NCBI RefSeq assembly: GCF_025999835.1
Contig: NZ_AP025628.1
Span: 1,302,001 to 1,366,000 of the forward strand
DNA length: 64,000 nt
Reading direction: 5' to 3'
From: Caldinitratiruptor microaerophilus
GTDB lineage: Bacteria > Bacillota > Sulfobacillia > Symbiobacteriales > ZC4RG38
The notes under the pieces were generated by a model, which did no database searches, had not been told where the DNA came from, and was given only the letters and a program-made list of their open reading frames with translations. Below, in pieces: positions 1 to 64,000 of this stretch. A program made the position numbers and the translations under genes. Within the stretch, counting starts at the first letter, position 1, and each line of letters opens with the position of its first letter.

Positions 1-574
1 GCCCGGGGTTGCCGGGGTGGCCCATGGAGGTCGAGAGGTCCGTCGGGCCGATGAACATCGCGTCGATGCCGGGGACAGTGAGCAGGTCGTCGAGATTCCG
101 GAGGGCCTCCACGGTCTCCACGTGCGTGACGACCGCCGTCCCGGCGTTACTCCGCTCGATGTGCTCCAGCCCGCCGAAGAATCCCCAGCCCGCCGCCCGG
201 GTGGAGTTCGCCACCCCGCGGATGCCCTCGGGCGGGTACTTGGCCGAGCGCACGGCGAGCTCCGCGGTGGCACGGTCGTTCACCTGCGGGACCTGCACGG
301 CCGACGCGCCGATGTCCAGCGTCCGGAGGATCTCCTGCGTGTTGGCGGAGGAGACCCGCACCACCGGCACCACGCCGGCCGCGCGGGCGGCACGGATCAG
401 GTTCTCCGTCGTCTCGATGCCGGCAGGCCCGTGCTCGTTGTCGAGGATGACGAAGTCGAACCCCGCGAACCCGGCCATCTCGACGAGGGCGGGATGCGGG
501 ATGCTCACGAAGAGGCCGACCAGGGTCCGCCCCTCGCGCAGCCACTCCTTCAGGCGGGTGTCGATGACCGCCAC
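1..574 (-). CDS. HpcH/HpaI-family aldolase (partial, 3' end off window)
   Basis: Predicted class II pyruvate (2-oxo-3-deoxy-acid type) aldolase that cleaves a hydroxy-oxo-acid to pyruvate plus an aldehyde. The translation has the family blocks LVGLFVSIPHP, FVILDNEHGP, the GIRGVANSTRA stretch and IDAMFIGPTDLS; about 191 residues are present of a usual 250 or so, the rest lying left of the window. The GTG start at 574 is chosen because GAGGAGG sits 7 bases upstream, only 13 bases after the dehydrogenase stop, so the two are co-transcribed. Placement behind an Ldh2 dehydrogenase and sugar and TRAP importers suggests catabolism of an imported sugar acid or hydroxy acid; the substrate is not readable from sequence. 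Confidence 0.88.
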   Translation of the reverse strand, partial: MAVIDTRLKEWLREGRTLVGLFVSIPHPALVEMAGFAGFDFVILDNEHGPAGIETTENLIRAARAAGVVPVVRVSSANTQEILRTLDIGASAVQVPQVNDRATAELAVRSAKYPPEGIRGVANSTRAAGWGFFGGLEHIERSNAGTAVVTHVETVEALRNLDDLLTVPGIDAMFIGPTDLSTSMGHPGNPG

Positions 575-587
575 CGGCAACGCCTCC

Positions 588-1664
588 TCACTCGTGCAGC
601 GGGGGCAGCGGGACGCCGTAGCGCCCGGCGAGCTCCCGGAACTCCTGCAGCACGCCGGGCCCGAGCGGGATGCCGAGCCGGCGCCGCTCCGCCTCCTGCT
701 CTGCCTCCACGTCCCCCGGCGCCCGCACCCGGTCGGTCCCCGGCGCAGGCGGCACCGCGCGCACCTCGCGCACGAGCCGGTCGACCCGCGCCCGGTACTC
801 CTCTTCCGGCAGGAACAGGTCGGGGCGCAGCGCCAGGAAGAAGTGGCCGAGCTGCTGGGGCTCGGTGAGCCGCTCGTACATTCTTGGCAGGTGCGGCCCA
901 AAGGGAGCGCCGGAGAGGATGCCCGCCAGGAGCTCGACCACCATGGCGAGCCCGTAGCCCTTCACCCCGCCGGCCGGGAGCACCATGCCCTCCTGGGCCG
1001 CCCGCGGGTCCGTGGTGGGGACGCCCTGCCTGTCGGTGGCCCATCCCGGGGGGATCTCCGGCCAGCCCTCCCGGACGGCCCGGAAGATCTTGCCCCGGGC
1101 GACCTGGCTGGTGGCCATGTCCAGCACCACAGGCCCCTCCTCGCCCGCCGGGAACGCCCACGAGAGCGGGTTGGTGCCGAAGAAGGGCTGCGAGCCGCCC
1201 CAGGGCGGCATGCTGGCCGGGGCATGGGTGGCGGCGAAGCCGATCAGCCCGGCCGCGGCCATCCGCAGCGTGAAGTAGGCCAGCGCGCCGCAGTGGGTGG
1301 AGTTGCGGACCACCACGACCCCGACCCCGGCCTCGCGGGCCTTGCGGATCGCCAGGTCCGCCGCCCGGACGGCGACCACCTGGCCGAAGCCGTGCTGCCC
1401 GTCGAGCAGGGCGCTCACGGGGGTCTCCTGCAGCACCCGCACCTCGGTGCGGCGGGCGACCAGCCCCGCCTCGAGCCGCTGCAGGTAGATGCCGAGGCGG
1501 CTCGTGCCGTGGGTGTCCACGCCCCGGAGGTCGGCGGCCACGAGCTGGCGGGCGACCTCGGCGGCGTCAGCGGGGTCCACCCCGGCCTTCTGCAAGAGCG
1601 CGGCCGCCCACGCCTCCAGCCGGGCGGCCTCGATGCGGGGAACAGCCTGCGGAGAGGTTTCCAT
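588..1664 (-). CDS. Ldh2/malate-lactate dehydrogenase family oxidoreductase
   Basis: NAD(P)-dependent 2-hydroxyacid dehydrogenase of the Ldh2 family (malate, L-lactate, ureidoglycolate or 2,3-diketogulonate types), 358 residues, normal length. Visible family signatures are DTHGTSRLGIYLQRL near residue 50, the RNSTHCGALAYF segment around residue 120 with the conserved His, GTNPLSWAFP, and GVKGYGLAMVVELLAGILSGA near residue 225. It lies between the ABC permease and the aldolase on the same strand. Probably oxidises a hydroxy acid that feeds the aldolase; exact substrate unknown. ATG start with GAGGAG some 12 bases upstream, slightly far. Confidence 0.88.
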   Translation of the reverse strand: METSPQAVPRIEAARLEAWAAALLQKAGVDPADAAEVARQLVAADLRGVDTHGTSRLGIYLQRLEAGLVARRTEVRVLQETPVSALLDGQHGFGQVVAVRAADLAIRKAREAGVGVVVVRNSTHCGALAYFTLRMAAAGLIGFAATHAPASMPPWGGSQPFFGTNPLSWAFPAGEEGPVVLDMATSQVARGKIFRAVREGWPEIPPGWATDRQGVPTTDPRAAQEGMVLPAGGVKGYGLAMVVELLAGILSGAPFGPHLPRMYERLTEPQQLGHFFLALRPDLFLPEEEYRARVDRLVREVRAVPPAPGTDRVRAPGDVEAEQEAERRRLGIPLGPGVLQEFRELAGRYGVPLPPLHE

Positions 1665-1704
1665 GCGCCGTCTCTCATCTCCTCCTGCGGCGTGACTTCT
1701 GGAG

Positions 1705-2532
1705 TTACCCTTTCACCGCGCCGGCCGTGAGCCCTGCTACCACGTACTTCTGGAGGTAAATGTAGAGCACGACCACGGGGATCGTGCCGAGCACGGCGGC
1801 GGCCATCAGCTCGCCCCAGAGGTACACGTCGCCCAGGATGAGGTTCGTCAGTCCCACCGTGAGCGGGTGGGTGCGGGTGTCCGAGATGAAGACGAGGGCG
1901 TACAGGAACTCGTTCCAGGAGTTCGTGAAGGCGAACAGGGCGGCGGCGACCAGCCCGGGCTTGGAAAGCGGCAGCACCACCCGCGTGAGGGCTTGCCAGC
2001 GGGTGGCGCCATCGATCAGGGCCGCTTCCTCCAGCTCGGCCGGGATCGACCGGAAGAAGCCGACCAGGAGCCAGGTGCTGAGGGGGACCGTGAAGCTCGG
2101 GTAGGCGGCGATCAGCCCCGCGAGGGAATTGGAGAGCCCCAGGTCCTTGATCACGCGGTACAGGGGGATGAAGAGGATGGTGGGCGGCACGAGGTAGGCG
2201 ACCAGCACGCTGAAGGCGACGAAGTGGCGCCCCAGGAACCGGAGCCGGGCCAGGGCGTAGGCACCGACGGTCCCCACCGCCGTGGCGATGAGCGTGCTCG
2301 TCAGCGCCACGATGAAGCTGTTCTTGAACCAGGTCAGGAAGGGGAAGTTCCGCACCAGGTTGACGTAGTTGTCGAGCACGAAGGGCTCCGGCCAGAACAT
2401 CGCGTTCAGGTTGCCGATCTGGGCCCGGGTCTTGAAGGACGTCACGACCATCCAGTAGATCGGGAACCCGACCACCAGCACGAGCGCCGCCAGGGAGACG
2501 TAGGCCAACCACCGCCCGCGCTGACCCGCCAT
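1705..2532 (-). CDS. Carbohydrate ABC transporter permease, MalG type
   Basis: Inner-membrane permease of a CUT1 sugar importer, 275 residues with about six hydrophobic segments. The cytoplasmic EAA loop (EAALIDGATRWQAL) that contacts the ATPase is present near residue 185. The start is fixed by TAATG overlap with the stop of the upstream MalF-type gene and by GGGAGGTGGGGG just before it. No ATPase gene (MsmK/MalK type) is seen in the window, so the importer must borrow one encoded elsewhere, as is common for CUT1 systems in Firmicutes. Confidence 0.92.
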   Translation of the reverse strand: MAGQRGRWLAYVSLAALVLVVGFPIYWMVVTSFKTRAQIGNLNAMFWPEPFVLDNYVNLVRNFPFLTWFKNSFIVALTSTLIATAVGTVGAYALARLRFLGRHFVAFSVLVAYLVPPTILFIPLYRVIKDLGLSNSLAGLIAAYPSFTVPLSTWLLVGFFRSIPAELEEAALIDGATRWQALTRVVLPLSKPGLVAAALFAFTNSWNEFLYALVFISDTRTHPLTVGLTNLILGDVYLWGELMAAAVLGTIPVVVLYIYLQKYVVAGLTAGAVKG

Positions 2533-3464
2533 TAGGCCCCCACCTCCCGCTGCGTGTACCGGGTGAAGAGGAAGATGAGGAGGGCCATCAGCGGCATCGC
2601 GAAGATCGACACCGCCGTGCCCTTCCCGAGGTTGAGCCCGTCGATGGCGATCTCGTACGTGAGGGTGCCGACGATGTGCGTGGCGCCGCCGGGCCCGCCC
2701 CGGGTCAGGATGTAGACGGCCTGGAAGTCGTTGAAAGTCCAGATGGTGGACAGGAGCGTCGCCACGATCGCCACGTACTTGATGCCCGGCAGCGTGATGT
2801 GCCAGAACTGGCGGAAGCGGCTCGCCCCGTCGACGGCGGCGGCTTCGTACAGCTCGTGGGGGATGGTCTGCAGGCCCGCCAGGATGGTCACGCCGAAGAA
2901 GGGGAAGCCCCGCCAGACGTTCGCCGCGATGATCGAGGCCATCGCCGTCTTCGGGTTGGCGAGCCACCCGATCGGCTGGGACAGGATGCCTGCATGAACC
3001 AGGATGTAGTTGATGACCCCGAGGAGCCCGTCGAACATCCACAGGAAGTTCAGCGAACTCACCACGGTGGGCGTCACCCAGGGGATCAGGAGGAATCCGG
3101 TCCAGAAGTTCTTCGCCCGGATCCCGGCGTTGAGCGTGAGGGCCATCACGAGCCCGATCACCAGCTTGAGCGCCACCGCCACGGTGGTGAATACCACCGT
3201 GTTCCAGAGGGCCCGGCGGAAGAACGGGTCGTGCCAGAGCTCGACGTAGTTCTGCAGCCCGATGAACACCGGCCGGTAGCCGATGAGCTTCTGCGTCATG
3301 CTCAGGTAGATCGCCAGGACGCCGGGGTAGGCGATGAGCCCGAACACCGAGACGACCACCGGCGCGATGAACAGGAAGCCGAGGAGCCAGTCCCGGCCCA
3401 GGATTCGGGCCGCGCGGCTGGTCCGGCCGGCCGGCCGGGTCGCGGCGATGGGTACGTCCGCCAT
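2532..3464 (-). CDS. Carbohydrate ABC transporter permease, MalF type
   Basis: Partner permease of the CUT1 sugar importer, about 310 residues. It has hydrophobic segments starting with WLLGFLFIAPVVVSVFGLI and an EAA loop (YEAAAVDGASRFRQFW). I choose the ATG at 3464 (protein begins MADVPIAAT); an in-frame GTG at 3515 would add a Pro-rich tail unlike the family. The stop overlaps the MalG-type start by one base, so the pair is translationally coupled. Confidence 0.9.
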   Translation of the reverse strand: MADVPIAATRPAGRTSRAARILGRDWLLGFLFIAPVVVSVFGLIAYPGVLAIYLSMTQKLIGYRPVFIGLQNYVELWHDPFFRRALWNTVVFTTVAVALKLVIGLVMALTLNAGIRAKNFWTGFLLIPWVTPTVVSSLNFLWMFDGLLGVINYILVHAGILSQPIGWLANPKTAMASIIAANVWRGFPFFGVTILAGLQTIPHELYEAAAVDGASRFRQFWHITLPGIKYVAIVATLLSTIWTFNDFQAVYILTRGGPGGATHIVGTLTYEIAIDGLNLGKGTAVSIFAMPLMALLIFLFTRYTQREVGA

Positions 3465-3537
3465 GAGGGCCTGATCCCCCCTGATCTGGAGGTGGGGCGG
3501 GGCCCCGGGGACCACCCGGGGGCACCGCCCCTGCCGG

Positions 3538-4965
3538 TTATCCGACGGCCTTGTAGATGCTTTCGATCTTGCGCTTCGCCGCCTGGATGGCCTGGTCGAT
3601 GGGCGTGCCCTGCAGGACGGAGGACGCCATGTCGGTGAGGACGTGCTGGGCCCGGACCTCGGCCGCCGCGGCGGTGATGGGCCCCGGGTAGCCGGGCAGC
3701 CGGGCGTACATGCCGTTCTGCATGATCGCCTCGAAGTTCGGGTCGGTCTTCCAGTACGGGTCCTCCGCGTGGAGCTTGTAGAGCGGCGCGGCCTGGCCGA
3801 TCGAGTTGGTCATGTACTCCTTCCACTGCTCGGGCGACATGATGTACTCGATCAGGTCCTTGCAGAGGTCCGGGTGCTGGGTCTTCTTGAAGATGCCGAA
3901 GTTCCAGCTGTTGTCGGCGGTGAAGTTGCCCTTGGGGCCAGCCGGGGTGACGGAGAGCCGCGTCTTGCCCGCCAGTTCGTGCTTCTGCGAGACCAGGGCG
4001 TAGTAGATGGAGGCTCCGTTGTTCGTCATGGCGATCTTGCCGGCGAGCCACGCCTCGTTGTTGTTCGCGTCGGTCCAGCCCGCGGCGCCGGGGGGCTCCA
4101 CCTGGTGCTTCAGGAACAGGTCCACGGCGTACTGTAGCGCCTGACGGGTCTCGGGGGTGTCGAACGTGAGGGTCTTCCCGTCCTCCTTCACCCAGCTCGC
4201 GCCGTGACTCCACATGATCGCCATCATGAAGTCGTCGCCGTCGAAGGAGCGGTTGAGCGTCTGTCCGAAGCCGTAGATCCCCTTGGCCGGGTCCTGGACC
4301 TTCTTGGCGACCTCGACCACCTCGTCCCAGGTCTTCGGGGGCTGGAGGTTCTTCTCTGCCAGCAGGTCCTGACGGTAGTAGAACATCGACAACATGGAGT
4401 ACCGCGGGACAGCCCAGTACTTGCCGTCGAACTTCACCATCAGGTTCACGCGCTCGTCGCTGGTGAAGCCCTTGTTCTTCTCCAGGACCCGGGCGAGCAC
4501 GTCGTCGACCTCGAGGAGCTGTCCCATGCCCTTGTAGCGGACCGGGGCGACGGCGTCGAGCTCGCCGAGGTCGGGCGGGTTGCCGGCCTCGATGGCCGCC
4601 GCGTACTTCGTGAAGATGTCGTTGAACGTCGAGAACTCGATCTCCACGTCGACGTTCTTCTTCTCGGCCCACGTCCGGATCTGCTTCTCCAGGATCTCGT
4701 TGCCCTTGGTGACGAAGCTCTTGAAGAGCCAGATCCGCAGCTTGGGCTTCGCCAGCCCGGTCACGGCCGGGGCCGATCCCGCCGCGGCGCCGGTGGCCGC
4801 CCCCGATGCCGCCCCGCCGCCCCCGGCCGGGGCCGGGGACGGCTTCGAGCACGCCGACAGGAGCGCCCCGAGGCCGCCTGTGGCGAGCCCCGCCGCGGCG
4901 ATGCCCGCGGCCTTCAGAATCTGCCGTCGACTGAGACCTTTCGGCTCACGAGACTTCCCTGACAC
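3538..4965 (-). CDS. Sugar ABC transporter substrate-binding lipoprotein with Tat-like signal
   Basis: Extracytoplasmic solute-binding protein (family 1) of the CUT1 importer, 475 residues. The N-terminus carries a twin-arginine motif (SRRQILK, residues about 13-19), a hydrophobic stretch and a lipobox LSAC, so export by Tat followed by lipid anchoring is predicted; a TatA homologue is encoded at 40.9 kb. A Gly/Ala/Pro linker follows the cysteine, then a normal SBP fold with segments such as GYPGPITAAAAEV near the end. GTG start with GGGGG 10 bases upstream. The ligand cannot be assigned; sugars or polyols are usual for the family. Confidence 0.9.
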   Translation of the reverse strand: MSGKSREPKGLSRRQILKAAGIAAAGLATGGLGALLSACSKPSPAPAGGGGAASGAATGAAAGSAPAVTGLAKPKLRIWLFKSFVTKGNEILEKQIRTWAEKKNVDVEIEFSTFNDIFTKYAAAIEAGNPPDLGELDAVAPVRYKGMGQLLEVDDVLARVLEKNKGFTSDERVNLMVKFDGKYWAVPRYSMLSMFYYRQDLLAEKNLQPPKTWDEVVEVAKKVQDPAKGIYGFGQTLNRSFDGDDFMMAIMWSHGASWVKEDGKTLTFDTPETRQALQYAVDLFLKHQVEPPGAAGWTDANNNEAWLAGKIAMTNNGASIYYALVSQKHELAGKTRLSVTPAGPKGNFTADNSWNFGIFKKTQHPDLCKDLIEYIMSPEQWKEYMTNSIGQAAPLYKLHAEDPYWKTDPNFEAIMQNGMYARLPGYPGPITAAAAEVRAQHVLTDMASSVLQGTPIDQAIQAAKRKIESIYKAVG

Positions 4966-4990
4966 GGTGGATGACCCCCTTCTGGTTGGT

Positions 4991-6652
4991 TCATTCCCTC
5001 GCCGAGAGGCGTTCGGGCCGGGTGATGAGCTCCATCACGGCCGGGCCTCCGGCGGCGAGCGCCCGCCGGAGGGCAGCGGGGAAGTCGCGGTTGCGCTCGA
5101 CCCGCTCCCCGTGGGCCCCCATGGCCCGGGCGAGGTCGGCGAAGCCGGGGTCGCCGAGCGCCCAGCCGATGGGCCGCCCGGGGTAGCGCCGCTCCTGGTG
5201 CATGCGCATCGTCCCGTACATGCCGTTGTGGAAGACGATGCTGACCACGGGCACCCGGTGCCGGACGGCCGTCTCGAGTTCGTTCGCCGTCATGAGGAAG
5301 CCGCCGTCGCCGGCGAGGCAGACCACGGGCCGCCCCGGGGTCGCCATCGCCACCCCGATGGCGGCCGGCAGCCCGTAGCCCATCGCCCCGGAGATGGGGC
5401 CGAAGTGGGTGCCCGGCCGGCGGAACCGGTAGAACCGGGCGGGCCAGCCTGAGAAGTTGCCGGCGTCGGTGACGATCGCTGCCTCGGGCGGGAGGATCGC
5501 CTGCAGGTCGTGCATGACGCCCTCGGGGTCGACGGGCTCGCTCTCTGCCATCGGCCGGGGGGCGGTGATCCGCTCGTACACGGCCCGCAAGGCCCCTGCC
5601 GCCTCGCGCCGGTGCCGGTGGCGGTCGCTCCCGGGGAAGTCCGACGCGCGCACGGCCTCCAGGAGGTCACCGAGCGCCATGCCGGCGTCGGCCACGATCC
5701 CGACCTCGACGTCGCAGACGGCCCCGATCACCTCGGGAGCGATGTCGACCTGGATCACCCGGGTTTCCGGCGCCGGCAGGGTGTAGCCCTGGGTGGTGAA
5801 CTCGGTGAGGCGGCTGCCGACCACCAGGAGCACGTCGCGGCTGCGGACGAAGTCGACGATCTCCGGCCGGGTCGCCATCCCGAGGCCGCCGAGGAAGAGC
5901 GGGTGGTCGTTGGGGAACACGTCGAAGCGGCGGAAGCCGGCGAACACCGGGGCAGCCAGGGCCTCGGCGAACTGCACCAGCACCGGCGTCGCGCCGGCCC
6001 GCAGGACGCCGCCGCCGGCCAGGATGCCCGGCCGCTCGGCATCGAGGAGGAGCCGGACCGCCGACTCGACCTCGTCCGGGGCCGGCCGGGGCCGGGGGCG
6101 GGGCGGGGGTGCCGGCGGCCGGAAGTCGACCTCGCGGTCCAGGACGTCCTCCGGCAGCGCCACCACGACCGGGCCGGGACGGCCGGCGGTCGCCACCCGG
6201 AACGCCTGGGCCACCAGTTCCGGCACCCGGGCGGGGTGCTCGACCTGCACCGCCCACTTGGCGACCGGGCGGAAGAAGGCCGCCAGGTCGACCTCCTGGA
6301 ACGCCTCCCGGTGGAGGAAGCGCGTCGGCACCTGCCCGAGGAGCACCACGAGCGGGGTAGAATCCTGGCGGGCCGTGTGAACGCCGATGGCCAGGTTCCC
6401 GGCTCCGACCCCGCGGGTCGCCATCGCCACGCCGGCCCGGCCGGAGGCCTTGGCGTACCCCTCCGCGCAGAAGACCGACCCGCCCTCGTGGCGGTTGAGC
6501 ACGAGCTGGACGTCGGGCATGTCGTAGAAGGCGTCGATGACCGGCAGGTAGCTCTCGCCCGGGACGCAGAAGACGTGCGTGACCCCGTGCCGGCGGATGA
6601 TCTCGGCCACCGCCCTGCCGGCCGTCATCACGGGTGACAAGCGCAAATCCAC
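4991..6652 (-). CDS. Thiamine-pyrophosphate-dependent enzyme, acetolactate-synthase-like
   Basis: TPP enzyme of the acetohydroxyacid synthase/benzoylformate decarboxylase superfamily, 553 residues, about the normal length. The activating glutamate lies in LNRHEGGSVFCAEGYA near residue 55; the TPP/Mg motif begins at GDGGFLMTANELET near residue 450 and ends at the VFHN asparagine. It is not obviously IlvB: there is no small subunit gene and it sits within a transport/catabolic locus, so a specialised lyase or decarboxylase acting on the imported acid is more likely. The GTG at 6652 is annotated; an ATG at 6628 (MTAGRAVAEII) is an equally good start. Confidence 0.85.
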   Translation of the reverse strand: MDLRLSPVMTAGRAVAEIIRRHGVTHVFCVPGESYLPVIDAFYDMPDVQLVLNRHEGGSVFCAEGYAKASGRAGVAMATRGVGAGNLAIGVHTARQDSTPLVVLLGQVPTRFLHREAFQEVDLAAFFRPVAKWAVQVEHPARVPELVAQAFRVATAGRPGPVVVALPEDVLDREVDFRPPAPPPRPRPRPAPDEVESAVRLLLDAERPGILAGGGVLRAGATPVLVQFAEALAAPVFAGFRRFDVFPNDHPLFLGGLGMATRPEIVDFVRSRDVLLVVGSRLTEFTTQGYTLPAPETRVIQVDIAPEVIGAVCDVEVGIVADAGMALGDLLEAVRASDFPGSDRHRHRREAAGALRAVYERITAPRPMAESEPVDPEGVMHDLQAILPPEAAIVTDAGNFSGWPARFYRFRRPGTHFGPISGAMGYGLPAAIGVAMATPGRPVVCLAGDGGFLMTANELETAVRHRVPVVSIVFHNGMYGTMRMHQERRYPGRPIGWALGDPGFADLARAMGAHGERVERNRDFPAALRRALAAGGPAVMELITRPERLSARE

Positions 6653-6683
6653 CCCCGCATGCGGTGTCGTTGCGGCGCTCCGG

Positions 6684-8597
6684 CTACGCCCCCTGGGCGG
6701 GCCGGCCGCCCGCCGGCGCGGGGACCGCGGCTGGCCGGCGGCCGGTCAGCCGCTGAAGGAGCACCGCGCCCAGGAGCAACCCGAAGCCCACGGCGTCGGT
6801 GACCAGTCCCTGGTCGATCAGGAGGAACGCGGCTGCACCCAGGAGCACGCGCTCCAGCCAGGTGGCGGGGCGGAAGAGGTAGCCCCGCAGCGCCGCCGCC
6901 AGGGCGACGGAGCCCGTCGTCGCGGTCACCAGGGCCCACGCGATCTGGCCCGGAGAGCCCAGGAAGAGCAAGGCGGGACCGAACACGAACATGTACGGGA
7001 CGATGAACCCGGCCGCCCCGACCTTGACGGCTTCGATGCCCGCATCCCAGAAACGGGCCTTGCCGATCCCGGCCGCCGCGTACACGGCCAGGGCGACGGG
7101 CGGGGTGATGGCCGAGATCGCCGCGAAGTAGATGACGAACAGGTGCGCGGCGACGGGGTGCACCCCCATCTTCACCAGGGCCGGGATGAGGAGGGCCGCC
7201 TGGACGATGTACGCGGGGGTCGTCGGCATGCCCATGCCGAGGATGAGGCCGGCGACCATCGTCAGCACCAGCGCCGGCAGGAGGTGCTGCCCGGCGATCC
7301 CGAGCACCAGCGAGGTGAAGCGCAGCCCGAGCCCGGTGAGGGCGATGACCCCGATGATGATGCCCGCCGCCGCGCACGTCGCCGCCACGGCCAGCGTGTT
7401 GCGGGCGCCGCTCTCCAGGGCCTCCAGGATGCTCCGGACCCCCATCCGGGTGTCCCGCCGCAGCCAGCTCAGGACGAGCACGGAGGCGGTCGCCCACAGC
7501 GCCGCGTAGGTGGCGGTGAAGCCGGCGACCATCAGCGCCAGGATGAGGATGACGGGCAGGAAGAGGTGCCCGCGGCTCAGGATGACGTCGCGAAGCCGGG
7601 GCACCTCTTCCCTCGGCACGCCCTTGAGGTCGGAGCGCAGCGCCTCGAAGTGGATCGAGAAGAAGAGCGCCACGTAGTAGAGGAGCGCCGGGATCAGCGC
7701 GTGCTTCGCCACCTGGATGTACGGGATGCCGAGGAACTCGGCCATCACGAAGGCCGCCGCCCCCATGACCGGCGGCATGATCTGCCCGCCGGTCGACGCC
7801 GTCGCCTCCACCGCGGCCGCAAACGGGGGCCGGAACCCCGCCCGTTTCATGAGCGGGATGGTGAGCCAGCCGTCGACCATCACGTTGGCCACGGCGCTGC
7901 CGGAGATCGTGCCGAAAAGGCTCGACGACACCACCGACACCTTGCCCGGGCCGCCCCGGCTGCCGCCCGTGATCGCCGTCGCGAAGTCCGTGAAGAACTG
8001 CCCGACGCCGGACTTGTCCAGGAACGCCCCGAACACCACGAACACGATCACGTACGTGGCGCTGACGCCCAGCGGGATGCCGAAGATGCCTTCGGTCGTG
8101 AGGTACAGCTGGTCGAGGAGGATCTCGACGCTGAACCCCGGGTGCTTCAGGATGCCCGGCAGGTAGGGGCCGGTGAGGGCGTAGAGCAGGAACACGGCGG
8201 CGGTGACCGGCAGGACGAGCCCGGTGGTTCGCCGGGCGGCCTCGAGGACCACCAGGACCAGGATGGCGCCGAAGACCTTGTCGCCCAGCCGGAGGGGATC
8301 GACGTAGTAGATCCGGTTGACCACGTACTCGTAGTTCACGAAGAGGTAGCCGATCGAGGCGATGCTCAGGACCAGGAGGCCCAGGTCGGCGGCCCACCCC
8401 CACCAGCGGCCCTGCTCCCGGGCCCGCGCCGGAAAGGTGAGGAAGATGAGCGCCAGGCTGAACAGCAGGTGCGTCCCCCGCAGGATGATGGCCTCCGGCG
8501 TGCCGGTGGCCACCACGTACAGGTGGTACGCCGCCATGACGATGGCCACGACGCTGGTGATGCGCCTCACGACGGCTGCGGCCCGCTCCAATCGCAA
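6684..8597 (-). CDS. TRAP transporter fused permease (DctQ-DctM, TAXI type)
   Basis: Membrane subunit of a TAXI-type TRAP transporter in which small (4TM) and large (12TM) subunits are fused; 637 residues with hydrophobic segments throughout. Segments such as GVSATYVIVFVVFGAFLDKSG, GTISGSAVANVMVDGW and GGQIMPPVMGAAAFVMAEF are typical of the fused family. TTG start (position 8597) after a GGGGGG run. It follows its binding protein gene by 46 bases. Drives uptake of organic acids using a Na+ or H+ gradient; together with the ABC importer the locus has two unrelated uptake systems. Confidence 0.93.
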   Translation of the reverse strand: MRLERAAAVVRRITSVVAIVMAAYHLYVVATGTPEAIILRGTHLLFSLALIFLTFPARAREQGRWWGWAADLGLLVLSIASIGYLFVNYEYVVNRIYYVDPLRLGDKVFGAILVLVVLEAARRTTGLVLPVTAAVFLLYALTGPYLPGILKHPGFSVEILLDQLYLTTEGIFGIPLGVSATYVIVFVVFGAFLDKSGVGQFFTDFATAITGGSRGGPGKVSVVSSSLFGTISGSAVANVMVDGWLTIPLMKRAGFRPPFAAAVEATASTGGQIMPPVMGAAAFVMAEFLGIPYIQVAKHALIPALLYYVALFFSIHFEALRSDLKGVPREEVPRLRDVILSRGHLFLPVILILALMVAGFTATYAALWATASVLVLSWLRRDTRMGVRSILEALESGARNTLAVAATCAAAGIIIGVIALTGLGLRFTSLVLGIAGQHLLPALVLTMVAGLILGMGMPTTPAYIVQAALLIPALVKMGVHPVAAHLFVIYFAAISAITPPVALAVYAAAGIGKARFWDAGIEAVKVGAAGFIVPYMFVFGPALLFLGSPGQIAWALVTATTGSVALAAALRGYLFRPATWLERVLLGAAAFLLIDQGLVTDAVGFGLLLGAVLLQRLTGRRPAAVPAPAGGRPAQGA

Positions 8598-8643
8598 CGC
8601 CCCCCGGCTGCCCTTTCTCCCCGGTGACCGGCAGCGCCGCCGG

Positions 8644-9702
8644 CTACTTCTTCAGCACCTCGTCGAAGAACCGCTTCGCCCCGGGGTGGAAGGGCACCCC
8701 GACGTCGACCGCCATCTTCTCCGGCGTCATCCCCTTGATCGCGCTGGCGATGGCGGCCAGCTGGTCCCGGTTGTCCACCACGAGCTTGGTGATCCGGTAG
8801 GCGAGATCCGCCGGGACCTTCTCGCTGGCGATGAGGTGAGTGTAGGTACCCACCGTGACCGCATCCTCGTCCTGACCCGGGTACGTCCCCTTGGGGATCA
8901 CGAGCTTCGCGTAGCCCTTGTTCTTCTGCCGGAGTGCGGCAAGCTTGTCGTCCGGAAGACTCAGGACCCGGATGGCGCGCCCGGTGGCGAGGTCCATCAC
9001 CGAGGAGGCCGGGATGGTGGTGATGAGCATGAAGGCGTCCGCCTGGCGGTTCTTGATGAGCTCGACAGCATCGGAGTAGCTGACGAAGTGGACCTTGGCC
9101 AGATCCTCGTATTTCAGGCCGTAAACCTCGAGGACCTCCCGCGTGATCTGCTCGCCCGTGTTGCCCTTGGGCTGGGTGGCGAGGCGCTTCCCCTTCAGGT
9201 CGGCGACGCTCTTGATGCCGGAGTCCGCCGGCACGATCATCTGGAAGTACTGGTTGTACAGTGTGACGAGGTTCAAGACGTCCTTGGTGGCCGTCTCGAA
9301 CGGCGGCCGCCCCTCGTACCCGTCAGCGGTGGAGTTCGCGTTGCCAAAGCCCAGGTCCGCCTTGCCCTCGTGGATCGCCTTGACGTTGGCGATGCCCGCC
9401 CCCGGCTGCACCGTGATGGTGACGCCCGGGATCTCCTTCTGCACCATCTCAGCGATGGCGCCGCCCAGCGGCGTCCAGGTCCCACCCTGCGGGCCCGTCA
9501 TCATGCGCAGCTGGGTCGGCGCCGCGGCGGCCTGCCCGCCGCCGGCGGAGCCCTGCGCCGGCGCCGCCCCGGCCTGGCTCCCCTGACCCGCACCGGACGG
9601 GGCCGCCGGCTGGGAGGCGCCGCCCCCGGCCCCGCCGCACCCTGCCAGGGCGACCAGGACCAGTGCCGTCAGGACACTCAGGATCACCCTCGTTCGTTTC
9701 AC
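8644..9702 (-). CDS. TAXI-family TRAP transporter solute-binding lipoprotein
   Basis: Extracytoplasmic solute receptor for the adjacent TRAP permease, 352 residues. A signal peptide ending in a lipobox (ALAGC, Cys near residue 22) is followed by a low-complexity Gly/Ala/Gln/Pro linker of about 45 residues, then the TAXI core with MTGPQGGTWTPLGGAIAEM and GFGNANSTADGYEG. Its GTG start overlaps the stop of the FadR-type regulator as GTGA, and GGGGAGGAG precedes it, so the regulator and transporter form one transcript. Confidence 0.92.
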   Translation of the reverse strand: MKRTRVILSVLTALVLVALAGCGGAGGGASQPAAPSGAGQGSQAGAAPAQGSAGGGQAAAAPTQLRMMTGPQGGTWTPLGGAIAEMVQKEIPGVTITVQPGAGIANVKAIHEGKADLGFGNANSTADGYEGRPPFETATKDVLNLVTLYNQYFQMIVPADSGIKSVADLKGKRLATQPKGNTGEQITREVLEVYGLKYEDLAKVHFVSYSDAVELIKNRQADAFMLITTIPASSVMDLATGRAIRVLSLPDDKLAALRQKNKGYAKLVIPKGTYPGQDEDAVTVGTYTHLIASEKVPADLAYRITKLVVDNRDQLAAIASAIKGMTPEKMAVDVGVPFHPGAKRFFDEVLKK

Positions 9703-10481
9703 TCCGCTCTCCTCCCCTCGTTCTTCCGGAACTTGACCGGGCCGTCGTGCCCCGTGCCGGGCGACGGCCGGCGCTGCGCCTCCGCCCAGCGGAGCCGCGC
9801 TTCGACCTCATCGAGGTGGGCGATGAGGGCCCGGCTCGCCGCCTGCCCGTCCCCCGCCTCGATCGCCGCCAGGATCCGGCCGTGCTCCTCGGCGATCTTC
9901 TCCGCCCGCCCGGGAGCGTCCAGCAGCACCTCGGTGGACCGGCTGAGCCCCTCGACGAAGAGGCTGGCGAGCGATCCCATGAGATGGGTGAAGACGGCAT
10001 TGCCGGCCGCCCGGGCGATCGCGTAGTGGAAGGCGAAGTCCTCCGCCACCGTGTGGCCGTCGAGGGCGAGCCGCTCCCGGAAGGCCGCGTGGGCCGCCCG
10101 GATCCGGTCCAGGTCCTCGGGCGTGCGGCGCTCCGCCGCCAGCCGGGCGGCCTCGGCCTCGAGCGCCCGCCGGGCCTCCAGCAGGTCGTACAGGGTGTAA
10201 CCATCGGGCAACAGCATGAGCTCGAGCGCCCGGCCCTTCGCGGCCGGCGTCCCCGGCCGGACGAAAGCGCCGGAGCCCGGCCGGATCTCGACCACGCCGG
10301 CCCGCTCCAGAACCGTGAGCGCCTGCCGCAAGACCGGCCGGCTCACCCCGAACGTGCCGGCCAGGTCCCGCTCCGACGGAAGGCGGTCGCCCGGCCGCAG
10401 TTCGCCGGACCGGACGGCCTCGAGCAGGCGCTCGACCACTTCTTCGTACGTCCGCACCCGCCGGATGGGGGAAAAGGCCAC
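9699..10481 (-). CDS. FadR/GntR-family transcriptional regulator
   Basis: DNA-binding regulator with an N-terminal GntR winged helix (GELRPGDRLPSERDLAGTFG followed by VSRPVLRQALTVLERAG, residues about 25-65) and a C-terminal FCD ligand-binding domain with conserved metal-binding-type residues (RAAHAAFRERL, FHYAIARAAGN). About 260 residues. I choose the GTG at 10481, 7 bases after GGGAGGAG, over an upstream in-frame start. First gene of the catabolic locus; probably an acid-responsive repressor of the downstream transporters and enzymes (inference from position). Confidence 0.9.
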   Translation of the reverse strand: MAFSPIRRVRTYEEVVERLLEAVRSGELRPGDRLPSERDLAGTFGVSRPVLRQALTVLERAGVVEIRPGSGAFVRPGTPAAKGRALELMLLPDGYTLYDLLEARRALEAEAARLAAERRTPEDLDRIRAAHAAFRERLALDGHTVAEDFAFHYAIARAAGNAVFTHLMGSLASLFVEGLSRSTEVLLDAPGRAEKIAEEHGRILAAIEAGDGQAASRALIAHLDEVEARLRWAEAQRRPSPGTGHDGPVKFRKNEGRRAE

Positions 10482-10579
10482 ACCCAGTCTCCTCCCGCCC
10501 TGCCGGTCCGTGCCGCCGCTTGTCCCACGCGGCAGGAGGAAGTCCACTTCGCCGTGGTGAAGTGGCTAATCCAGTGGGA

Positions 10580-10608
10580 GTAACACGAATTGTCATCGAT
10601 CGTGTAAA
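10580..10608 (-). promoter_or_regulatory. Candidate sigma-A promoter for the FadR catabolic operon
   Basis: Reading the minus strand, TTTACA (10603-10608) and TGTTAC (10580-10585) are separated by exactly 17 bases, about 100 bases before the regulator start. The spacer contains ATCGAT within an AT-rich stretch that could serve as operator. The 10482-10806 gap otherwise holds no gene; it is the divergent region between the regulator and the CapA-like gene. Confidence 0.35.
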
Positions 10609-10806
10609 TACAGGATTCGTCCCTTCTTCCACCGTCCCTCCCGAGTTCGAACAACCTCGTTAATAGAAACACGGAATCGGTGCGCGCCGTTTCATTCAAA
10701 ACCTCGATACTTCCCGGTTCGCCTCTGACGCACACGTCCGGTCGTCTCCCCGCGTCAGGCGAAACCGGGCCAGGAGAAGTCGGCGCGCACGCCGAACTTT
10801 CTGCAC

Positions 10807-12060
10807 ATGAACACGGTGGCAAACGCTCGTCGCGCCCGGTCCCGGATACCCGTACGCGCGCTGGTCCTCCTCCTGAGCGCGTCTGCCGCCTGGCTGGCTG
10901 CCGGCTGCGCGACCCGGACCGCCCCGGCGGACCGCCCTGCCCTCGCCGGCAGGGACCCGGGGCCAGCCGGAGCTGTGGCTTCAGGCAGCCCGGGCACGGC
11001 CGCCACCGATCGGCCTGCCGCGGCACCCGACACGGCGGCCGGCGCGGCGCCGCCCCTGCCCCCGCCGAGGCGGGAGGGCACCCTGGCGGTCGTGGGCGAC
11101 ATCATGCTCGCGCGCGGGGTGGCGACCGCCATCGCCCGCCACGGTATCGAGTACCCCTTTGCCGCCGTGGCCGGGCGGCTGCGGGCGGCCGACTACGCCT
11201 TCGCCAACCTCGAGTCTCCGCTCGGCGTGAAGGGAAAGCCGATCCCCGGGAAGGGCATCTGGTTCCGTGCCCGGCCGGAGACCGTGGCTGGGCTGCGCTT
11301 CGCGGGCATCGACGGCCTCACTCTGGCAAACAATCACATCCTCGACTACGACACGGAGAACTTCCTCGAGACCCTCGCCATCCTCCGTGAGAACGGCCTT
11401 GGCGTCGCCGGGGCCGGCGAGGACCTCGAGACCGCCCGCCGGCCACTGATCGCCGAGGCCGGCGGGGTTCGGGTGGCGTTCCTCGGCTACAGCCAGTTCG
11501 CGGACCTCTTCTGGGACTGGCACTACCGCCGTCCCTTCGCCGCGACCGACTCCCGCCCCGGCGTGGCGCCGATCCGCGAGGACACGCTGGCGCAGGACAT
11601 CGCCCGGGCCCGGGAGCAGGCGGACGTCGTCGCGGTCGCTTACCACTGGGGCGACGAGTACGTCAACTACCCGGGCGCGGAGCAGCGCCGGCTCGCGCAC
11701 AGGACGATCGACCTGGGCGCGGACCTCGTCCTCGGCTTCCACCCCCACGCCGTGCAGGGGGTCGAGCGGTACAGGAAGGGCCTGATTGCTTACAGCCTGG
11801 GCAACTTCGTCATGGACCAGAAACGGCCGGTGACCCGGGAGAGCATGATCCTCGAGATCCGGCTGACCCCGGAGGGGGTCGACGCCTACCAGGTGGTACC
11901 GGTGATGATCGAGGACGCGCAGCCCCGCATCCTCGACGGCGACGCCGCGCGGAACCTGCTGGAGAAGATCGAACGCATCTCGGCACCTCTCCGGGACGAC
12001 GGGGCCCCGGCCAAGTCCGGGGCCGGGGCCGGGTCTGGCCGTGTCACGGCGACCCGATGA
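10807..12060 (+). CDS. CapA-family metallophosphoesterase-like lipoprotein
   Basis: Homologue of PgsA/CapA of poly-gamma-glutamate synthesis, 417 residues. An N-terminal signal ends in the lipobox LAAGC, then a Pro/Ala-rich linker, then the CapA core: VVGDIMLARGV near residue 97, DYAFANLESPLG, LANNHILDYD, VVAVAYHWGDEYVNYP, GFHPHAVQGVE and SLGNFVMDQ, which hold the metal-binding Asp/Asn/His set. No pgsBC genes are nearby, so the role in polymer export is unproven; stand-alone CapA proteins are widespread. No good ribosome-binding site precedes the ATG, and its 3' end overlaps the convergent HEPN gene by 17 bases. Confidence 0.87.
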   Translation: MNTVANARRARSRIPVRALVLLLSASAAWLAAGCATRTAPADRPALAGRDPGPAGAVASGSPGTAATDRPAAAPDTAAGAAPPLPPPRREGTLAVVGDIMLARGVATAIARHGIEYPFAAVAGRLRAADYAFANLESPLGVKGKPIPGKGIWFRARPETVAGLRFAGIDGLTLANNHILDYDTENFLETLAILRENGLGVAGAGEDLETARRPLIAEAGGVRVAFLGYSQFADLFWDWHYRRPFAATDSRPGVAPIREDTLAQDIARAREQADVVAVAYHWGDEYVNYPGAEQRRLAHRTIDLGADLVLGFHPHAVQGVERYRKGLIAYSLGNFVMDQKRPVTRESMILEIRLTPEGVDAYQVVPVMIEDAQPRILDGDAARNLLEKIERISAPLRDDGAPAKSGAGAGSGRVTATR

Positions 12061-12457
12061 CCGCGCGGGCATGACTCACCACGAACGCGGCCTCGCGGAT
12101 GGCCTGCTGCGCGTCTTCCGGTCCGTACTCTGCCGTGGGGATGAAGTCGATGTCCCCGTAGAAGGCGAACTCGCGTTCCTTCCGCAGCCGCTTCGTGATG
12201 CGCGCGATCTCCTCCGCCTGGGCTCCCACCTGGGGCGGGAACCGGTCGCGGTATTCCACGATCAGCGGCCCGACGTCGTGCCACTTCGGCGGGTCGATCC
12301 CGATCGAGTGGAGCATGGCCTTGGTCGCCAGTTCGACCACTTCCTGCGCCTCCCGAACCACGTCGGAGTACGCGCCCTTCGATTCCAGGAGGGCCAGCAC
12401 GTCGAGCCGCACCGTCGCCTTTTCGAGGTACGCAACGGCTAGCGGGCTGGTGGCCAC
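12044..12457 (-). CDS. HEPN-domain protein (likely toxin of HEPN/MNT pair)
   Basis: A 137-residue all-helical HEPN protein; the segment REAQEVVELATKAMLHSIGI is the typical HEPN core. In HEPN/MNT modules the HEPN partner is usually an RNase or inert effector held in check by the nucleotidyltransferase. The RxxxxH RNase motif is not clearly present. GTG start at 12457 is chosen because GGAGGTGA lies 6 bases upstream, inside the end of the preceding MNT gene; the two genes overlap by 19 bases and are translationally coupled. Its 3' end overlaps capA. Confidence 0.82.
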   Translation of the reverse strand: MATSPLAVAYLEKATVRLDVLALLESKGAYSDVVREAQEVVELATKAMLHSIGIDPPKWHDVGPLIVEYRDRFPPQVGAQAEEIARITKRLRKEREFAFYGDIDFIPTAEYGPEDAQQAIREAAFVVSHARAVIGSP

Positions 12458-12948
12458 AGGTCGATCACCTCCCCTGGCTCCAGGTCCGGCTTCAGCACCC
12501 AGTACCACCGGCTCCCCTGCCGGACCCGGCGGGCTCCGAGTTTCTCCAGACGCTCCTTGAGCGTATTCAGCACGGACTCGAAGAACCGGCCCTCATCATG
12601 GAGGAGGATGGCCTCCTCGACCATGTCCAGGTAGAGGTGGCTGCCCGCCTGCGCCTCGGCCACTGTCTTGAACACGGGCGAAAGGCTCGTATGGATCCCC
12701 GCACCTTCGAGCCGCTCCAGGTCTCGGGCCAGGGCCTGCTCGACGCAGGCGAACCCGGCCATCCGCCTGACCCGCCCCTCAGGGAGCTCGCGGCAGATCA
12801 GCAGCAGGTCGATGTCGGAGTCCGGCCCGGGTGTTCCCCGGGCGACGGAACCGAACACGGCCAGGGTGACCAGGTTCTGCCCGTAACACGCCAGCGCGGC
12901 CTCCCGAAGGCGCGGCAGCAGCCCCGCAAAGGCTTCGCGCAGGCGCAC
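12439..12948 (-). CDS. MNT-type nucleotidyltransferase (likely antitoxin)
   Basis: Minimal nucleotidyltransferase of the HEPN/MNT system, about 169 residues. The pol-beta active-site motif GSVARG followed by DSDIDLLLIC is clear near residues 33-50. A C-terminal extension ends in WYWVLKPDLEPGEVIDLW. Start is ambiguous: GTG at 12957, ATG at 12954 and GTG at 12948 are in frame; the last sits 8 bases after GGGAG and is preferred. MNT partners inactivate HEPN toxins by adenylylation in studied examples (family knowledge). Confidence 0.82.
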   Translation of the reverse strand: MRLREAFAGLLPRLREAALACYGQNLVTLAVFGSVARGTPGPDSDIDLLLICRELPEGRVRRMAGFACVEQALARDLERLEGAGIHTSLSPVFKTVAEAQAGSHLYLDMVEEAILLHDEGRFFESVLNTLKERLEKLGARRVRQGSRWYWVLKPDLEPGEVIDLWPPAR

Positions 12949-13028
12949 GGGCATCACTCCCTTTCCAGCCCATTATGCCTGAGTTTTCCGTACCGGTCAA
13001 GGACTGGCAACCAGACAACCAGACGGAC

Positions 13029-13056
13029 GAAGGAGGGGCCTGCCGGCCCCTCCTTC
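13029..13056 (-). terminator. Perfect 12-bp hairpin after SLH gene
   Basis: GAAGGAGGGGCC and its exact reverse complement flank a 4-base TGCC loop between the SLH gene end (13088) and the MNT gene start. There is no strong U-run, so this is a terminator-like structure rather than a textbook intrinsic terminator; it would serve the minus-strand SLH transcript. Confidence 0.55.
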
Positions 13057-13087
13057 CTGCCTCGCGCCACGGGACGGGGATCCGGGG

Positions 13088-14773
13088 CTAGGCCTCCTCG
13101 TTCCCTCGGCCCTTGCCGCCCTTCGGCCCCTCCACCTTGATCTTCGTCAGCACGCCGCCGCGGCCTTCCGCCTCGACCCGGTCGCCAACCTTCAGGTCCT
13201 CCCAGGTGGCGCTGCGGACCCCCTTGATCTCGATCCGGGCGCCGGCGGCGATTTCGTACGTCTCTTCGCCGTCCTCCGTCTCGATCGTCACCAGCGCGCC
13301 CTTGTCGCCGTCTGGCGGCTCGATGGCCGTGATGACGCCCTTGACCCCGATCTCTTGCTCTTTCTCACCTTCCCCGCGATCCTCGACCTTGACCTTCGTC
13401 AGGACGTCGCCAGCACCCTCGGCCTGGACCCGGTCACCCACGCGGAGGTCCTCCCACGTGGGGTCCTTGACCCCCTCGATCTCGATCCGGGCCGTCTCGG
13501 CGATCTCGTAGGTCGCCTCACCGTCGTCCGCCTCGATCGTTACCTGCGGGCCCTTGTCGCCGCCCGGCGGGACGATCGCCGTGACCACGCCCTCGACCTC
13601 GATCTTTTCCGCTTCCTCGCGATCCTCGACCTCGATCTTCGTCAGGACGTCGCCAGCACCCTCGGCCTGGACCCGGTCACCCACGCGGAGGTCCTCCCAC
13701 GTGGGGTCCTTGACCCCCTCGATCTCGATCCGGGCCGTCTCGGCGATCTCGTAGGTCGCCTCACCGTCGTCCGCCTCGATCGTCACCTGCGGGCCCTTGT
13801 CGCCGCCCGGCGGGACGATCGCCGTGATCACGCCCTTGACCTCGACCCCGGCCTCTTCCTTCTGCGGCGCGCGGGCGACCACCAGGAGCGCGTTGCCGTC
13901 CTCGTCCAGGTCCACCTCCACCCACAGGCCGGACTCGAGCTGGTCCACGGAGGCCACCTTGCCGCCGATGAAGACCCGGGTCGCGGACGTGACCGGCACC
14001 GAGTACACATCGCCGGAGACCGTCTGGATCTCCAGCTCCGTGCCCGCGCTCAGGAGCGTCCCCTGGATCTCCTCCTGGTCCTCACCGGGGGCGGGCATCT
14101 GCTGGTCCGTGCGGTCGAGCAGGGCGGCCATCTCGGCCCGGGTCACCGGCTTGTGCGGCTTGAAGGTGCCGTCGGGGTACCCGGCGACGATCCCCTTCTC
14201 CGCTGCCACCGCGATGTACCCCACCGCGCCCGCCGGGATCGCCGCCGCGTCCTTGAAGGGCAGGGGCTCGTTCATCCGGGACAGAGCCTCCTGCTGCAGC
14301 CCGAGCGCGCGGACCAGCAGGGTGGCGATCCAGAGCCGGGACGCCTCCCTGTCCGGTTGCAGCTGGTCCTCCGTCGAGTCGAAGAGACCCTTCTCCAGAG
14401 CCACGGCCACGTACCCGACAGCCCACGGGTATTCGCGGTAGACCTTCTCCGCGTCACGGAAGTTCAGCTGCACGCCCGTGCGGCTCCGGGCCTCCTCTTC
14501 CAACCCCATGAGCCGGACCGCGGTGACGACCGCTTCGATCCGCCGGATCGGGGCGTTGGGGCGGAACGTCCCGTCCTCGTAGCCCCGGAAGATCGCCTTC
14601 ACCTGCATGCGGGTGATGTACTGCAGGGCCCACTGGGCGCTCTCCACGTCGTTGAACTCCAGGACGACCCGCACCTTGCCCTTGCCCGGGGCGGCCTTGG
14701 GCGCCGCGCTGGCCGACGGCCCCGCGGCCAGGGCGATGACTGCCGCCAGCAGCCACGCCGTCCACCGTTTCAT
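13088..14773 (-). CDS. Secreted S-layer-homology protein with three tandem DUF5666-like repeats
   Basis: 561-residue exported protein. Signal peptide (residues 1-24, ending SASAAP), then S-layer-homology modules (FRGYEDGTFRPNAPI, PWAVGYVAVALEKGL, AGYPDGTFKPHKPVTRAEM), which in Firmicutes bind pyruvylated secondary cell-wall polymer. A middle region (SGDVYSVPVTSATRVFI, LWVEVDLDEDGNALLVV) is followed by three tandem copies of an about 81-residue domain with V-x-G-V-I-T-A-I start and WEDLRVGDRVQAEG signature, resembling DUF5666 beta domains. The first two of these are nearly identical in protein and DNA. ATG at 14773 with GGGAGG 9 bases upstream. Likely a cell-surface component; ligand unknown. 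Confidence 0.88.
   Translation of the reverse strand: MKRWTAWLLAAVIALAAGPSASAAPKAAPGKGKVRVVLEFNDVESAQWALQYITRMQVKAIFRGYEDGTFRPNAPIRRIEAVVTAVRLMGLEEEARSRTGVQLNFRDAEKVYREYPWAVGYVAVALEKGLFDSTEDQLQPDREASRLWIATLLVRALGLQQEALSRMNEPLPFKDAAAIPAGAVGYIAVAAEKGIVAGYPDGTFKPHKPVTRAEMAALLDRTDQQMPAPGEDQEEIQGTLLSAGTELEIQTVSGDVYSVPVTSATRVFIGGKVASVDQLESGLWVEVDLDEDGNALLVVARAPQKEEAGVEVKGVITAIVPPGGDKGPQVTIEADDGEATYEIAETARIEIEGVKDPTWEDLRVGDRVQAEGAGDVLTKIEVEDREEAEKIEVEGVVTAIVPPGGDKGPQVTIEADDGEATYEIAETARIEIEGVKDPTWEDLRVGDRVQAEGAGDVLTKVKVEDRGEGEKEQEIGVKGVITAIEPPDGDKGALVTIETEDGEETYEIAAGARIEIKGVRSATWEDLKVGDRVEAEGRGGVLTKIKVEGPKGGKGRGNEEA
13396..13828. repeat. Two near-identical 243-bp-period repeat units inside SLH gene
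   Basis: The blocks about 13396-13585 and 13639-13828 read almost base-for-base the same at an offset of 243 bases (81 codons), with single-base differences such as gatcgtTacc versus gatcgtCacc. They encode two of the three C-terminal domains. The near-identity at synonymous positions indicates recent duplication or gene conversion; the third unit (13100-13340) is more diverged. Confidence 0.85.
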
Positions 14774-14983
14774 GCCATGTCCCTCCCTGCGTTCAGACTT
14801 CACTGCCCCCAACCGTCCCCTCACTCCATGTTTTCGTCTTGAACGGATGGGTTTCTGGGGGTCGGCGTCCGCCTCCGGCAGGACCGCCCCGTGCGGGCGG
14901 CGAAGCGTGATCCGCAACCGGGGTCGAGCGCACGGCCGCCGCGTGAGGCCGGCGCCCAGGATGGACGGAGGAGTGACACCACC

Positions 14984-15727
14984 GTGACCGACAGGAAGAC
15001 CGCGATCGTGACCGGCGGCGCCCGGGGCATCGGGCTGGCGATCGCCAGGAGACTGGCCCGCGACGGCCTCCGCGTGGCCATCGCCGACCTGGACCTGGAG
15101 AAGGCCGAGCGCGAGGCTGCCGCCATCCGGTCGGAGGGCGGCGAGGCCATGGCCATCCGGGCGGACGTCACCGACCCGGCCGGCGTCGAGGCCATGGTCC
15201 GGGCGGTGGTCGATCGCTGGGGCCACCTGGACGTGCTCGTCAACAACGCCGGGATCGCCGGCCGCACGGCGCCCATCCAGGACCTGGACGTGGAGGACTG
15301 GCAGCGGGTGATCGACGTCGACCTGACCGGCGTCTTCCTCTGTTGCCGGGCGGCAGTGCGGGCGATGCTCCCCCGCGGCAGCGGGCGGATCATCAACATC
15401 GCGTCCATCGCCGGAAAGGAGGGCAACCCGACCCTGGTGCCCTACTCGGCGGCGAAGGCCGGGGTGATCGGCCTCACGAAGGCCCTGGGGAAGGAGCTCG
15501 CTCAGTCGGGCATCCTGGTCAACGCGGTCGCCCCGGCGGTGATCGAGACGGAGATCCTGCAGCAGATCGCCCCGGAAACCGTGCAGTACATGCTCAGCAA
15601 GATCCCCATGGGCCGGGCCGGGAAGCCCGAGGAAGTCGCCGAGCTCGTCTCCTGGCTCGCCTCCCCGGCCTGCTCGTTCTCCACGGGCGCCGTCTTCGAC
15701 CTGAGCGGCGGCCGGGCGACGTACTGA
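14984..15727 (+). CDS. SDR-family oxidoreductase, FabG-like
   Basis: Classical short-chain dehydrogenase of 247 residues. It shows the Rossmann motif TGGARGIG (residues about 10-17), NNAG near residue 87, the catalytic serine in NIASIAG and YSAAKAG with Tyr/Lys, plus a Gly-rich SDR C-terminus. GTG start 14984 is 7 bases after GGAGGAGTGA. Its stop overlaps the next gene as TGATG. The substrate cannot be told; FabG-like 3-oxoacyl reductases and sugar dehydrogenases share this pattern. Unusual in being translationally coupled to a secreted peptidase. Confidence 0.88.
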   Translation: MTDRKTAIVTGGARGIGLAIARRLARDGLRVAIADLDLEKAEREAAAIRSEGGEAMAIRADVTDPAGVEAMVRAVVDRWGHLDVLVNNAGIAGRTAPIQDLDVEDWQRVIDVDLTGVFLCCRAAVRAMLPRGSGRIINIASIAGKEGNPTLVPYSAAKAGVIGLTKALGKELAQSGILVNAVAPAVIETEILQQIAPETVQYMLSKIPMGRAGKPEEVAELVSWLASPACSFSTGAVFDLSGGRATY

Positions 15728-17304
15728 TGCCGAGGCGTGGCCTGAAGGCTCTCGTGGCTGCCGCCGCGTTGGCGGCGGTCGTGGCCGGGCTGGCCTCCCG
15801 GGCGGCTGCGGCGCCGGCTGCGGCGTACCGGGGGTTCCCGGTCGCCCGGCTGGTCGTCGACGGGCTGGCCATCGAGAACGGCGTGCCGCCGCTCCGGCTG
15901 GGCGGCCAGACGTTCGCCCCGCTGCAGGCGATCGCGGAGGCGGCAGGTGTCCGGCTGGAGTGGGATCCGGTGCAGGCCCGGATCCACGTCGACGGGCAGC
16001 CGGCTGCGACAGCGATCCCGACCGTCACCGTGGACGGGACCGTTCTCGTCCCCGTCCGTCCGGTGGCCGAGGCCATCGGAGGTACGGTCCGCTGGGACCC
16101 GGAGACGGAGACGGCCTTCGTCTACGGCCCGGGGCGCGACCCCACCTCGGCGGCGGTGGTCCATCGCGGTGGAGGCGTTCCCCTGGCGCTCGCGCGGGCG
16201 CTCGCCGGCGACCTGGACAGGATGTGGGCCCGGGTGGCCGGGGAACTCGGTCACTCGCCGGCCGGCAGGACGCCGGAGGTGTGGCTCTTCGAGGACCGCG
16301 AGGAGTGGTACCGCCACCTGGTGGCAGAAGGCGTGCCGGAGGCCAGCGCGCGCCGGGTCAGCGAGCACGCGGAGGGCACCGCGAGCGGGGGGGACCACGT
16401 CCACGTGGTCGTTTCCGCCGACGAACCCTTCGAAGCCGAGGTCCGCGTCGCCCTGCTCCACGAGCTGGGCCACGTCGCCCTCGATCGCCGGAACCTGAGC
16501 GGGCGGCTGCCGCAGTGGGTGCACGAGGGCCTGGTGGAGACGGTCGCCCGCCGCCTGGAGGGACACCTGCCCACCACGCCGCAGGGTAACCGCTGGCGGG
16601 GCGCGCTCCGCAAGCAGGTCCTCGACGACTGGCTCGAAGGCCGCCGGGCCGGCCTCATCGCCGACCCGGACGAGTTCTTCGATCGCTTCGCCGAGTTCCC
16701 GGCCCACGCAGAGGCAGCGCTGGCGGTCGACCGGCTCGAGCGCGACCGGGGAGCCGAAGCCCTCGCCCGGTACGTCGACGCCGTCGCAGCGGGCGGCGAA
16801 CCCCATGCCCTGTTCGAGGAGATCTTCGGCGTCTCAATGGAAGCGTTCGAGTCGGAGTTCCAGTCCGCACTGCGGGAGGGGGCCCTGCGGCGCCCGGCGC
16901 TGCGCGCGGTCTTCGAGGTACCGGCCGGCACCCGGGCGTGCCTGACCGCCTACGGTCCGGGACGGAGCCGGAGCGACGTGTGGACCCTGGACACCGCCGG
17001 GCAGGTGACCGTCACCGTCGGGCCGGACGGTACCGCATCGGTCAGCGCCCCCCGACGGCGCCGGTACTACGGCCGGCTGGACGAGCCGCCCGGCGGCGAT
17101 GAGGCGGTCGTCTTCGTCACCTGGGACCAGCCCGCCGAACTGGGTGGCCGGCGCCTCAAGGCGGTCGGTATCGCCTTCCAACGCGCCGGCGGCGAGTGGG
17201 CCTGGACCGCTACCAGCCTGTACTGGACGGACGGCCAGCCCGAACTGTGGTTGGACCCTCAGACGCCGGCGGGGCTCCGCCTCGTCGAGGTCAGCTCCCG
17301 GTGA
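15727..17304 (+). CDS. Secreted HELGH metallopeptidase with copper-amine-oxidase-N-type domain
   Basis: 525-residue exported protein. A signal peptide (to about residue 28, ASRAAAAP) leads into a copper-amine-oxidase N-terminal-like domain (residues about 35-135: LRLGGQTFAPLQAIAEAAGV, VTVDGTVLVPVRPVAEAIGG), a cell-surface module common in Firmicutes. The middle is a gluzincin-like domain with zinc motif HELGH at residues 245-249 and a downstream glutamate in WVHEGLVETVA. The C-terminal part (from about 395) is a beta-rich stretch of no known family to me. Likely an extracellular or wall-associated peptidase; activity is inferred from the motif. Confidence 0.8.
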   Translation: MPRRGLKALVAAAALAAVVAGLASRAAAAPAAAYRGFPVARLVVDGLAIENGVPPLRLGGQTFAPLQAIAEAAGVRLEWDPVQARIHVDGQPAATAIPTVTVDGTVLVPVRPVAEAIGGTVRWDPETETAFVYGPGRDPTSAAVVHRGGGVPLALARALAGDLDRMWARVAGELGHSPAGRTPEVWLFEDREEWYRHLVAEGVPEASARRVSEHAEGTASGGDHVHVVVSADEPFEAEVRVALLHELGHVALDRRNLSGRLPQWVHEGLVETVARRLEGHLPTTPQGNRWRGALRKQVLDDWLEGRRAGLIADPDEFFDRFAEFPAHAEAALAVDRLERDRGAEALARYVDAVAAGGEPHALFEEIFGVSMEAFESEFQSALREGALRRPALRAVFEVPAGTRACLTAYGPGRSRSDVWTLDTAGQVTVTVGPDGTASVSAPRRRRYYGRLDEPPGGDEAVVFVTWDQPAELGGRRLKAVGIAFQRAGGEWAWTATSLYWTDGQPELWLDPQTPAGLRLVEVSSR

Positions 17305-18115
17305 CGAAGTGCCGGTAGAGGGCCGCGGAGACGTCCGCGAGGAGCAGCGACGCCTCGTTGTCCGGATGGAAGCGCAGGTCGCGGCAACCCCGGGTCATCA
17401 GGGCGAGCACGTACCGCCGGCCGCGCGCCTCGACGAGGCCCACGTCGTTGCGGGTGCCCCGGATCGCCCCGCTCTTGGAGGCGACCCGCACGGCCGGCTC
17501 CCTGCCCGGTTCGACGAACCCGTCGTAATCCGGCAGGCGGCGCGTGATTTGCTCCGTGTACTGCTGCCGGCCCAGGATGTCCAGCATCTCGCCGCAGGCG
17601 GCGGGCGTCAGGACGGCCCGGGCGGCGATGAGCCGCATGAGACGGCCGAGGTCGGCCGGGGTGGACCGGTTCGGCGGCGCTCCCTCCGGCGCCCGGAAGA
17701 GCTTGTGATCGAGGTGCGTCCCCCGCAGCCCGAGTTCCCGCATCGAGTCGTTGACGGCCTCACGGCCCACCCGGTCGATGAGCAGGTTGGTCGCCGTGTT
17801 GTCGCTGACGGTGATCATCAGCGTGGCCAGGTCCTTCACGGTGAGCGCCAGGCCGGGCGTGAGGTCCTTGAGCACCCCGGAGCCGGGGACGATGTCCTCG
17901 GCCCGGAGCACGAGGCGCTCGGCAAGGTCCAGACGCCCCTCGCCGGCCTGCTTGTAGACTTCGTACAGGATGGGGAGCTTGATCGTCGAGGCGGCCGGGA
18001 ACGTCTCCTCGGCGTTCCACTCCACCGTCTCGCCGGTGTCGAGGGACTGCGCCCAGACGCCCAGGGTGCCGCTGAAGCGCTCCGCCAGTGCGCGGATGTC
18101 GTCCGTGATCGCCAA
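17291..18115 (-). CDS. Class-A-beta-lactamase-like serine hydrolase
   Basis: Penicillin-binding/beta-lactamase fold protein of about 274 residues. The SxxK motif is ASTIKLP (near residue 48), SDN is in ITVSDNTATN, and the third motif is KSG in ASKSGAIRG rather than KTG. The class-A ExxLN motif (Glu166) is not evident, so a carboxypeptidase or esterase is as likely as a beta-lactamase. I use the TTG at 18115 (GGAGG 12 bases upstream); an ATG at 18191 is possible. Neither gives a signal peptide, which is odd for this family. Its end overlaps the convergent peptidase gene by 14 bases. Confidence 0.78.
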   Translation of the reverse strand: MAITDDIRALAERFSGTLGVWAQSLDTGETVEWNAEETFPAASTIKLPILYEVYKQAGEGRLDLAERLVLRAEDIVPGSGVLKDLTPGLALTVKDLATLMITVSDNTATNLLIDRVGREAVNDSMRELGLRGTHLDHKLFRAPEGAPPNRSTPADLGRLMRLIAARAVLTPAACGEMLDILGRQQYTEQITRRLPDYDGFVEPGREPAVRVASKSGAIRGTRNDVGLVEARGRRYVLALMTRGCRDLRFHPDNEASLLLADVSAALYRHFVTGS

Positions 18116-18252
18116 CCGAGGGGGAAGCCTCCTTCCGTATGGCCGGCCGAGCCCTGTACCCGACGGAACCCTCCCGGCCAGCCCTCTCATCCCGAGGATT
18201 TGACACGGCCGCCGCTCTTCCTGGCCGCTGCCCGCGCCCCTTGTGCATCCCC

Positions 18253-19014
18253 CTAGTGCATCACCCGCCCCCCGTCGACCACGATCACCTGGCCGTTGAC
18301 GTGAGACGCGGCCGGCGACAGCAGCCAGGCGACGACCTCCGCCACCTCCTCGTACGTCCCGAGCCGGCGCAGAGGGGTCTGAGCCGCCATGGCGGCCAGC
18401 GCCTCCTCCGGCAGCGCCCGGGCGAGCGGCGAGTCGAGTGGCCCCGGCGCCACGCAGTTCACCCGGATCCCGAGCGGCCCCAGTTCCCGGGCCGCCGACC
18501 GGGTGAGGCCGACGAGCCCCGCCTTCGCGGCGGCGTACGCCGGTCCGAACGAGCCACCGGTCAGGGCAGCCACCGAGCTCACGTTGACCACCGCCGCGCC
18601 CCCGGGCGCCCCCGCCAGGAGCGGGAGCGCGTGATACAGCACGTGGAACGGCCCGTCGAGGTCGACGGCGAGGACCTGCCGCCACCCGGCCGGGGTGACG
18701 GCGGGCCACGGGGCGACGGGCGCGACCCCGGCGTTGTTGGCGATCAGGTCGAGCCCGCCCCAGGCGTCCTCGACCTGCCGCACCAGGTCGGCGACCTGGT
18801 CCGGGTCGGCCAGGTCGGCCCGCAGGACGAGGGCCCGCCGGCCCGCGCGCTGCACCTCGCCGGCGGTGTCCCGGGCGCCCGCCTCGCCGCGATGGTAGTG
18901 GACGGCGACGTCCGCCCCCGCCGCGGCCAGCCGCCGCGCGACCGCGGCGCCCAGGCCCCGGGATGCGCCGGTGACCAGGGCTCGCCGCCCGCTGAGGTCA
19001 GTGGTCACCGCCAC
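18253..19014 (-). CDS. SDR-family oxidoreductase in ligase/reductase cluster
   Basis: Classical SDR of 253 residues with TGASRGLG (near residue 13), NNAG, NVSSVAAL and YAAAKAG; C-terminus VNGQVIVVDGG. FabG-like by pattern. GTG at 19014 is 7 bases after GGAGGAGG and overlaps the end of the acyl-reductase gene by 10 bases; a second GTG at 19008 gives the classical GTGA overlap. Last gene of a tightly overlapping minus-strand operon, so it probably reduces or oxidises a product of the neighbouring chorismate/ligase/reductase enzymes (inference). Confidence 0.88.
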   Translation of the reverse strand: MAVTTDLSGRRALVTGASRGLGAAVARRLAAAGADVAVHYHRGEAGARDTAGEVQRAGRRALVLRADLADPDQVADLVRQVEDAWGGLDLIANNAGVAPVAPWPAVTPAGWRQVLAVDLDGPFHVLYHALPLLAGAPGGAAVVNVSSVAALTGGSFGPAYAAAKAGLVGLTRSAARELGPLGIRVNCVAPGPLDSPLARALPEEALAAMAAQTPLRRLGTYEEVAEVVAWLLSPAASHVNGQVIVVDGGRVMH

Positions 19015-20354
19015 GGCTGCCCCTCCTCCCGGAAGGCCTTGCTGGTGAAGAGGAACTCCGACAGCCGGCCGTGGTGCGGCGCGCCGGGCTCCGTGAACCA
19101 GGGCGGCACCGGGCCGGCGAACACCTTGGCGATGGTCGGCTCCGTGAGGCACGCCTCGACGAGCCCCGGGTCCCGGGTGAGCAAGGTGACCGCGAGGGAG
19201 CCCCGCAGAAGAGGCAGGGGATCGGCGCCGGCCGGGAGCTCGGCGGCCGTCGCCCAGGGCGCCGGCAGCTCGAGGCCGAAGGGCGGGGCGAAGGGGTCGG
19301 GGCAGCGGACGAGTTCGGGCTGAACGAAGGTGACGCCGTCGTGGACGACCACCCGGCCGGGGGTCCGCCGCGCCGCGTCCGGGTCCTTCCAGGCGGGGAC
19401 CCGGGCGGCGGGGTCGAGGGGGTCGAGCAGGGGGATCGCCGCCAGCTTTCCGGCCAGGCCGTCCAGGAGGCCCGGCACCTCGCCCCGGACCAGGACGGCA
19501 CTCGCGCAGGTGCACTTGCGGCCGCCGTCGTGGAGGATGCACTCGAGGAGGAAGCCGGCGGTCGCGTCGGGGTCGGCCGGGGCGTCGACCAGCACCCTGC
19601 TGCGGCCGGGGCCGTTCATGAGGACGCGGGCGTCGCGGCCGAGGAGGTCGGCCAGGACCGGGCCGCCGTAGGCGACGGTCCGGTCGCACGCCTCCACCAG
19701 CGCGGGTACCAGGTCGTGGCCGCCCGGGAGCAGGGCGATCCGCTCGGCCGGGAAGCCGGCCGCCCGCAGGGCCAGGGCCAGGCGCCAGGGCGTCAGCGGG
19801 TCGTCGGAGCCGGGCCGGACGGCGACGCTCCAGCCCATCGCCAGGGCGAGGACCCAGGTCAGGTGCACGGTGGGGTGGTTCGACGGGGCCACGAACCCGA
19901 GCACCCGTCCGGCCGGGACCCACGCGTACGTGCGGCCGTCCGGCAGCGCGACCCGGCGGGTACGGAAGACCGTGAGGTCCCCGCCCGGCGCCTGCCAGTG
20001 CAGTGCGGAGCGGATCTCGCGCAGCCCGCCGGCGAGTTCGGCGAGGGCCTGGCGGCTCCAGGCGAGCGGCGCCCCGGTGGCCCGGGTGACCAGGCGGGCG
20101 TGGTCCTCCGGCCCCAGGCCCCCCAGCCGGCTGCCGGTCAGCAGCTCGCCCGCCCGGGCGATGGCGTCCCAGCGCGATTCCGGGTCCTCCTCCGGGCCGG
20201 GGGCAGCGGCGCGCAGCCGCGACACCACCCGGTGCACCAGGAGGGCAGGCGCGTGGTGTACGCGGGCGAGGGGTTCGCCGCGGTAGTCCCGGAGGACGGA
20301 CGTCGTCAGCGAAGCCGCTTCGTGGCCACAGCGCCAGATCGGCACCTCCAGCAC
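19005..20354 (-). CDS. LuxC-like acyl reductase (aldehyde-dehydrogenase superfamily)
   Basis: 449-residue member of the aldehyde-dehydrogenase superfamily resembling acyl-CoA/acyl-protein reductases. Evidence: GFVAPSNHPTVHLTWVLALA (cofactor domain, residues about 153-172), and the nucleophile in GGRKCTCAS with Cys281, followed by Val-rich strands. In LuxC-type enzymes this cysteine takes the acyl group from an activated donor and NADPH reduces it to aldehyde. It begins one base after the stop of an adenylating ligase gene (TGA-C-GTG), the same pairing as LuxE/LuxC. The natural acyl substrate is unknown; the linked chorismate enzyme hints at an aryl acid. Confidence 0.78.
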   Translation of the reverse strand: MLEVPIWRCGHEAASLTTSVLRDYRGEPLARVHHAPALLVHRVVSRLRAAAPGPEEDPESRWDAIARAGELLTGSRLGGLGPEDHARLVTRATGAPLAWSRQALAELAGGLREIRSALHWQAPGGDLTVFRTRRVALPDGRTYAWVPAGRVLGFVAPSNHPTVHLTWVLALAMGWSVAVRPGSDDPLTPWRLALALRAAGFPAERIALLPGGHDLVPALVEACDRTVAYGGPVLADLLGRDARVLMNGPGRSRVLVDAPADPDATAGFLLECILHDGGRKCTCASAVLVRGEVPGLLDGLAGKLAAIPLLDPLDPAARVPAWKDPDAARRTPGRVVVHDGVTFVQPELVRCPDPFAPPFGLELPAPWATAAELPAGADPLPLLRGSLAVTLLTRDPGLVEACLTEPTIAKVFAGPVPPWFTEPGAPHHGRLSEFLFTSKAFREEGQPWR

Positions 20355-20355
20355 G

Positions 20356-21417
20356 TCAGTACACCCCCTCGACCTCGGGTCCGCTGCCCCCCAGCGGCGC
20401 CACCCGGGCCAGGCCGTCCCACGGGTCCGGCAGGGAGGGCGGCACCCGGATCGCCCGGTCCCGCTCCAGATGCCACGGCAGGAAGAGCTCGCGGGTGAGG
20501 ACGCTCAGGCGCACCTGCCCCTCCTCGCCGTACCCCACTTCCCTCGAGGGGTCCCGGGGGTCGACCAACCGCACCACCGCCCCGGGCGACGGCGGCACGA
20601 AGACGCAGCGATGGGGATCCCCGGGGCGGCGGGGGCGCTGGCAGGCGATGCCCATGAGCGTGTTGCCGTACCAGCCCACCACGGTCACGCCGGGGAGCAG
20701 TTCCTCCTCCAGCAGCCGGAGGGCCTCGTCCGACAGGCTGGTGCCGAACCAGATGATCCCCTTCACCCGGGCCCGCAGCCGTTCGTACGCCTCCGGGTGC
20801 TCGCACAGCGCCTGCAGGAGCGGCGGGGTGGTGGTGACCACCGTGACCGGCTGGGTCCGGAGGATCGCCAGGGCCTGCTCGATCACGTGGGCGGTGTAGC
20901 GGCGGACCTCGTCGAGCCGGCCGGCCCGGTACAGGCGTTTCACCCAGCGCGGGTCCAGGTCGACGGTGTGGCACAGGGAGCCGCGCAGGCGCGCCAGCCG
21001 GGCCACGCTGGTCCCGACGAGGTGGGGCCCGCTGGGCCCGACGTGCAGCCAGTCGCCGGCGGCGGGGTCAGGGACGTGCTCGTCCCGGGGGCCCCGGTGG
21101 GCGCCGGGAAAGCCGTGCAGGTCGAGGATCCGGCTGATCCGCAGCACGCCCCGGTACCGCTCCCGGGCGTCGACGATGCGCCGGGGCGGTCCGGTGGTCC
21201 CGCCCGTCTCCCACACGGCGAAGGGGCCGCGCGCGCCGCGGGGGATGAGGTCGGCGGCGGGGACCGTCCGCCACTCGTCGGCCACCGGGGGAAAGCGCGC
21301 GAGGTCGGCGAAGCCCCGGACGTCGCGGCGCGGGTCGAAGCCAAGAGTCTGCGCCCGCCGGAGCCAGTACGGCGAGCCGGTCTCTGGATCGAAGTGCCAG
21401 GCGATGATCGCCCGCAC
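20356..21417 (-). CDS. LuxE/PaaK-like adenylate-forming ligase
   Basis: About 353-residue acyl-adenylating enzyme. The P-loop-like motif ETGGTTGPP lies near residue 70; IIWFGTSLSDEALRLLEEEL and GWYGNTLMG are typical of the PaaK/LuxE branch. The protein is shorter than PaaK and appears to lack the mobile C-terminal AMP-ligase subdomain, as acyl-protein synthetase LuxE does. GTG at 21417 is the first plausible start; the frame is open back to the preceding stop (about 14 codons) without another start. Likely activates a carboxylic acid for the adjoining reductase. Confidence 0.75.
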   Translation of the reverse strand: MRAIIAWHFDPETGSPYWLRRAQTLGFDPRRDVRGFADLARFPPVADEWRTVPAADLIPRGARGPFAVWETGGTTGPPRRIVDARERYRGVLRISRILDLHGFPGAHRGPRDEHVPDPAAGDWLHVGPSGPHLVGTSVARLARLRGSLCHTVDLDPRWVKRLYRAGRLDEVRRYTAHVIEQALAILRTQPVTVVTTTPPLLQALCEHPEAYERLRARVKGIIWFGTSLSDEALRLLEEELLPGVTVVGWYGNTLMGIACQRPRRPGDPHRCVFVPPSPGAVVRLVDPRDPSREVGYGEEGQVRLSVLTRELFLPWHLERDRAIRVPPSLPDPWDGLARVAPLGGSGPEVEGVY

Positions 21418-21457
21418 GTGCGCGTCGAGGCCGGCGCGCCCGCAGGCGCCGGAAACG

Positions 21458-22711
21458 TCATGCCCGCTCAGCGTCCACCACCTCCGCCCCGAGCGCCTCC
21501 AGGGTCCGGCGGGCCTTGGCGAGGCACTCCGCCCACTCGGCCTCCGGCTCGCTCTCCGGCACCACCCCGGCGCCGGCGCGTACCCGGACCGTCCCGCCCT
21601 CGATGGCGGCGGTGCGGATGGTGAGCCAGAGCTGGACGTCCCCGCCGGGGAGCAGCGCGCCCACGGCCCCGGCGTACCAGCCGCGGGGGACCGGCTCGAG
21701 CGCCTCGATCAGGGCCACCGCCGGCCCGCGCGGCACCCCGCTCACCGTCCCGGCCGGGAAGCACGCCCGGATGAGGTCGGCCGGACCGGCGTCCTCCCGC
21801 AGTTCCCCGGCGATGTGCGAGGCCAGGTGCACCAGCCCCGGGTGGCGCTCGGGCACCAGGAAGGACTCGACGGCCACGGAGCCCGGCCGGCACACGGACA
21901 GGAGATCCCGCCGGCCCTGCTCGACGGCCACCGCGTGCTCGAAGCGGTCCTTGCGGCTGGCCAGGAGGGCAGCAGCCGGTCCGGCCCCCTCCGGCCGGGT
22001 GCCCGCCAGGAGGTGCAGTTCGGCCCGCCGGCCGGTCAGGGTGACGAGGGGCTCGGGCGAGACGCCGGCCAGGACCGGCGCGCCGGGGCCGTCGGCGAGG
22101 AGGAACCTCAGCCCCGGCGGGTCCGACGCCGTGAGGCGGCGGAACACCCCGGCCGGCGGGAGCCCGCAGGGCGCGGACAGGGGCACCGAGAGGACGACCT
22201 TCTGCAAGACCCCGGCGGCCATCCGGCGCCGGGCCTCCTGGACGGCGGTGGAGAACCCTGCCCGGTCCCAGAGCGGCCGGGCGGCGGCCGGCGGGCCGCT
22301 GCCGGTTCGCACGCCGCCGGAGGCCCCGGGCGCGCCGGCCGGTTCGGGGGCCGGCAGCTCCCCCCGGTACCAGAGCGTGCCGGTGTGCCGGTCGAACAGG
22401 GCCGCGGCGCCCGGCAGCCAGAACCGGGCCGAACCGTCCCAAGCGAGGGTCCCCACCACCGCGCCGAGGAGGGCCGCCGCGCCGGGCGGGAGCGCGCCGG
22501 CCGCCTCCGGGGCGGCCCTTCCCGCCAGGGACAGGGCGCCTTCCAGTGTCGACGCCCGGGCCACCGGCTGCCAGGCCACCAGGTCGTAGCGCCTCCCAGC
22601 CGCCACGAGGCCCCCCAGGACGGCCACGGGCGGGGCGAGCGCTGCGGCGAGGTCGGCCGGACCCCAGGCGGGGAGCGGTCGGGACCGTGCGGGGGGGTCA
22701 CCCGGGCCCAT
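21458..22711 (-). CDS. Chorismate-utilising enzyme (isochorismate synthase/TrpE/PabB family)
   Basis: 417-residue chorismate-binding enzyme. The C-terminal half shows the family blocks QKVVLSVPL (near residue 190), AGVSPEPLV, LLAGTRPEG, then HIAGELRED, CFPAGTVSGVPRG and RAGAGVVPESEPEAEW. A lysine in the QKVVLS position is found in water-using isochorismate synthases (EntC/MenF), where TrpE and PabB usually have Gln; the TVSGxP block, however, looks TrpE/PabB-like. No glutamine amidotransferase gene is adjacent. I therefore favour isochorismate or salicylate formation, with ammonia-using activity as the alternative. Overlaps the upstream cyclase gene by 14 bases. Confidence 0.83.
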   Translation of the reverse strand: MGPGDPPARSRPLPAWGPADLAAALAPPVAVLGGLVAAGRRYDLVAWQPVARASTLEGALSLAGRAAPEAAGALPPGAAALLGAVVGTLAWDGSARFWLPGAAALFDRHTGTLWYRGELPAPEPAGAPGASGGVRTGSGPPAAARPLWDRAGFSTAVQEARRRMAAGVLQKVVLSVPLSAPCGLPPAGVFRRLTASDPPGLRFLLADGPGAPVLAGVSPEPLVTLTGRRAELHLLAGTRPEGAGPAAALLASRKDRFEHAVAVEQGRRDLLSVCRPGSVAVESFLVPERHPGLVHLASHIAGELREDAGPADLIRACFPAGTVSGVPRGPAVALIEALEPVPRGWYAGAVGALLPGGDVQLWLTIRTAAIEGGTVRVRAGAGVVPESEPEAEWAECLAKARRTLEALGAEVVDAERA

Positions 22712-23381
22712 CGGGGGTCCCCCCTTCCAGGGCGACGGCCCGGACCGGCGCCGCCTCGGCGCCGTGCACCACGATCGGCAGCGCCGAGAGCCAGACGCGC
22801 CGCGAGCGCAGGGCCGCCAGGTTGCGGATGTACTCGAGGATCGGGATGCCGGCGCCGAGAAGCGACCGGTGCACCGGGAAGGCGCGGTCGCCCGGCTCCT
22901 CGGTGAGGCAGTCGAGGCCGACCAGCCGCACCCCCCGCTCGACGCACCACGCGGCGGCGGTGGCGTCGAGGTACGGGGGCTTCTGCCAGAAGTCCGGGTC
23001 CCCCCAGTGGCGGTCCAGGTAGTCGGTGCGAACGAGGAGCCGGAGCCCGCGCAGGTCCTCGCCGCCCATGACGGCGTCGAGGTCGGCGGCGGTGATCGGC
23101 TCGCGGAGGCCCTTGTGGGTCAGGTCGGCCACCACGGCCGGGCCCAGGAAGATCGCCGGGTCGAGTTCGGCCACGCCGGGCGCGCCGGGGAAGAAGTGGC
23201 TCGGCGCGTCCACGTGGGTCGCGTTGTGGGGGTTCATCACGAACTGGCTGAACGTGCGGCCCTGGCCTGCGGGGTCGGTGTCCGGGGTCAGGATCCGGCG
23301 CAGGTCGAAGCGCGCGTACCAGGCCGCTCCGTACGCCGGCATGCCGGCGCGAAAGCCGTGGGTGAGGTCGACGATTCGCAC
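22698..23381 (-). CDS. Cyclase/kynurenine-formamidase-family metal hydrolase
   Basis: 227-residue protein of the cyclase (Pfam PF04199) family. The metal site motif is present as H-x-x-T-H-x-D-x-P-x-H (NPHNATHVDAPSHFF, near residue 52), a variant of the usual HxGTHxD. Other family parts are GLRLLVRTDYLDRHW and GLDCLTEEP. Members hydrolyse amides (formylkynurenine), or act on polyketide or isatin-type rings. First gene of the overlapping minus-strand operon. GTG start at 23381 without a clear ribosome-binding site. Confidence 0.85.
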   Translation of the reverse strand: MRIVDLTHGFRAGMPAYGAAWYARFDLRRILTPDTDPAGQGRTFSQFVMNPHNATHVDAPSHFFPGAPGVAELDPAIFLGPAVVADLTHKGLREPITAADLDAVMGGEDLRGLRLLVRTDYLDRHWGDPDFWQKPPYLDATAAAWCVERGVRLVGLDCLTEEPGDRAFPVHRSLLGAGIPILEYIRNLAALRSRRVWLSALPIVVHGAEAAPVRAVALEGGTPDGPG

Positions 23382-23494
23382 GGCCGGTGAGGGCGTCTGC
23401 CCCGCGCCCCCTTTCGCGCTGTGGTGCTGCCATCGTATGAAGGGACCCCGGCCCTGGCCCGCGCATAGAAGTGGCCCACGGGAGGTGCGCCGCG

Positions 23495-23956
23495 GTGGAG
23501 ATCGGGCCGATGGCCCTGCACGAATGGCCGTGGCTCCTCGCCCGGTCGGTGGCCACGGGCTGGGAGCAGCTCATCCCGGCGCAGCGGGCGGCCACCACGC
23601 CGGCCTTGTTCGCCGCGCGGGTGGAGCACATGCTGCGCCTGGCGCTCGGCTTGCCGGGAGGTACCGCCCTCGTGGCGCGGGAGCGGGGGGAACCCATCGG
23701 GTACACCGTCGTGGCCGTGGCGCCGGACGAGCTCACCGGCATGCCCTGCGGCCACCTCGTCGACATCTGGGTCGAGCCCGGGCGGCGCGGCAAGGGGATC
23801 GGCCACCGGCTCACGGCCGCCGGGGAGGCGCACTGCCGCGCGCTCGGCCTTCCCCTGGTCCGCCGGGTGGTGGCGGCGCACAACCGAACCTCGCTCGCGC
23901 ACGCCCTCGCCGACGGCTGCCAGGTCGAGCGGCTCACCCTCGTGAAGGTGCTCTGA
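23495..23956 (+). CDS. GNAT-family N-acetyltransferase
   Basis: 153-residue GNAT protein. The acetyl-CoA pyrophosphate loop is seen as VEPGRRGKGIGHRL (near residue 95), preceded by the beta-4 strand HLVDIWV. GTG at 23495 is 7 bases after GGGAGGTG and fits the family start better than an upstream in-frame GTG at 23471. It is divergent from the cyclase gene with 113 bases between them and is followed 24 bases later by the E2-like gene, so the two plus-strand genes are an operon beside the ligase/reductase operon. Acceptor unknown. Confidence 0.85.
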   Translation: MEIGPMALHEWPWLLARSVATGWEQLIPAQRAATTPALFAARVEHMLRLALGLPGGTALVARERGEPIGYTVVAVAPDELTGMPCGHLVDIWVEPGRRGKGIGHRLTAAGEAHCRALGLPLVRRVVAAHNRTSLAHALADGCQVERLTLVKVL

Positions 23957-23980
23957 CGCCCCGGGGCGGAGGTGAGGGCC

Positions 23981-24889
23981 TTGTCCGCAAGCGTCGTCAT
24001 GCCCGCCGGCGGCACGGTGCTCCAGTGGCTCAAGCGGCCCGGCGACTGGGTGGCGCCCGGGGAAGCCGTCGTCACCGTCGCGGTGGGCGGAGCCGCCCAC
24101 GCCCTCCCCGCGCCGGCCGGCGGCGTGCTGGCGGCCGCGCTGGTGCGGCCGGGGAGCGCGGTCGCCCCCGGCGAGGACCTCGCCTACATATCGCCGGCCG
24201 TGGCCGGACCGGGGGGCCAGCGGCTCCTGCCGTGGGACCACCTGCGCCTGCGAATCGCCCACCACATGCAGTACAGTTCGAACGCGGCAGCCCACGTGAC
24301 GACCGGGGTCGAGGTGGACGTCTCCCGCCTCCAGTCGCTGCGGCGGGCGCTCCGGGAACGGGGGATGCCGATCGGGCTGACTCCGTTCCTCGTGCGCGCC
24401 GCCGCCGAAGCCCTCCTCGACTGGCCGTGCCTCAACGGGCAGGTCACGCCGCTCGGCCTCGTGCTCCCGGACCGCGTCAACATCTGCGTCCCGGTCGACG
24501 TGCCGGGAGGAGTCGACCTGATCGTGCTCCGGGACGCCCCGTACAAGACCGTGTCCCACCTCGCCGCCGAACTCCGTTACCTGAGCGCCCTCGCCCGCGC
24601 CGGATACGGCGGCCCTCACATCAGCGAGGGGGGCACCTTCACCGTGACCAACCCCGGCAGCCTGGGGTCCGTCTGGGGGACGGCCGTCATCAACCAGCCC
24701 AACTGCGCCATCCTGGCGTGCCAGGCGGTCGTCGACCGGCCGGTGGCCCTTCCGGGCGGGCGGATCGAGGTCCGGCCGGTCATGAACCTGAGTCTCTCCT
24801 TCGACCACCGGGCCCTGGACGGCGTGGTCACCCTGGGGTTTCTCAACCGGGTCAGGGAAGTCGTGGAGGCGGCGAACGTCCCGGTCTGA
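23981..24889 (+). CDS. Stand-alone E2-like acyltransferase lacking the lipoyl lysine
   Basis: 302-residue relative of 2-oxoacid dehydrogenase E2 proteins. Residues 1-66 fold like a lipoyl domain (GTVLQWLKRPGDWVAPGE, then PAPAGGVL), but where E2 has the lipoylated DK the sequence reads VAVGGAAH, so Gly37 replaces the lysine. There is no recognisable E1/E3-binding domain; the catalytic domain starts near residue 85 and keeps the acyltransferase motif DHRALDG (His276, Asp280). No E1 or E3 genes adjoin. TTG start chosen because GGAGGTGA lies 5 bases before it. Probably transfers an acyl group without a swinging lipoyl arm (inference). Confidence 0.8.
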   Translation: MSASVVMPAGGTVLQWLKRPGDWVAPGEAVVTVAVGGAAHALPAPAGGVLAAALVRPGSAVAPGEDLAYISPAVAGPGGQRLLPWDHLRLRIAHHMQYSSNAAAHVTTGVEVDVSRLQSLRRALRERGMPIGLTPFLVRAAAEALLDWPCLNGQVTPLGLVLPDRVNICVPVDVPGGVDLIVLRDAPYKTVSHLAAELRYLSALARAGYGGPHISEGGTFTVTNPGSLGSVWGTAVINQPNCAILACQAVVDRPVALPGGRIEVRPVMNLSLSFDHRALDGVVTLGFLNRVREVVEAANVPV

Positions 24890-24911
24890 GCCCGTCGTCG
24901 GGAAGAAACCG

Positions 24912-24955
24912 CCCCCCGCACCGGGCCGCTGCCCTCGCGCGGCCCGGCCGGGGGG
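24912..24955 (+). terminator. GC hairpin after E2-like gene
   Basis: CCGGGCCGC (24921-24929) pairs with GCGGCCCGG (24939-24947), extended by CCCCCC (24912-24917) and GGGGGG (24950-24955), starting 22 bases after the E2-like stop. No U-run follows, so this is a probable but not classical terminator. Confidence 0.5.
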
Positions 24956-25072
24956 ACACTGTTCACGGTTCGTTGTGGCGCTTTCCTCGTGCCGGCGCGC
25001 CCGTCCCGGCAGGGAACCGGGCGGGGGACTCCGAAACTTGCATTAGATGGTAACAAGGCGGGGACGCAGCGC

Positions 25073-26971
25073 ATGCGACAGCCAACCCGGATCGTCCGCC
25101 CCTACGGCACCTGGGACAGCCCCGTCAGCCCGGCCCGGCTCGCCCAGGGAATCCGGCTGAGCGACGTGCAGTGGGATACCGACGGCAGGACGCTGGTCTG
25201 GCTCGAGGGCCGCTCGGCCCAGGGGGTGCTGGTGGCGGCGGGCCAGGACGGCGAGGCCCCCCGGGACCTGGCGGCCGGATTCTCCGTGCGGGCCCGGGTC
25301 GGGTACGGCGGCGGGGATTTCACCGTGGCCCACGGCACCGCCTACTTCGTCGCCGACGGCCGCCTCTGGCGGCAACCGCTGCGGGGCGGCCCCGTCGTCC
25401 CCGTCACCCCGGCCTTCGGCCAGCCGGCCGCGCCGGCGGTCTCCCCGGACGGGCAGTGGATCGTGTACGTGCACTCGTACGAGCGCCAGGACTGCCTGGC
25501 GATCACGCACGCCGGAGGCGACGGCTGGCCCCAGCGCCTCGTGTGGGGCGACGACTTCTACATGCAGCCCCGCTGGCACCCGGATGGGCGGCGGATCGCC
25601 TTCATCGCCTGGAATCACCCGCAGATGCCGTGGGACGGGACGGAGCTGCGCCTGGCCACGCTGGAGGTGGGCGGTGGCCGGCCGCCCGCCGTTACCGGCG
25701 TTCGCACCCTGGCAGGCGGCACCGGGGTGTCGATCTTCCAGCCCGAGTTCTCCCCGGACGGCCGCTACCTGGCCTACGTCTCCGACGAGTCCGGCTGGCC
25801 GAACCTGCACCTGTACGACCTGGAGGCGGGCACCCACCGCGCGCGGGTCACGGAGCCGGCCGACCACGGCCGGCCGGCCTGGGTGCAGGGGCTGCGGACG
25901 CACGGCTTCAGCCCCGACGGCCGCTACATCTACTACATCCGCTCTTCCCAGGGATTCAGCTCGCTGTGGCGGTACGACCTGTCCGAAGGCCGGGCGGAAC
26001 CGGTCGCCCCTCCGCCGGACGAGTACACGGTCCTTTCCCAGATCGCCGTCGCGCCCGGCACCGGGGAGATCGCCCTGATCGCCTCGTCCCCGGTCGCCCC
26101 GCCCCGTGTCGTCGTCCACCGGCCGGGGCAGGGTACCCGGGTGCTTCGCCGCAGCGCGCCCGAGGACATCCCGCCGGAGGCGCTCGCCCGTCCCTGGGCC
26201 GTCTCCTGGCCCACGGCGGGCGGCCAGGAGGCTCACGGCCTCCTGTACGAGCCCACGAACCCGCGCTTTGAGTCGCCGGGGCGGCCGCCGGGCATCCTCC
26301 GCATCCACGGCGGCCCCACATCCCAGTCCCTGCCGGGCTTCTCGCCGGACGCGCAGTTCTTCGCGACCCGGGGCTACGTGGTCCTCGAGGTGAACTACCG
26401 CGGCAGCACCGGCTACGGGCGGGCCTACATGGAGGCGCTGCGGGGAAACTGGGGCGTGGTGGACGTGGAGGATGCGGTCAGCGCCGCCCGGTTCCTCGGG
26501 GAGGCGGGCATCGCGGACCCGGACCGGCTGGTGATCATGGGTGGAAGCGCCGGCGGTTACACGGTCCTCCGGGCGCTGACCACTCATCCCGGCACGTTCC
26601 GGGCAGGGATCTCCCTGTACGGCGTCTCCAACCTGTTCACGCTGGCCGCCGAGACCCACAAGTTCGAGGAGCGCTATCTGGACTCGATCGTGGGGCCGCT
26701 GCCGGAGGCCGCGCACCTGTACCGCGAGCGGTCCCCCCTCTTCGCCGCCGACCGCATCACGGACCCGCTGGCCCTGTTCCAGGGTGCCGACGACGAGGTC
26801 GTTCCCCGAAACCAGTCGGATGCGATCGCCGAGTCCCTGCGGCGCCGCGGGGTGCCGCACGAGTACCACGTGTACGAGGGCGAGGGGCACGGCTGGCGCA
26901 AGGCGGAGACCGTGGAGGCGTTCTACCGCGCCGTGGAGGCGTTCCTCCGCCAGCACGTGCTCTACGCCTGA
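25073..26971 (+). CDS. S9-family prolyl-oligopeptidase-like serine peptidase
   Basis: 632-residue alpha/beta-hydrolase peptidase with an N-terminal beta-propeller of TolB/WD-like repeats (SPDGQWIVYV, HPDGRRIAFIAW, SPDGRYLAYVSDE) up to about residue 370, then the catalytic domain: ILRIHGGPT oxyanion region, MGGSAGGY with Ser492, GADDEVVP with Asp574, and EGHGWRK with His606. Acyl-aminoacyl peptidase or dipeptidyl peptidase type, probably cytoplasmic because no signal peptide is visible. ATG at 25073 matches the family N-terminus. EamA transporter follows 23 bases later. Confidence 0.92.
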   Translation: MRQPTRIVRPYGTWDSPVSPARLAQGIRLSDVQWDTDGRTLVWLEGRSAQGVLVAAGQDGEAPRDLAAGFSVRARVGYGGGDFTVAHGTAYFVADGRLWRQPLRGGPVVPVTPAFGQPAAPAVSPDGQWIVYVHSYERQDCLAITHAGGDGWPQRLVWGDDFYMQPRWHPDGRRIAFIAWNHPQMPWDGTELRLATLEVGGGRPPAVTGVRTLAGGTGVSIFQPEFSPDGRYLAYVSDESGWPNLHLYDLEAGTHRARVTEPADHGRPAWVQGLRTHGFSPDGRYIYYIRSSQGFSSLWRYDLSEGRAEPVAPPPDEYTVLSQIAVAPGTGEIALIASSPVAPPRVVVHRPGQGTRVLRRSAPEDIPPEALARPWAVSWPTAGGQEAHGLLYEPTNPRFESPGRPPGILRIHGGPTSQSLPGFSPDAQFFATRGYVVLEVNYRGSTGYGRAYMEALRGNWGVVDVEDAVSAARFLGEAGIADPDRLVIMGGSAGGYTVLRALTTHPGTFRAGISLYGVSNLFTLAAETHKFEERYLDSIVGPLPEAAHLYRERSPLFAADRITDPLALFQGADDEVVPRNQSDAIAESLRRRGVPHEYHVYEGEGHGWRKAETVEAFYRAVEAFLRQHVLYA

Positions 26972-26994
26972 AGGAACCGCTCCGGGAGGCCCGC

Positions 26995-27927
26995 ATGCGT
27001 CGCTGGAAAGGTTACGCCCTCGTCCTGCTCGCCGCGGTGCTCTGGGGGTCGCTGGGCATCGTGGGGCGCCGGCTGTACGCCGGCGGGCTTTCCCCCGAGG
27101 TCGCCGTCACCTACCGCTCCCTCGGGACCGCGGTCTTTCTGGGCGCCTACCTGGGCTTGGTCCGTCCTGCTCTCCTGGCGGTCCGCTCCCGGGACCTGCC
27201 CTTCCTGGCGCTGTACGGTCTGGTGAGCGTCGGCCTTTACAACCTCCTGTACTTCACGGCGATCCGGCTGATCCCGGTCGCCACGGCGGCGGTGCTGCTC
27301 TACACGGCCCCGCTGTTCGTCGCGATCCTCGGCCGGGTCCTGTTCGACGAACCGCTGACCCCGGCCAAGTGGGTCCTCCTCCTCGTCACCCTGGTGGGCA
27401 CCGCCCTGGCCGCCGGCGCGTACGACCTCACGCAGGTGCGCCTCAACGCCACCGGGCTCCTGGCCGGGCTCGGGGCGGGCTTCACGTACGGCCTCTACAG
27501 CATCTTCGGTAAGTACGGCCTCGGGCGGTACAGCCCCTGGACCCTGGTCCTCTACACCCAGATCGCGGGCACGGCGGTGGTCGCCCCGCTGGCCGGGGCC
27601 GCCGCGCTCGCCGCGCCCCTGCGCCGCCCCGACCTGTGGCCGGCCCTCGCCTACATGATCCTGGGCCCGACGCTGTTCGCCTACGCCGCATACCTCGGCG
27701 GACTGCGGGAGATCGAGTCCAGTCACGCAAGCATCACGGCGACGGTCGAACCCGTGGTCGCCGCCATCCTGGGCGCCGCCGTCCTCGGGGAGGTCCTGGC
27801 GTGGCCGCAGGTCCTCGGGATCGCCCTGGTCCTCGGCGGGGTCGCGCTGCTGCAGGTCCGGACCTCCGGCGGGCCGCCTCCCGGGACTCCCTCCGCCGTC
27901 CGCCGCGCCGCCGGATCGCCCCTGTGA
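26995..27927 (+). CDS. EamA (DMT superfamily) transporter
   Basis: 310-residue membrane protein with about ten hydrophobic segments in two EamA repeats (first LVLLAAVLWGSLGIVG; second beginning near GLLAGLGAGFTYGLYSIFG). Typical drug/metabolite exporter with ATAAVLLYTAPLFVAILGRV and a second-repeat TVEPVVAAILGAAVLGE. GGGAGG 5 bases before the ATG. Likely exports an amino acid or metabolite; co-transcribed with the S9 peptidase. Confidence 0.92.
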   Translation: MRRWKGYALVLLAAVLWGSLGIVGRRLYAGGLSPEVAVTYRSLGTAVFLGAYLGLVRPALLAVRSRDLPFLALYGLVSVGLYNLLYFTAIRLIPVATAAVLLYTAPLFVAILGRVLFDEPLTPAKWVLLLVTLVGTALAAGAYDLTQVRLNATGLLAGLGAGFTYGLYSIFGKYGLGRYSPWTLVLYTQIAGTAVVAPLAGAAALAAPLRRPDLWPALAYMILGPTLFAYAAYLGGLREIESSHASITATVEPVVAAILGAAVLGEVLAWPQVLGIALVLGGVALLQVRTSGGPPPGTPSAVRRAAGSPL

Positions 27928-28026
27928 GCACCGGCGCGCCGCCCTGAGCGCTCGCGCCCCCCGGGTCGCGGCACGCCGTGGCAGCCGCCCCGGCCCGGAC
28001 GTACGTTGGCCCCGGGGGTGATCCCG

Positions 28027-28110
28027 GTGTTCGAGATCCGGCAGCAGCTCAGCCCCGAGCTCCTGATCATCCTGGTGCTGGTCCTGCTCCTCCTGCCGGC
28101 CATCCGCTGA
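28027..28110 (+). CDS. Tiny hydrophobic protein (27 aa)
   Basis: A possible small membrane peptide. GTG at 28027 lies 4-5 bases after GGGGGTGAT and encodes 27 residues: a polar MFEIRQQLSPE start followed by one continuous hydrophobic helix (LLIILVLVLLLLPAIR). An alternative GTG at 28018 adds three residues. No homology is recognised; the length and single transmembrane helix suggest a small membrane-regulator-like peptide. Support is the good initiation context and the hydrophobic composition only. Confidence 0.45.
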   Translation: MFEIRQQLSPELLIILVLVLLLLPAIR

Positions 28111-28195
28111 AGCACGTTGCCCTCCCCGCCCACCGGCCGCCGGCCGGTGGGCGGTGCGCGCCCGGCGCGCCGCCCAGGCAGGGAGCGGCTGGCTC

Positions 28196-28369
28196 ATGTC
28201 CCTGGCCGGGGCGGGAACCGGTTACCTCGCCGGACACGTGCTGCCGCAGCTGGTCACCTTCCTGGCGCTGACCAGCGTGATGCTCGGCTGCCTGGCGCTG
28301 TGCGACACCCTGCGGCTCCTGGCCGGCATCGCCCGGGCCGCCGACGCGCGTGGCGCGCAAGGGCCGTGA
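28196..28369 (+). CDS. Small hydrophobic protein (57 aa)
   Basis: 57-residue protein with two hydrophobic stretches (AGAGTGYLAGHVLPQLVTFL and TSVMLGCLALCDTLRLLAG) and a charged tail. ATG at 28196 has AGGGAG about 10 bases upstream; the frame is open further back to 28154. No family recognised. It follows the 27-residue ORF by 85 bases and ends 5 bases before the convergent kinase gene. Confidence 0.45.
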   Translation: MSLAGAGTGYLAGHVLPQLVTFLALTSVMLGCLALCDTLRLLAGIARAADARGAQGP

Positions 28370-28374
28370 TCGAG

Positions 28375-29811
28375 TCAGGCAGGACCGTGCGGCCCGCGGG
28401 GCGGCAGCGCCGGGAGTGCGAACCAGAAGCGGGCGCCTCCCCCGGGGGCCGGCTCAACCCCCACCCGGCCCCCGTGCGCTTCCACGATGGACTTCACGAT
28501 CGAGAGCCCCAGGCCGGCGCCGCCCTTGCGCCCGTCCGGTCCCGGCGCCTGGTAGAACCGCTGCCAGATCCGGTCCCGCTCCTCCGGCGGCACCCCGGGG
28601 CCGCGGTCGGTGACGCGGATGCGGACCTCGCCCCCGTCAAGAACCCGGTCGATGCGCACGGGCTCTCCCGGGGGCGAGTGGCGTACCGCGTTCTCCACCA
28701 GGTTGTGCAAGACCTGGTCCAGCCGCTCGGGGTCGGCGTAGATCCAGGGACCCGGGACCGGAGGCGGCTCGAGCACCAGCACGGTGCCCGACTGCGCGAG
28801 CACCGGCCCTGCCCGGTCGGCGAACGCCCTTAGCCAGTCGTCGACGGCCACGGGCTGCATGCGCAGCTCCAGCTGCCCGGCCTCCAGGCGGGCCAGGTCG
28901 AAGAGGTCCTGGATCAGCCGTGAGAGGCGCGCCGACTCGGCAGCGATGATGCCATAGTAGCGCTCCCGCTCGGCCGGGGGCACCACGCCGTCCCGCAGTG
29001 CCTCGGCGAAGCCGCGCACGGAGGTGACCGGCGTCCGCAGTTCGTGCGAGATGCTCGCGATGAGGTCGCGGCGGAGAGCCTCCGAGCGGCGCAGGCCCTC
29101 TACCAGGTTCTGCACGCGCTCGGCCATGTGGTTGAAGGAACGGGCCAGGTCGGCCAGCTCGTCCGCACCCTCCTCGGGGACGCGCCGCGTCAGATCGCCC
29201 TCGGCGGCCGCGCGGGCGGCCTCGGTGACGGCGGTCAGGCGGCGGACGATCATCCGGCTCATCAGGGAGGCGAGCACCGCCGCCGCCACGAGCCCGGCCA
29301 CCGTCCACGCCGCCACCAGGCGTTCCGTCTGGCGCAGGGCCGGCTCGAGGGGTTCGACCGCCTGGAAGAGGACGATCGCTCCCACAGGGGGGCCGCCGGG
29401 CAGAGCGAGCGGGGCTGCCCCGGCAACCACGCCCAGCCGGCCGGAGAGGACGGCGCCCACCCCGTGCCCCTCGCCGAGCGCCCGGCGCACGAGCTGCGCT
29501 TCGGGTCCCACCAGGGTGGCGCCTTCGAGGGCCTGCGCGGGGGGATAGTCGGAGACGACCCGGACCACGCGCAGGTTCGAATCGACCAGGATCGCGTCGG
29601 CGCCCAGGACCCCTGCCGTGAACTGCAGGACGGCGGTGCGCGGCACCCTGAGCAGCCGCCGGCCGGCGTCCTGGGCCCGCACGGCGAGCTGGTCGGCCGT
29701 CGACCGCAGGAGCTGGGCGCGCACCAGGCGCGGCACGGCGAGGGTCAGCGCCCCGCCCACCAGCGCGACCGCCAGGAGGTAGGTGAGGAGGAGCCGGGTG
29801 CTGATGCGCAT
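28375..29811 (-). CDS. Membrane sensor histidine kinase (EnvZ/PhoR type)
   Basis: 478-residue transmembrane kinase: TM1 at residues 7-30, an extracytoplasmic sensor of about 130 residues, TM2 near 165-190, HAMP, HisKA with the phospho-acceptor His256 in ASISHELRTPVTSVRG, and HATPase_c (NLVENAVRHS, VTDRGPGVPPEERDRIWQRF, GGAGLGLSIVKSIVEAHGG). It follows its response-regulator gene by 24 bases. Likely senses envelope conditions: the next operon is a MacAB-like exporter and a secreted helical protein with a PhoB-like box. Confidence 0.93.
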   Translation of the reverse strand: MRISTRLLLTYLLAVALVGGALTLAVPRLVRAQLLRSTADQLAVRAQDAGRRLLRVPRTAVLQFTAGVLGADAILVDSNLRVVRVVSDYPPAQALEGATLVGPEAQLVRRALGEGHGVGAVLSGRLGVVAGAAPLALPGGPPVGAIVLFQAVEPLEPALRQTERLVAAWTVAGLVAAAVLASLMSRMIVRRLTAVTEAARAAAEGDLTRRVPEEGADELADLARSFNHMAERVQNLVEGLRRSEALRRDLIASISHELRTPVTSVRGFAEALRDGVVPPAERERYYGIIAAESARLSRLIQDLFDLARLEAGQLELRMQPVAVDDWLRAFADRAGPVLAQSGTVLVLEPPPVPGPWIYADPERLDQVLHNLVENAVRHSPPGEPVRIDRVLDGGEVRIRVTDRGPGVPPEERDRIWQRFYQAPGPDGRKGGAGLGLSIVKSIVEAHGGRVGVEPAPGGGARFWFALPALPPRGPHGPA

Positions 29812-29835
29812 GATCGCTCGCTGCCGCGCCCCCCG

Positions 29836-30531
29836 TCAGGCGTCGGGATCGGGTTCGAATCGGTAGCCGATGCCCCACACCGTGCGGATGTACCGGGGGT
29901 TGTCGGGCTCCGGCTCGATCTTCTTGCGCAGCCGCTGCACGTGCACGTCGACGGTCCGGTAGTCCCCGTAGAAGGAATAGTCCCAGACCCGCTCGAGGAG
30001 CTGCTGCCGGGTGAACACCCGGTTCGGGTTCTGGGCCAGGGTGGCCAGGAGGTCGAACTCCTTGGGCGGGCAGTCGACCGGCTTCCCGCGGACCGTCAGG
30101 GTCCGGGCGGCGAGGTCCAGGACGAAGTCCGGGAACTCGAGCCGCTCCCGGCGTCCGGGGCGCTCGGTCCGGCGGACACGGCGCAGCACCGCCTTCACCC
30201 GGGCCACCAGCTCGCGGGGGCTGAAGGGTTTGGTGACGTAGTCGTCGGCCCCCAGCTCCAGCCCGAGGACCCGGTCGACCTCGTCCGTCCGCGCGGTGAG
30301 GAGGATGGTCGGGACGTCCCGTTCCACCAGCGCCCGGGCGACCTCCAGGCCCGGCGTACCGGGCAGCATGAGGTCCAGGATCACCAGGTCGGGCCGGGCC
30401 CGGCGCACCGCGTCGAGCGCCTCGTCGCCGCTGCCGGCTTCCGTGACCGTGAACCCCTCCTGCTCGAGGTAGAGGCGGCAGAGCTCTCGGATATGCCGCT
30501 CGTCGTCGACCACCAGGATGCGCGTGCTCAT
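29836..30531 (-). CDS. OmpR/PhoB-family response regulator
   Basis: 231-residue regulator: receiver domain with the acidic pair Asp9/Asp10, phospho-acceptor Asp53 (LVILDLMLPG), Thr in LLTART and Lys in VTKPFS, followed by a winged-helix Trans_reg_C domain (PPKEFDLLATLAQNPNRVFT, VDVHVQRLRKKIE, IRTVWGIGYRFE). ATG at 30531 begins at the conserved MSTRILVVDDE. Regulators of this class bind direct repeats spaced by 11 bases; three such repeats occur at 35024-35052, upstream of the secreted helical protein. Confidence 0.95.
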   Translation of the reverse strand: MSTRILVVDDERHIRELCRLYLEQEGFTVTEAGSGDEALDAVRRARPDLVILDLMLPGTPGLEVARALVERDVPTILLTARTDEVDRVLGLELGADDYVTKPFSPRELVARVKAVLRRVRRTERPGRRERLEFPDFVLDLAARTLTVRGKPVDCPPKEFDLLATLAQNPNRVFTRQQLLERVWDYSFYGDYRTVDVHVQRLRKKIEPEPDNPRYIRTVWGIGYRFEPDPDA

Positions 30532-30671
30532 GCCCCGGCCCCCCTCTGCCCCGGCGGGCGTGTGCCGTGCGGGCAGCCGGCGATGAGCTTCTGCGCGCGC
30601 CGGCGCCAGTCCTGCCATCCGGGCCCCGCAGGGGCAGAGCGGTCAGACCGGGACGGGTCTCCGATCGGGCG

Positions 30672-31844
30672 TCACTCCGAACGCAGCGCGGCGATCGGGT
30701 CGAGGCGGGCCGCCTGGTAGGCCGGGTATACGCCGAAGAACAGGCCGACGAGGATCGAGAAGGTGAGGCCGGCCGTGGCTGCCATCAGGTTCACCTGGGC
30801 AGGCCAGCCCGCCATCCGGGCGATCCCCGCGTTCACCAGGGCACCGGTCCCGAGACCGATCACCCCGCCCACCGCGCTCAGCAGGACCGCCTCGGCCAGA
30901 AACTGGATCAGGATGTCGCGCTGGCGCGCCCCCACCGCCTTCCGGATGCCGATCTCCCGTGTACGCTCGGAGACGGACACCAGCATGATGTTCATGATCC
31001 CGATCCCGCCGACCACCAGGGAGATCCCGGCGATGGCCCCGAGCATCAGGGTCAGGGTGGCCGTGGTCTGCTCGATGGTCTGCACGATCTGGTCCTGGCT
31101 GAACACCCGGACCGGGTCGAGGCCGTCGGTGCGCGGGTGGCGCAGGCGGAGGATCCGCAGCACGTGGTCGGTGGCGATCGAGGCCAACTCGGGCGAGCGG
31201 GCCTGCAGGTACAGCGAGCTGACCTGGGTGCCCAGGAGCGTCCGGGCCGTCGTGATCGGGATGTAGAGGTAGTTGTCGGAGCTTTGCCCGAAGGCGGCTC
31301 CCTTGGGCTCCAGGACCCCCACGAGCGTGAAGGGCTGGCCCTGGATCCACACGGTCTCGCCGGGACGCGGCGGTGGACCGTCTCCGACGAGGTCCTCGAA
31401 CGCCGTGGCCCCGGCCACCGCCACCCGGCGGCGGCCCTCGACGTCGTCCGCGGTGAGAAACCGCCCCTGCGACACCTTCAGGTCGCGGACGCGGTCGAGC
31501 CCGGCGGTGACCGCCTGCACCCGCACGTCCGCCGAGGTCGTCCCCCACTTGACGCGCAGCTGCCCTTCGATCACGGGGATGGCCATGGTGATGGTGTCCA
31601 CGCGGCGCGCCAGGTCGGCCGCGTCGGCCTCGGTGAGCACCGTGCCCCGGAGCGGGCTGACGATGATCAGGTTCGACCCCAGGCTCTGCATCCGCTGCGC
31701 CACCTGGTAGGTCGCCCCCTGGCCGATGCTGACCAGGGCCGTCACGGCGGCGACCCCGATCACGACCCCCAGGACGGTGAGGGCCGAGCGCAGCTTGTTG
31801 CTGGCGATGCCCTTCCAGGCGACGCCCAGCAGCTCACCGCTCAC
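30672..31844 (-). CDS. MacB-type ABC exporter permease
   Basis: About 390-residue permease: N-terminal TM (LTVLGVVIGVAAVTALVSIG), a large extracytoplasmic MacB core domain (residues about 45-260) and three C-terminal TMs (GAIAGISLVVGGIGIMNIML etc.) with the family motif RTREIGIRKAVGARQRDILIQ. Lacks a fused ATPase, which is the preceding gene. GTG 31844 (after GGGGGTGG) is preferred to GTG 31853; either overlaps the ATPase gene. In Gram-positive bacteria such systems pump antimicrobial peptides or cell-wall-active compounds. Confidence 0.92.
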   Translation of the reverse strand: MSGELLGVAWKGIASNKLRSALTVLGVVIGVAAVTALVSIGQGATYQVAQRMQSLGSNLIIVSPLRGTVLTEADAADLARRVDTITMAIPVIEGQLRVKWGTTSADVRVQAVTAGLDRVRDLKVSQGRFLTADDVEGRRRVAVAGATAFEDLVGDGPPPRPGETVWIQGQPFTLVGVLEPKGAAFGQSSDNYLYIPITTARTLLGTQVSSLYLQARSPELASIATDHVLRILRLRHPRTDGLDPVRVFSQDQIVQTIEQTTATLTLMLGAIAGISLVVGGIGIMNIMLVSVSERTREIGIRKAVGARQRDILIQFLAEAVLLSAVGGVIGLGTGALVNAGIARMAGWPAQVNLMAATAGLTFSILVGLFFGVYPAYQAARLDPIAALRSE

Positions 31845-32601
31845 CCCGTCCACCCCCCTGGCCCGCGTCTGCCGCCCTTTCCGGGCCCGGACTCGCCGCC
31901 CTCCCGGCCCCGGCCTGCTTCGGCTGCTCGACGATCTCCTCCCGCACCAGCCGCCCGTCCCGCATGTGGACGATGCGCTGGCAGTGCAGTGCCACGTCCG
32001 GGTCGTGGGTGACGATCACCACCGTCTGCCCCGCCCGGTGCAGTTCCTGGAACAGGGCCAGGACCTCCTCCCCGGACGCCGAGTCGAGCGCGCCGGTGGG
32101 TTCGTCGGCCAGGAGCAGACGGGGTCCCGCCGCCAGCGCCCGGGCGATCGCCACCCGTTGCTGCTGCCCCCCCGAGAGCTGCGTGGGCAGGTGGTGCAGC
32201 CGGTCGCCGAGCCCGACCGCCTCCAGCGCCTCCTTGGCTCTCCTCCTCCGCTCGGCGGAGGGCACGCGCCGGTACAGGAGCGGGAGTTCCACGTTCTCCA
32301 GGGCCGTCAGGCGCGGTAGCAGGTTGAACTGCTGGAAGACGAAGCCCACCAGCCGGTTGCGGATGCGCGCCAGCTCGTCGTCCGTCCGGCGGGCAACCAC
32401 CTCGCCCGCCAGGACGTACTCCCCCTCGGTGGGACGGTCCAGGCAGCCCAGGATGTGCATGAGCGTGGACTTGCCCGAACCGGAGGGACCCATGATCGCC
32501 ACCATCTCGCCGCCGGCCACGTCCAGATCGATGCCGGCCAGGGCCTCCACGTCGCCGGCCCCGGTCCGGTACACCTTCCGGAGCCCCCTCACGGCGATCA
32601 C
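31834..32601 (-). CDS. MacB/LolD-type ABC ATPase
   Basis: 255-residue ATPase with Walker A GPSGSGKST (near residue 37), signature LSGGQQQRVAIARAL and Walker B LLLADEPTGALD, plus the H-loop VTHDPDVA. GTGA overlap with the adaptor gene before it and overlap with the permease after it show a single translationally coupled operon. Powers the MacAB-like exporter. Confidence 0.95.
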   Translation of the reverse strand: MIAVRGLRKVYRTGAGDVEALAGIDLDVAGGEMVAIMGPSGSGKSTLMHILGCLDRPTEGEYVLAGEVVARRTDDELARIRNRLVGFVFQQFNLLPRLTALENVELPLLYRRVPSAERRRRAKEALEAVGLGDRLHHLPTQLSGGQQQRVAIARALAAGPRLLLADEPTGALDSASGEEVLALFQELHRAGQTVVIVTHDPDVALHCQRIVHMRDGRLVREEIVEQPKQAGAGRAASPGPERAADAGQGGGRGER

Positions 32602-34286
32602 CGGTTGCCGCCTCCCTGCGGGGCCTGCCGGTCGTGGGGTTGCCCGCCCGCCGGGCGCTGGCCCCCACCCGGGCCGAACGGCAGCCCGAACCCTCCGGTA
32701 CCGGGCGGCCGGAACCCCGCGCCCTGCGTGCCGGATCCTGCCGGTCTCCGGGCGACGACGACCGTGTCGCCCTCCGCCAGCCCCTCCAGCACCTCCACCA
32801 CCTGCTCGTTCTCCAGGCCGGTGCGGATGGGACGGCGCACCACCTGGTCTCCCTCCGGGACCTGGACGAAGGCCCTTCCACCCTGGCGCTCCACCGCCTC
32901 CGCCGGCACCACGAGGACGCCGTCCTTCGCGGCCACCCGCACGGAGGCCGAGGCGGTCATGCCCGGCCGGATGTCCGGCTGTCCCGGGACGGTGATGGTG
33001 ACGGCGAAGATGGTGACCCCGTTCTGGACCGTTCCCTCCCCGGCGATCTTCTCGACCCGCCCCGTCAGGGTCCGCCCCGGCAGGGCGTTGACGACCACGG
33101 AGGCCGGCTGCCCCGGCCGGAGCCGGGGAACGTCGAGTTCGTCCACCTGCAGGGTCAGGGTGAGGACGCTGGTGTCGACGATCGTCGCCAGGACGCGGGC
33201 TCCGTTCTGGCCCGTCCCGACGGTGTCGCCGACCGCCACGTCGCGCGCGGTGACCACTCCGTCGATGGGGGCAACGATCTTGAGCTTGGCGAGATTCTGC
33301 TCGCGCTGGGCGAGGGTCTCACGGGCCTGCTCGACGGCGATCTGCTCCGCGCGCACCTCCTGCGGAAGCGTGGGGTTTTCGAGGCGCATCACGACCTGCC
33401 CGGCAGTGACCCTCCGGCCCTCGCTCACGAGCACCTCCCGGACCACGCCGGCCGCACGGGCGGTCACCACCTGTTCCTGTCCCCAGACGGTCTGCCCGGA
33501 AAACGACATGCTGCCCTGGGGAACCTCCACGGTGAGCTGCCCGGCATAGCCCGCCCCCAGGACGCCGGTCTCGTCGAGGGCGACGTCCACGTCATAGCTC
33601 TCCACACCGCCCGAGCGCGCCGGTTCGGAGGCGACGGCAACCACGGTACCGGTGAGTTCCCCGTCGAAGGCATCCAGCCGCACCCGCGCCGCCTGGCCCG
33701 TGTGGAAGAACGGCAGGGCCACACGGTTCACGCGCGCGCGGAACAGGAGCTGCTCCCCGGAGGCCACCCACGCGACGGGCTGGCCTGCGCTCACCCGGTC
33801 CCCCCGCTTGACCTCCAGCCGGGAGAGGCGGCCGGATACCGGCGCCCGCACGGTGAGCGCCTCGGACAGGTCCAGCGGGCTCCCTTCCGGGATGCCCAGG
33901 CGCTGATAGAGACGGTTCTCCGCCGCGGCCAGGCTCAGGCGGGCCTGCTCGACCTGCGCCACCAGGTCATCGTTGCGCAGTTCGATGAGGGTCTGGCCCT
34001 TCCGCACGGTGTCTCCTTCCACGAAGTTCACGGCGACGACGGTACCCGAAACCTCGGCGGTGATGTTCGCGCGCTGGCCCGCCTCCAGGGTCCCGGTCCC
34101 GGACACCGTCAGCTCGATGGAGCCCCGGCGCACCGGGACGGTCACCAACCCGGCAGGCGCCGCCGTGCGGGAGGCCCGGTTCGCGAGTTGCCAGCCCAGC
34201 AGCGCGATGACGGCGACCGACGGGAGCGCCACATACGCGAACTGGCGAACCCGGCGAGAAGACACCCGTGCGCCCATCGGTACCAT
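32598..34286 (-). CDS. MacA/HlyD-like membrane-fusion adaptor
   Basis: About 562-residue periplasmic-adaptor-like protein: TM near the N-terminus (FAYVALPSVAVIALLGWQL), lipoyl/barrel-sandwich pieces (VSGTVVAVNFVEGDTVRKGQ and APIDGVVTARDVAVGDTVG), a short coiled coil, and a Gly/Pro/Gln-rich C-terminal tail of about 40 residues. It seems to contain two adaptor-like segments, making it longer than usual MacA (about 370). ATG 34286 is preferred, 12 bases after GAGAGGAG; MM at 34319 lacks a ribosome-binding site. Links the MacB-type permease to the outside. Confidence 0.85.
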   Translation of the reverse strand: MVPMGARVSSRRVRQFAYVALPSVAVIALLGWQLANRASRTAAPAGLVTVPVRRGSIELTVSGTGTLEAGQRANITAEVSGTVVAVNFVEGDTVRKGQTLIELRNDDLVAQVEQARLSLAAAENRLYQRLGIPEGSPLDLSEALTVRAPVSGRLSRLEVKRGDRVSAGQPVAWVASGEQLLFRARVNRVALPFFHTGQAARVRLDAFDGELTGTVVAVASEPARSGGVESYDVDVALDETGVLGAGYAGQLTVEVPQGSMSFSGQTVWGQEQVVTARAAGVVREVLVSEGRRVTAGQVVMRLENPTLPQEVRAEQIAVEQARETLAQREQNLAKLKIVAPIDGVVTARDVAVGDTVGTGQNGARVLATIVDTSVLTLTLQVDELDVPRLRPGQPASVVVNALPGRTLTGRVEKIAGEGTVQNGVTIFAVTITVPGQPDIRPGMTASASVRVAAKDGVLVVPAEAVERQGGRAFVQVPEGDQVVRRPIRTGLENEQVVEVLEGLAEGDTVVVARRPAGSGTQGAGFRPPGTGGFGLPFGPGGGQRPAGGQPHDRQAPQGGGNR

Positions 34287-34425
34287 CGGCCCCAACAACT
34301 CCTCTCTCGGGTCCATCATGTCAAGTGTACCGTGCCAAGGCCTCATGGCGGGTCCCCGCCGCGGCGCCGGGCTACCGCAGGAACCGCGCGGTAGGGGGCG
34401 GCACCGGCCGCCCCTGCCGCAACCC

Positions 34426-34453
34426 TGCCGTTCCGTCGGTGCCGTTCCGTCGG
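34426..34453. repeat. 14-bp perfect tandem duplication
   Basis: TGCCGTTCCGTCGG occurs twice head to tail (34426-34439, 34440-34453) just before the 3' end of the secreted helical-protein gene. Probably a replication-slippage duplication in a non-coding stretch. Confidence 0.8.
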
Positions 34454-34472
34454 TCCGGGACGAAAGGCCGCG

Positions 34473-34955
34473 CTATGCGCTGGTCCCGCTGCCCCCGGCC
34501 CTGCTCCGGGCCTGCTGCAGAAGGACCTGCATGAACTCCCTCTGCCGCTGCAGCACCGTTTGCTGGGCCTTGAGCACGTTCAGCCTCGCCTGGAGGAATT
34601 CCTTCTTCGCCGAGTCCGTTTCCCCGGCAAGCTCCTTCTCGGCTTCTGCCACGGCCCCGGTGAGGCGCTCGATTCCCCGGTCGATCCGCTCCACCGCGTT
34701 CTCCAGCCGCTGTACCCACTTCGCGGGGTCCTGCTCCAGCGCCTGCTGCCACCCGTCCCAGCCGCGCGGCGGATAGAGCAGTGCGCCTCCCTTCCAGTGC
34801 CTGGCCGCCGGCCCGTGCCATCCCCACCGGGGGGCGCTCCGCGGCTCCCCGGCGCTGCCGGAGCCGTCCCTGCTCGCCGCCAGAGCCGTACCCGCCACGG
34901 CGACCGTCGCCAGCATCCCCACCGCTGCGACCCATTTCCAACCGGTGCGTGCCAA
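34473..34955 (-). CDS. Secreted helical (coiled-coil) protein
   Basis: 160-residue exported protein: signal peptide to about residue 26 (VAAVGMLATVAVAGTALAAS), a linker rich in Gly/Trp, then two long charged helices (QRLENAVERIDRGIERLTGA, EFLQARLNVLKAQQTVLQRQ). TTG start at 34955 behind GGGAGGGAG. No family recognised; size and helical hairpin recall Spy/CpxP-like periplasmic chaperones or LTXXQ proteins, but the motif itself is absent. The PhoB-like box 70-100 bases upstream suggests two-component control. Confidence 0.72.
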   Translation of the reverse strand: MARTGWKWVAAVGMLATVAVAGTALAASRDGSGSAGEPRSAPRWGWHGPAARHWKGGALLYPPRGWDGWQQALEQDPAKWVQRLENAVERIDRGIERLTGAVAEAEKELAGETDSAKKEFLQARLNVLKAQQTVLQRQREFMQVLLQQARSRAGGSGTSA

Positions 34956-35023
34956 GGCTCGCTCTCCCTCCCCACGGTTCTGGTCGCTCCGTCATTCATC
35001 TTGGCCGCTCCGGTTGGCCGGAC

Positions 35024-35052
35024 TGTGACCGGAGTGTGAACAACTTGTGAAC
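35024..35052 (-). promoter_or_regulatory. PhoB/PhoP-like box: three 11-bp-spaced direct repeats
   Basis: TGTGACC (35024-35030), TGTGAAC (35035-35041) and TGTGAAC (35046-35052) are exactly 11 bases apart; on the minus strand this reads TTCACA-n5-TTCACA-n5-GGTCACA. Such one-turn-spaced repeats are the known binding pattern of OmpR/PhoB/PhoP-class regulators. The box is 69-97 bases upstream of the secreted helical protein start. The cognate regulator is probably the one at 29836-30531 (inference). Confidence 0.6.
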
Positions 35053-35167
35053 ACAGCGACACCGCGTGGTGGCCCTCGGCGTAGCCAGCCGCGGATCGGT
35101 TGCCCACGATCTGTGCCCACGACGTTCCCGCCCCGGCCTGCACGAAGGGGTACGGGCCTCGATGGGC

Positions 35168-35200
35168 GGCGGGCACCGGACAGCGGTTCCGGTGCCCGCC
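35168..35200. other. Perfect 13-bp inverted repeat in a 440-bp gene-free stretch
   Basis: GGCGGGCACCGGA (35168-35180) and its exact reverse complement (35188-35200) flank a 7-base loop. The whole 34956-35398 stretch has no credible gene; besides this hairpin and the regulator box it contains the -10-like TACAAT for the next gene. The hairpin has no U-run on either side. Confidence 0.6.
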
Positions 35201-35340
35201 GGGCGTTGGCCGTCGGAGGTGTTTTCGCGCACGGATGAGCTGTCGGGGGGCCTGGACGGGGCGGCCGCCCCGCACGTGGTCGAGGTGCCGTGACCGGCCA
35301 GGACCGGCCCGGAAGGCTGTTCGTGCCTCTTGTCTCATGG

Positions 35341-35346
35341 TACAAT
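35341..35346 (+). promoter_or_regulatory. -10-like element for the NuoI-like gene
   Basis: TACAAT at 35341-35346 lies about 50 bases before the NuoI-like start in a locally AT-richer stretch. No convincing -35 hexamer is visible 16-18 bases upstream, so the promoter assignment is tentative. Confidence 0.35.
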
Positions 35347-35398
35347 AGGGGCCGGCGGTGGAACGCTCGCGCAGGCTCCCCGAAAGGAGAGACCATGC

Positions 35399-36049
35399 TT
35401 GTATTTGATTCAAGAGGCCTTCCGTACCGGTAAGTCGCTACTGCAGGGGCTCACGGTCACCTTCCGGGAGATGGTCTTCGAGCAGCCCATCACCGTTCAG
35501 TATCCCTGGCAGAAGCCCGAGGTGCCCGACTGGTTCCGGGGCATTCCCGTTCTGAAGACGAACCTCCTGACCGGGGAGTACCGGTGCACCGCGTGCATGC
35601 AGTGCGTGGAGGCCTGCCCCGTCGACGTCATCCATATTGAGTGGCACACGAACAAGGAGACCAAGAAGAAGGAGCTCGACCGGTTCGCCATCGACATGAG
35701 CCGGTGCATGCTCTGCAACCTCTGCGTGGAGGCGTGCCCGTTCGACTCGCTCGTCATGGCGAGCGACTACGAGCTGTGCAAGACGAACCCGGAAAACCTC
35801 GTCTTCGAGATGGAGGATCTCCTGAAGATCGGCCTCAAGTACTCCCGGCCGATCATGGAGCCGCACGGCCGGGGCGTGAAGGGTCCGCCCACGTGGGTCT
35901 TCGCCACCCAGACCGGGGCCACGGAGAAGGACATCCAGGACCCGGAGGGCTACCTGGGTCGCGCGCCCCTCGGCCCCAAGCAGTTCCAGGAGAAGTACGG
36001 GGCGCAGCTGGAGGCGGCGGCCGCGACGCACACCGCGGCGGACGACTAG
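35399..36049 (+). CDS. NuoI-like 2x[4Fe-4S] ferredoxin subunit, stand-alone
   Basis: 216-residue protein matching NADH-quinone oxidoreductase chain I: FREMVFEQPITVQYPWQKPE near the N-terminus and two cluster motifs CTACMQCVEACP and CMLCNLCVEACP. A C-terminal extension of about 80 residues (beyond FEMEDLLKIGLKYSRPIME) is longer than usual. No other nuo genes adjoin. The start is a TTG at 35399, 9 bases after AAAGGAG; an ATG at 35395, better spaced, opens a different frame that stops after 12 codons and overlaps the TTG. May serve complex I encoded elsewhere, or another ferredoxin-linked enzyme. Confidence 0.88.
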   Translation: MYLIQEAFRTGKSLLQGLTVTFREMVFEQPITVQYPWQKPEVPDWFRGIPVLKTNLLTGEYRCTACMQCVEACPVDVIHIEWHTNKETKKKELDRFAIDMSRCMLCNLCVEACPFDSLVMASDYELCKTNPENLVFEMEDLLKIGLKYSRPIMEPHGRGVKGPPTWVFATQTGATEKDIQDPEGYLGRAPLGPKQFQEKYGAQLEAAAATHTAADD

Positions 36050-36094
36050 CCGTCCCTCCTCCGAAGGGCAACGGCGCACGGGGATTTCCGGGAT

Positions 36095-36130
36095 GCCCGG
36101 TGGCGCAGCCGGCCGGCCACGCCACCGGGC
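36095..36130 (+). terminator. Hairpin terminator after NuoI-like gene
   Basis: GCCCGGTGGCG (36095-36105) pairs perfectly with CGCCACCGGGC (36120-36130), followed by a weak T-rich stretch (TGTCTTT). It lies between the NuoI-like gene and the methyltransferase gene. Confidence 0.65.
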
Positions 36131-36154
36131 CCGCTGTCTTTCGGAGGTGGGCGC

Positions 36155-36844
36155 ATGGCGCTCTTCGACGCGATCGCCGGAAGCTACGACGACTGGTACC
36201 GGACTCCGCTCGGCGCGTACGCCGACCGGGTCGAGAAGGAGATCGTGCTCGACCTGGCCGCGCCGTCCTCCGGCGAGACCGCCGTCGACCTGGGCTGCGG
36301 GACCGGCCAGTACGCCCTGGCGCTGGCGGCGCGGGGTCTCCGCGTCACCGGGGTGGACATCTCCGCCCGGATGCTCGACCGCGCCCGGGCCAGGGCCGAA
36401 GAGACGGGCCTCGCGGTCCGGTGGGTCGAGGCGGACGTGCGGGAGGTGCCCCTGCCCTCCGCCGCGTTCGACCTCGCCACGATGGTGACGGTGCTCGAGT
36501 TCGTGCCGGAGCCCGAGCGGGCGGTGGCAGAGGCCCTGCGCCTTCTCCGGCCCGGCGGCCGGCTGGTGGCGGCGGTCCTGGGCGAGGGGTCAGGCTGGGC
36601 GAGGCTCTACCGGGAGGAGGCCGAGCGCGCCCCCGACTCCGTCTTCGCCCACGCCCGCTTCTTCACGGCGGACGGCCTGGCCCGCCTCCTGGGCATCGCC
36701 CCGTCCGAGGTCCGGAAGGGGCTCTTCCTCGACCCCGCCGAGGCCGCCGGCGCGCCGCCGGAGGCCTGGCCGCGGCTCGATGCCGCCGCCCGGGCGCGGG
36801 GCGCGGCGCCGGGCTTCCTCGCGGCCCTGCGGCGAAAGGAGTGA
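36155..36844 (+). CDS. Class I SAM-dependent methyltransferase
   Basis: 229-residue methyltransferase of the UbiE/Methyltransf_11 type: SAM motif I VDLGCGTGQYALALA (near residue 44), post-I VTGVDISARML, motif II DLATMVTVLEFVPEPERAV and LLRPGGRLV. ATG preceded by GGAGGTG. Its stop overlaps the next start (TGATG). Substrate unknown. Confidence 0.9.
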   Translation: MALFDAIAGSYDDWYRTPLGAYADRVEKEIVLDLAAPSSGETAVDLGCGTGQYALALAARGLRVTGVDISARMLDRARARAEETGLAVRWVEADVREVPLPSAAFDLATMVTVLEFVPEPERAVAEALRLLRPGGRLVAAVLGEGSGWARLYREEAERAPDSVFAHARFFTADGLARLLGIAPSEVRKGLFLDPAEAAGAPPEAWPRLDAAARARGAAPGFLAALRRKE

Positions 36845-37095
36845 TGAGCGTGCTGTCCTGCCAGGTCTCCCTGTATCCCCTGGGCACGGCCGGCTACGAC
36901 GGCGTGATCCGGGAGGCGGTCCGCGCCCTTGACGACCCGCGCGTGCGCGTGACCGTCGGCGAGATGAGTTCGGTCCTGGTGGGGGAGGACGACGCGGTGT
37001 GGCAGGCCCTGCGGCGGCTGTTCGAAGCGGCCGCCGCAGGGCCCGTGGTCATGGTCGCCACCCTCTCGAACGAGTGCGGGTGCCGGCCCGGCTGA
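36844..37095 (+). CDS. YkoF/thiamine-binding-like (MTH1187 family) protein
   Basis: 83-residue protein of the YkoF/DUF77 type: CQVSLYPLGTAGYDGVI at the N-terminus and VTVGEMSSVLVGEDDAVWQAL in the middle. Relatives bind thiamine or hydroxymethylpyrimidine; others have no known ligand. Translationally coupled to the methyltransferase by a TGATG overlap. The C-terminus ends in NECGCRPG, with two cysteines that are not a family feature I know. Confidence 0.75.
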   Translation: MSVLSCQVSLYPLGTAGYDGVIREAVRALDDPRVRVTVGEMSSVLVGEDDAVWQALRRLFEAAAAGPVVMVATLSNECGCRPG

Positions 37096-37152
37096 GGGCC
37101 CCTCGCGCGCAGCGCACTTCCCGGGCGTGGCGGCGGTCGGACGGGTTGGGGG

Positions 37153-37317
37153 TCAGGGTGACATCTCCCTCGCCGCCAGCCGGACGGACTCATCGCCAAC
37201 CCGAAGGGTCGCCGCACCCTGCAGGCACTGGAGGAGGACCGCCGACCCCGGGTGGCGGTGGGCCGGAAGCGACTGGCGCGGAGCGAAGGTTCCGCCAGCA
37301 CGACCGGCGAGTGCCTC
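37153..37317 (-). pseudogene. Remnant of a cupin gene downstream of DUF2249 gene
   Basis: Reading the minus strand from within the end of the DUF2249 gene, one frame gives a cupin-like first motif (LPAHRHPGSAVLLQCLQG, then ATLRVGDESVRLAARE) but it has no start codon in that frame and stops soon after (TGA at 37153-37155). A frame shift there continues as GDVTLTPNPSD. The piece therefore looks like a decayed cupin whose start and end are lost, or one disrupted by sequence error. Confidence 0.5.
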
Positions 37318-37567
37318 ATGCCTGCGTCCCCTTCCAGAACGTGATGCGCCAGTCGCCCTCCGGGGTCTGTTCGGCGTGGTGCTGAAAGCCCATCTGCTCC
37401 ATGACCCGGTAGAGCGGGAACGGTTCGAAGGTGTTGAGAAGGACGAACACCTGACCGGGCTGCAGGTTCTGCACCGCCGCCATGATGTCGCCGAAAGGCT
37501 CACGCCCCTGGGCATGGTAGTGGCGCACGTCCAGCACCACCTGGGGGCCTGCGGGCGGCTTCGCCAT
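37316..37567 (-). CDS. DUF2249-domain protein
   Basis: 83-residue protein matching the DUF2249 pattern: VVLDVRHYHAQGREPFGDIM, GQVFVLLNTFEPFPLYRVM, and a closing GDWRITFWKG. The family is small, cytoplasmic and often linked to hemerythrin, cupin or nitrogen-oxide metabolism genes; here a decayed cupin follows it. ATG behind AGGAGGGG. Exact function unknown. Confidence 0.85.
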   Translation of the reverse strand: MAKPPAGPQVVLDVRHYHAQGREPFGDIMAAVQNLQPGQVFVLLNTFEPFPLYRVMEQMGFQHHAEQTPEGDWRITFWKGTQA

Positions 37568-37695
37568 GACGTTCCCCTCCTGGTTCCGTCCGGGGCACCT
37601 CCCCGTCGGGATCGGGAAGCATTCTCCCCTCAGTGTAGCGGCCCCTGCCCGACCCGGTCGTGACGCGGGTCACCGATCGGGATGCAGGCGAAAAG

Positions 37696-37729
37696 GTCCG
37701 CCCCGCTGCCCACAGGCAGCGGGGCGGAC
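37696..37729 (-). terminator. Intrinsic terminator of the subtilase gene
   Basis: GTCCGCCCCGCTGCC (37696-37710) and its exact reverse complement (37715-37729) form a 15-bp stem with a 4-base loop. On the minus strand it is followed by CTTTTCGCC. It lies 37 bases after the subtilase stop. Confidence 0.85.
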
Positions 37730-37765
37730 GCCGCTCGGTGCGGCTCCGGGCCGGGCGGCCCCCAG

Positions 37766-40648
37766 CTACTTGGGGTACGTCAGGGTCACCGTGAAGTCGG
37801 CGTTCCCGGACCGGGCGACCGCCAGCACGGTGTACCGGCTGGGCCTGGCGAGGAGCGAGACCGTGGCCGGGTTGAGCCCGGAGCCGGCGCTATACGCGAC
37901 GACCTGGCCGGAGGCGTCCAGGACGTACAGGTCGAGCGCCGCCCTCCCCGTCCAGCCCAGGCTCACGTTCAGGGCGCCGGTGCGGCCGGCCGTCACGTCG
38001 AACCGGGCGGTGCGCTGCCCGCCGGCCCCCAGGCGGCCGGAGCGGACCTCCTGCGCCAACCCCTTGCCCGCGGGGTGCATCACGGTGAGCACGTACGTGC
38101 CCCGCGGCGCCTGCGGCTGGATCACCGCCGAGTACGTCCCCGCGGCCTTGGCCTCGAAGCGGACGCCCCGGGCCAGGTCGGCGGAGGTCCCGCCGCCCAC
38201 GGTCGCGCCATCCGGCCCGAGCACGACCACCGACATCCCGGCGCCGTCGGTCTTGCCCTGCAGCGTGACCGGGCCCGGCGCCGGGGCCTCGAACCACACA
38301 CGGAGGGGGCCGACCCACGGGTTCAGGCTGCCCGTGAAGGTCTCGGCGACGGTGCCGGGGACGGGCCCGGGCTCCTGCCCGCCGCCGTTGCGGACGACGA
38401 CGGAGACAGGCTCGGTCTCGGCGCGGTTGCCCGCCTTGTCGGTGGCCCGGGCGGCGATGCGGTGCTCGCCGTCGGCAACGGCGGTGCTGTCCCACTGGAC
38501 CCGGTACGGCGCCGCGGTGGCGGTGCCCACCGGCTTGCCGTCGACCAGGAACTCCACGCGCTCCACCCCGGTCCCGTCATCCTCCGCCTCCGCCGCCAGG
38601 GTGACCGTGCCGCTCAGCGTCTCCCCCGCCGCCGGAGCGGTCAGGCGCACGTCGGGCGGGACCCTGTCGGCCGGAGGCTCGCCGGGCGGCGGGTTCTCTC
38701 CGCCGGCGGCCACGTCGCCCGAGACCACCAGCGCGTAGCGCTGCGGCCCCTGCGGGACGTTGTAGCCCCGCACGGTGACCGTGTAGGTACCCTCCTGGGG
38801 CTGGTCGATCCACACGTTCTCGACGTTGTTGACCCGGTCCGGACCGTCCTGGCCGAGCATGTGGTTCCCGAGGATCACCTTGCCGTCCGGACCCCGGACC
38901 TCGAGGTCCAGGTCATTGACCAGCGCCTTCTGCGCGGCCGGGCTGGCGGGGTAGTCGCTCCAGACCAGGGTGGCCCGGAAGGCCTGACCCGGCTTCACCG
39001 TGTAGGTGTACGTCTTGGCGTCCCCCGTGGACAGCGCCGTGGACTCGTTGTCGAACAGCATCGGCCGGCCGAGGGTGGCGTCGAGGTCGATGCGGCCCCA
39101 GCCGTAGTCCCGGTGGTCGCCCTGGATCGGACGCGCGCCGTTGATGAGGGCCGCCTTGAGGAGCGACGCCTGCGGCGTCACGCCGAGGTCCTTCTCGAAG
39201 TGCTGCCGAACCAGGGCCGTCACGCCGGCGCTCAGGGGCGTGGCCATGGAGGTGCCGCCCATGAACGCGTACCGGCTGTCGTAGCCCTGCCAGAAGTTCT
39301 GGTCCGGCGCCTTGCTCGACCTCGCCGACAGCACCCAGGTCCCCGGGGCGACGAGGTCGGGCTTCACGCGCCCGTCGTCGGTGGGGCCGCGGCTGGAGAA
39401 GAGGGCGACCTCGTCGACGTTGTCCCCGTACTTCCCCTTGTCCGGGCGGTTGTTCTCCGAGGCGCCGATGGTGATGGCGTTCTTGGCCGTGCCGGGGGAA
39501 CTGACGGTGCCGTAGTTCGGCTTGCCGTCCCGGTCGTGATCGCCGTCGTTGCCGGCGGCGAACAGGATGGCCATGTCCCGGTGTTCCCACACGAAGCGGT
39601 CGACAGCCTGGGCCTGGGCGTCGTACACGTCGCCGCCGCTCTCGACCGGCACGCCCCACGAGTCGGAGTGGATCCGGGCACCGGCGCGGTAGGCCTGGTC
39701 GAAGAGGATCGTCAGGTCCTCCGGAATGCCACCCAGCCCGCCCTGGCCGTCCAGCACCGACTGGAAGACCAGCCGTGCGCCCGGTGCCATCCCCCGGACC
39801 CGGCCGTCCGAGGCGGCTCCCGTCCCGACGATCGAGCCGGCCACGTGGGTGCCGTGGCCGTGGGTGTCCGAGGCGTCCCCCTGCCGGCCGAGGGCGTAGA
39901 GGGCCTGTACCCGTCCGGCGAAGTCCGGGTGCATGTCATCCAGGTTGCCGGTGTCGAGGCCCGTGTCCGCCACGCCGACGACCTGGCCGGATCCGTCCAG
40001 CCCCTTCGGCCAGGCGGCGCTGCGCACGCGCAGCACGCCGGCCGCCTGGTCGTTCCAGAGCCGGTACGGCTGCACCCGCTCCACGTAGACGACGTCGCCC
40101 GAGCGGGCCCAGCTCATCGCCTGGGCAGCGTCGAGCCGGGCCACGACGAAGCGGCCACGCACCGCCACGGGCCGCACGCCGAGCGCCTGCAGGGCGCCGG
40201 CGGCGCGGTCCCCCGGTCCGAAGCTCAGCGCCCGCACGTAGAGCGGCCCGCGTGCCGTCCGGAGACCCGGGTCGACCTTGGCCTGCGGGGTGAAGTGCCC
40301 CACCGCCCGCACGTGGGGCAGCACCCGCACCGCCCGCGCCTGCGCCCCGTCCATCCGGACGAGGAACGCGAAGTCCGGCAGGTAGTCGCCGACCTCGGCG
40401 CCCAGCCGCCGCAGGGCGGCGACCCACTCCGGGCGGACGGGACCGTCGAACTTCACTACATAAAGAGATCGGCCCTGCTCCTGCAGCGACGGACTGAAGC
40501 CCTTCCAGAGCTGGACCGTGGCCGTCCGGAGGCGAAGCACCTCCGGGGCGGCGGCGCTTGTGTGTCCCGGCGCGCCGACGGGCCCCGCGACCGTGAGTCC
40601 GAGTGCCACGAGAGTGGCTACAGCAAGTTGCCGCAGTCTCTTCCGCAT
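37766..40648 (-). CDS. Large secreted S8 (subtilisin-like) serine protease
   Basis: 960-residue secreted protease. Signal peptide to about residue 33; a propeptide-like region follows (EQGRSLYVVKFDGPV) to about 200. The peptidase domain has Asp228 (VADTGLDTG), His265 (HGHGTHVAG), Asn367 (FAAGND) and Ser467 (GGTSMATP). After it come a beta-rich P/pre-peptidase-like domain (DLDLEVRGPDG, near 575) and a Big/Ig-like domain (DVRLTAPAAGETLSGTVTLA, near 690; GTGVERVEFLVDGKPVGTAT), then PPC-type domains near the C-terminus. ATG behind GGGGGG. Likely a nutritional or processing protease outside the cell. Confidence 0.94.
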   Translation of the reverse strand: MRKRLRQLAVATLVALGLTVAGPVGAPGHTSAAAPEVLRLRTATVQLWKGFSPSLQEQGRSLYVVKFDGPVRPEWVAALRRLGAEVGDYLPDFAFLVRMDGAQARAVRVLPHVRAVGHFTPQAKVDPGLRTARGPLYVRALSFGPGDRAAGALQALGVRPVAVRGRFVVARLDAAQAMSWARSGDVVYVERVQPYRLWNDQAAGVLRVRSAAWPKGLDGSGQVVGVADTGLDTGNLDDMHPDFAGRVQALYALGRQGDASDTHGHGTHVAGSIVGTGAASDGRVRGMAPGARLVFQSVLDGQGGLGGIPEDLTILFDQAYRAGARIHSDSWGVPVESGGDVYDAQAQAVDRFVWEHRDMAILFAAGNDGDHDRDGKPNYGTVSSPGTAKNAITIGASENNRPDKGKYGDNVDEVALFSSRGPTDDGRVKPDLVAPGTWVLSARSSKAPDQNFWQGYDSRYAFMGGTSMATPLSAGVTALVRQHFEKDLGVTPQASLLKAALINGARPIQGDHRDYGWGRIDLDATLGRPMLFDNESTALSTGDAKTYTYTVKPGQAFRATLVWSDYPASPAAQKALVNDLDLEVRGPDGKVILGNHMLGQDGPDRVNNVENVWIDQPQEGTYTVTVRGYNVPQGPQRYALVVSGDVAAGGENPPPGEPPADRVPPDVRLTAPAAGETLSGTVTLAAEAEDDGTGVERVEFLVDGKPVGTATAAPYRVQWDSTAVADGEHRIAARATDKAGNRAETEPVSVVVRNGGGQEPGPVPGTVAETFTGSLNPWVGPLRVWFEAPAPGPVTLQGKTDGAGMSVVVLGPDGATVGGGTSADLARGVRFEAKAAGTYSAVIQPQAPRGTYVLTVMHPAGKGLAQEVRSGRLGAGGQRTARFDVTAGRTGALNVSLGWTGRAALDLYVLDASGQVVAYSAGSGLNPATVSLLARPSRYTVLAVARSGNADFTVTLTYPK

Positions 40649-40890
40649 TCGGTGCCCCCCAACGCGACCTGCCCGCTCTTCATCTTCCTAGTTGATGTAA
40701 GTGCAGACAGCGAGTGTTAGATAGCACGATATTTCGGGGGGCTGTGGCATTCTCCTGCCCCGGCGCGGCCGGGAATCGCTGTTTGGCGAACTACCTCCTT
40801 CCAGATGGGTGTCCAGGGTCGGGGGTTTCGGTTTCGGCTTCGGCCCGTCGGCCTCCCCGCCCGCCGGCGGCCTTACCCTGCCGCCTGCGT

Positions 40891-40914
40891 TGTGCTAGCA
40901 TGTGTGCTAGCATG
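40891..40914. repeat. 12-bp tandem direct repeat with palindromic core
   Basis: TGTGCTAGCATG occurs twice head to tail (40891-40902, 40903-40914), each with the palindromic hexamer GCTAGC. It lies 20-44 bases before the tatA TTG start and about 250 bases upstream of the subtilase. It may be an operator or promoter element; no function is established. Confidence 0.7.
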
Positions 40915-40934
40915 GGCAAAGGGGGGCGGGGGCC

Positions 40935-41282
40935 TTGTTCGAGAACATCGGGTTCACGGAGCTTCTCCTGATCTTCGTCGTGGCCCTGGTCATCTTCGGG
41001 CCCCAGAAGCTTCCGAGCCTCGGGCGCAGCCTCGGCAGCGCCCTGCGCGAGTTCCGGAAGGCCGCGCGCGACATCACCGAGGAGATCAGCCGCGCCGCAA
41101 GCCTGGATGAACCGCCGGCGCCTCCGCGGGCCAGCCCCTCCCGGTCGCCGACCGAGGCGCCCCCGGCTGCAGCCGCGGCACCGGCCGCCGGGACGCCTGC
41201 CGCCGCCCCGGCCGGGGGCGGCGAGGAATCCCCGCCGGGCTCGGAGCGCAAGGAGACGGAGGCCCCCCGGGAGACCGTCTGA
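40935..41282 (+). CDS. tatA: TatA/TatE-type twin-arginine translocase subunit
   Basis: 115-residue protein with the TatA signature: a single N-terminal TM helix (GFTELLLIFVVALVIF), the FGPQKLPSLGRSLGSALREF hinge and amphipathic helix, then a Pro/Ala/Glu-rich tail of about 60 residues. TTG start. TatA forms the protein-conducting pore. No TatC gene adjoins, so TatC must be elsewhere. The sugar-binding lipoprotein at 3538 carries an SRR motif that would be a candidate substrate. Confidence 0.9.
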   Translation: MFENIGFTELLLIFVVALVIFGPQKLPSLGRSLGSALREFRKAARDITEEISRAASLDEPPAPPRASPSRSPTEAPPAAAAAPAAGTPAAAPAGGGEESPPGSERKETEAPRETV

Positions 41283-41289
41283 AGGCCTC

Positions 41290-41625
41290 TCAGGGGGTCT
41301 CCGTCACGTGGACCGCGAGGGCGCCGGAGCGCCGCAGGTCCACGGCGGCCTGCCGGGCGACGTCCGCCGCCGCCGTCCGGGCGACGAGGAGGGCGGTGTC
41401 CGCCGGCGCCTCGGGCTCCTCCGCGGCGGTCATGCCGGTCCAGTACGTGATCGCCCGCACGTCGGGGCCGGACTCCCCCCACGCCATGCGCATCGCGTCC
41501 CGGTCCTCGGGGCCGACCACGCGGACCTCCAGGTCTGCCCAGCCGTACGCCTCGGCGAGGTGGGCGGCGGCCAGCTCGGCGTCGCCCCGCCAGCGGAACT
41601 CGGCCAGCACCGTTTGCACGTGCAT
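41290..41625 (-). CDS. Hypothetical 111-aa protein
   Basis: A 111-residue soluble protein with no family I recognise. It starts MHVQTVLAEFRWRGDAELAA and contains LEVRVVGPEDRDAMRM, an alternating hydrophobic pattern typical of a small alpha/beta domain of the HIT- or stress-protein size. ATG at 41625 is preceded immediately by an 11-bp GC hairpin (41626-41658) that covers any ribosome-binding site, so translation may depend on unfolding of the leader. Convergent with tatA and downstream of glyA. Confidence 0.55.
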   Translation of the reverse strand: MHVQTVLAEFRWRGDAELAAAHLAEAYGWADLEVRVVGPEDRDAMRMAWGESGPDVRAITYWTGMTAAEEPEAPADTALLVARTAAADVARQAAVDLRRSGALAVHVTETP

Positions 41626-41658
41626 CCCCCGGGGCCGCCCGGAAGCGGGCCCCGGGGG
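41626..41658 (-). other. Hairpin covering the start region of the 41625 gene
   Basis: CCCCCGGGGCC (41626-41636) pairs exactly with GGCCCCGGGGG (41648-41658). It abuts the ATG of the minus-strand gene and would sequester its ribosome-binding region. On the plus strand it is followed by GTTTAG and could also serve as a terminator of tatA transcripts. Which role is real is not shown. Confidence 0.45.
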
Positions 41659-41686
41659 TTTAGTGTGCCGCAGCCGGCGTCCTCCT

Positions 41687-42928
41687 TCACTCCCCTTCGA
41701 CCAGGGGGAAGCGGGCCGTGAGCTCCCGGACCTCCGCGGCAACCTGCTGCAGCCGGGCCTCGTCGCCCCGGTGCTCGATCGCGGTCGCGATGAGCTCTGC
41801 GATGCGATCCATCTCGGCCTCGCGCATCCCCCGCGTGGTGACCGCCGGCGTCCCGATGCGGATCCCCGAGGTGACCATGGGCTTCTGTGGGTCCCGGGGC
41901 ACCGCGTTCTTGTTCACCGTGATGCCCACACGGTCCAGGAGCTTCTCCACGTCCCGGCCGGTCAGGCCCATCGGGATCAGGTTCACCAGCATGAGGTGGT
42001 TGTCCGTGCCGCCGGTGACGAGGCGGAAGCCGCGGCGCAGGAGGCCGTCGGCCAGGGCCCTGGCGTTGCGGACGATCCGCTCGCTGTAGTCCCGGAACGA
42101 AGGCTCCAGGAGCTGCTTGAAGGCCACCGCCTTGGCGGCGATCACGTGCATGAGCGGCCCGCCCTGCGTCCCCGGGAACACCGCGCTGTCGATCGGCTTC
42201 GCCAGCTCCGCCTTGCAGAGGATCAGCCCGCCCCGGGGGCCCCGCAGCGTCTTGTGGGTGGTCGACGTGACCACGTGGGCGTGAGGCACCGGGTTGGGGT
42301 AGTGGCCCGTGGCCGACAGTCCGGCGAAGTGGGCCATGTCCACCATCAGGTAGGCGCCCACCTCGTCGGCGATCTCCCGGAACCGGGCGAAGTCGAGCAC
42401 CCGCGGGTAGGCCGAGTATCCCGCCACGATCAGCCGGGGCCGGTGCGCCTTCGCCAGCCGCAGGACCTCGTCGTAGTCGACCCGCTCCGTCTCGGGGTTG
42501 AGCCCGTACGAGACGAAGCGGTACAGCTTGCCGGAGAAGTTCACGGGGGAGCCGTGGGTGAGGTGGCCGCCCTCCGCCAGGTTCATGCCCAGGACCGTGT
42601 CGCCGGGCTGCAGGAGGGCGTGATAGACGGCCATGTTCGCCTGGGCGCCGGAGTGGGGCTGGACGTTGGCGTGTTCGGCCCCGAAGACCCGCTTGATGCG
42701 CTCCCGGGCGATGTCCTCCACCACGTCGACGTTCTCGCAGCCGCCGTAGTAGCGCCGGCCGGGGTAACCCTCCGCGTACTTGTTGGTGAGCACCGAGCCC
42801 ATCGCCTCGAGCACGGCCCGTGGCACGAAGTTCTCGGAGGCGATCAGCTCGATCTTCTCCCGCTGCCGCTGCTCTTCCCTTTGAATCGCCTCGTAGATCT
42901 CCGGGTCGAAGTCCTTGAGCGCCGTCAT
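41687..42928 (-). CDS. glyA: Serine hydroxymethyltransferase
   Basis: 413-residue GlyA: N-terminal [36 protein letters not shown] (near residue 52), and the PLP lysine in [15 protein letters not shown]. Interconverts serine and glycine with tetrahydrofolate. ATG behind AGGAGGG. The 5' leader carries a ZTP riboswitch, so it is expected to rise when 10-formyl-tetrahydrofolate is short. Confidence 0.98.
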
Positions 42929-42962
42929 TCCGGTTCCCTCCTGCAGGTGCCTGAAAACGCGA

Positions 42963-42993
42963 GAGGCAGCGGGGGGTATCCCTCCACTGCCTC
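42963..42993 (-). terminator. Expression-platform terminator of ZTP riboswitch
   Basis: GAGGCAG (42963-42969) pairs with CTGCCTC (42987-42993) with an inner GGG/CCC helix; on the minus strand it is followed by TCGCGTTTT. It begins inside the aptamer's last helix, so ligand binding should prevent terminator formation (an ON switch), as known for ZTP riboswitches. Confidence 0.8.
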
Positions 42994-43068
42994 GCCCAGG
43001 CGAGCGGCCATCCCGACCCGCGCTCCCCGGTGGTGTCCCACCTTCCCTCGCCAGTCACGCGGGCCATG
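42990..43068 (-). ncRNA. ZTP (pfl) riboswitch aptamer upstream of glyA
   Basis: On the minus strand the leader has the pfl consensus blocks in order: CGTGACTGGCG, then TGGGAcACCACCGGGGAGCG, then the late block GGCCGCTCGCCTGGGCG. These are the conserved strands of the ZMP/ZTP riboswitch pseudoknot. It senses ZTP/ZMP (AICAR), which accumulates on folate shortage. Placement before glyA is one of the commonest for this class. Recognised from memory of the consensus; a covariance search was not run. Confidence 0.9.
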
Positions 43069-43082
43069 TGGAAGATACCCCC

Positions 43083-43112
43083 ATTATCGGCGGCCGGCCC
43101 GGCGGCTGTCAA
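43083..43112 (-). promoter_or_regulatory. Sigma-A promoter of glyA leader
   Basis: Minus strand TTGACA (43107-43112) and GATAAT (43083-43088) with an 18-base spacer; transcription would begin about 43075, directly before the ZTP aptamer. Confidence 0.75.
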
Positions 43113-43182
43113 CCGCGTCATCGCCGGCGCATGGCCAACCGCCGCGCCGCCCGTGCGGGCCGGTCGCCCGGAGGGCCGTGCG

Positions 43183-44016
43183 TCAGCGCCGCAGGTTCCA
43201 GGCGTCGGTCCCGTAGCGGGTCGTCACCAGCTCCTCCGTCAGCCGGCGCTCGGCGGGGGTGAGCTCACCCCGGACGAACTCCACGCCGAGCGCCTCCGTG
43301 AAGCCCTCCGGCAACGCCCGGGCGGCCTCGTCCCAGGTGACCTCCCGCCCCAGCAGTTCCCGCAGCCCGGCGGCACGGCTGCGGAGGTGGGCGACGGCCG
43401 CGGGGCGCTTCTCGGGGTCCACCCGCAGGAGCGTGAACAGCAGCTCGGCGTCGAGGTCCAGGAGCACGCTGCCGTGTTGCAAGATCGTCCCGTGCCGCCG
43501 CGTCTGGGCGCTGCCCACCACCTTGCGCCCGCCCACGACGAGCTCGTACGCCGACGGGGCGTCGAAGCACGCCGCCGACGCCTCGCCGCCGAGCCGGGGG
43601 TCCGGCTCGCCGCCGGCCAGCTCGGCCGGGGCGCCCAGGCGGCGGATGGCCGCCACGAGCCCCCCGGCCAGCGTCCGGTACGTCTCCAGGACGCTGCCCG
43701 GGAGCAGTTCCTCCCGGATGACGACGCTGTACGTCAGCTCGACGTGGTGGAAGATCGCCCGGCCGCCCGTCGGCCGGCGGACGTACCCGTAGCCGAGGCG
43801 CCGGCAGGCGTCGAGGTCCACCTCCGCCGCCATGCGCTGGAAGTACCCGATCGACACCGCCGCCGGCCGCCAGCCGTACAGGCGCAGGGTGGGCGGCACC
43901 TCGCCCCGGGCGTGCACCGTCTGGATGGCCTCGTCCACGGCCATGTTCGTCGCGGCGTCCGCGAAGCCGCTGACGACGAGGCGCCACCGCCTCTCCCTCA
44001 GCTCTGCGGGCGCCAC
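43183..44016 (-). CDS. lipM: Lipoyl octanoyltransferase (LipM family)
   Basis: 277-residue biotin/lipoate protein-ligase-fold protein. Family motifs: [12 protein letters not shown], then [23 protein letters not shown] with Cys150 in the position of the LipM active-site cysteine, and [12 protein letters not shown]. LipM transfers octanoate from acyl carrier protein to GcvH in Firmicutes. GTG at 44016 (AGGAGG 11 bases upstream) overlaps the end of gcvPB by 19 bases. Co-location with gcvH gives a direct supply of the modified H protein. A lipoate ligase of the LplA type is the alternative. Confidence 0.85.
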
Positions 44017-45455
44017 CGCAGATTCGGCCTCCTGGCGGCCAGGGCCTCGTCGAGCCGCCCGACGGGGGTGCGGTGCGGCGCGCCCTTGACCCGCTCCGGG
44101 TCCTCGTGGGCTTCCCGGTAGATCTGCCGCATCACGGCGATGAAGCGGTCCAGCGTCTCCTTGGGCTCCGTCTCGGTGGGCTCGATCATGAGCGCCTCCT
44201 CGACGATGAGGGGGAAGTACACGGTGGGCGGGTGCAGGCCCTCGTCCAGCAGGCGCTTGGCCACGTCGGCCGTCCGCACCCCGGTCTCCTGCTTGAGCGT
44301 GCGGCCGGAGAGGACGCACTCGTGCTTGCAGAAGCGGTCGTACGGCAGGTCCCAGAGCCGCTTGAGGTGCGCCTGGATGTAGTTGGCGCTGAGCACTGCG
44401 TGCTCGCTCACCTGCTTGAGCTCGGGCCCGTAGGCCATGACGTAGGCCGCCGCCCGCACCGCGACCCCGAAGTTCCCGTAGAACGAGCGCACCTTGCCGA
44501 TGGACTGCGGGCGGTCGTAATCCCAGCGGAAGCGGTCGCCTTCCTTCACCACGAGCGGCACGGGCAGGAAGGGCTCGAGCGCCTTCTTCACCCCGAGCGC
44601 CCCGGCGCCCGGCCCGCCGCCGCCGTGGGGCGTCGAGAACGTCTTGTGCAGGTTGAGGTGCACGACGTCCATGCCCATGTCGCCGGGGCGGGCGTAGCCG
44701 AGGATGGCGTTGAGGTTCGCCCCGTCGTAGTAGATGAGGCCCCCGGCGGCGTGGACGATGTCGGCGATCTCGAGGATGTTCGTGTCGAACAGGCCGAGGG
44801 TCGACGGGTTCGTGATCATGAGCGCCGCCGTGTCCGGCCCCACGGCCTGCCGCAGCGCCGCCACGTCCACGTTGCCGTCCCGGTCGGAGGGGACCGTCAC
44901 GACCTCGTAGCCCGCCATGGCCGCCGTGGCCGGGTTGGTGCCGTGGGCGGAGTCGGGCACGATGACCTTGCGCCGCGCATGGTCCCCCCGGGACTCGTGG
45001 TAGGCCCGGATCACGAGGATGCCGGTCAGCTCGCCGTGCGCGCCGGCCGCGGGCTGCAGGCTCATCCGGTCCATGCCGGTGATCTCGCAGAGCCACCGCT
45101 CGAGGTTCCACAGCAGCTCCAGGTTGCCCTGCACCGTCTCCTCCGGCTGCAGCGGGTGGCTGAGGGCGAACCCGGGCAGGCGCGCGGCCTCCTCGTTCAC
45201 CTTGGGGTTGTACTTCATCGTGCAGGAGCCCAGCGGGTAGAAGTCCACGTCGACCCCGTGGTTCATGCGGCTGAGGCGCGTGAAGTGGCGGACGACCTCG
45301 ACCTCGGACACCTCGGGCAGGTTGGCGGGCTCCTGGCGGACCAGGTCGGCCGGGAGGAGGTCGGTCACCGGCTTCTCCGGGACGTCCAGCGCCGGCAGGG
45401 AGTACGCCCGCTTGCCGGGGCGGCTCAGCTCGAAGATGAGGGGTTCCGTCGCCAC
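43998..45455 (-). CDS. gcvPB: Glycine dehydrogenase (decarboxylating) subunit 2
   Basis: 485-residue C-terminal half of the P-protein; the PLP lysine is in [21 protein letters not shown] start with GGGAGGTGA just upstream. Forms a heterodimer with GcvPA and decarboxylates glycine, passing the aminomethyl group to the lipoyl arm of GcvH. Splitting of GcvP into two proteins is typical of Firmicutes and thermophiles. Confidence 0.97.
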
Positions 45456-46796
45456 CTACTTCACCTCCCTGAGCGCGGCGACCAGGCCGTCGATCTCGGC
45501 CCGGGTGCGCTTCTCCGTGACGGCGAAGATCATGGCGCCCGCCAGCTCGGGGTAGGCGCCCGAGGGCGAGAGGCCCCCCAGGATGCCGCGGTCGAGGAGA
45601 TGCCGGTTCACCACTTCCGGCCGGACGGGGCTCCTCACGGTGAACTCCTTGAAGAACGGCGCCCGGAAGGCCGGCTCCCAGCCCGGCAGGGCGGTGATCC
45701 GCTCCCAGGCGTAGTGCGCCTTCTGCAGGCACTGGCGGGCCACGTCCTGCAGCCCCTTCTTGCCCAGCCAGCTCAGGTACACCGTCGCCGCCAGGGCGTT
45801 CAGCGCCTGGTTGGTGCAGATGTTCGAGGTCGCCTTCTCCCGCCGGATGTGCTGCTCCCGGGCCTGCAAGGTGAGGACGAAGCCGCGCCGGCCCTGGGCG
45901 TCCACCGTCGCGCCGGCGATCCGGCCGGGCAGGCGGCGCACCAGCTCCTGCCGGGTGGCCATCATCCCCAGCCACGGCCCGCCGAAGGAGACCGGCTGCC
46001 CGAGCGCCTGCCCCTCGCCCACCACGATGTCCGCCCCGTAGTTGCCCGGTGCCTCCAGGACGCCGAGGGAGATGGGGTCCACGGCGACGACGAACAGGGC
46101 GTCCACCCTGTGCGCCAGCTCGCCGATCTGCCGCACCGGCTCGAGCGCCCCGAAGAAGTTCGGCATCTGGACCATGACCGCGGCGGTCTCGGCGGTGATG
46201 AGGGGCTCCAGCGCGGCGAGGTCGGTGACCCCGTCGGCGATGGGCGCCTCCACCACCTCGGCGCCCAGTCCGTGGGTATAGGTGCGGATGGCCTGGCGGT
46301 AGTCGGGGTGGACGCTGCGGGCCGCGACCACCCGGCGCCGGCCCGTCGTCCCGATCGCCATGACGGCCGCCTCGGCCATGGCGGACGCCCCGTCGTACAT
46401 CGAGGCGTTGGCGACGTCCATGCCGGTGAGCTCACAGATCATCGTCTGGTACTCGTAGATCGACTGGAGCACGCCCTGGCTGATCTCCGGCTGGTAGGGC
46501 GTGTAGGCGGTGAGGAACTCGCCCCGGCGCACGATGGCATCCACCACGGCCGGCACGTAGTGGTCGTAGGCCCCGCCGCCCAGGAAGCAGACGTGGTCCC
46601 CCGTGTGCGCGTTCTTCCCGGCCAGCCGGCGCATCTCCGCCAGGATCTCCATCTCGCTGCGCGGCGCCGGCAGGTCGAGGGGCCGCTTCAGGCGCACGGC
46701 CTCCGGGATGTCGGCGAAGAGCTCGTCCGTCGAGCTCACGCCGATGTCCCGGAGCATTTCCGCCTTCTCTTCTTCGGTGATGGGGATGTAGCGCAT
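45456..46796 (-). CDS. gcvPA: Glycine dehydrogenase (decarboxylating) subunit 1
   Basis: 446-residue N-terminal half of the P-protein: MRYIPITEEEKAEMLRDIGV start, PYQPEISQGVLQSIYEYQTM, VPNFFG-type and GGPWLGMMATRQELVRRLPG blocks. Stop and gcvPB start are adjacent. Acts with GcvPB, GcvH and GcvT in the glycine cleavage system. Confidence 0.97.
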   Translation of the reverse strand: MRYIPITEEEKAEMLRDIGVSSTDELFADIPEAVRLKRPLDLPAPRSEMEILAEMRRLAGKNAHTGDHVCFLGGGAYDHYVPAVVDAIVRRGEFLTAYTPYQPEISQGVLQSIYEYQTMICELTGMDVANASMYDGASAMAEAAVMAIGTTGRRRVVAARSVHPDYRQAIRTYTHGLGAEVVEAPIADGVTDLAALEPLITAETAAVMVQMPNFFGALEPVRQIGELAHRVDALFVVAVDPISLGVLEAPGNYGADIVVGEGQALGQPVSFGGPWLGMMATRQELVRRLPGRIAGATVDAQGRRGFVLTLQAREQHIRREKATSNICTNQALNALAATVYLSWLGKKGLQDVARQCLQKAHYAWERITALPGWEPAFRAPFFKEFTVRSPVRPEVVNRHLLDRGILGGLSPSGAYPELAGAMIFAVTEKRTRAEIDGLVAALREVK

Positions 46797-46799
46797 GGG

Positions 46800-47198
46800 T
46801 CAGTGCCCCGCTTCCTTGAGGAAGGCCTGGTAGGCGGCGCTGTCCATGAGCGCGTCCAGCTCGGCCGGGTCCTTCAGCTCGACCTTGATCATCCAGCCCT
46901 GGCCGTACGGATCCTGGTTGACGAGCTCCGGGTGATCCTCGAGGGCCTTGTTGACCTCGACCACCTTGCCGCTGACCGGGGAGAACAGGTCGGACACCGT
47001 CTTCACGGACTCCACGGTGCCGAACTGCTTGCCCTGAACCACCTCGGCCCCCACGGCGGGCACCTCGACGAAGACCACGTCGCCGAGCTGGTCCTGGGCG
47101 AAGGCCGTGATGCCGACGGTCCCGACGTTCCCCTCCACCCGGATCCACTCGTGCTCCTTCGTGTAGCGCAGGTCGGCCGGATAGTGGAGATCTGCCAT
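46800..47198 (-). CDS. gcvH: Glycine cleavage system H protein
   Basis: 132-residue lipoyl carrier with YTKEHEWIRVEG near the N-terminus and the lipoylation lysine Lys66 in TVESVKTVSDL; VNKALEDHPELVN follows. ATG behind GAGGAGG. Shuttles aminomethyl groups between GcvP and GcvT; modified by the LipM product of the same operon. Confidence 0.98.
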   Translation of the reverse strand: MADLHYPADLRYTKEHEWIRVEGNVGTVGITAFAQDQLGDVVFVEVPAVGAEVVQGKQFGTVESVKTVSDLFSPVSGKVVEVNKALEDHPELVNQDPYGQGWMIKVELKDPAELDALMDSAAYQAFLKEAGH

Positions 47199-47276
47199 CG
47201 CCGATGCCTCCTCATGATGATCTCGTGCACGACCATCTCGTCGTGCTACTGGCCCGCGGCCGGGCCGGTCTGCGGC

Positions 47277-48410
47277 CTAGGCCGTCGGGTGCGCCGCCGG
47301 GCCCGTGCGCCGGTAGAACGGCCGGGGAACCACCCGGGCGCGCAGGGCCCGGCCACGGATCAGGACGTCGAACTCGGTACCCTCGGCGCCGAGGTGGGCG
47401 GGGACGTAGCCCATGCCGATCGGCTTGCCGAGGGTCGGCGACTGCGTGCCCGAGGTCACACGTCCCACCACCTCGCCGTCCCGGGCGATCTCGTAGCCCT
47501 GCCGGGGAATCCCGCCGCGGTCCAGCATCTCGAAGCACACGAGCTTGCGGCGCAGGCCCTCCTCCTTCTGGCGGGCCAGCGCCTCACGGCCGATGAACTC
47601 CCCCTTCTTCAGCTTGACGAAGGAGCCGAGGCCGGCCTCGAGCGGGGTGGTGGTGTGGTCGATCTCGTGGCCGTAGAGCGGCATCGACGCTTCCAACCGC
47701 AGCGTGTCCCGGGCGCCGAGGCCCGCGGGCAGCAGCCCGTGGGGCCGGCCGGCCTCCAGGAGCGCGTGCCAGAGGGTCGCGGCGTCGGCGGCGGGGACGT
47801 AGATCTCGAAGCCGTCCTCGCCCGTGTACCCCGTCCGGCTCAGGACCAGCGTCCGGAGGCCGGCGACCTTCACCCCGTACGCCGCCGCGTAGTACTCGAT
47901 GGCCCCCAGGTCCGCCTCGGCGAGGGGCTGGAGGATGGCCTGAGCCCGCGGGCCCTGCAGGGCCAGCTGGGCGACCTCGCCCGAGATGTTGCGCACCGCG
48001 AGCCCCCGGATGTCCCGGGTGTTCTCGGTGACCCAGGCGAAGTCCTTGTCCGTGTTCGCCGCGTTCACGACCATCCAGAAGTGCTCCGGCCCGAGCCGGT
48101 AGACCAGCACGTCGTCGACGACGGTGCCGTCGGGGTAACACATCGGACTGTACAGGGCCTTCCCGTCGGTGAGGCGCGAGACGTTGTTCGTCACCAGCCG
48201 GTCGACGGCCTCCCGGGCCCCGGGCCCGGTGAACTCGAACTCGCCCATGTGGGACACGTCGAACAGACCGGCCGCTGTCCGTACCGCCCGGTGCTCCTCC
48301 ACGATGCCCGTGTACTGGACTGGCATCTCCCACCCTGCGAAGGGGACCATCCGGGCGCCGAGCCGGACGTGGGCGTCATACAGGGGCGTGCGGCGCAACT
48401 CCTCTGCCAA
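47277..48410 (-). CDS. gcvT: Aminomethyltransferase (glycine cleavage T protein)
   Basis: About 377-residue GcvT: LRRTPLYDAHVRLGARMVPF at the N-terminus, GLFDVSHMGEFEFTG near residue 50, and GYTGEDGFEIYV and GLGARDTLRLEASMPLYGHE later. TTG start at 48410 is 8 bases after GGGAGGTG. First gene of the gcv operon; leader carries the glycine riboswitch. Transfers methylene to tetrahydrofolate and releases ammonia. Confidence 0.97.
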   Translation of the reverse strand: MAEELRRTPLYDAHVRLGARMVPFAGWEMPVQYTGIVEEHRAVRTAAGLFDVSHMGEFEFTGPGAREAVDRLVTNNVSRLTDGKALYSPMCYPDGTVVDDVLVYRLGPEHFWMVVNAANTDKDFAWVTENTRDIRGLAVRNISGEVAQLALQGPRAQAILQPLAEADLGAIEYYAAAYGVKVAGLRTLVLSRTGYTGEDGFEIYVPAADAATLWHALLEAGRPHGLLPAGLGARDTLRLEASMPLYGHEIDHTTTPLEAGLGSFVKLKKGEFIGREALARQKEEGLRRKLVCFEMLDRGGIPRQGYEIARDGEVVGRVTSGTQSPTLGKPIGMGYVPAHLGAEGTEFDVLIRGRALRARVVPRPFYRRTGPAAHPTA

Positions 48411-48458
48411 GGCCCACCACCTCCCGTCCGCCAGACCTAGTGTGCGCTGGAAAACCAC

Positions 48459-48491
48459 GAGGGCACAGCGGCAGGCCTGCGCTGTGCCCTC
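48459..48491 (-). terminator. Terminator hairpin of glycine riboswitch
   Basis: Perfect 12-bp stem (GAGGGCACAGCG at 48459-48470 with CGCTGTGCCCTC at 48480-48491), 9-base loop, followed on the minus strand by GTGGTTTTCC. Its 5' arm overlaps the end of the second aptamer by a few bases, consistent with a glycine-ON switch. Confidence 0.8.
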
Positions 48492-48698
48492 TGTCCCGTG
48501 ACCTGAGAGATTCCCCCGCTGCGGGGTTACCCCTTGGGTGGCCGCGTGGTCCCGGCACTCTCCAGAGTCCCGTCCGGCATCCGGTCACGCCTGCCTGAGA
48601 GTTTCCGCCCGGCTCCAGCACAGCAGGGCCTTGCTCCTTCGGCGCCCGGTTCGGCACCGCCGCTCCTCCGGCGGGCCCGCCGGGACTCTCCCGGGGCC
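48488..48698 (-). ncRNA. Tandem glycine riboswitch upstream of gcvT
   Basis: Two glycine aptamers are seen on the minus strand. Aptamer 1 (about 48570-48698): GGGAGAGTCCCG, GCCGAAGGAGCAA, ACTCTCAGGCA, GGACGGGACTC. Aptamer 2 (about 48488-48569): GGAGAGTGCCGGG, CACCCAAGGGGTAA, ATCTCTCAGGT, GGGACAGAG. These are the conserved segments of the gcvT motif. The tandem form activates glycine cleavage genes when glycine is in excess. Identified from consensus by eye. Confidence 0.93.
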
Positions 48699-48733
48699 AT
48701 CATCCGGCCGGTATGGGTTTGTCTGCCACGCTT

Positions 48734-48763
48734 AGCGTAGGGAAACGCGTCCCGAAGTGTCAA
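48734..48763 (-). promoter_or_regulatory. Sigma-A promoter of gcv operon
   Basis: Minus strand TTGACA (48758-48763) and TACGCT (48734-48739) with an 18-base spacer, about 36 bases before the first aptamer. Confidence 0.65.
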
Positions 48764-48924
48764 GCCTCCGCTCGCACGCCTGGCCCCCGCTGGTACGACG
48801 TCACGGCGGCGATCGGCGTCTCCGGAGCGGCCTCAGAACAGAGCGTCCCGGCTGGCCAGTCCGGCGGGATCCCGTATCTGACCCGTCCTGCGCGTCTCGG
48901 GCGGGAGCCGTCGAACCGTGGAGG

Positions 48925-49190
48925 TCAAGCCGTTCACTGCTCCGGAACGTTGTTGCGCCTCGCGGGACGAAGTGCACTTCAGGAACCGCAGCGCTCCTCG
49001 TTGCGGTACCCGAAGTGCACCGCTCCCCCGTCACGACGTGCCAGTGCGGGGGCCGCGGCGCATTCTTGATGTGCTTTGTTTACGTAATATCCGTGTTCTG
49101 TCGACACCAATCGGCCGGTGGCGCGTTCACAGGGGCCCTGTGTGCACTTCGGGAACCACGACACTCTTTGTAGCGGTTCCTGTACTGGGA
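48925..49190. repeat. Three degenerate copies of a 45-bp palindromic repeat
   Basis: The 48771-49221 stretch has no credible gene. It holds a repeated stem-loop: the clearest copy has arms GTGCACTTCAGGAACCGCA (48972-48990) and TGCGGTACCCGAAGTGCAC (49002-49020), 17 of 19 pairing. A related copy is at 49142-49185 (GTGCACTTCGGGAACCACG with TAGCGGTTCCTGTACT), and a worse half copy precedes at about 48935-48970; GAAGTGCACTTC (48969-48980) is a perfect palindrome at the junction. Resembles REP-type elements; no family assigned. Confidence 0.6.
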
Positions 49191-49221
49191 GCGCGGTTCA
49201 GGACACGACGCCAACACCTAC

Positions 49222-49752
49222 ATGGTCCTGGACCCGCACCGTGCGGCGCGTGAAGCCGAGCTTGAACGCGTGAAGATTCGGCTCGAACGGGAAGCGTACA
49301 AGGGCGAGGCCGTGATCAAGGAACTGGCAAACGTGCAGGTCGCAAGCAATCGGTTTCACGACAACGCTCGGCCCGGCTTTCTGGTCAACCCGCTCACAGG
49401 TGAACGCCTCGAATTCGACCGGTGGTACTTGGAGGGCGTGGCGCTCGAGTTCCAGGGTCGCCAGCACTACGAGCCTACGGAGGCGTTTCCCGACCCCGAG
49501 AAGCAGCGACAGCAGCGGGCGCGCGATCTCATCAAGCTCGCCCTTGCCAGGGAGCACGGCGTGAGGGTGGTTCTCATCCACCCGGAGGACCTGACCTTCG
49601 AACGGCTCCGGGCCAAGCTGGAGGGCCTCCTCCCCCTGCGAGAGCTCCACGAGGAGGACCCCGTCGTCCAGTACCTCCGTACGGTCAGCCGGCGCTACGT
49701 CCGCAAGGCGGCCCGGCCTACAGCGCGGAAAGTGGCCGCCGGGACCGTGTGA
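49222..49752 (+). CDS. PD-(D/E)xK/VSR-like nuclease-fold protein, possibly 5'-truncated
   Basis: 176-residue protein with a restriction-endonuclease-like core: FLVNPLTGERLEFDRWYLEG, then VALEFQGRQHYEPTEAFPDP (Glu/Gln in the place of the E-x-K), then RARDLIKLALAREHGVRVVLI. Such cores occur in DUF559/VSR-like and homing-type nucleases. The frame is open upstream to a stop at 49171-49173, inside the palindromic repeat, and would add RFLYWERGSGHDANTY without a start codon, so the true N-terminus may have been lost. No ribosome-binding site before ATG 49222. Function unknown. Confidence 0.6.
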   Translation: MVLDPHRAAREAELERVKIRLEREAYKGEAVIKELANVQVASNRFHDNARPGFLVNPLTGERLEFDRWYLEGVALEFQGRQHYEPTEAFPDPEKQRQQRARDLIKLALAREHGVRVVLIHPEDLTFERLRAKLEGLLPLRELHEEDPVVQYLRTVSRRYVRKAARPTARKVAAGTV

Positions 49753-49856
49753 CCCCGCCCGATGCGGTGAGAACGGGGGCGGAGCGCTCGAACCGGGAGA
49801 CCCGGTGCTCGGGCCGTTCGCTGCGAAAGCGCCGGCGCACCCGCACAGGGTGACCC

Positions 49857-50240
49857 TCACGATACCGGCTCCAGTACGATACGGTCACCCGGCCGGGTGG
49901 CGGTGCGCGCTACCGTGCCGGCCGGGAGTTCCACTGCGAACCGGGCTCCGGGCACCAGACCGCCGGGGCTCCACGGCCGGAGGGGCGTCAGCGCGCGCAG
50001 GATGCGCCCGTCGGGGCCGACGAGCAGCACGTCCACCGGGATCCGCATGAAGAAGCCGTGCACCCCCGCGCACGGTCGGATCACGAGGCCTTCCCCGTCC
50101 CGCAGTGCCGTGCGGCCCATGAGGCCCCGGAGCCGCCGCCAGAACGTGTCCGCCACGGCGGCCCGTTCGGCGAGGACGGCGCCCCGGGTATCGTTGCGCA
50201 CCCGGACCGCGGGCGGAACCCGGCGGGTGAGCCGGCTCAC
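49857..50240 (-). CDS. DUF192-domain protein
   Basis: 127-residue DUF192 protein: FWRRLRGLMGRTAL, GVHGFFMRIPVDVLLVGPDG and PGGLVPGARFAVELPAGTV. GTG start overlaps the TadC-like stop (GTGA). DUF192 genes often end tad operons; the function is unknown, possibly outside the membrane in some members. No signal peptide here. Confidence 0.85.
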   Translation of the reverse strand: MSRLTRRVPPAVRVRNDTRGAVLAERAAVADTFWRRLRGLMGRTALRDGEGLVIRPCAGVHGFFMRIPVDVLLVGPDGRILRALTPLRPWSPGGLVPGARFAVELPAGTVARTATRPGDRIVLEPVS

Positions 50241-51163
50241 GGGCGCAGCACCCCCAGGAACTGGATCACGACGGGCCCGAGGATGACCACGAAGAGGCTC
50301 GGGAAGATGAAGAAGACCAGCGGGAAGAGGAGCTTGAGCGGGAGCTGCATGGCTCGCTCCTCGGCGCGCTGCTTGCGACGAAGCCGCATGGCGTCGGACT
50401 GCGCCTTGAGCACCCGGCTGATGCTCACCCCCAGCTGATCGGCCTGGACGACGGCCGCGACGAAGGTCCGGAGCTCCGGAGAGCCGGAGCGGTCGGCAAG
50501 GGCCCGCAGGGCGTCGGCCCGGGTCTGGCCGAGCCGGATGTCCCGGAGGTACTCCCGGAACTCGCCGGACACGGGCTCCGGGAACTTCTCCGCCACCTTC
50601 TGCACGGCCCCGTCGAAGCCCAGGCCGGCCTCGACCGAGACCGACAGGAGGTCGAGCACGTCCGGGAGGGCCCGGGCCAGCATGCGCCTCCGCCATGCCC
50701 CCCGCCGGGCCGCCCAGACGCCGGGAAGGCGCCAGCCCAGGACTCCGAGGCTGGAGGCGAGCACGGCCGGCAACAGCGGCGCCCCGGCCAGCAGCCGGTC
50801 GAGGCCGAGGAGCAGGCCCCCTAGCACCCCCAGGGTCGCCAGCGCGGCCTGCAGGCCGACGAAGCGCGCAGGGTCGATCCGCAGGCCCGCCTCGTCGAGC
50901 CGGCGCCGCGCGGTGTCCACCAGCGCCCGGGGTAGAAGCCTCCCGAGTGCCCGCAGTCCGCTCTCCACCAGCGGCCGCACCACCCGCTCGGTGAAGGGAA
51001 GCGTGAGCTCTTCGGGCTGGGCTCCGGCGGCGCCGGGCCCGTGGATCTCCTGCAGGCGGCGGGCCAGGGGGGTCGCTGCGGCCGGGGTCATGGCAGCGAC
51101 GGCGAGCAGCGCCCCGGCGGCGAAGCTGAGACCCACGATCAGGGCTTCGAGCACCGCATCCAC
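50237..51163 (-). CDS. tadC: Tad pilus inner-membrane protein TadC-like
   Basis: 308-residue T2SF-domain protein: N-terminal TM, then LPDVLDLLSVSVEAGLGFDG near residue 165, ELRTFVAAVVQADQLGVSIS, and a C-terminal TM hairpin (LKLLFPLVFFIFPSLFVVIL). With TadB it anchors the pilus motor. GTG behind GAGGGGGG. Confidence 0.9.
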   Translation of the reverse strand: MDAVLEALIVGLSFAAGALLAVAAMTPAAATPLARRLQEIHGPGAAGAQPEELTLPFTERVVRPLVESGLRALGRLLPRALVDTARRRLDEAGLRIDPARFVGLQAALATLGVLGGLLLGLDRLLAGAPLLPAVLASSLGVLGWRLPGVWAARRGAWRRRMLARALPDVLDLLSVSVEAGLGFDGAVQKVAEKFPEPVSGEFREYLRDIRLGQTRADALRALADRSGSPELRTFVAAVVQADQLGVSISRVLKAQSDAMRLRRKQRAEERAMQLPLKLLFPLVFFIFPSLFVVILGPVVIQFLGVLRP

Positions 51164-51169
51164 CCCCCC

Positions 51170-52225
51170 TCACACGTCCATGTTGACCAGGTGCCGGATC
51201 ACCAGGATCCCGGTGGTCTGCATGAGGAGCCCCATGGCCAGCATCACCCAGCCGAGGGGGTGCTGCACCAGGAGGCCCACGTGTCCCGGGTTCATGACGT
51301 AGAGCACCAGGCCCAGCGCCGGCGGAAGCAGCGAGATGATCCACCCCGACAGCCGGCCCTGGCTCGTGAGCGTGCGGATCTGGCCCAGAAGCTGGAGCCG
51401 GTCCCGGAGGGTGCCGCCGATCCGCTCCAGCACTTCCGCCAGGTTGCCTCCGACCTGCCGCTGGATGAGGACGGCCGTCACGGCGAGGTCGAGATCCGCC
51501 GACCCCATCCGGCGGCTGAGCGCGGTGAGGGCATCCTCCAGCGGCACCCCGACCTTGTGCTCCCGCAGGACCCGGGCGAACTCGCCGGCGACGGGGTCCG
51601 GCATCTCCCGGCTCACCACGGCCAGGGCCTGAAGGAACGAATACCCGGACCGCAGGGCTCCTGCCACCAGCGCCAGGGCGTCGGGAAGCTGGGTCTCGAA
51701 GGCCCTCAGCCGGCGCGCCAGGCGCTGACGGAGCCAGAGGGCGGGGAGCCCGTACCCGGCGAGCCCGGCCGCCCACGCAGCCGGGCCGAGCCCCAAGGCC
51801 AGCCCGAGCAGGGCGCACCCGCCCGCCGACGCGATCCGCAGGAGGAGAAACTCGCCCGGCAGCATGCGGATGCCGGCCTGCTGGAGCCGCTCGAAGGCCG
51901 GGCTGTGCAGGGGAGTCCGGGGCCGGTCTGCGCTCCGCCCGCCGGTGCGACCCGCCCGGAAGCGGCCGAGGCGAGCCCCGATCGCCGCCAGGACCCGGGC
52001 GGCACCACGCGCCGCGGACCGGCGGCGAAGAAGCGGCGGGTCGCCGGAAGGATCGCCCGCGCCCGGAGGCCCGACGGCGCCGGGCGGCTCCGCGCCGGGC
52101 ACCGCCGTCCGGCGCAACCGCTCGAGGTCGGCCAGGCGCCGGCGGACGGGGTCTCCCTCCTCCGGGCCGAGGATAAGGGCGGTCGCCAGGGCCGTGAGGG
52201 CGAAGATGAGGGCAGGCCAGAGCAC
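51170..52225 (-). CDS. tadB: Tad pilus inner-membrane protein TadB-like
   Basis: 351-residue T2SF protein: LPDALALVAGALRSGYSFLQ near residue 190, DLDLAVTAVLIQRQVGGNLA, and C-terminal TMs. Starts GTG after the CpaF stop with GGAGGG upstream. Partners TadC as platform for the CpaF ATPase. Confidence 0.9.
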   Translation of the reverse strand: MLWPALIFALTALATALILGPEEGDPVRRRLADLERLRRTAVPGAEPPGAVGPPGAGDPSGDPPLLRRRSAARGAARVLAAIGARLGRFRAGRTGGRSADRPRTPLHSPAFERLQQAGIRMLPGEFLLLRIASAGGCALLGLALGLGPAAWAAGLAGYGLPALWLRQRLARRLRAFETQLPDALALVAGALRSGYSFLQALAVVSREMPDPVAGEFARVLREHKVGVPLEDALTALSRRMGSADLDLAVTAVLIQRQVGGNLAEVLERIGGTLRDRLQLLGQIRTLTSQGRLSGWIISLLPPALGLVLYVMNPGHVGLLVQHPLGWVMLAMGLLMQTTGILVIRHLVNMDV

Positions 52226-52228
52226 GGC

Positions 52229-53800
52229 TCAACCCTCCAGGAAGATCTCGGGCGGCAGCTCCCGGCCGGCCGCCACCAGGCGTTCGTAACAGCGCGGGCG
52301 GATGCCGGTGGCGACGTGCCGTCCCACCACCCGCTCCCCGTCCATGCCTTCCTGCCGGTAGACGAAGAGGTCCTGGAGGACGATGACGTCGCCCTCCATG
52401 CCCTGCACCTCGGTGATGTGGGTGATGCGGCGGGTCCCGTCGCGGAGGCGGGCGCAGTGGACGATGAGGTCGACCGCCGAGGCGATCTGCTCCCGGATCG
52501 CCCGCACGGGCAGGTCGACGCCGGCCATCAGGACCATGGTCTCGAGGCGGCTGAGCATGTCCCGTGGGCTGTTGGCGTGCCCGGTGGTGAGGGACCCGTC
52601 GTGACCGGTGTTCATCGCCTGGAGCATGTCGAGGGCCTCACCGCCCCGGCACTCCCCGACGACGATCCGGTCCGGCCGCATCCGCAGGGCGTTCCGGACG
52701 AGGGCCCGGATGCTGACCTCGCCCTGCCCCTCGATGTTGGCAGGGCGGGCCTCCAGGGAGACCACGTGCTCCTGCCGGAGCTGCAGCTCGGCGGCGTCCT
52801 CGATGGTGATGATCCGCTCGTCCGGAGGGATGAACGACGACAGGGCATTCAGCACGGTGGTCTTCCCGGCACCGGTCCCGCCCGAGACCACGATGTTGAG
52901 CCGCGCCGCCACGCACGCCTCCAGGAACTTGGCCATGGCGGGGGTCAGCGTTCCCCACTCGACCATCTTCTCGATGGTGATGGGGGTCCGGGCGAACTTC
53001 CGGATGGTGACGGTCGGACCGTTCAGGGCGAGCGGCGGGATGATGGCGTTGACCCGGGAGCCGTCCGGGAGGCGGGCGTCGACCATCGGAGAGGCCTCGT
53101 CGATGCGCCGCCCCAGCGGCGCCACGATGCGCTCGACGATCAGCAGCACGTGGGCGTCGTCGTCGAAGCGCACGTCGGTGCGCTCGATGCGCCCGTGCCG
53201 CTCCACGTAGACCGTGTCCGGGCCGTTCACCATGATCTCGCTGACCTCGGGGTCGTCGAGGAGCGGCTGGAGGGGCCCGTAGCCCATGAGGTCGTCGTAG
53301 AGCGTCCGGGCGACCGCCTCGCGCTCGAGGGGGGAGACGGACTCCTCGTCCTCCAGCGCCTGCTGGATGAGCGCCAGCGCTCGCTCCCGCTCCGCGGCGC
53401 CCGCATCGGGCGTCCCGCGGGCCCGGCCAGTCGCGGGGACCTGGCCGTCCAGCGTGCGCGCCAGCTTCTCCTGGACGCGCTGCCTGAGCGCCGGATCGAC
53501 CGGCCGCCGGCGGTACGGGGCCGGCGACCGCGGGGGCGCGGCGGGGCGCGCCGGGGCCGCGGCGGCGGCGCCGTCGGGCACGGGCGGGCTGCCGTGGCCC
53601 CCGGCCGGCCGGAGGCGCCCGCCCCGGTCGGCCGCAGGCGACGAGGAGACCGGGGCCGAGGCCGGAGGCTGGGCGGAAACCGCCGGAGAGTCCGCCGCCG
53701 GAGCAGGCGGGGGCGCCGGAACAGGCGAGGGTGCCAGGGCGAGGCCGGTGCGCAGGGCCGGGTCTTCCATCCTGGTCTGGAGGCGCTTGTACAGGCTCAA
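52229..53800 (-). CDS. cpaF: Tad pilus secretion ATPase (CpaF/TadA)
   Basis: 523-residue secretion ATPase: an N-terminal Pro/Ala/Gly-rich region of about 110 residues, then the conserved domain with [20 protein letters not shown], Walker [15 protein letters not shown] (near residue 310), Asp box [31 protein letters not shown] and the His box [13 protein letters not shown]. Powers assembly of Flp pili. TTG start 6 bases after GGAGGTGA. Confidence 0.96.
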
Positions 53801-53806
53801 CGGGGC

Positions 53807-55096
53807 TCACCTCCCCAGGCCGAGGCCGAAGAGGCCGAGCATCCTTCGCCCGAGGCCGGGACCTCGATCCGCCGCAGGTCCAGCCGGCACGGGCGAGGCG
53901 TGGGCCGCAGACGCCATGACACCGTCCGCTGCGCCGGCGATCAGCCGGTGGGCCAGCGCCGAGATCGCCTCCGAGAGGGCCACGCGTGCCCGGCGGGTGA
54001 CCAGGAGCTGGCCGGCGTTGGCCGACCACGACGCCGAGGCCGGGTCCCAGGGCAGCTCGTGGGCGACGGGATACTGGAGGCTGCGCTCGATGTCCTCGCG
54101 CCGCGGGGCTTCAGCGCTGCCGGTCATGTTCAGGACGAGGTCGACGCGCTCGCGCGGGTAGCCCAGGCGCCCCACCAGGATCTCGAGCAGCCGCGCCGTG
54201 TTCTGCAGGGCCGGGATCTCGGGCACGGAGACCACCACGATTCGGTCCGAGAGGTCCAGCGCGGTCAGCACGCCCTCCCTCAGCCCCCGCCCGGTGTCCA
54301 CCACCACGTAGTCGTGCTCCCGCCGGAGCGCCTCCAGCGCCTCCGCCACGTAGTTGCGGCCGGGTTCGGCACGCCCCTCACCGTCGACCTCGGCGGCCTG
54401 GTGGGGGTACGGCGGCGCGGCCAGGAGGCCCAGCCCGGGAATCCCTCCCCGGGTGAGGGCCCGCCGCAGGTGCTCGGGGGTGAGGGGTTCTTCCACGCGG
54501 CACACGTCCAGCCACGTGGCGGCCGCCCGGACCCCCAGGAGGCTGTGAAGCACGCCGAACTCGAGGTCGAGGTCGACTGCAGCCACCGGCAGCCGGGTCT
54601 TGAGCGCCAGGGAGGCCGCCAGGTTGCAGGCGAGGAGGCTCTTCCCCACCCCGCCCCGGGCACTCACGAGCGTGACCACCTGGCCCCGCGGGCGCTGGGG
54701 ACCGGGCTGCGGATCGGCCCTGGTCCGGCCGGCGGCCCGCCGCGCAGCGCTCACCAGCTCCTCGTACGTGAAGGGCTTGATCAGGTAGTCCCGGGCGCCC
54801 GCCTGCATCGCCCTGCGGAGGTACTCCGGCTCACCCTGGACGGAGATGATGACCACGCCGGCTCCGACGCCCGAGGCCGTGATGGCCGCAGTGGCCGCGA
54901 TGCCGTCCAGCACTGGCATGTTCACGTCCATCAGGACGACGTCCGGCCGGAGGTTCCGGGTGAGCTCCACGGCCGTCTGGCCGTCGGCGGCCTCCCCGAG
55001 GACGACGAAGCCCTCGTCGAGGCCGAGCATCGCCCGGATCGACTGGCGAACCTGCTCGGAATCGTCCGCGATGATCACCCCGAGCCGATCGGCCAC
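53807..55096 (-). CDS. cpaE: CpaE/TadZ-like ATPase with N-terminal receiver domain
   Basis: 429-residue pilus-positioning protein. Residues 1-120 form a full receiver domain with Asp57 (VVLMDVNMPVLDG) and YLIKPFTYEEL; residues about 140-380 are a MinD/ParA-type ATPase with the deviant Walker A SARGGVGKSLLACNLA and VAAVDLDLEFGVLH. In many TadZ proteins the receiver is degenerate; here the acceptor Asp and the acidic pair are kept, so it may be phosphorylated, perhaps by the nearby kinase. GTG behind GGGGAGGTA. Confidence 0.92.
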   Translation of the reverse strand: MADRLGVIIADDSEQVRQSIRAMLGLDEGFVVLGEAADGQTAVELTRNLRPDVVLMDVNMPVLDGIAATAAITASGVGAGVVIISVQGEPEYLRRAMQAGARDYLIKPFTYEELVSAARRAAGRTRADPQPGPQRPRGQVVTLVSARGGVGKSLLACNLAASLALKTRLPVAAVDLDLEFGVLHSLLGVRAAATWLDVCRVEEPLTPEHLRRALTRGGIPGLGLLAAPPYPHQAAEVDGEGRAEPGRNYVAEALEALRREHDYVVVDTGRGLREGVLTALDLSDRIVVVSVPEIPALQNTARLLEILVGRLGYPRERVDLVLNMTGSAEAPRREDIERSLQYPVAHELPWDPASASWSANAGQLLVTRRARVALSEAISALAHRLIAGAADGVMASAAHASPVPAGPAADRGPGLGRRMLGLFGLGLGR

Positions 55097-55101
55097 GGCC
55101 G

Positions 55102-55857
55102 CTACCTCCCCAGACCGTAACGGGTGTCGTCCAGGATGACCGGAGGCACGTCGGCCTCGGCCACCGCCGGGCGCAGCACGAGCTTCAGGTGGCCCACCGC
55201 CTCGGCCAGGGCGACCTCCACGGCCTCGGCCGGGGTGAGGGCCAGCGTGTAGGAGGTCAGCCGCGCGGACTCGGACGCCCTGGGCGTGTCGTCCCCCGGC
55301 TTCGCCGCAGGGGCGGGGCCACGGGCCAGAACCGTGACCCCCTGCAGGAGAAGCCGCGCCTGGGCGGTGCGCGGGCGGCCGGCAGTCTCACCCTGGCCGG
55401 AGCCGGCGCCGCCCCCGGGCTCCGAGAGGACCAGGATGAGGTCGACCTGGTCACCGGGCTGAGGGTAGCCGCCCGCCCCGGACGTCTCGTTCACCGCCAC
55501 CGTGACGGCCCGCCGGCCGGCCGGGATGCGGAAGGGCAGCGCCGCCCGGGCGGGGTCGGCGAGGTGGCTCTGCAGGAGGATCGCACCGGCGGGCACGTCC
55601 GTCTGCGCGATCCGGCCACGGATCGCGTCGGGTCCGGAGACCGCCCCGGCGGCGAGATCCCTGGGCGCCTGCCGGACCTCGAACTGGTCCGCGGTGAGGG
55701 GGGTGCGGGCCGGGACGGCGGTCCGGGCGACGAGCACGGGCACCATCTCGACGGCGGCCCCGGCGGCCCTCCGGCCGACCGCCGCGTAGGCCACGCTGGC
55801 CGCCACCAGGCCGGCGAGGGTCGGGATGAGGAAAAGGCGCGCCCACCTGCCGGACAA
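55102..55857 (-). CDS. cpaB: Flp pilus assembly protein CpaB (SAF domain)
   Basis: 251-residue CpaB/RcpC-like: N-terminal TM (FLIPTLAGLVAASVAYAAVG), SAF-like domain (ARTAVPARTPLTADQFEVRQ, GDQVDLILVLSEPGG) and a Pro-rich end. TTG at 55857 is 6 bases after AGGAGGTG; the GTG at 55866 is part of that ribosome-binding site. Confidence 0.88.
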   Translation of the reverse strand: MSGRWARLFLIPTLAGLVAASVAYAAVGRRAAGAAVEMVPVLVARTAVPARTPLTADQFEVRQAPRDLAAGAVSGPDAIRGRIAQTDVPAGAILLQSHLADPARAALPFRIPAGRRAVTVAVNETSGAGGYPQPGDQVDLILVLSEPGGGAGSGQGETAGRPRTAQARLLLQGVTVLARGPAPAAKPGDDTPRASESARLTSYTLALTPAEAVEVALAEAVGHLKLVLRPAVAEADVPPVILDDTRYGLGR

Positions 55858-55869
55858 GCCAGCCACCTC

Positions 55870-56790
55870 CTACTTCACGAGACGCACCACGTGGGCGCCG
55901 TAGTCCGGGGCGCTGTCGCTGCCCTCGCCGGTCGTGACGAAGCGCAGGAATCGCCCCGTGACGCTGGCGCCGTCCACTGCTTCCAGGAAGAACACGCCGA
56001 AGGCCACCACCGTGACCTCGCCGCGGCCGTTCGGAAAGGCGCTCACGATCGGCACCGTGACCAGACGCGCCGAGCCGGGGCGCACCGTGCGGAACGTCGC
56101 GTCCGGGTCCGCCTGGATCCGGGCCTCCACGGCCCGGCGGGTGGGCCCGGACATCACGCCGGGCTCGGTCTCGACCACGTCGCCGACCCGCACCCACCCC
56201 CGGAAACCTTCCCGGAGGTGCTCCTCGTACCGGCTGGCCCCTCGCCCCTCGAAGGCCAGGGCGCGGAAGTTGCCCGGGCTGATGGCCCCGGTTCCGGCGT
56301 CTCCCTTCAGGGTCACCTGCTCCCCGTAGGTGTACGTGGCCTCGGGGACCCCCAGGGGCACCGCCCCGCGGGCACCCGAGAGAACCTGCCGGGCGGCGAC
56401 GGCCTCGGCCGGGACGGTCACCCGGAGGTACCCGAGCACCGGCGCCAGGTACAGGGGTTCGTCCGCCTGCAGGGCGACCCGAAGGCGGGAGCGCGCTGCA
56501 TCCACCTCGATCGCCGCGCCGGCCGCCGGAACGCCGTTCGCCTCCAGGTACCGGGCGGCCGTCTGGACCGCCCCGTCCGGGTCGTCCGGCAGAAACGGGG
56601 CGCCGGCGAGGGCGGCGGCGTCCGCCACGGCGCTCAGCCGGGCGCGGGTCACGTACAGCCGGCCCGCGTCCACCACCAGCGCGGCCAGGCCGGCCAGCGC
56701 CGCCAGGCCGGCGGCGACCAGGACCGCCACGCTGCCGCGCTCGCCCCGAGACCGGCGGGACTCACTCCACACGGGATACCAGCCGGACAC
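55870..56790 (-). CDS. TadG-like pilus-associated pseudopilin
   Basis: 306-residue TadG-type protein: N-terminal RGSVAVLVAAGLAALAGLAA with TadE/Flp-like hydrophobic helix, then extracytoplasmic VVDAGRLYVTRARLSAVADAAALAGA. The rest is beta-rich. Likely a minor pilus or surface component. Overlaps the TadE gene end by 29 bases; another GTG at 56772 would cut the overlap to 11. Confidence 0.82.
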   Translation of the reverse strand: MSGWYPVWSESRRSRGERGSVAVLVAAGLAALAGLAALVVDAGRLYVTRARLSAVADAAALAGAPFLPDDPDGAVQTAARYLEANGVPAAGAAIEVDAARSRLRVALQADEPLYLAPVLGYLRVTVPAEAVAARQVLSGARGAVPLGVPEATYTYGEQVTLKGDAGTGAISPGNFRALAFEGRGASRYEEHLREGFRGWVRVGDVVETEPGVMSGPTRRAVEARIQADPDATFRTVRPGSARLVTVPIVSAFPNGRGEVTVVAFGVFFLEAVDGASVTGRFLRFVTTGEGSDSAPDYGAHVVRLVK

Positions 56791-57157
56791 GGAGGGTCGC
56801 CTCGCTTCCCATGACGTTCTCGATGAAGGGCGTCACCGGACGGAAGGGGTACCCCAGTTCGATCGTCAGCTCCGCGCCGGGGAAGCGCTCCGCCTCCGGG
56901 GGGGCGATGGAGATGGTGAGTTGCCTGGCGTCGACGGCGGCCGCCGACTCCTGGATCCTCTCGACGATCTCGCCGTCCGTCGCCCCGGTGATGCCCAGGC
57001 GCACCCCCTCCCGGGCCGCGTGCTGGAGGGACAGGTACGCCGCACCGAGGCGGCCGAAGTCGACCATCCCGAGCAGGAGCAGCAGGAGGATCGGCAGCAC
57101 GAGCGCCAGCTCGACCACGGACTGGCCGCGCTGGCCCCGCAAGGACCCTAACCGCAC
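56762..57157 (-). CDS. TadE-like minor pseudopilin
   Basis: 131-residue TadE: GQRGQSVVELALVLPILLLL with the conserved Glu of the TadE motif, then LGMVDFGRLGAAYLSLQHAAREG. GTG 7 bases after GGAGGTGG. Likely processed by a TadV/CpaA-type prepilin peptidase not found in this window. Confidence 0.9.
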   Translation of the reverse strand: MRLGSLRGQRGQSVVELALVLPILLLLLLGMVDFGRLGAAYLSLQHAAREGVRLGITGATDGEIVERIQESAAAVDARQLTISIAPPEAERFPGAELTIELGYPFRPVTPFIENVMGSEATLRVRLVSRVE

Positions 57158-57186
57158 GGCCGCCCCACCTCCGGAGATCCTGCAAA

Positions 57187-57215
57187 CGAGGCCCGAGGTC
57201 GGGCCTCGGGCCTCG
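57187..57215 (-). terminator. Partial terminator between flp and tadE
   Basis: CGAGGCCCGAGG (57187-57198) pairs exactly with CCTCGGGCCTCG (57204-57215), then TTTGC on the minus strand. Probably attenuates transcription after the pilin gene, giving more pilin than assembly proteins. Confidence 0.7.
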
Positions 57216-57292
57216 CGCAGGTGGGTATCCGCTTCGCGTCCCGCCCCCGTGGGGGTGCCGGGGGCGTGGCGTCCCCGGTTGGGGGCGCCGGG

Positions 57293-57505
57293 CTAGCTGC
57301 TACTGGGAGGCGGGTTCGCCACGCCATTCAGCGTCTCGGCGATCTTCTTGAAGATCTTGTCCAGGCTGCCGGTCATCGTGCCCAGGACACCAATCAGTAC
57401 GACAGCTACGAGCGCCAGGATCAGCCCGTACTCCACCATGCCCTGGCCGTGCTCCTCCCGGAGCCGTGCCCACAGGTTCCTCGCCCGCACGTACAGAGCC
57501 AGCAT
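57293..57505 (-). CDS. flp: Flp-family type IVb pilin
   Basis: 70-residue Flp pilin: EEHGQGMVEYGLILALVAVV has the G-x-x-x-x-E type prepilin cleavage site (QG-MVEYG), followed by a hydrophobic helix and a short polar tail ending NPPPSSS. ATG 57505 behind AGGAGGG. Major pilus subunit, under the c-di-GMP riboswitch. Confidence 0.93.
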   Translation of the reverse strand: MLALYVRARNLWARLREEHGQGMVEYGLILALVAVVLIGVLGTMTGSLDKIFKKIAETLNGVANPPPSSS

Positions 57506-57543
57506 GTCCTCTACCCTCCTTCCCTCCGGGTCGGGCAGAAAGA

Positions 57544-57568
57544 CTCCCGTCCGTCGGGCCGACGGGAG
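57544..57568 (-). terminator. Terminator hairpin in pilin leader
   Basis: CTCCCGTC (57544-57551) pairs with GACGGGAG (57561-57568), followed on the minus strand by TCTTTCT. It lies between the c-di-GMP aptamer and the flp start, so is the likely expression platform. Confidence 0.8.
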
Positions 57569-57616
57569 CCTGGCCGCCCTTCCTCCCGGGGGGAAAGGGG
57601 ATGGGCCGGCACGGTC

Positions 57617-57722
57617 CCGTTCGGCAGCCCGGCTGCCATGGGCGCCACCCCGGGGGGAAGGGTGGCAGCCTGTAGGCCCGTGGCTTTGCGCCCGCCGCTT
57701 TCGCGGCGTTTGCCTTTTCGTG
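57617..57722 (-). ncRNA. Cyclic di-GMP-I riboswitch (GEMM) upstream of flp
   Basis: Minus strand shows the GEMM-I consensus: AAAGGCAAACgccgcGAAA, gcggcggGCGCAAAGCC, acGGGCCTAcagg, then the 3' half with GGTGGCG, ATGGCAGCCGGGCTGCCG. These are the conserved GCAAA, tetraloop GAAA, GCAAAGCC and pairing strands. The ligand is c-di-GMP, or cGAMP in some relatives; which cannot be told by eye. Places pilin expression under second-messenger control. Confidence 0.9.
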
Positions 57723-57854
57723 GGAGCAACCGGTAGCCTTCCTGCCGGCGCCCATGGCGCCTGCCCTCGGCGACTCCATGGTAGCAGGAGCACCGTGGCA
57801 GGCGCATGAGTCCGCGGTCTCATTTTTCCGCTGATACCGGAGTCCCGGCACGCC

Positions 57855-57889
57855 GGGACCCCGGTCCCACCTTCCGGGACCGGGGTCCC
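57855..57889. terminator. 14-bp perfect hairpin between regulator and pilin leader
   Basis: GGGACCCCGGTCCC (57855-57868) and its exact reverse complement (57876-57889) flank a 7-base loop; a second, partly overlapping 8-bp hairpin (57842-57859) could form instead. Likely terminates the kinase/regulator transcript before the pilus operon; no U-run. Confidence 0.55.
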
Positions 57890-57936
57890 ATCCCCGCCGC
57901 CGGCGAATCCGGCCGTCCGGCCGGGGCCCGGCGCAC

Positions 57937-58659
57937 TCAGGGGTTCGCTGCCGCACCTCCGGTGTCTCCTCCCGGGGAGCCCCCGATGCCGTCGCCGCCC
58001 CGGCGCTGTCCCGGGTCGGGAACCAGGCCGGACCGGATCGCCCAGAGCGCCGCCTGCGTGCGGTCGGAGACGCCCAGCTTCTCGAAGATGTGGGTCAGGT
58101 GGTTCTTGATGGTCTTCTGGCTCAGCCAGAGGGCCTGGGCGATCTCCCGGTTCGTCGCCCCCTGGCTCACGAGCCGAAGCACCTCCCGCTCCCGCTCGGT
58201 GAGGAGCGTTCGCCCCATCGGGGAGGGCTCCCGCCCCAGGGCGAGCTCGCGCAGCACCTCGCCGGCCAGGGTGGGGTGCATGTACGATCGCCCGGTCGCC
58301 GCGTGGCGGATCGCGGTGATCAGGCTCTGGGAATCCGCGTCCTTCACGAGGTACGCGTGGGCGCCCGCGCGGATCGCCCGGAGGAGGTACTCCTGGTCCT
58401 CGTGCATCGTGAGGATGACGATGCCGAGATGGCGCGCGCGGGAGCGCAGGCGGCTGATCACCTGCAGACCGCCGCCAGGCATCGAGATGTCCAGGGTGAC
58501 CACGTCCGGGTCGAGCTCGAGGCAGAGGGAGACGGCCTCGGCGGCCGTGCTCGCCTCGCCGACGACCGTGAAACCCGGTTCAAGTTCGAGCACCCGGCGC
58601 AGCCCCTGACGGAACAGCGTGTGGTCGTCCGCGATCAGGATCCGCACGGGGTCCGCCAC
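57937..58659 (-). CDS. NarL/FixJ-family response regulator
   Basis: 240-residue regulator: receiver with Asp57 (VVTLDISMPGG), Lys in YLVKDAD, and C-terminal LuxR HTH (LLTEREREVLRLVSQGATNR, EIAQALWLSQKTIKNHLTHI). The C-terminal tail is Gly/Pro rich. GTG after GGGGGTGA. Downstream partner of the kinase in one operon; adjacent to the pilus operon, so possibly its activator. Confidence 0.93.
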   Translation of the reverse strand: MADPVRILIADDHTLFRQGLRRVLELEPGFTVVGEASTAAEAVSLCLELDPDVVTLDISMPGGGLQVISRLRSRARHLGIVILTMHEDQEYLLRAIRAGAHAYLVKDADSQSLITAIRHAATGRSYMHPTLAGEVLRELALGREPSPMGRTLLTEREREVLRLVSQGATNREIAQALWLSQKTIKNHLTHIFEKLGVSDRTQAALWAIRSGLVPDPGQRRGGDGIGGSPGGDTGGAAANP

Positions 58660-58691
58660 CGTCTCACCCCCGTCCCTTTCTTGCACCGGCC

Positions 58692-59597
58692 CTACGCGTC
58701 CGAGGCCGGCAGAACCGGCACCACGAACTGGAGGCGGGTGCCCTGACCGGGCTGCGACTCCACCTCGAGCCACCCCCCCAGCACCCGGGCCCGCTCCGCC
58801 ATCCCCGCGAGCCCGAAGCTCCCCTCGCGCCGCCCTTGCAGCGCCGGGTCGAATCCCACCCCGTTGTCCTGGACCGTGGCCCGCAACTCGCCCTGGCGCA
58901 CCTCCACTGTCACCTGGGCCCGCGATGCCCCGGAATGCCGGGCCACGTTGGTGAGCGCCTCCTGGACGGAGCGGAAGACGGCGATCTCGAGCGCCGGGTC
59001 GAACCGGCGGTCGGCGCCGAAGCTGGCCAGGTCCACCTCGACGCCGGTGCGGGACTGGTACTCCTTGATGTAAGCCCGCAGGGCGGGCACCAGCCCGAGG
59101 TCGTCCAGGGCCATGGGCCGCAGGTCGAAGATCACCTTGCGCACGTCCTGCAGGCTGATCCGGACCAGGTCCTTGAGCTGGCTCAGCTCCTGGCGCAGGC
59201 GCTCCCGGTCCTGGTCCAGGAGGCGCAGGCAGACGTCGATCCGCAGCACCACGTTGGCCAGGAGCTGCGCGGGCCCGTCGTGGATCTCCCGGGCCACCCG
59301 CCGGCGTTCCTCCTCCTGGATGCGGATCGCGGACATGCCGATGTCCCGGGCGCTCCCGCTGCCGCCGGGTTGCCCGAGAACCTGCCGGGATGCCGCCGTG
59401 ACCTCCCGCGCCAGGGAGGCAAGGTCGTCCGCCAGCCTCATGGCCTCCGCCACCGGACCCGGCGCCGCTCCGGCGGGACTCGCCAGGGCTCCGGCGAGGC
59501 GCCGGGCCCGGGCCTCGGCCGCCGTCAGGGAAGCCACCCACGCCTGCGCGACGTGCGCGGCCGACTCCGGCCCCACTGGCGTGGAACGCCCTCCCAT
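58692..59597 (-). CDS. Cytosolic NarX/DegS-type histidine kinase
   Basis: 301-residue kinase with no transmembrane segment: HisKA_3 with His106 in VAREIHDGPAQLLANVV and a HATPase_c domain (EALTNVARHSGASRAQVTVE, VQDNGVGFDPALQGRREGSF, GLAGMAERARVLGG). Soluble, like DegS, so senses a cytoplasmic signal. Signals to the NarL-type regulator 32 bases downstream. Confidence 0.92.
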   Translation of the reverse strand: MGGRSTPVGPESAAHVAQAWVASLTAAEARARRLAGALASPAGAAPGPVAEAMRLADDLASLAREVTAASRQVLGQPGGSGSARDIGMSAIRIQEEERRRVAREIHDGPAQLLANVVLRIDVCLRLLDQDRERLRQELSQLKDLVRISLQDVRKVIFDLRPMALDDLGLVPALRAYIKEYQSRTGVEVDLASFGADRRFDPALEIAVFRSVQEALTNVARHSGASRAQVTVEVRQGELRATVQDNGVGFDPALQGRREGSFGLAGMAERARVLGGWLEVESQPGQGTRLQFVVPVLPASDA

Positions 59598-59752
59598 GGC
59601 AGGCCATCCCTCCCCTGGCGCTCGCCCAAGTATTCGGCCAGCAAAAGGTTGAATCCTGCCACACCCACCGGCATGCCCGTAATCCGGTTTCTGTCACCAT
59701 GGGCCCCGGCCCAGGCATAGCGTGGTCTAGAGATCTGAGGGAGGTGACCACC

Positions 59753-60079
59753 TTGGCGCACCTGAAGTGCGTGAAGGTGCCGGTCGTGCTCGGCCTCGGG
59801 GCCACTCAGCACCTGATCTGCACGGAGATCCCGCTCCGGCCCCCGGCTTTCGAGGTCAAGGACACGGAGAAACGTGTGGAGATCACGCAGTGCAGCGTCG
59901 GCGGCGTGGTCAGCACCAACGAGAAGTGCGTGGCCAAGGTCATCATCGACGCCGTACTCAAGAAGAATATCAATTTCAAGACCGCTCAGAAGGAAGTCGA
60001 TGAGCAGGAGCCCCTCCAGGGGGCCCTCGAGAGCCGCATCATCTGCGGCGACCTTCGTCACTGCTTCGTGAAGCAGTAG
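59753..60079 (+). CDS. Single SPOCS (DUF3794)-domain protein
   Basis: 108-residue protein matching the SPOCS repeat: CVKVPVVLGLGATQHL, EIPLRPPAFEVKDTEKRVEI and a closing VIIDAVLKKNINFKT. SPOCS domains occur in SipL/SpoVID-like spore-coat proteins and in related coat modules; most have several copies, here only one. Six cysteines are scattered (CVKV, ICTE, QCSV, EKCV, IICGDLRHC). TTG start 5 bases after GGGAGGTGA. Role in sporulation is inferred. Confidence 0.75.
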   Translation: MAHLKCVKVPVVLGLGATQHLICTEIPLRPPAFEVKDTEKRVEITQCSVGGVVSTNEKCVAKVIIDAVLKKNINFKTAQKEVDEQEPLQGALESRIICGDLRHCFVKQ

Positions 60080-60136
60080 ACGACCCTGAACCCTTTCGCC
60101 GGTAGTAAGCGGCCGCCCTTTGGTGACTGCGCTAAC

Positions 60137-60162
60137 GGCCCGGGCTCGAGCTGGCCCGGGCC
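60137..60162. terminator. Bidirectional-type GC hairpin at element boundary
   Basis: GGCCCGGGC (60137-60145) pairs with GCCCGGGCC (60154-60162). It separates the SPOCS gene (plus) and the serine recombinase (minus, end 60188). No U-run. Confidence 0.5.
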
Positions 60163-60187
60163 TCGTAGTGCATGCGTTACACGTCGC

Positions 60188-61756
60188 CTACTCGCCCCGG
60201 GGGATCACCGTCACCCGGGGCCGATGCATGTGTGGGGTCGGGTGCAGGACGAAGTGGTCCATCAACTCCAGTGCGATCCGCCGGCGTTCTTCAGGCCCTA
60301 GCTGGTCGAGGACGCCGGCCAACTGCTCCCGATACTCGGCCGCCTTCGCTACCCGGACCGATGTGTCCCGTGGCTGGAGGTGCCGGAGACGGTCCTGTAG
60401 CTCTGCTTCCAGGCGGTGCAATTCGTCCCGCTCGGCGCGCAGCTGCCGCAAGGTTCGCTCGGTCTGCTCTTCATCCCAAAGCCCCCGGGCAAACAGGAGT
60501 CCGACCCTCTCGATCTCGGCCGACTTCTCCTCCAGCCGGCGCCTGACCTGCTCCAACTCCGCGGCCACTCGGGCAAGCTCCTCCGGGTTACCGGCCGAGC
60601 TCTCCAGGGCGTGGGCTATGAGTTGGGGGTCAAGGATCCACTCGCGAAGCGTGGCCCACACGGCCTCCTCTACCCACGTCGCCAGTTTGTTCGGCAGGGG
60701 GCACCGGCGCTGCCATCGGTTCCGGCATGTCATGTACTGCCGGCCGCCCGCGCCGTGGGCGCCGTAGTAGATCGGGCCGCCGCATAGTCCGCAGCGACCC
60801 AACCCCCGCAGCCAACGGTCGGACCCGGTGTAGCGCACCGTCCGGTGCTGGTCGAGCACCCGTTGGGCGGCCTCCCAGGTTTCCGGGTCCACGATGGGCG
60901 GGACCCGCACGGTCCGCCACTCGGACGGGGGACGCGACCGGAAAGTGAGCTTGAGCCCGCGCTGCCGTCGCCACTCCGGGGGGAACTGGCGCAGGGCCTG
61001 GATTCCGGCGGCGTCGACCCGGTTGAGACGGGCTTCCCCGCGGTACACGGGGTTACGCAGGATGTCGTGCACCGTGCTCCGGTTCCACTGCGGCCGCCGT
61101 CTCCTGGGCGTGGGGACCCCGAGGGCCGTCAACCGCCGTGCGATCTCTTCCGCCGGTGCCCCCTCGATGCACCACTGATACATGCGCCGGACCCATTCTG
61201 CTTCTTCCGGCTTGATTTCCAGTGGCTGGCCGCTCTTGACCCCGGCCGTGTAACGGTAGCCGTAGGGCTGGAACCAGTGCGGTATTCCGCCGGCCGCGAT
61301 CTTGCCGGAACGCCCGCGGCGGGTGCGTTCGAGGATCTTTGCCTTCTCCAACTCGCTGAACACGCCGCGGATAGCGAAGAACGCCTGGCCGTCCGGGTCT
61401 TTCCGGTAGGTGTGCTGCACGAACTCCAGCTTGGTGCCGGCGCGTTCGATCTCTTCCGCGATCAGGAGTTGGTGCACCAGCTTCCGGCTGAACCTGTCTG
61501 GGTCCAGGCAGATGAAGTAGTCCACCTTGTTCCGAGCGATGAATTCCCTGACCTGGTCCAGCGCGGGCCGCTCAAGCCAGTCACCGCCAACGTGATCCTC
61601 CCATTCATACGTCCTGAGTTCCGCCCCCGCTGCACGTGCCAGTACCTGAGCCCTCGCGAGGCAGGCGGCCCGCTGTTCCGGGATCGAGTACCCTTGCTTC
61701 CCCTGTTCTTCCGTGCTCACCCGGTAGTACAGAACGACGGTCAGAACCGTCCCCAT
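60188..61756 (-). CDS. Large serine recombinase (integrase)
   Basis: 522-residue site-specific serine recombinase: catalytic Ser in YYRVSTEEQ near residue 15, resolvase domain RFSRKLVHQLLIAEEI, a recombinase domain (GIPHWFQPYGYRYTAGVK, NRSTVHDILRNPVYRGEA), a zinc-ribbon-like GRCGLCGG (second Cys pair near YMTCRN) and a coiled-coil with C-terminal tail. Integrates or excises phages, ICEs and transposons. ATG behind GGAGGG. Marks the left end of a mobile element extending past the right edge; the attachment site cannot be read. Confidence 0.95.
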   Translation of the reverse strand: MGTVLTVVLYYRVSTEEQGKQGYSIPEQRAACLARAQVLARAAGAELRTYEWEDHVGGDWLERPALDQVREFIARNKVDYFICLDPDRFSRKLVHQLLIAEEIERAGTKLEFVQHTYRKDPDGQAFFAIRGVFSELEKAKILERTRRGRSGKIAAGGIPHWFQPYGYRYTAGVKSGQPLEIKPEEAEWVRRMYQWCIEGAPAEEIARRLTALGVPTPRRRRPQWNRSTVHDILRNPVYRGEARLNRVDAAGIQALRQFPPEWRRQRGLKLTFRSRPPSEWRTVRVPPIVDPETWEAAQRVLDQHRTVRYTGSDRWLRGLGRCGLCGGPIYYGAHGAGGRQYMTCRNRWQRRCPLPNKLATWVEEAVWATLREWILDPQLIAHALESSAGNPEELARVAAELEQVRRRLEEKSAEIERVGLLFARGLWDEEQTERTLRQLRAERDELHRLEAELQDRLRHLQPRDTSVRVAKAAEYREQLAGVLDQLGPEERRRIALELMDHFVLHPTPHMHRPRVTVIPRGE

Positions 61757-61876
61757 TCCTACCCTCCAACCGGTGAAGTAGCCATCGGATCACGCGGACG
61801 ACGCGCCAGGCCGGCGGGCGGTCCATCACACCACCCCCGGTGTACGCTTACCGGGGGCGGGCTTGGACTAGAACTT

Positions 61877-62104
61877 TTAGAGGAGTTCGTTCAACTCGTC
61901 CACAGTGAGGTCTGCCTGTTCCAGGATGTAACCCAGGAGGCGGGGACCGATCGTTTCTCCAGAATGGACGGGAACTGTGACCAGTCGACCACCGGGGCGC
62001 CGCAAGAAATGATGGCTCCCTCGCACCCTGACCACGACGAAACCGGCTCGCACGAGAGCCCGGACGAGCTCCGCTCCGGTGATCCGGGGCATCCTGGGAC
62101 TCAC
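61877..62104 (-). CDS. hicA: HicA-family toxin
   Basis: 75-residue mRNA interferase: RITGAELVRALVRAGFVVVR, GSHHFLRRPGGRLVTVPVH with the active-site His in the GSHH motif. GTG 62104 has GGAGGT 6 bases upstream and overlaps the HicB stop (GTGA). Confidence 0.92.
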   Translation of the reverse strand: MSPRMPRITGAELVRALVRAGFVVVRVRGSHHFLRRPGGRLVTVPVHSGETIGPRLLGYILEQADLTVDELNELL

Positions 62105-62331
62105 GCCGTGACCTCCACTTCCTCGATGGTCACGTCCGCATCACCGGGAGGGATCGGGTCTCCTGAAGCGGACAGGGCCTCGATGTAGCCCTCTATGGCT
62201 TCTCGAACCCGCTCCAGGACCTCGGGGCGGGTTTTACCGTGCGTTACGCATCCCGGCAGGGCCGGAACCCTGGCCACGTACTCCCGCCCGTCGCTGTCCC
62301 ATTCCACGACGACCTTGAACCTCCTGGACAC
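62101..62331 (-). CDS. hicB: HicB-family antitoxin
   Basis: 76-residue HicB: FKVVVEWDSDGREYVARVP, ALPGCVTHGKTRPEVLERV and REAIEGYIEALSASGDPIPP. GTG at 62331, 7 bases after GGAGGTG. No extra DNA-binding domain is visible, so the short form. Neutralises HicA; order antitoxin first, as is usual when hicB precedes. Confidence 0.9.
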   Translation of the reverse strand: MSRRFKVVVEWDSDGREYVARVPALPGCVTHGKTRPEVLERVREAIEGYIEALSASGDPIPPGDADVTIEEVEVTA

Positions 62332-62362
62332 CCGGCAACACCTCCGCAAAGTCGCCCCGACC

Positions 62363-62899
62363 TCATCGCTGCTGGGCTCCCCGCACCCGGTTGATTTGCT
62401 CCACGTACTTCGCCAAGTCCGTGCGGGACATGAGCACCACCCCGGTCCTTTTGGCCATGTCCTGGGCATCTGGGGTGAAGCCGTGGGAATTCGTGACCAC
62501 CATGGCGATGTGCGCCTTGTAATACGCCTTCGCGGCCAAGGCTTCCTGGACGGCCCGGATGCCCACGGGGCGCCGCCAGCGTTTGGCCTGGACCACCCAT
62601 CGCCGGCCGTTGTTCGGTTCGACCAGGATCAAGTCGGCCCCCTTGTCGCCCTGGTAGGGTGTCCGCTCCACGGTGAACCCGGCGTTTCGGAACTGGCGTT
62701 CCAGCCACTTCTCGAAGTCTAGACCGGACATGTTGTACGTTTCCCGGACTCCCTTGCCGCCGAGGCGTATGTCGTCGGCTTTGTCGGTCAGCCACTCCTC
62801 CAACATCTCAAATCCGAGTTTTATCAGTCCCAATACGACGGTAAAGGCAAGAGCGATGAGGAAAAGCCAGATCGCTGAGCCCATCAACTCCCCCCCCAT
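62363..62899 (-). CDS. Membrane-anchored Mrr-like restriction endonuclease
   Basis: 178-residue protein: an N-terminal TM helix (AIWLFLIALAFTVVLGLI), then an Mrr_cat/PD-(D/E)xK domain with LDFEKWLERQFRNAGFTVER, GDKGADLILVEPNN and QAKRW (Asp and Gln-x-Lys). Type IV Mrr nucleases cut modified DNA; TM-linked variants occur in mobile elements. ATG 7 bases after AGGAAGG. Possibly co-transcribed with hicBA (31 bases apart). Target unknown. Confidence 0.87.
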   Translation of the reverse strand: MGGELMGSAIWLFLIALAFTVVLGLIKLGFEMLEEWLTDKADDIRLGGKGVRETYNMSGLDFEKWLERQFRNAGFTVERTPYQGDKGADLILVEPNNGRRWVVQAKRWRRPVGIRAVQEALAAKAYYKAHIAMVVTNSHGFTPDAQDMAKRTGVVLMSRTDLAKYVEQINRVRGAQQR

Positions 62900-62912
62900 G
62901 TATGAGCCTTCC

Positions 62913-62942
62913 TTGCCCGAACGGATGTTCTAGTGCTACGAT
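62913..62942 (+). promoter_or_regulatory. Candidate promoter for small plus-strand ORF
   Basis: TTGCCC (62913-62918) and TACGAT (62937-62942) with an 18-base spacer on the plus strand, about 48 bases before the GTG of the 62990 ORF. Weak -35. Confidence 0.3.
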
Positions 62943-62989
62943 GGAAGCCCAAACCATCGATAGCGAACCTGTGTTTGGGGGAGTGCCGA

Positions 62990-63247
62990 GTGGAAGCCGA
63001 GCAACTGAGAACTGCTCTACTACGCTGTGCGAACCGGGCGTTACGCCGGGCGGACGCCGAGGCGGCCGCGGTGCTTACTCGTTGCGCGGCCGCGATACCT
63101 TCGGCGCAAGACCGAGGATCACGTCTTGCGCAGCCTTGTCGAATCCGGCTTCCTGCAAGTGCCACCGTAGGCGCTCTTCAAGGTCCGCATTCCAACGCAC
63201 GTATTCTTGGGGATGGTCACTTGCCCCCAGCAGATAATCGACGGTGA
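62990..63247 (+). CDS. Possible small ORF overlapping the XRE gene
   Basis: 85-residue ORF from GTG 62990 (GGGGGAG 6 bases upstream). The first 38 residues (AEQLRTALLRCANRALRR ...) look like genuine helical protein; the rest is antisense to the XRE gene (63075-63440) and probably not meaningful. May be a short gene that ends earlier in nature, or chance. Confidence 0.25.
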   Translation: MEAEQLRTALLRCANRALRRADAEAAAVLTRCAAAIPSAQDRGSRLAQPCRIRLPASATVGALQGPHSNARILGDGHLPPADNRR

Positions 63248-63440
63248 CGCCGAGTATTTCTGCCAGACTTGGTAGGGTTTCGATTTTAGGAAACTGCTCA
63301 CCGGAAAGCCAGCGGGAAACTCGAGACTGGTGCACCTTGAGGCGGGCAGCAAGATCGATGGCCTTAATACCCCTCTGTTCCATTAGCTCCGCGAGTCGGC
63401 TGGCGAACACCCTCGCCAGCTTTTTCCGCTCTTGCTCCAC
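63075..63440 (-). CDS. XRE-family (cI-like) regulator
   Basis: 121-residue regulator with an HTH_3 domain (MEQRGIKAIDLAARLKVHQS, RVSRWLSGEQFPKIETLPSL) and C-terminal WHLQEAGFDKAAQDVILGLA. GTG at 63440, 5 bases after GGGGGTG. Divergent from another XRE gene across a 161-base interval, in the pattern of a phage/ICE cI-cro switch. Confidence 0.9.
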   Translation of the reverse strand: MEQERKKLARVFASRLAELMEQRGIKAIDLAARLKVHQSRVSRWLSGEQFPKIETLPSLAEILGVTVDYLLGASDHPQEYVRWNADLEERLRWHLQEAGFDKAAQDVILGLAPKVSRPRNE

Positions 63441-63458
63441 GCGCACACCCCCACGCGT

Positions 63459-63464
63459 ATTGTA
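63459..63464 (-). promoter_or_regulatory. -10 element for the minus-strand XRE gene
   Basis: TACAAT on the minus strand (63459-63464), 19 bases before the GTG; no good -35 at 17 bases, so activator use is possible. Confidence 0.35.
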
Positions 63465-63514
63465 GCGTTTTGGGCACATCAAGGCCCCTTTTCTCCAGAA
63501 GGGCATATTTGCGC

Positions 63515-63543
63515 TTGACTCTTTCCAGACACGCATGTAGTAT
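63515..63543 (+). promoter_or_regulatory. Sigma-A promoter for plus-strand XRE gene
   Basis: TTGACT (63515-63520) and TAGTAT (63538-63543) with a 17-base spacer, about 60 bases before the ATG 63602. The local region is AT-rich against the GC-rich flanks. Confidence 0.6.
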
Positions 63544-63601
63544 TGGCCTCGGAGGTTTCCCGTTGAGAAAGTCATGGCTGATATATGCGAGGTGAGCACA
63601 T

Positions 63602-63844
63602 ATGGGCGAGACGCTACGGGACCTTCGTAGGGCGGCGAATCTGACACAACTTCAGGTTGCGCAGGCCCTCGGCCTGGACCATCGGGGGTACATGAGGCGC
63701 GAAACGGGAAGGGCGAAGTTGACCGCCGAGGAGTCGCTGAAGCTCGCTGAACTGTTCGGTGTCCCGGTCGAGCGCGTGATTCGGGCGCGCCGTGTGGCTG
63801 AGGACGGGCGTAGGGATTACTGGCGGCGGAAGGTGACGGCGTGA
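63602..63844 (+). CDS. Small XRE-family (Cro-like) regulator
   Basis: 80-residue HTH protein: TLRDLRRAANLTQLQVAQAL, then RRETGRAKLTAEESLKLAEL. ATG 63602 behind GAGGTGAG. Divergent to the cI-like gene; start of a rightward transcript into the element (next gene starts a few codons later). Confidence 0.9.
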   Translation: MGETLRDLRRAANLTQLQVAQALGLDHRGYMRRETGRAKLTAEESLKLAELFGVPVERVIRARRVAEDGRRDYWRRKVTA

Positions 63845-63882
63845 GCCGGCCTTGCGCGCTCGCTTTTCGGGAGGTGTGCGGG

Positions 63883-64000
63883 GTGGTTCCCGAACCGGCG
63901 CCGGCGACCGAGGAGCGGCGACCGAACCGGGATCGGGTGGTCCGGGTCATACGGTGGCTCCTGGCGCGGGTGAACGCTGACACGCCCCCAGCTCAGCAGG
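63883..64000 (+). CDS. Unknown protein, 3' end off window
   Basis: Open frame from GTG 63883 (CGGGAGGTG 6 bases upstream; an earlier GTG 63841 overlaps the XRE stop) through the window end. Only 39 residues are seen (starts VVPEPAPATEERRPNRDRVV); no family recognised. Likely a gene of the element under the Cro-like operon. Confidence 0.5.
   Translation, partial: MVPEPAPATEERRPNRDRVVRVIRWLLARVNADTPPAQQ

Follow-up and report, generated by a model that had tools for sequence, protein, structure and literature searches.

A gene cluster of Symbiobacteriales and Streptomyces that probably produces an isochorismate-derived aryl aldehyde

A 64,000-nt stretch of the Caldinitratiruptor microaerophilus genome (the window; source genome 3.6 Mb, one contig) carries a compact operon in which a chorismate-utilizing enzyme is encoded beside an adenylating ligase and an acyl reductase, and it raises the question of which compound is drawn from chorismate, activated and reduced. 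A preliminary description proposed that an acid is made from chorismate, adenylated and reduced to an aldehyde. The analyses described here support that proposal, through the homology of the ligase to EhpF and GriC, the alignment of the reductase and the recurrence of the gene set in other genomes, and indicate that the cluster probably makes an aryl aldehyde derived from isochorismate.

Gene layout and distribution of the cluster

Five genes lie on the minus strand, encoding a PF04199 'cyclase' (Cyc), a chorismate enzyme (Chor), an adenylating ligase (Lig), an ALDH-fold reductase (Red) and an SDR (Table 1). Consecutive genes overlap or are separated by at most 40 bp (14 bp overlap for Cyc/Chor, 40 bp gap for Chor/Lig, 1 bp gap for Lig/Red and 4 bp overlap for Red/SDR). 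On the plus strand, upstream of Cyc, a divergent pair of genes encodes a GNAT and an E2-like protein. All seven genes are supported by codon-position GC of coding type or by clear family matches. This packed arrangement with its divergent pair, noted in the preliminary description, is borne out by the junctions, the Pfam matches and the conservation outlined below. The start codon of Lig possibly lies upstream of the GTG at 21417.

Table 1. Genes of the operon and of the divergent pair, with positions counted from the first letter of the window.
Gene	Position	Strand	Family match and assignment
Cyc	22698-23381	-	PF04199 99 bits; heads operon; putative isochorismate-consuming enzyme
Chor	21458-22711	-	PF00425 222 bits; isochorismate synthase type
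Lig	20356-21417	-	AMP-binding; EhpF/GriC-family adenylating enzyme, no ANL C-terminal domain
Red	19005-20354	-	Aldedh 65 bits; EhpG/GriD-family ALDH-fold acyl reductase
SDR	18253-19008	-	adh_short_C2; optional tailoring gene
GNAT	23471-23956	+	PF00583 45 bits; GTG 23495 is the likely start
E2-like acyltransferase	23972-24889	+	PF00198 180 bits, PF00364 27 bits; pseudo-lipoyl and catalytic 2-oxoacid_dh domain

Of the 154 genomes of the class, six carry the gene set, namely the window's own, four Symbiobacterium-like genomes and one from another family (G019), and close homologues of both Cyc and Lig are confined to these same six. Conservation of the operon exceeds chance, since gene order is identical in the four Symbiobacterium-like genomes and is partly kept in G019; as five of the six carriers share one order, they do not amount to six independent events. 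The G019 locus is split over two contigs, each ending inside the ligase gene, with the order DAHP synthase, Cyc, Chor and Lig on the first and Lig, Red, GNAT, a minus-strand gene, a second GNAT and an E2-like gene on the second. The DAHP synthase was named from reading its sequence, and a 55% identical Streptomyces homologue is annotated aroF. Because DAHP synthase catalyzes the entry step of the shikimate pathway, its position at the head of the G019 operon supports a chorismate-derived product.

Close homologues of Cyc are also held by 8 of 393 Streptomyces genomes. Every one of these carriers has Lig, Red and DAHP synthase next to Cyc, and seven have an isochorismate synthase there too, the contig of the eighth being just 5 kb long. 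The Streptomyces gene content (cyclase, DAHP synthase, ligase, reductase and isochorismate synthase) is rearranged relative to the window, and variable tailoring genes occur there (ATP-grasp, L-amino acid ligase, aminotransferase, carbamoyltransferase, DUF362 and LarB/C/E-like). A plasmid search added a plasmid of Streptomyces sp. NBC_00998, on which SDR, Red and Cyc share one strand and DAHP synthase, Lig and isochorismate synthase the opposite strand, and another plasmid on which Cyc, DAHP synthase and isochorismate synthase stand together with no Lig match and no Red. With 8 carriers among 393 Streptomyces genomes and no close Cyc in 386 genomes sampled across the surrounding phylum, the Streptomyces version is rare; close Cyc homologues were likewise absent from 25 other genomes with Lig-type loci. 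The preliminary description had named a failure of these genes to co-occur elsewhere as grounds for giving up its proposal; the trio of chorismate enzyme, ligase and reductase does recur, including in the Streptomyces clusters, and the recurrence of the same set in Streptomyces makes it a real pathway.

The ligase and reductase pair

A Lig profile matched the EhpF structures 3l2k/3hgu with 238 bits over the full length (profile 7-352 to chain 20-366), the match reaching the EGVY C-terminus; the ANL C-terminal domain is absent. EhpF itself reportedly lacks this domain and, in the paper on its structure, is said to have been proposed to work with EhpG. In a midpoint-rooted tree of 92 ligases, Lig falls in a set of 33 rows with EhpF, GriC-type ligases and ligases of the isochorismate clusters (support 98/91). 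In this tree, the Symbiobacteriales and Streptomyces cluster ligases do not form a group of their own that leaves out GriC and EhpF, and the clusters could therefore make different products. The family is large (>570 relatives in many phyla, often with an adjoining Red homologue); a scan of the whole collection, covering the best 80 of these >570 relatives, mapped the Lig-Red pair rather than the present cluster and placed Cyc beside none of the 80.

When Red was aligned with EhpG- and GriD-type proteins and with its Streptomyces counterparts, the catalytic Cys281 proved invariant, and GPG occupies the site of the ELGG glutamate motif of ALDHs, as in the EhpG- and GriD-type proteins. Read from the alignment, this replacement is as expected of an acyl reductase, not of an aldehyde oxidase. 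The AlphaFold model of Red has the ALDH fold (pLDDT 92.8), with ALDHs as its nearest PDB chains. Red therefore combines what marks the EhpG/GriD family: the ALDH fold, a catalytic Cys, loss of the ALDH Glu motif and an adjoining ligase. Judged by these homologies, Lig and Red belong to the EhpF/EhpG and GriC/GriD type of carboxylic acid reductase. The labels 'LuxE-like' and 'LuxC-like' first given to them have to be withdrawn: neither protein matched LuxE PF04443 or LuxC PF05893 at E values up to 10, membership of those families was rejected on this ground, and the resemblance to the luminescence enzymes is one of working, in that an acid is activated and then reduced to an aldehyde. EhpG itself scores 18.5 bits against PF05893, under the cut-off of 21.

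Two characterized systems are close to the pair. The EhpF/EhpG system of Pantoea agglomerans (D-alanylgriseoluteic acid) likewise combines a ligase devoid of the C-terminal domain with an adjoining ALDH-fold reductase, and it belongs to a chorismate-derived pathway that has PhzE and an SDR; the window, in contrast, has an isochorismate-synthase-type Chor and the PF04199 Cyc instead of phz core genes. With no phz-type genes in the cluster, a phenazine core was rejected as its product. In the Pantoea pathway, EhpA-E convert chorismate to phenazine-1,6-dicarboxylate, and EhpF-O convert this further in D-alanylgriseoluteic acid biosynthesis (PMC3175449). GriC and GriD of Streptomyces griseus form a two-subunit system that converts an aryl acid to the aldehyde during grixazone biosynthesis, GriC making the acyl-AMP and GriD reducing it, as the work is summarized in the citing article (Suzuki 2007, cited in PMC10179220). 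In Streptomyces, ligases sharing 48-50% identity with Lig adjoin genes resembling griH, griI and grixazone oxidase, which were recognized by reading and not with a model; unlike the acid predicted for the window, the grixazone acid comes from GriI/GriH and not from chorismate.

The chorismate enzyme and the fate of isochorismate

The preliminary description allowed isochorismate, salicylate or aminated compounds as products of Chor. We aligned Chor and four homologues with E. coli EntC, MenF, TrpE and PabB and with the TrpE-like and PabB-like proteins of the same genome. All five carry Lys171 (KVVLS), as do EntC and MenF, where the ammonia users TrpE and PabB have Gln; their LAGT and GxPR positions also match EntC/MenF and not TrpE/PabB, as does EW, which is present in four of the five. 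Chor scores 153.7 against TIGR00543 (isochorismate synthase; cut-off 224.75) and 113 against TIGR03494 (salicylate synthase; cut-off 325). As it passes no curated cut-off, its assignment rests on residues and context: Chor carries the residues of the isochorismate synthase type, and this is what we predict it to be. Both of the Streptomyces isochorismate synthases that were tested exceed the TIGR00543 cut-off (293 bits given vs 224.75) at ~34% identity to Chor, and the presence of two such lineages in one slot supports a shared function over mere descent.

Isochorismate is thus favored among the products first considered, and aminated compounds are less likely with Lys in place of Gln. Were Chor to use ammonia with a trp or pab glutaminase, it would yield an aminobenzoate or aminodeoxyisochorismate whose amine the GNAT could acetylate, in keeping with the GNAT genes and with the nitrogen of the grixazone and phenazine relatives. 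The active site disagrees, however, not just at the Lys but at the other positions that resemble isochorismate synthases, and an anthranilate or PABA synthase using ammonia was rejected; we regard this route as very unlikely. Less probable still, to the point of being hard to credit, is that Chor serves menaquinone synthesis as its isochorismate synthase, with unrelated neighbors. The two further chorismate enzymes of the genome resemble TrpE and PabB, which leaves Chor as the sole one of the isochorismate synthase type and would suit this role, but MenD was above cut-off in none of the ten genomes tested, and the gene block is conserved across phyla. A menaquinone role is disfavored by the MenD result and was rejected.

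How isochorismate would be consumed is suggested by Cyc. Its metal motif (His/His/Asp-Glu/His) and a Glu are kept from Symbiobacteriales to Streptomyces. Kynurenine formamidase and isatin hydrolase, both PF04199, share its fold family and metal motif, and the PDB relatives of Cyc are formamidases and isatin hydrolases; Cyc nevertheless scores 62.6 against TIGR03035 (kynurenine formamidase/arylformamidase), far under the cut-off of 223, and stands in another gene context. To our knowledge, PF04199 enzymes are amide or lactone hydrolases, and we know of none that acts on isochorismate. Cyc is the best candidate for consuming isochorismate because it is found in every examined cluster of this kind, because no isochorismatase or pyruvate-lyase gene was seen in the clusters examined, and because it accompanies isochorismate synthase on the plasmid that has no Lig. 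Each of the ten genomes tested does have isochorismatase-family genes elsewhere, and a role for these in trans is conceivable.

Salicylate synthases have the same active-site Lys as isochorismate synthases, and Chor could on that basis be a bifunctional salicylate synthase, combining isochorismate synthase and pyruvate lyase activities, with Cyc acting later, for example in the hydrolysis of a product ester, lactone or amide. The 113 bits against TIGR03494 and the nature of the PF04199 relatives in the PDB are consistent with this arrangement. Against it, Cyc is accompanied by a plain isochorismate synthase in the Streptomyces clusters and accompanies the isochorismate genes also where neither Lig nor Red is present, and we consider this arrangement unlikely.

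A second alternative, which we judge no more probable than the bifunctional Chor, has Cyc as an isochorismatase-like hydrolase of a new kind, with 2,3-dihydro-2,3-dihydroxybenzoate as its product; an EntA-like SDR would oxidize this to 2,3-dihydroxybenzoate for conversion by Lig and Red to 2,3-dihydroxybenzaldehyde. The gene logic would parallel entC-entB-entA: the 2,3-dihydroxybenzoate operon of E. coli also combines an isochorismate-synthase-type enzyme with an SDR. The SDR of the window is 31% identical to EntA, but its best scores are to FabG-type families. It accompanies Lig and Red in Symbiobacteriales and in two Streptomyces clusters, and it was not found in the G019 locus or in most Streptomyces clusters. 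An EntA-like role was rejected on the low identity and this variable presence. The window further differs from EntC-EntB-EntA in having Cyc, of another fold, instead of an isochorismatase gene, and in that the acid would be reduced and not loaded for a siderophore. Since an SDR would be needed to aromatize a dihydrodiol, its absence from G019 and most Streptomyces clusters favors salicylate over the dihydrodiol as the product of Cyc.

Proposed pathway and significance

From gene content, conservation, family membership and active-site residues, all of which are read directly from the genomes, we infer the reactions, the compound made and where Cyc acts as follows. Chor would convert chorismate to isochorismate, and Cyc would remove the enolpyruvyl side chain, either in a pyruvate-lyase-type reaction that gives salicylate, as favored here, or by hydrolysis to the dihydrodiol acid. 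Lig would activate the salicylate-type acid as the acyl-AMP, and Red would take up the acyl group on Cys281 and, using NAD(P)H, reduce it to the aryl aldehyde. The SDR, where present, may reduce or oxidize the product further and, because its presence varies, the aldehyde may not be the final oxidation state.

In the Symbiobacteriales version, the GNAT and the non-lipoylatable E2-like protein may acylate the product. The GNAT is conserved, adjoining Cyc in Symbiobacteriales and lying downstream of Red in G019, and in Symbiobacterium and in G019 relatives of the E2-like protein are encoded close to the cluster, both genes being limited to the Symbiobacteriales and G019 versions. The E2-like protein retains the DHRxxDG catalytic motif. 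Its earlier description as lipoyl-less needs amending: a PF00364 domain is present above cut-off, and what is missing is the lipoylatable Lys, in whose place our alignment with the canonical DK motif shows Gly. Symbiobacterium has an E1-alpha-like gene (PF00676), and past its GNAT an E2-like protein is encoded that has the length of a catalytic domain. Together, the GNAT, E2-like and E1-alpha-like genes look like acyl-transfer tailoring functions.

No published description of this gene set was found in the open-licence literature, which agrees with the initial statement that no described pathway with these genes was known to its author, except that a chorismate enzyme paired with an EhpF/EhpG-type ligase and reductase is already known from phenazines. 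As far as the open literature goes, it is the version with isochorismate and PF04199, spread across two phyla, that is undescribed. Our broadest proposal, which we hold tentatively and put somewhat short of an even chance, is that Cyc is a new metal-dependent PF04199 isochorismate-processing enzyme replacing isochorismatase or a PchB-type pyruvate lyase, and that a natural-product family so far undescribed, common to Symbiobacteriales and Streptomyces, is defined by this enzyme in combination with DAHP synthase, isochorismate synthase and the EhpF/EhpG-type reductase. A PF04199 reaction on isochorismate, if true, would be new. The findings tie a hypothetical operon from a relative of Symbiobacterium to a recurring Streptomyces cluster with genes of peptide-ligase, carbamoyltransferase and nickel-cofactor type, and the cluster points toward an unstudied natural-product family.

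Distribution of EhpF-like ligases and their plasmid settings

More than 570 EhpF-like ligases were found, among them representatives from Acidobacteria, Poribacteria, Planctomycetes, Verrucomicrobia and other phyla (loci L024-L103), where a homologue of the acyl reductase Red is often located close to the ligase gene. On a plasmid of Streptomyces sp. ADI95-16 (L150), and likewise on related S. goshikiensis plasmids, an EhpF/EhpG-like pair adjoins genes for DAHP synthase and PabB, an arrangement that suggests a p-aminobenzoate-derived aldehyde pathway. The neighbors of the EhpF-like gene on a further Streptomyces plasmid (L151) are annotated as mqnE, mqnC and 1,4-dihydroxy-6-naphthoate synthase, and an E. 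coli IncFIB plasmid (L152) carries a phenazine-type cluster with EhpF/EhpG-like genes and DAHP synthase.

Genes in related clusters, and other features of the window

The E1-alpha-like and E2-like genes of Symbiobacterium locus L015 recur beside GNAT at L016 and L017; no E1-beta gene was noticed near them at any of these three loci. Within the window, the 588-10547 region looks like a cluster for the uptake and catabolism of an organic acid, and the recombinase marks a possible mobile element.

Coordinates of the features discussed
Location	Feature	Setting
L151:7926-9008	EhpF-like gene, 'arylcarboxylate reductase'	Streptomyces plasmid
L148:5820-8853	LarB/LarC/LarE-like (nickel-pincer cofactor) genes	isochorismate cluster, Streptomyces strain
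L172:14126-17016	LarB/LarC/LarE-like (nickel-pincer cofactor) genes	isochorismate cluster, second Streptomyces strain
L015:11887-13648	E1-alpha-like gene, catalytic-domain-only E2-like gene	adjoin GNAT, Symbiobacterium
window 588-10547	Ldh_2 dehydrogenase, TPP enzyme, components of TRAP and ABC transporters, GntR/FCD regulator	
window 60188-61756	large serine recombinase (Resolvase and Recombinase domains)

Follow-up and report, generated by a model that had tools for sequence, protein, structure and literature searches.

A stand-alone E2-like protein without a lipoyl lysine, possibly a tailoring acyltransferase, beside an aryl-acid reductase cluster in Caldinitratiruptor microaerophilus

What might an E2 acyltransferase do once it has lost the lysine that would carry its lipoyl group? 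The question is raised by one gene in a stretch of 64,000 nucleotides from Caldinitratiruptor microaerophilus (contig NZ_AP025628.1; hereafter the window). A first-pass annotation, made from the sequence alone, had proposed that the product receives an acyl group from another carrier and not from a swinging lipoamide. The reading that we favor, with about as much doubt as confidence, is that an E2 acyltransferase no longer belongs to the 2-oxoacid dehydrogenase complex and now acts as an acyl-CoA-dependent, CAT-like tailoring enzyme on the product of an aryl-acid pathway.

The E2-like gene lies on the forward strand (23981..24889) and encodes 302 amino acids from a TTG start. A GGAGG sequence stands at a normal distance ahead of this TTG, and the alternative GTG at 23972 falls within that ribosome-binding sequence. 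The frame is clean, with a third-position G+C of 0.93. A gap of 24 nt separates the gene from a GNAT acetyltransferase gene upstream on the same strand (23495..23956; Pfam Acetyltransf_1, 9.1e-12), whose orthologues occupy the same place in loci L063-L065 and are 54.9-56.9% identical. The two genes are probably cotranscribed; a promoter and terminator scan of 23300-25200 around the E2-like gene found none.

An E2/CAT-type catalytic domain spans residues 83-298 (24227..24874, forward strand; Pfam 2-oxoacid_dh, 7.6e-53). It keeps the catalytic motif DHRALDG, as the first-pass annotation had said, at residues 275-281 (24803..24823, forward strand; motif comparison). E2 proteins and E2 catalytic cores were the best Foldseek matches of an AlphaFold model (mean pLDDT 81.4, built on a five-sequence alignment), and NCBIfam matches were to ordinary E2 families only, far under their cut-offs (the best, SucB, at 170 bits vs. 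379). Ahead of the catalytic domain, a weak Biotin_lipoyl match (5e-6, 26.7 bits) covers residues 5-70 (23993..24190, forward strand). About 12 residues separate the two matched domains and no E1/E3 (peripheral subunit-) binding domain family was matched in Pfam, which bears out the earlier description of a lipoyl-domain signature without a binding domain. In a lipoyl scan of the whole genome (G000), the protein scored 30.5 bits vs. 58-85 bits for six ordinary E2s.

The acceptor position of this degenerate lipoyl-type domain reads VAVGGAAH, with Gly37 in place of the lysine. In the model, Gly36 and Gly37 (codons 24086..24091, forward strand) form the turn that joins strands 29-35 and 38-43 (pLDDT about 88-90 there), and the alignment agrees with the placement of Gly37 at the lipoyl-lysine position. 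The beta1-beta2 surface loop is also about six residues shorter, a feature absent from the first-pass annotation. Passages of one account of true lipoyl domains place the lipoyl lysine in this same strand-strand turn, and name the beta1-beta2 loop and the lysine turn as the sites of E1 recognition (PMC6270654).

The loss was compared across 80 E2-family proteins, which were collected by similarity searches and are not a random sample: 66 locus ids yielded 59 proteins after identical ends were merged, and 27 further loci, six of them duplicates, added 21. The lipoyl profile was matched by 70 of these proteins, and lysine is found at the acceptor position in 68 of the 70, the two exceptions being the window protein (L007, Gly) and a protein of genome G019 (L013, Gln). 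Judged by these 68 sequences that keep it, the missing lysine exceeds chance. No lipoyl match was found for L014, L022, L106, L107, L114, and L115, nor for L026, L029, L033, and L100, which are on short loci, may be truncated, and were not counted as lipoyl-domain losses. A sequencing or frame error was considered as an explanation for the missing lysine and rejected, as the frame is clean, L013 also lacks the lysine, and six other proteins lack the domain.

Seven lysine-less stand-alone proteins (the window protein, L013, L014, L022, L106, L107, and L114) form a clade with support of 98/94, and their sister is an ordinary E2 (L009). This tree was built on 51 catalytic-domain rows and left out all of L123-L149 and 16 named rows, among which L115 and L105 are long branches and the rest near-duplicates. 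In a tree of 59 rows that includes L115, the same eight lysine-less proteins fall on one side (89/91), with a warning of possible long-branch joining of L013 and L115. All seven clade members carry DHRA[LV]DG, and the DHRA form is present in all eight lysine-less proteins (the clade plus L115) vs. two of 72 others (L039 and L105). The alignment supports a lysine loss that is common to this clade of stand-alone relatives and would not be a private error of the window protein; no close homologue with an intact lysine was found within the clade, and ordinary E2s elsewhere do have it. There are also related stand-alone E2s in Symbiobacteriales without any lipoyl domain. Because relatives of the window protein are only 31-36% identical to it, a function shared among them is not assured.

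The genes beside the E2-like gene point to aryl-acid chemistry. Divergent from the GNAT gene, at a distance of 113 bases, is a gene for a putative cyclase or metal-dependent hydrolase (PF04199; 22698..23381, reverse strand; orthologues 67-68% identical in L063-L065 and 46% in the plasmid locus L178). Also on the reverse strand are genes for a chorismate-binding enzyme of 417 aa (21458..22711; Pfam and orthologue alignment), an EhpF/GriC-like aryl-acid adenylase of 353 aa (20356..21417; phmmer match to EhpF, 3hgu/3l2k, of 1.9e-49 over the full length), an EhpG/GriD-like acyl reductase of the aldehyde-dehydrogenase family with a conserved Cys281 (19005..20354; orthologues of four genomes 66-70% identical, that of G019 49%), and a short-chain dehydrogenase (SDR) whose gene overlaps that of the reductase (18253..19035; PF13561, 7.5e-65; conserved in L063-L065, L067, and L178). 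Residue K171 of the chorismate enzyme is invariant in four of four orthologues and aligns with a Gln of TrpE; we take a lysine at this position to be a mark of isochorismate and salicylate synthases.

An adenylase of the EhpF/GriC type adjoining an aldehyde-dehydrogenase-family reductase with a conserved cysteine is the arrangement of a two-protein aryl-carboxylate reductase. EhpF itself is reportedly an atypical adenylating enzyme. In the available portion of PMC10179220, GriC forms an acyl-AMP, from which GriD produces an aldehyde by reduction. The EhpF/EhpG system of the Proteus phenazine operon, as far as extracts of PMC11278526 describe it, also pairs an adenylase with a reductase and includes an SDR gene; the chorismate enzyme of the window is shorter than the phzE products tabulated there. 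Searches of six genomes gave no match to phzA/B, a result that does not prove absence as the control genomes were also silent. The neighboring genes would make a small molecule, and together with the E2-like protein they may constitute one pathway.

Other parts of the window hold features of separate interest. In the gene for a protein at 13088-15226, a 243-base unit is repeated in tandem about three times (87% matches; repeats at 13129-13845), and these copies stand behind what appear by eye to be S-layer homology segments. Also by eye, a reverse-strand frame at 17291-18200 resembles a class A beta-lactamase-type serine hydrolase, and a reverse-strand row of ABC permease, ATPase, and membrane-fusion protein genes at 30672-34346 is like a MacAB-type exporter.

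The block of SDR, reductase, adenylase, chorismate enzyme, cyclase, and GNAT genes is also found in genomes G003, G004, and G005, with genes that are 50-75% identical. It is partial in G007, whose contig stops within the adenylase gene; there the SDR is followed by a DAHP synthase gene. The order in G019 is adenylase, reductase, GNAT, an opposite-strand protease-like gene, a second GNAT, and the E2-like gene. G019 also has a further E2-like gene, of the catalytic-only kind, beside a PaaK-type AMP ligase gene at locus L107 (contig C201, 1072-2178 and 2198-3490). The reductase profile was matched at 1e-30 in seven of the 154 genomes of the class, and a lysine-less E2 lies within about 6 kb of the reductase in five of the seven (G000, G003, G004, G005, and G019), although these are not five independent cases because G003-G005 belong to one genus. 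In G007, two lysine-less E2 genes are on other contigs and the reductase contig is too short to judge linkage. No E2-like gene was found in the 17 kb of G077 that were read, where the adenylase and reductase are only distant relatives. The comparison supports the ligase and reductase beside the E2-like gene as real, conserved neighbors.

Adenylase relatives were also found in 28 plasmid records, and six of these loci were read. They hold the adenylase/reductase pair or the adenylase alone, and none of the six gave a match to the E2-like protein; the aryl-reductase block thus extends beyond the cases in which it is linked to the E2-like gene. One of them, on a plasmid of Streptomyces sp. NBC_00998 (L178, 7800-14542), encodes an SDR, reductase, cyclase, DAHP synthase, adenylase, and annotated isochorismate synthase, and this set adjoins carbamoyltransferase and ATP-grasp genes. 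On the Burkholderia ubonensis plasmid pMSMB2035 (L180, 5972-24695), phenazine genes are mixed with genes for a HAD-IIIC phosphatase, a ketoacyl synthase III, and carrier proteins, a mixture that by annotation resembles a tetronate-type module.

The protein has lost its binding domain, its lysine, and part of its E1-recognition loop and keeps the E2/CAT catalytic domain; under the tailoring role proposed here, it would be a copied E2 put to a new use. Chorismate would be converted to an aromatic (or cyclohexadiene) acid, the adenylase would turn this acid into an acyl-AMP, and the reductase would take the acyl-AMP to an aldehyde, which the SDR might reduce to an alcohol. The E2-like protein, as a trimer, would then take an acyl group from a soluble thioester, most likely an acyl-CoA, and transfer it to a small molecule; the likeliest acceptor is a hydroxyl or amino group of the neighboring pathway's product. 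We infer the trimer, the CoA donor, the acceptor, and the membership of the neighboring genes in the pathway; CoA is the likeliest acyl donor by analogy with Agg4-type enzymes.

For this proposal we counted the lysine loss, the seven-member clade, the intact motif, the linkage to the reductase in five of seven genomes, the lack of an E1 for the window copy, the failure to find a free lipoyl domain in G000 or G003, and the hydroxyl-acylating precedent of the tetronate enzymes. On the other side, the adenylase and reductase do not need the E2-like protein, because six of six plasmid loci and the stretch of G077 are without its gene. The retained degenerate lipoyl-type domain is unexplained, the relatives are divergent, and in the Symbiobacterium group the stand-alone E2 adjoins an E1-alpha gene, which suggests oxoacid chemistry. 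If the proposal is right, the full-length lysine-less domain in G019, the shortened lysine-less domain in the window, and the absence of the domain in other relatives may represent stages from a central-metabolism enzyme to a tailoring enzyme. The window protein would be a test case for an E2 that works without a swinging arm, and the product could be sought of an aryl-acid cluster that is conserved in Symbiobacteriales and appears uncharacterised.

The genome that contains the window has seven PF00198 places, namely six ordinary E2s and the window copy. Its six strong E1-alpha and six E1-beta places are each near one of the ordinary E2s, and the genome scan found no strong place of either kind near the window copy. 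Genome scans of G000 and G003 found no free-standing lipoyl domain: the free small domains that a motif scan resolved in these genomes carry the biotin-type MKM, and the other lipoyl-type domains of G000 were, where the scan resolved them, ordinary E2s, biotin-type MKM domains, or secretion-type proteins. Given the six ordinary pairs of E1 and E2, and as no free lipoyl domain turned up, we regard the window copy as an orphan. A split E2 with its lipoyl gene nearby was also considered and rejected, as no such gene turned up when the window, L063-L067, and L107 were scanned for the motif. The same scan detected a split E2 at L154 (G068, contig C47, about 1475-2505, reverse strand), where a separate lipoyl-domain frame lies upstream of a catalytic-only E2.

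The strongest competing account is that the protein remains a catalytic subunit of a 2-oxoacid dehydrogenase and uses in trans a lipoyl domain that belongs to another E2, such as one of the six ordinary E2s, in an OdhA-like arrangement. Split E2s with a separate lipoyl protein do exist, as L154 illustrates, and the isolated catalytic domain of E. coli E2o with a separate lipoyl domain keeps about one-tenth of its catalytic efficiency in the part of PMC5986005 consulted. Moreover, G003, G004, and G005 have an E1-alpha gene positioned between the GNAT gene and that of the stand-alone E2 (L065:12387-13391, L064:9192-10169, and L063:5627-6598). This orphan E1-alpha points back to an oxoacid-related role in those genomes; it is the best argument for such a role and the main fact left unexplained. 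However, no E1-beta was found beside it in any of the three, neither in G000 nor on the short contig of G019 was an E1 gene found near the lysine-less copy, and scans of G000 and G003 yielded no free lipoyl domain. The catalytic-only E2s of other genomes (L150, L151, L152, and L154) are also placed elsewhere in the 51-row tree. We consider transfer in trans unlikely.

It is quite unlikely that the protein is catalytically idle, either as a decaying duplicate of an E2 or as a scaffold for the cluster enzymes. The long branch, the degenerate first domain, and the TTG start would fit such a leftover. In extracts of PMC5986005, Asp374Ala or His375Ala at the corresponding motif residues of E. coli E2o lowers efficiency 54-fold. 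The motif Asp, His, Arg, and Asp are intact in all eight lysine-less proteins, which argues against decay of the group, and the ribosome-binding site and third-position G+C of the gene are good. G019 and two families of the order also retain the linkage.

A direct aryl transfer, in which the protein takes the acyl group from the adenylase (as acyl-AMP) or the reductase (as acyl-Cys) and hands it on to CoA or a different acceptor, so that less of it reaches the aldehyde, is very unlikely: the close linkage to both genes and the second stand-alone E2 beside a PaaK-type ligase in G019 speak for it, but E2/CAT enzymes of known function use thioesters, and the plasmid loci and G077 stretch have the enzymes without an E2-like gene. 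The first-pass annotation had allowed for both CoA and the ligase/reductase as carriers; the loss of the protein's own lysine and the reality of these neighbors agree with a carrier other than its own lipoamide, whereas handover from the ligase or reductase gained no positive evidence. We give the smallest chance to the idea that a Symbiobacteriales E2 core (with the orphan E1-alpha in the Symbiobacterium group) was recruited to a chorismate-derived aryl-acid pathway, where it would itself accept the activated aryl group and build a new conjugate; this would be an E2 chemistry free of lipoamide and without earlier description.

The CAT-like tailoring role that we prefer can be set against known systems. 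Compared with an ordinary E2, of which SucB is the best NCBIfam match, the window protein has the same catalytic domain and motif with a lipoyl-type domain in front, but it has no lipoyl lysine, a shortened E1-recognition loop, no binding domain, and no E1 gene nearby. OdhA, the actinobacterial two-in-one oxoglutarate dehydrogenase, also has an E2 catalytic domain without a lipoyl group of its own; it is fused to E1, whereas no E1 partner is encoded in the neighborhood of the window protein's gene. Chloramphenicol acetyltransferase and the E2 catalytic domain share a fold class. The active-site His of that acetyltransferase is comparable to the His of the E2 catalytic domain in the passages available of PMC5986005.

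The closest parallel comes from tetronate biosynthesis. In the parts consulted of PMC5819245 and PMC7489565, the stand-alone E2-like enzymes Agg4, QmnD3, and AbmA4 are reported to acetylate a hydroxyl. In an abmA4 mutant a compound builds up whose mass is that of the hydroxy intermediate, and in an abmA5 mutant one whose mass is that of the corresponding acetate (PMC5819245, in part); a different role is proposed for AbyA4 in the available portion of PMC3625739. Like the window protein, these are stand-alone E2-type proteins (AbmA4 has 280 aa and AbyA4 251 aa); they lie in a small-molecule cluster and outside a 2-oxoacid dehydrogenase complex, as the window protein may do. Unlike them, and on a comparison by description only, the window protein still has a degenerate lipoyl-type domain and belongs with an aryl-acid reduction cluster without tetronate genes. 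The sequence collections searched held nothing close to Agg4, QmnD3, or AbmA4, and two plasmid proteins tried as Agg4 relatives (L184 and L185) are ordinary E2s. In the openly licensed literature searched, and among the matches listed, nothing described an aryl reductase together with an E2 that stands alone or lacks the lysine, the tetronate enzymes apart. A stand-alone E2 that is free of lipoamide already has precedent in Agg4, QmnD3, and AbmA4.
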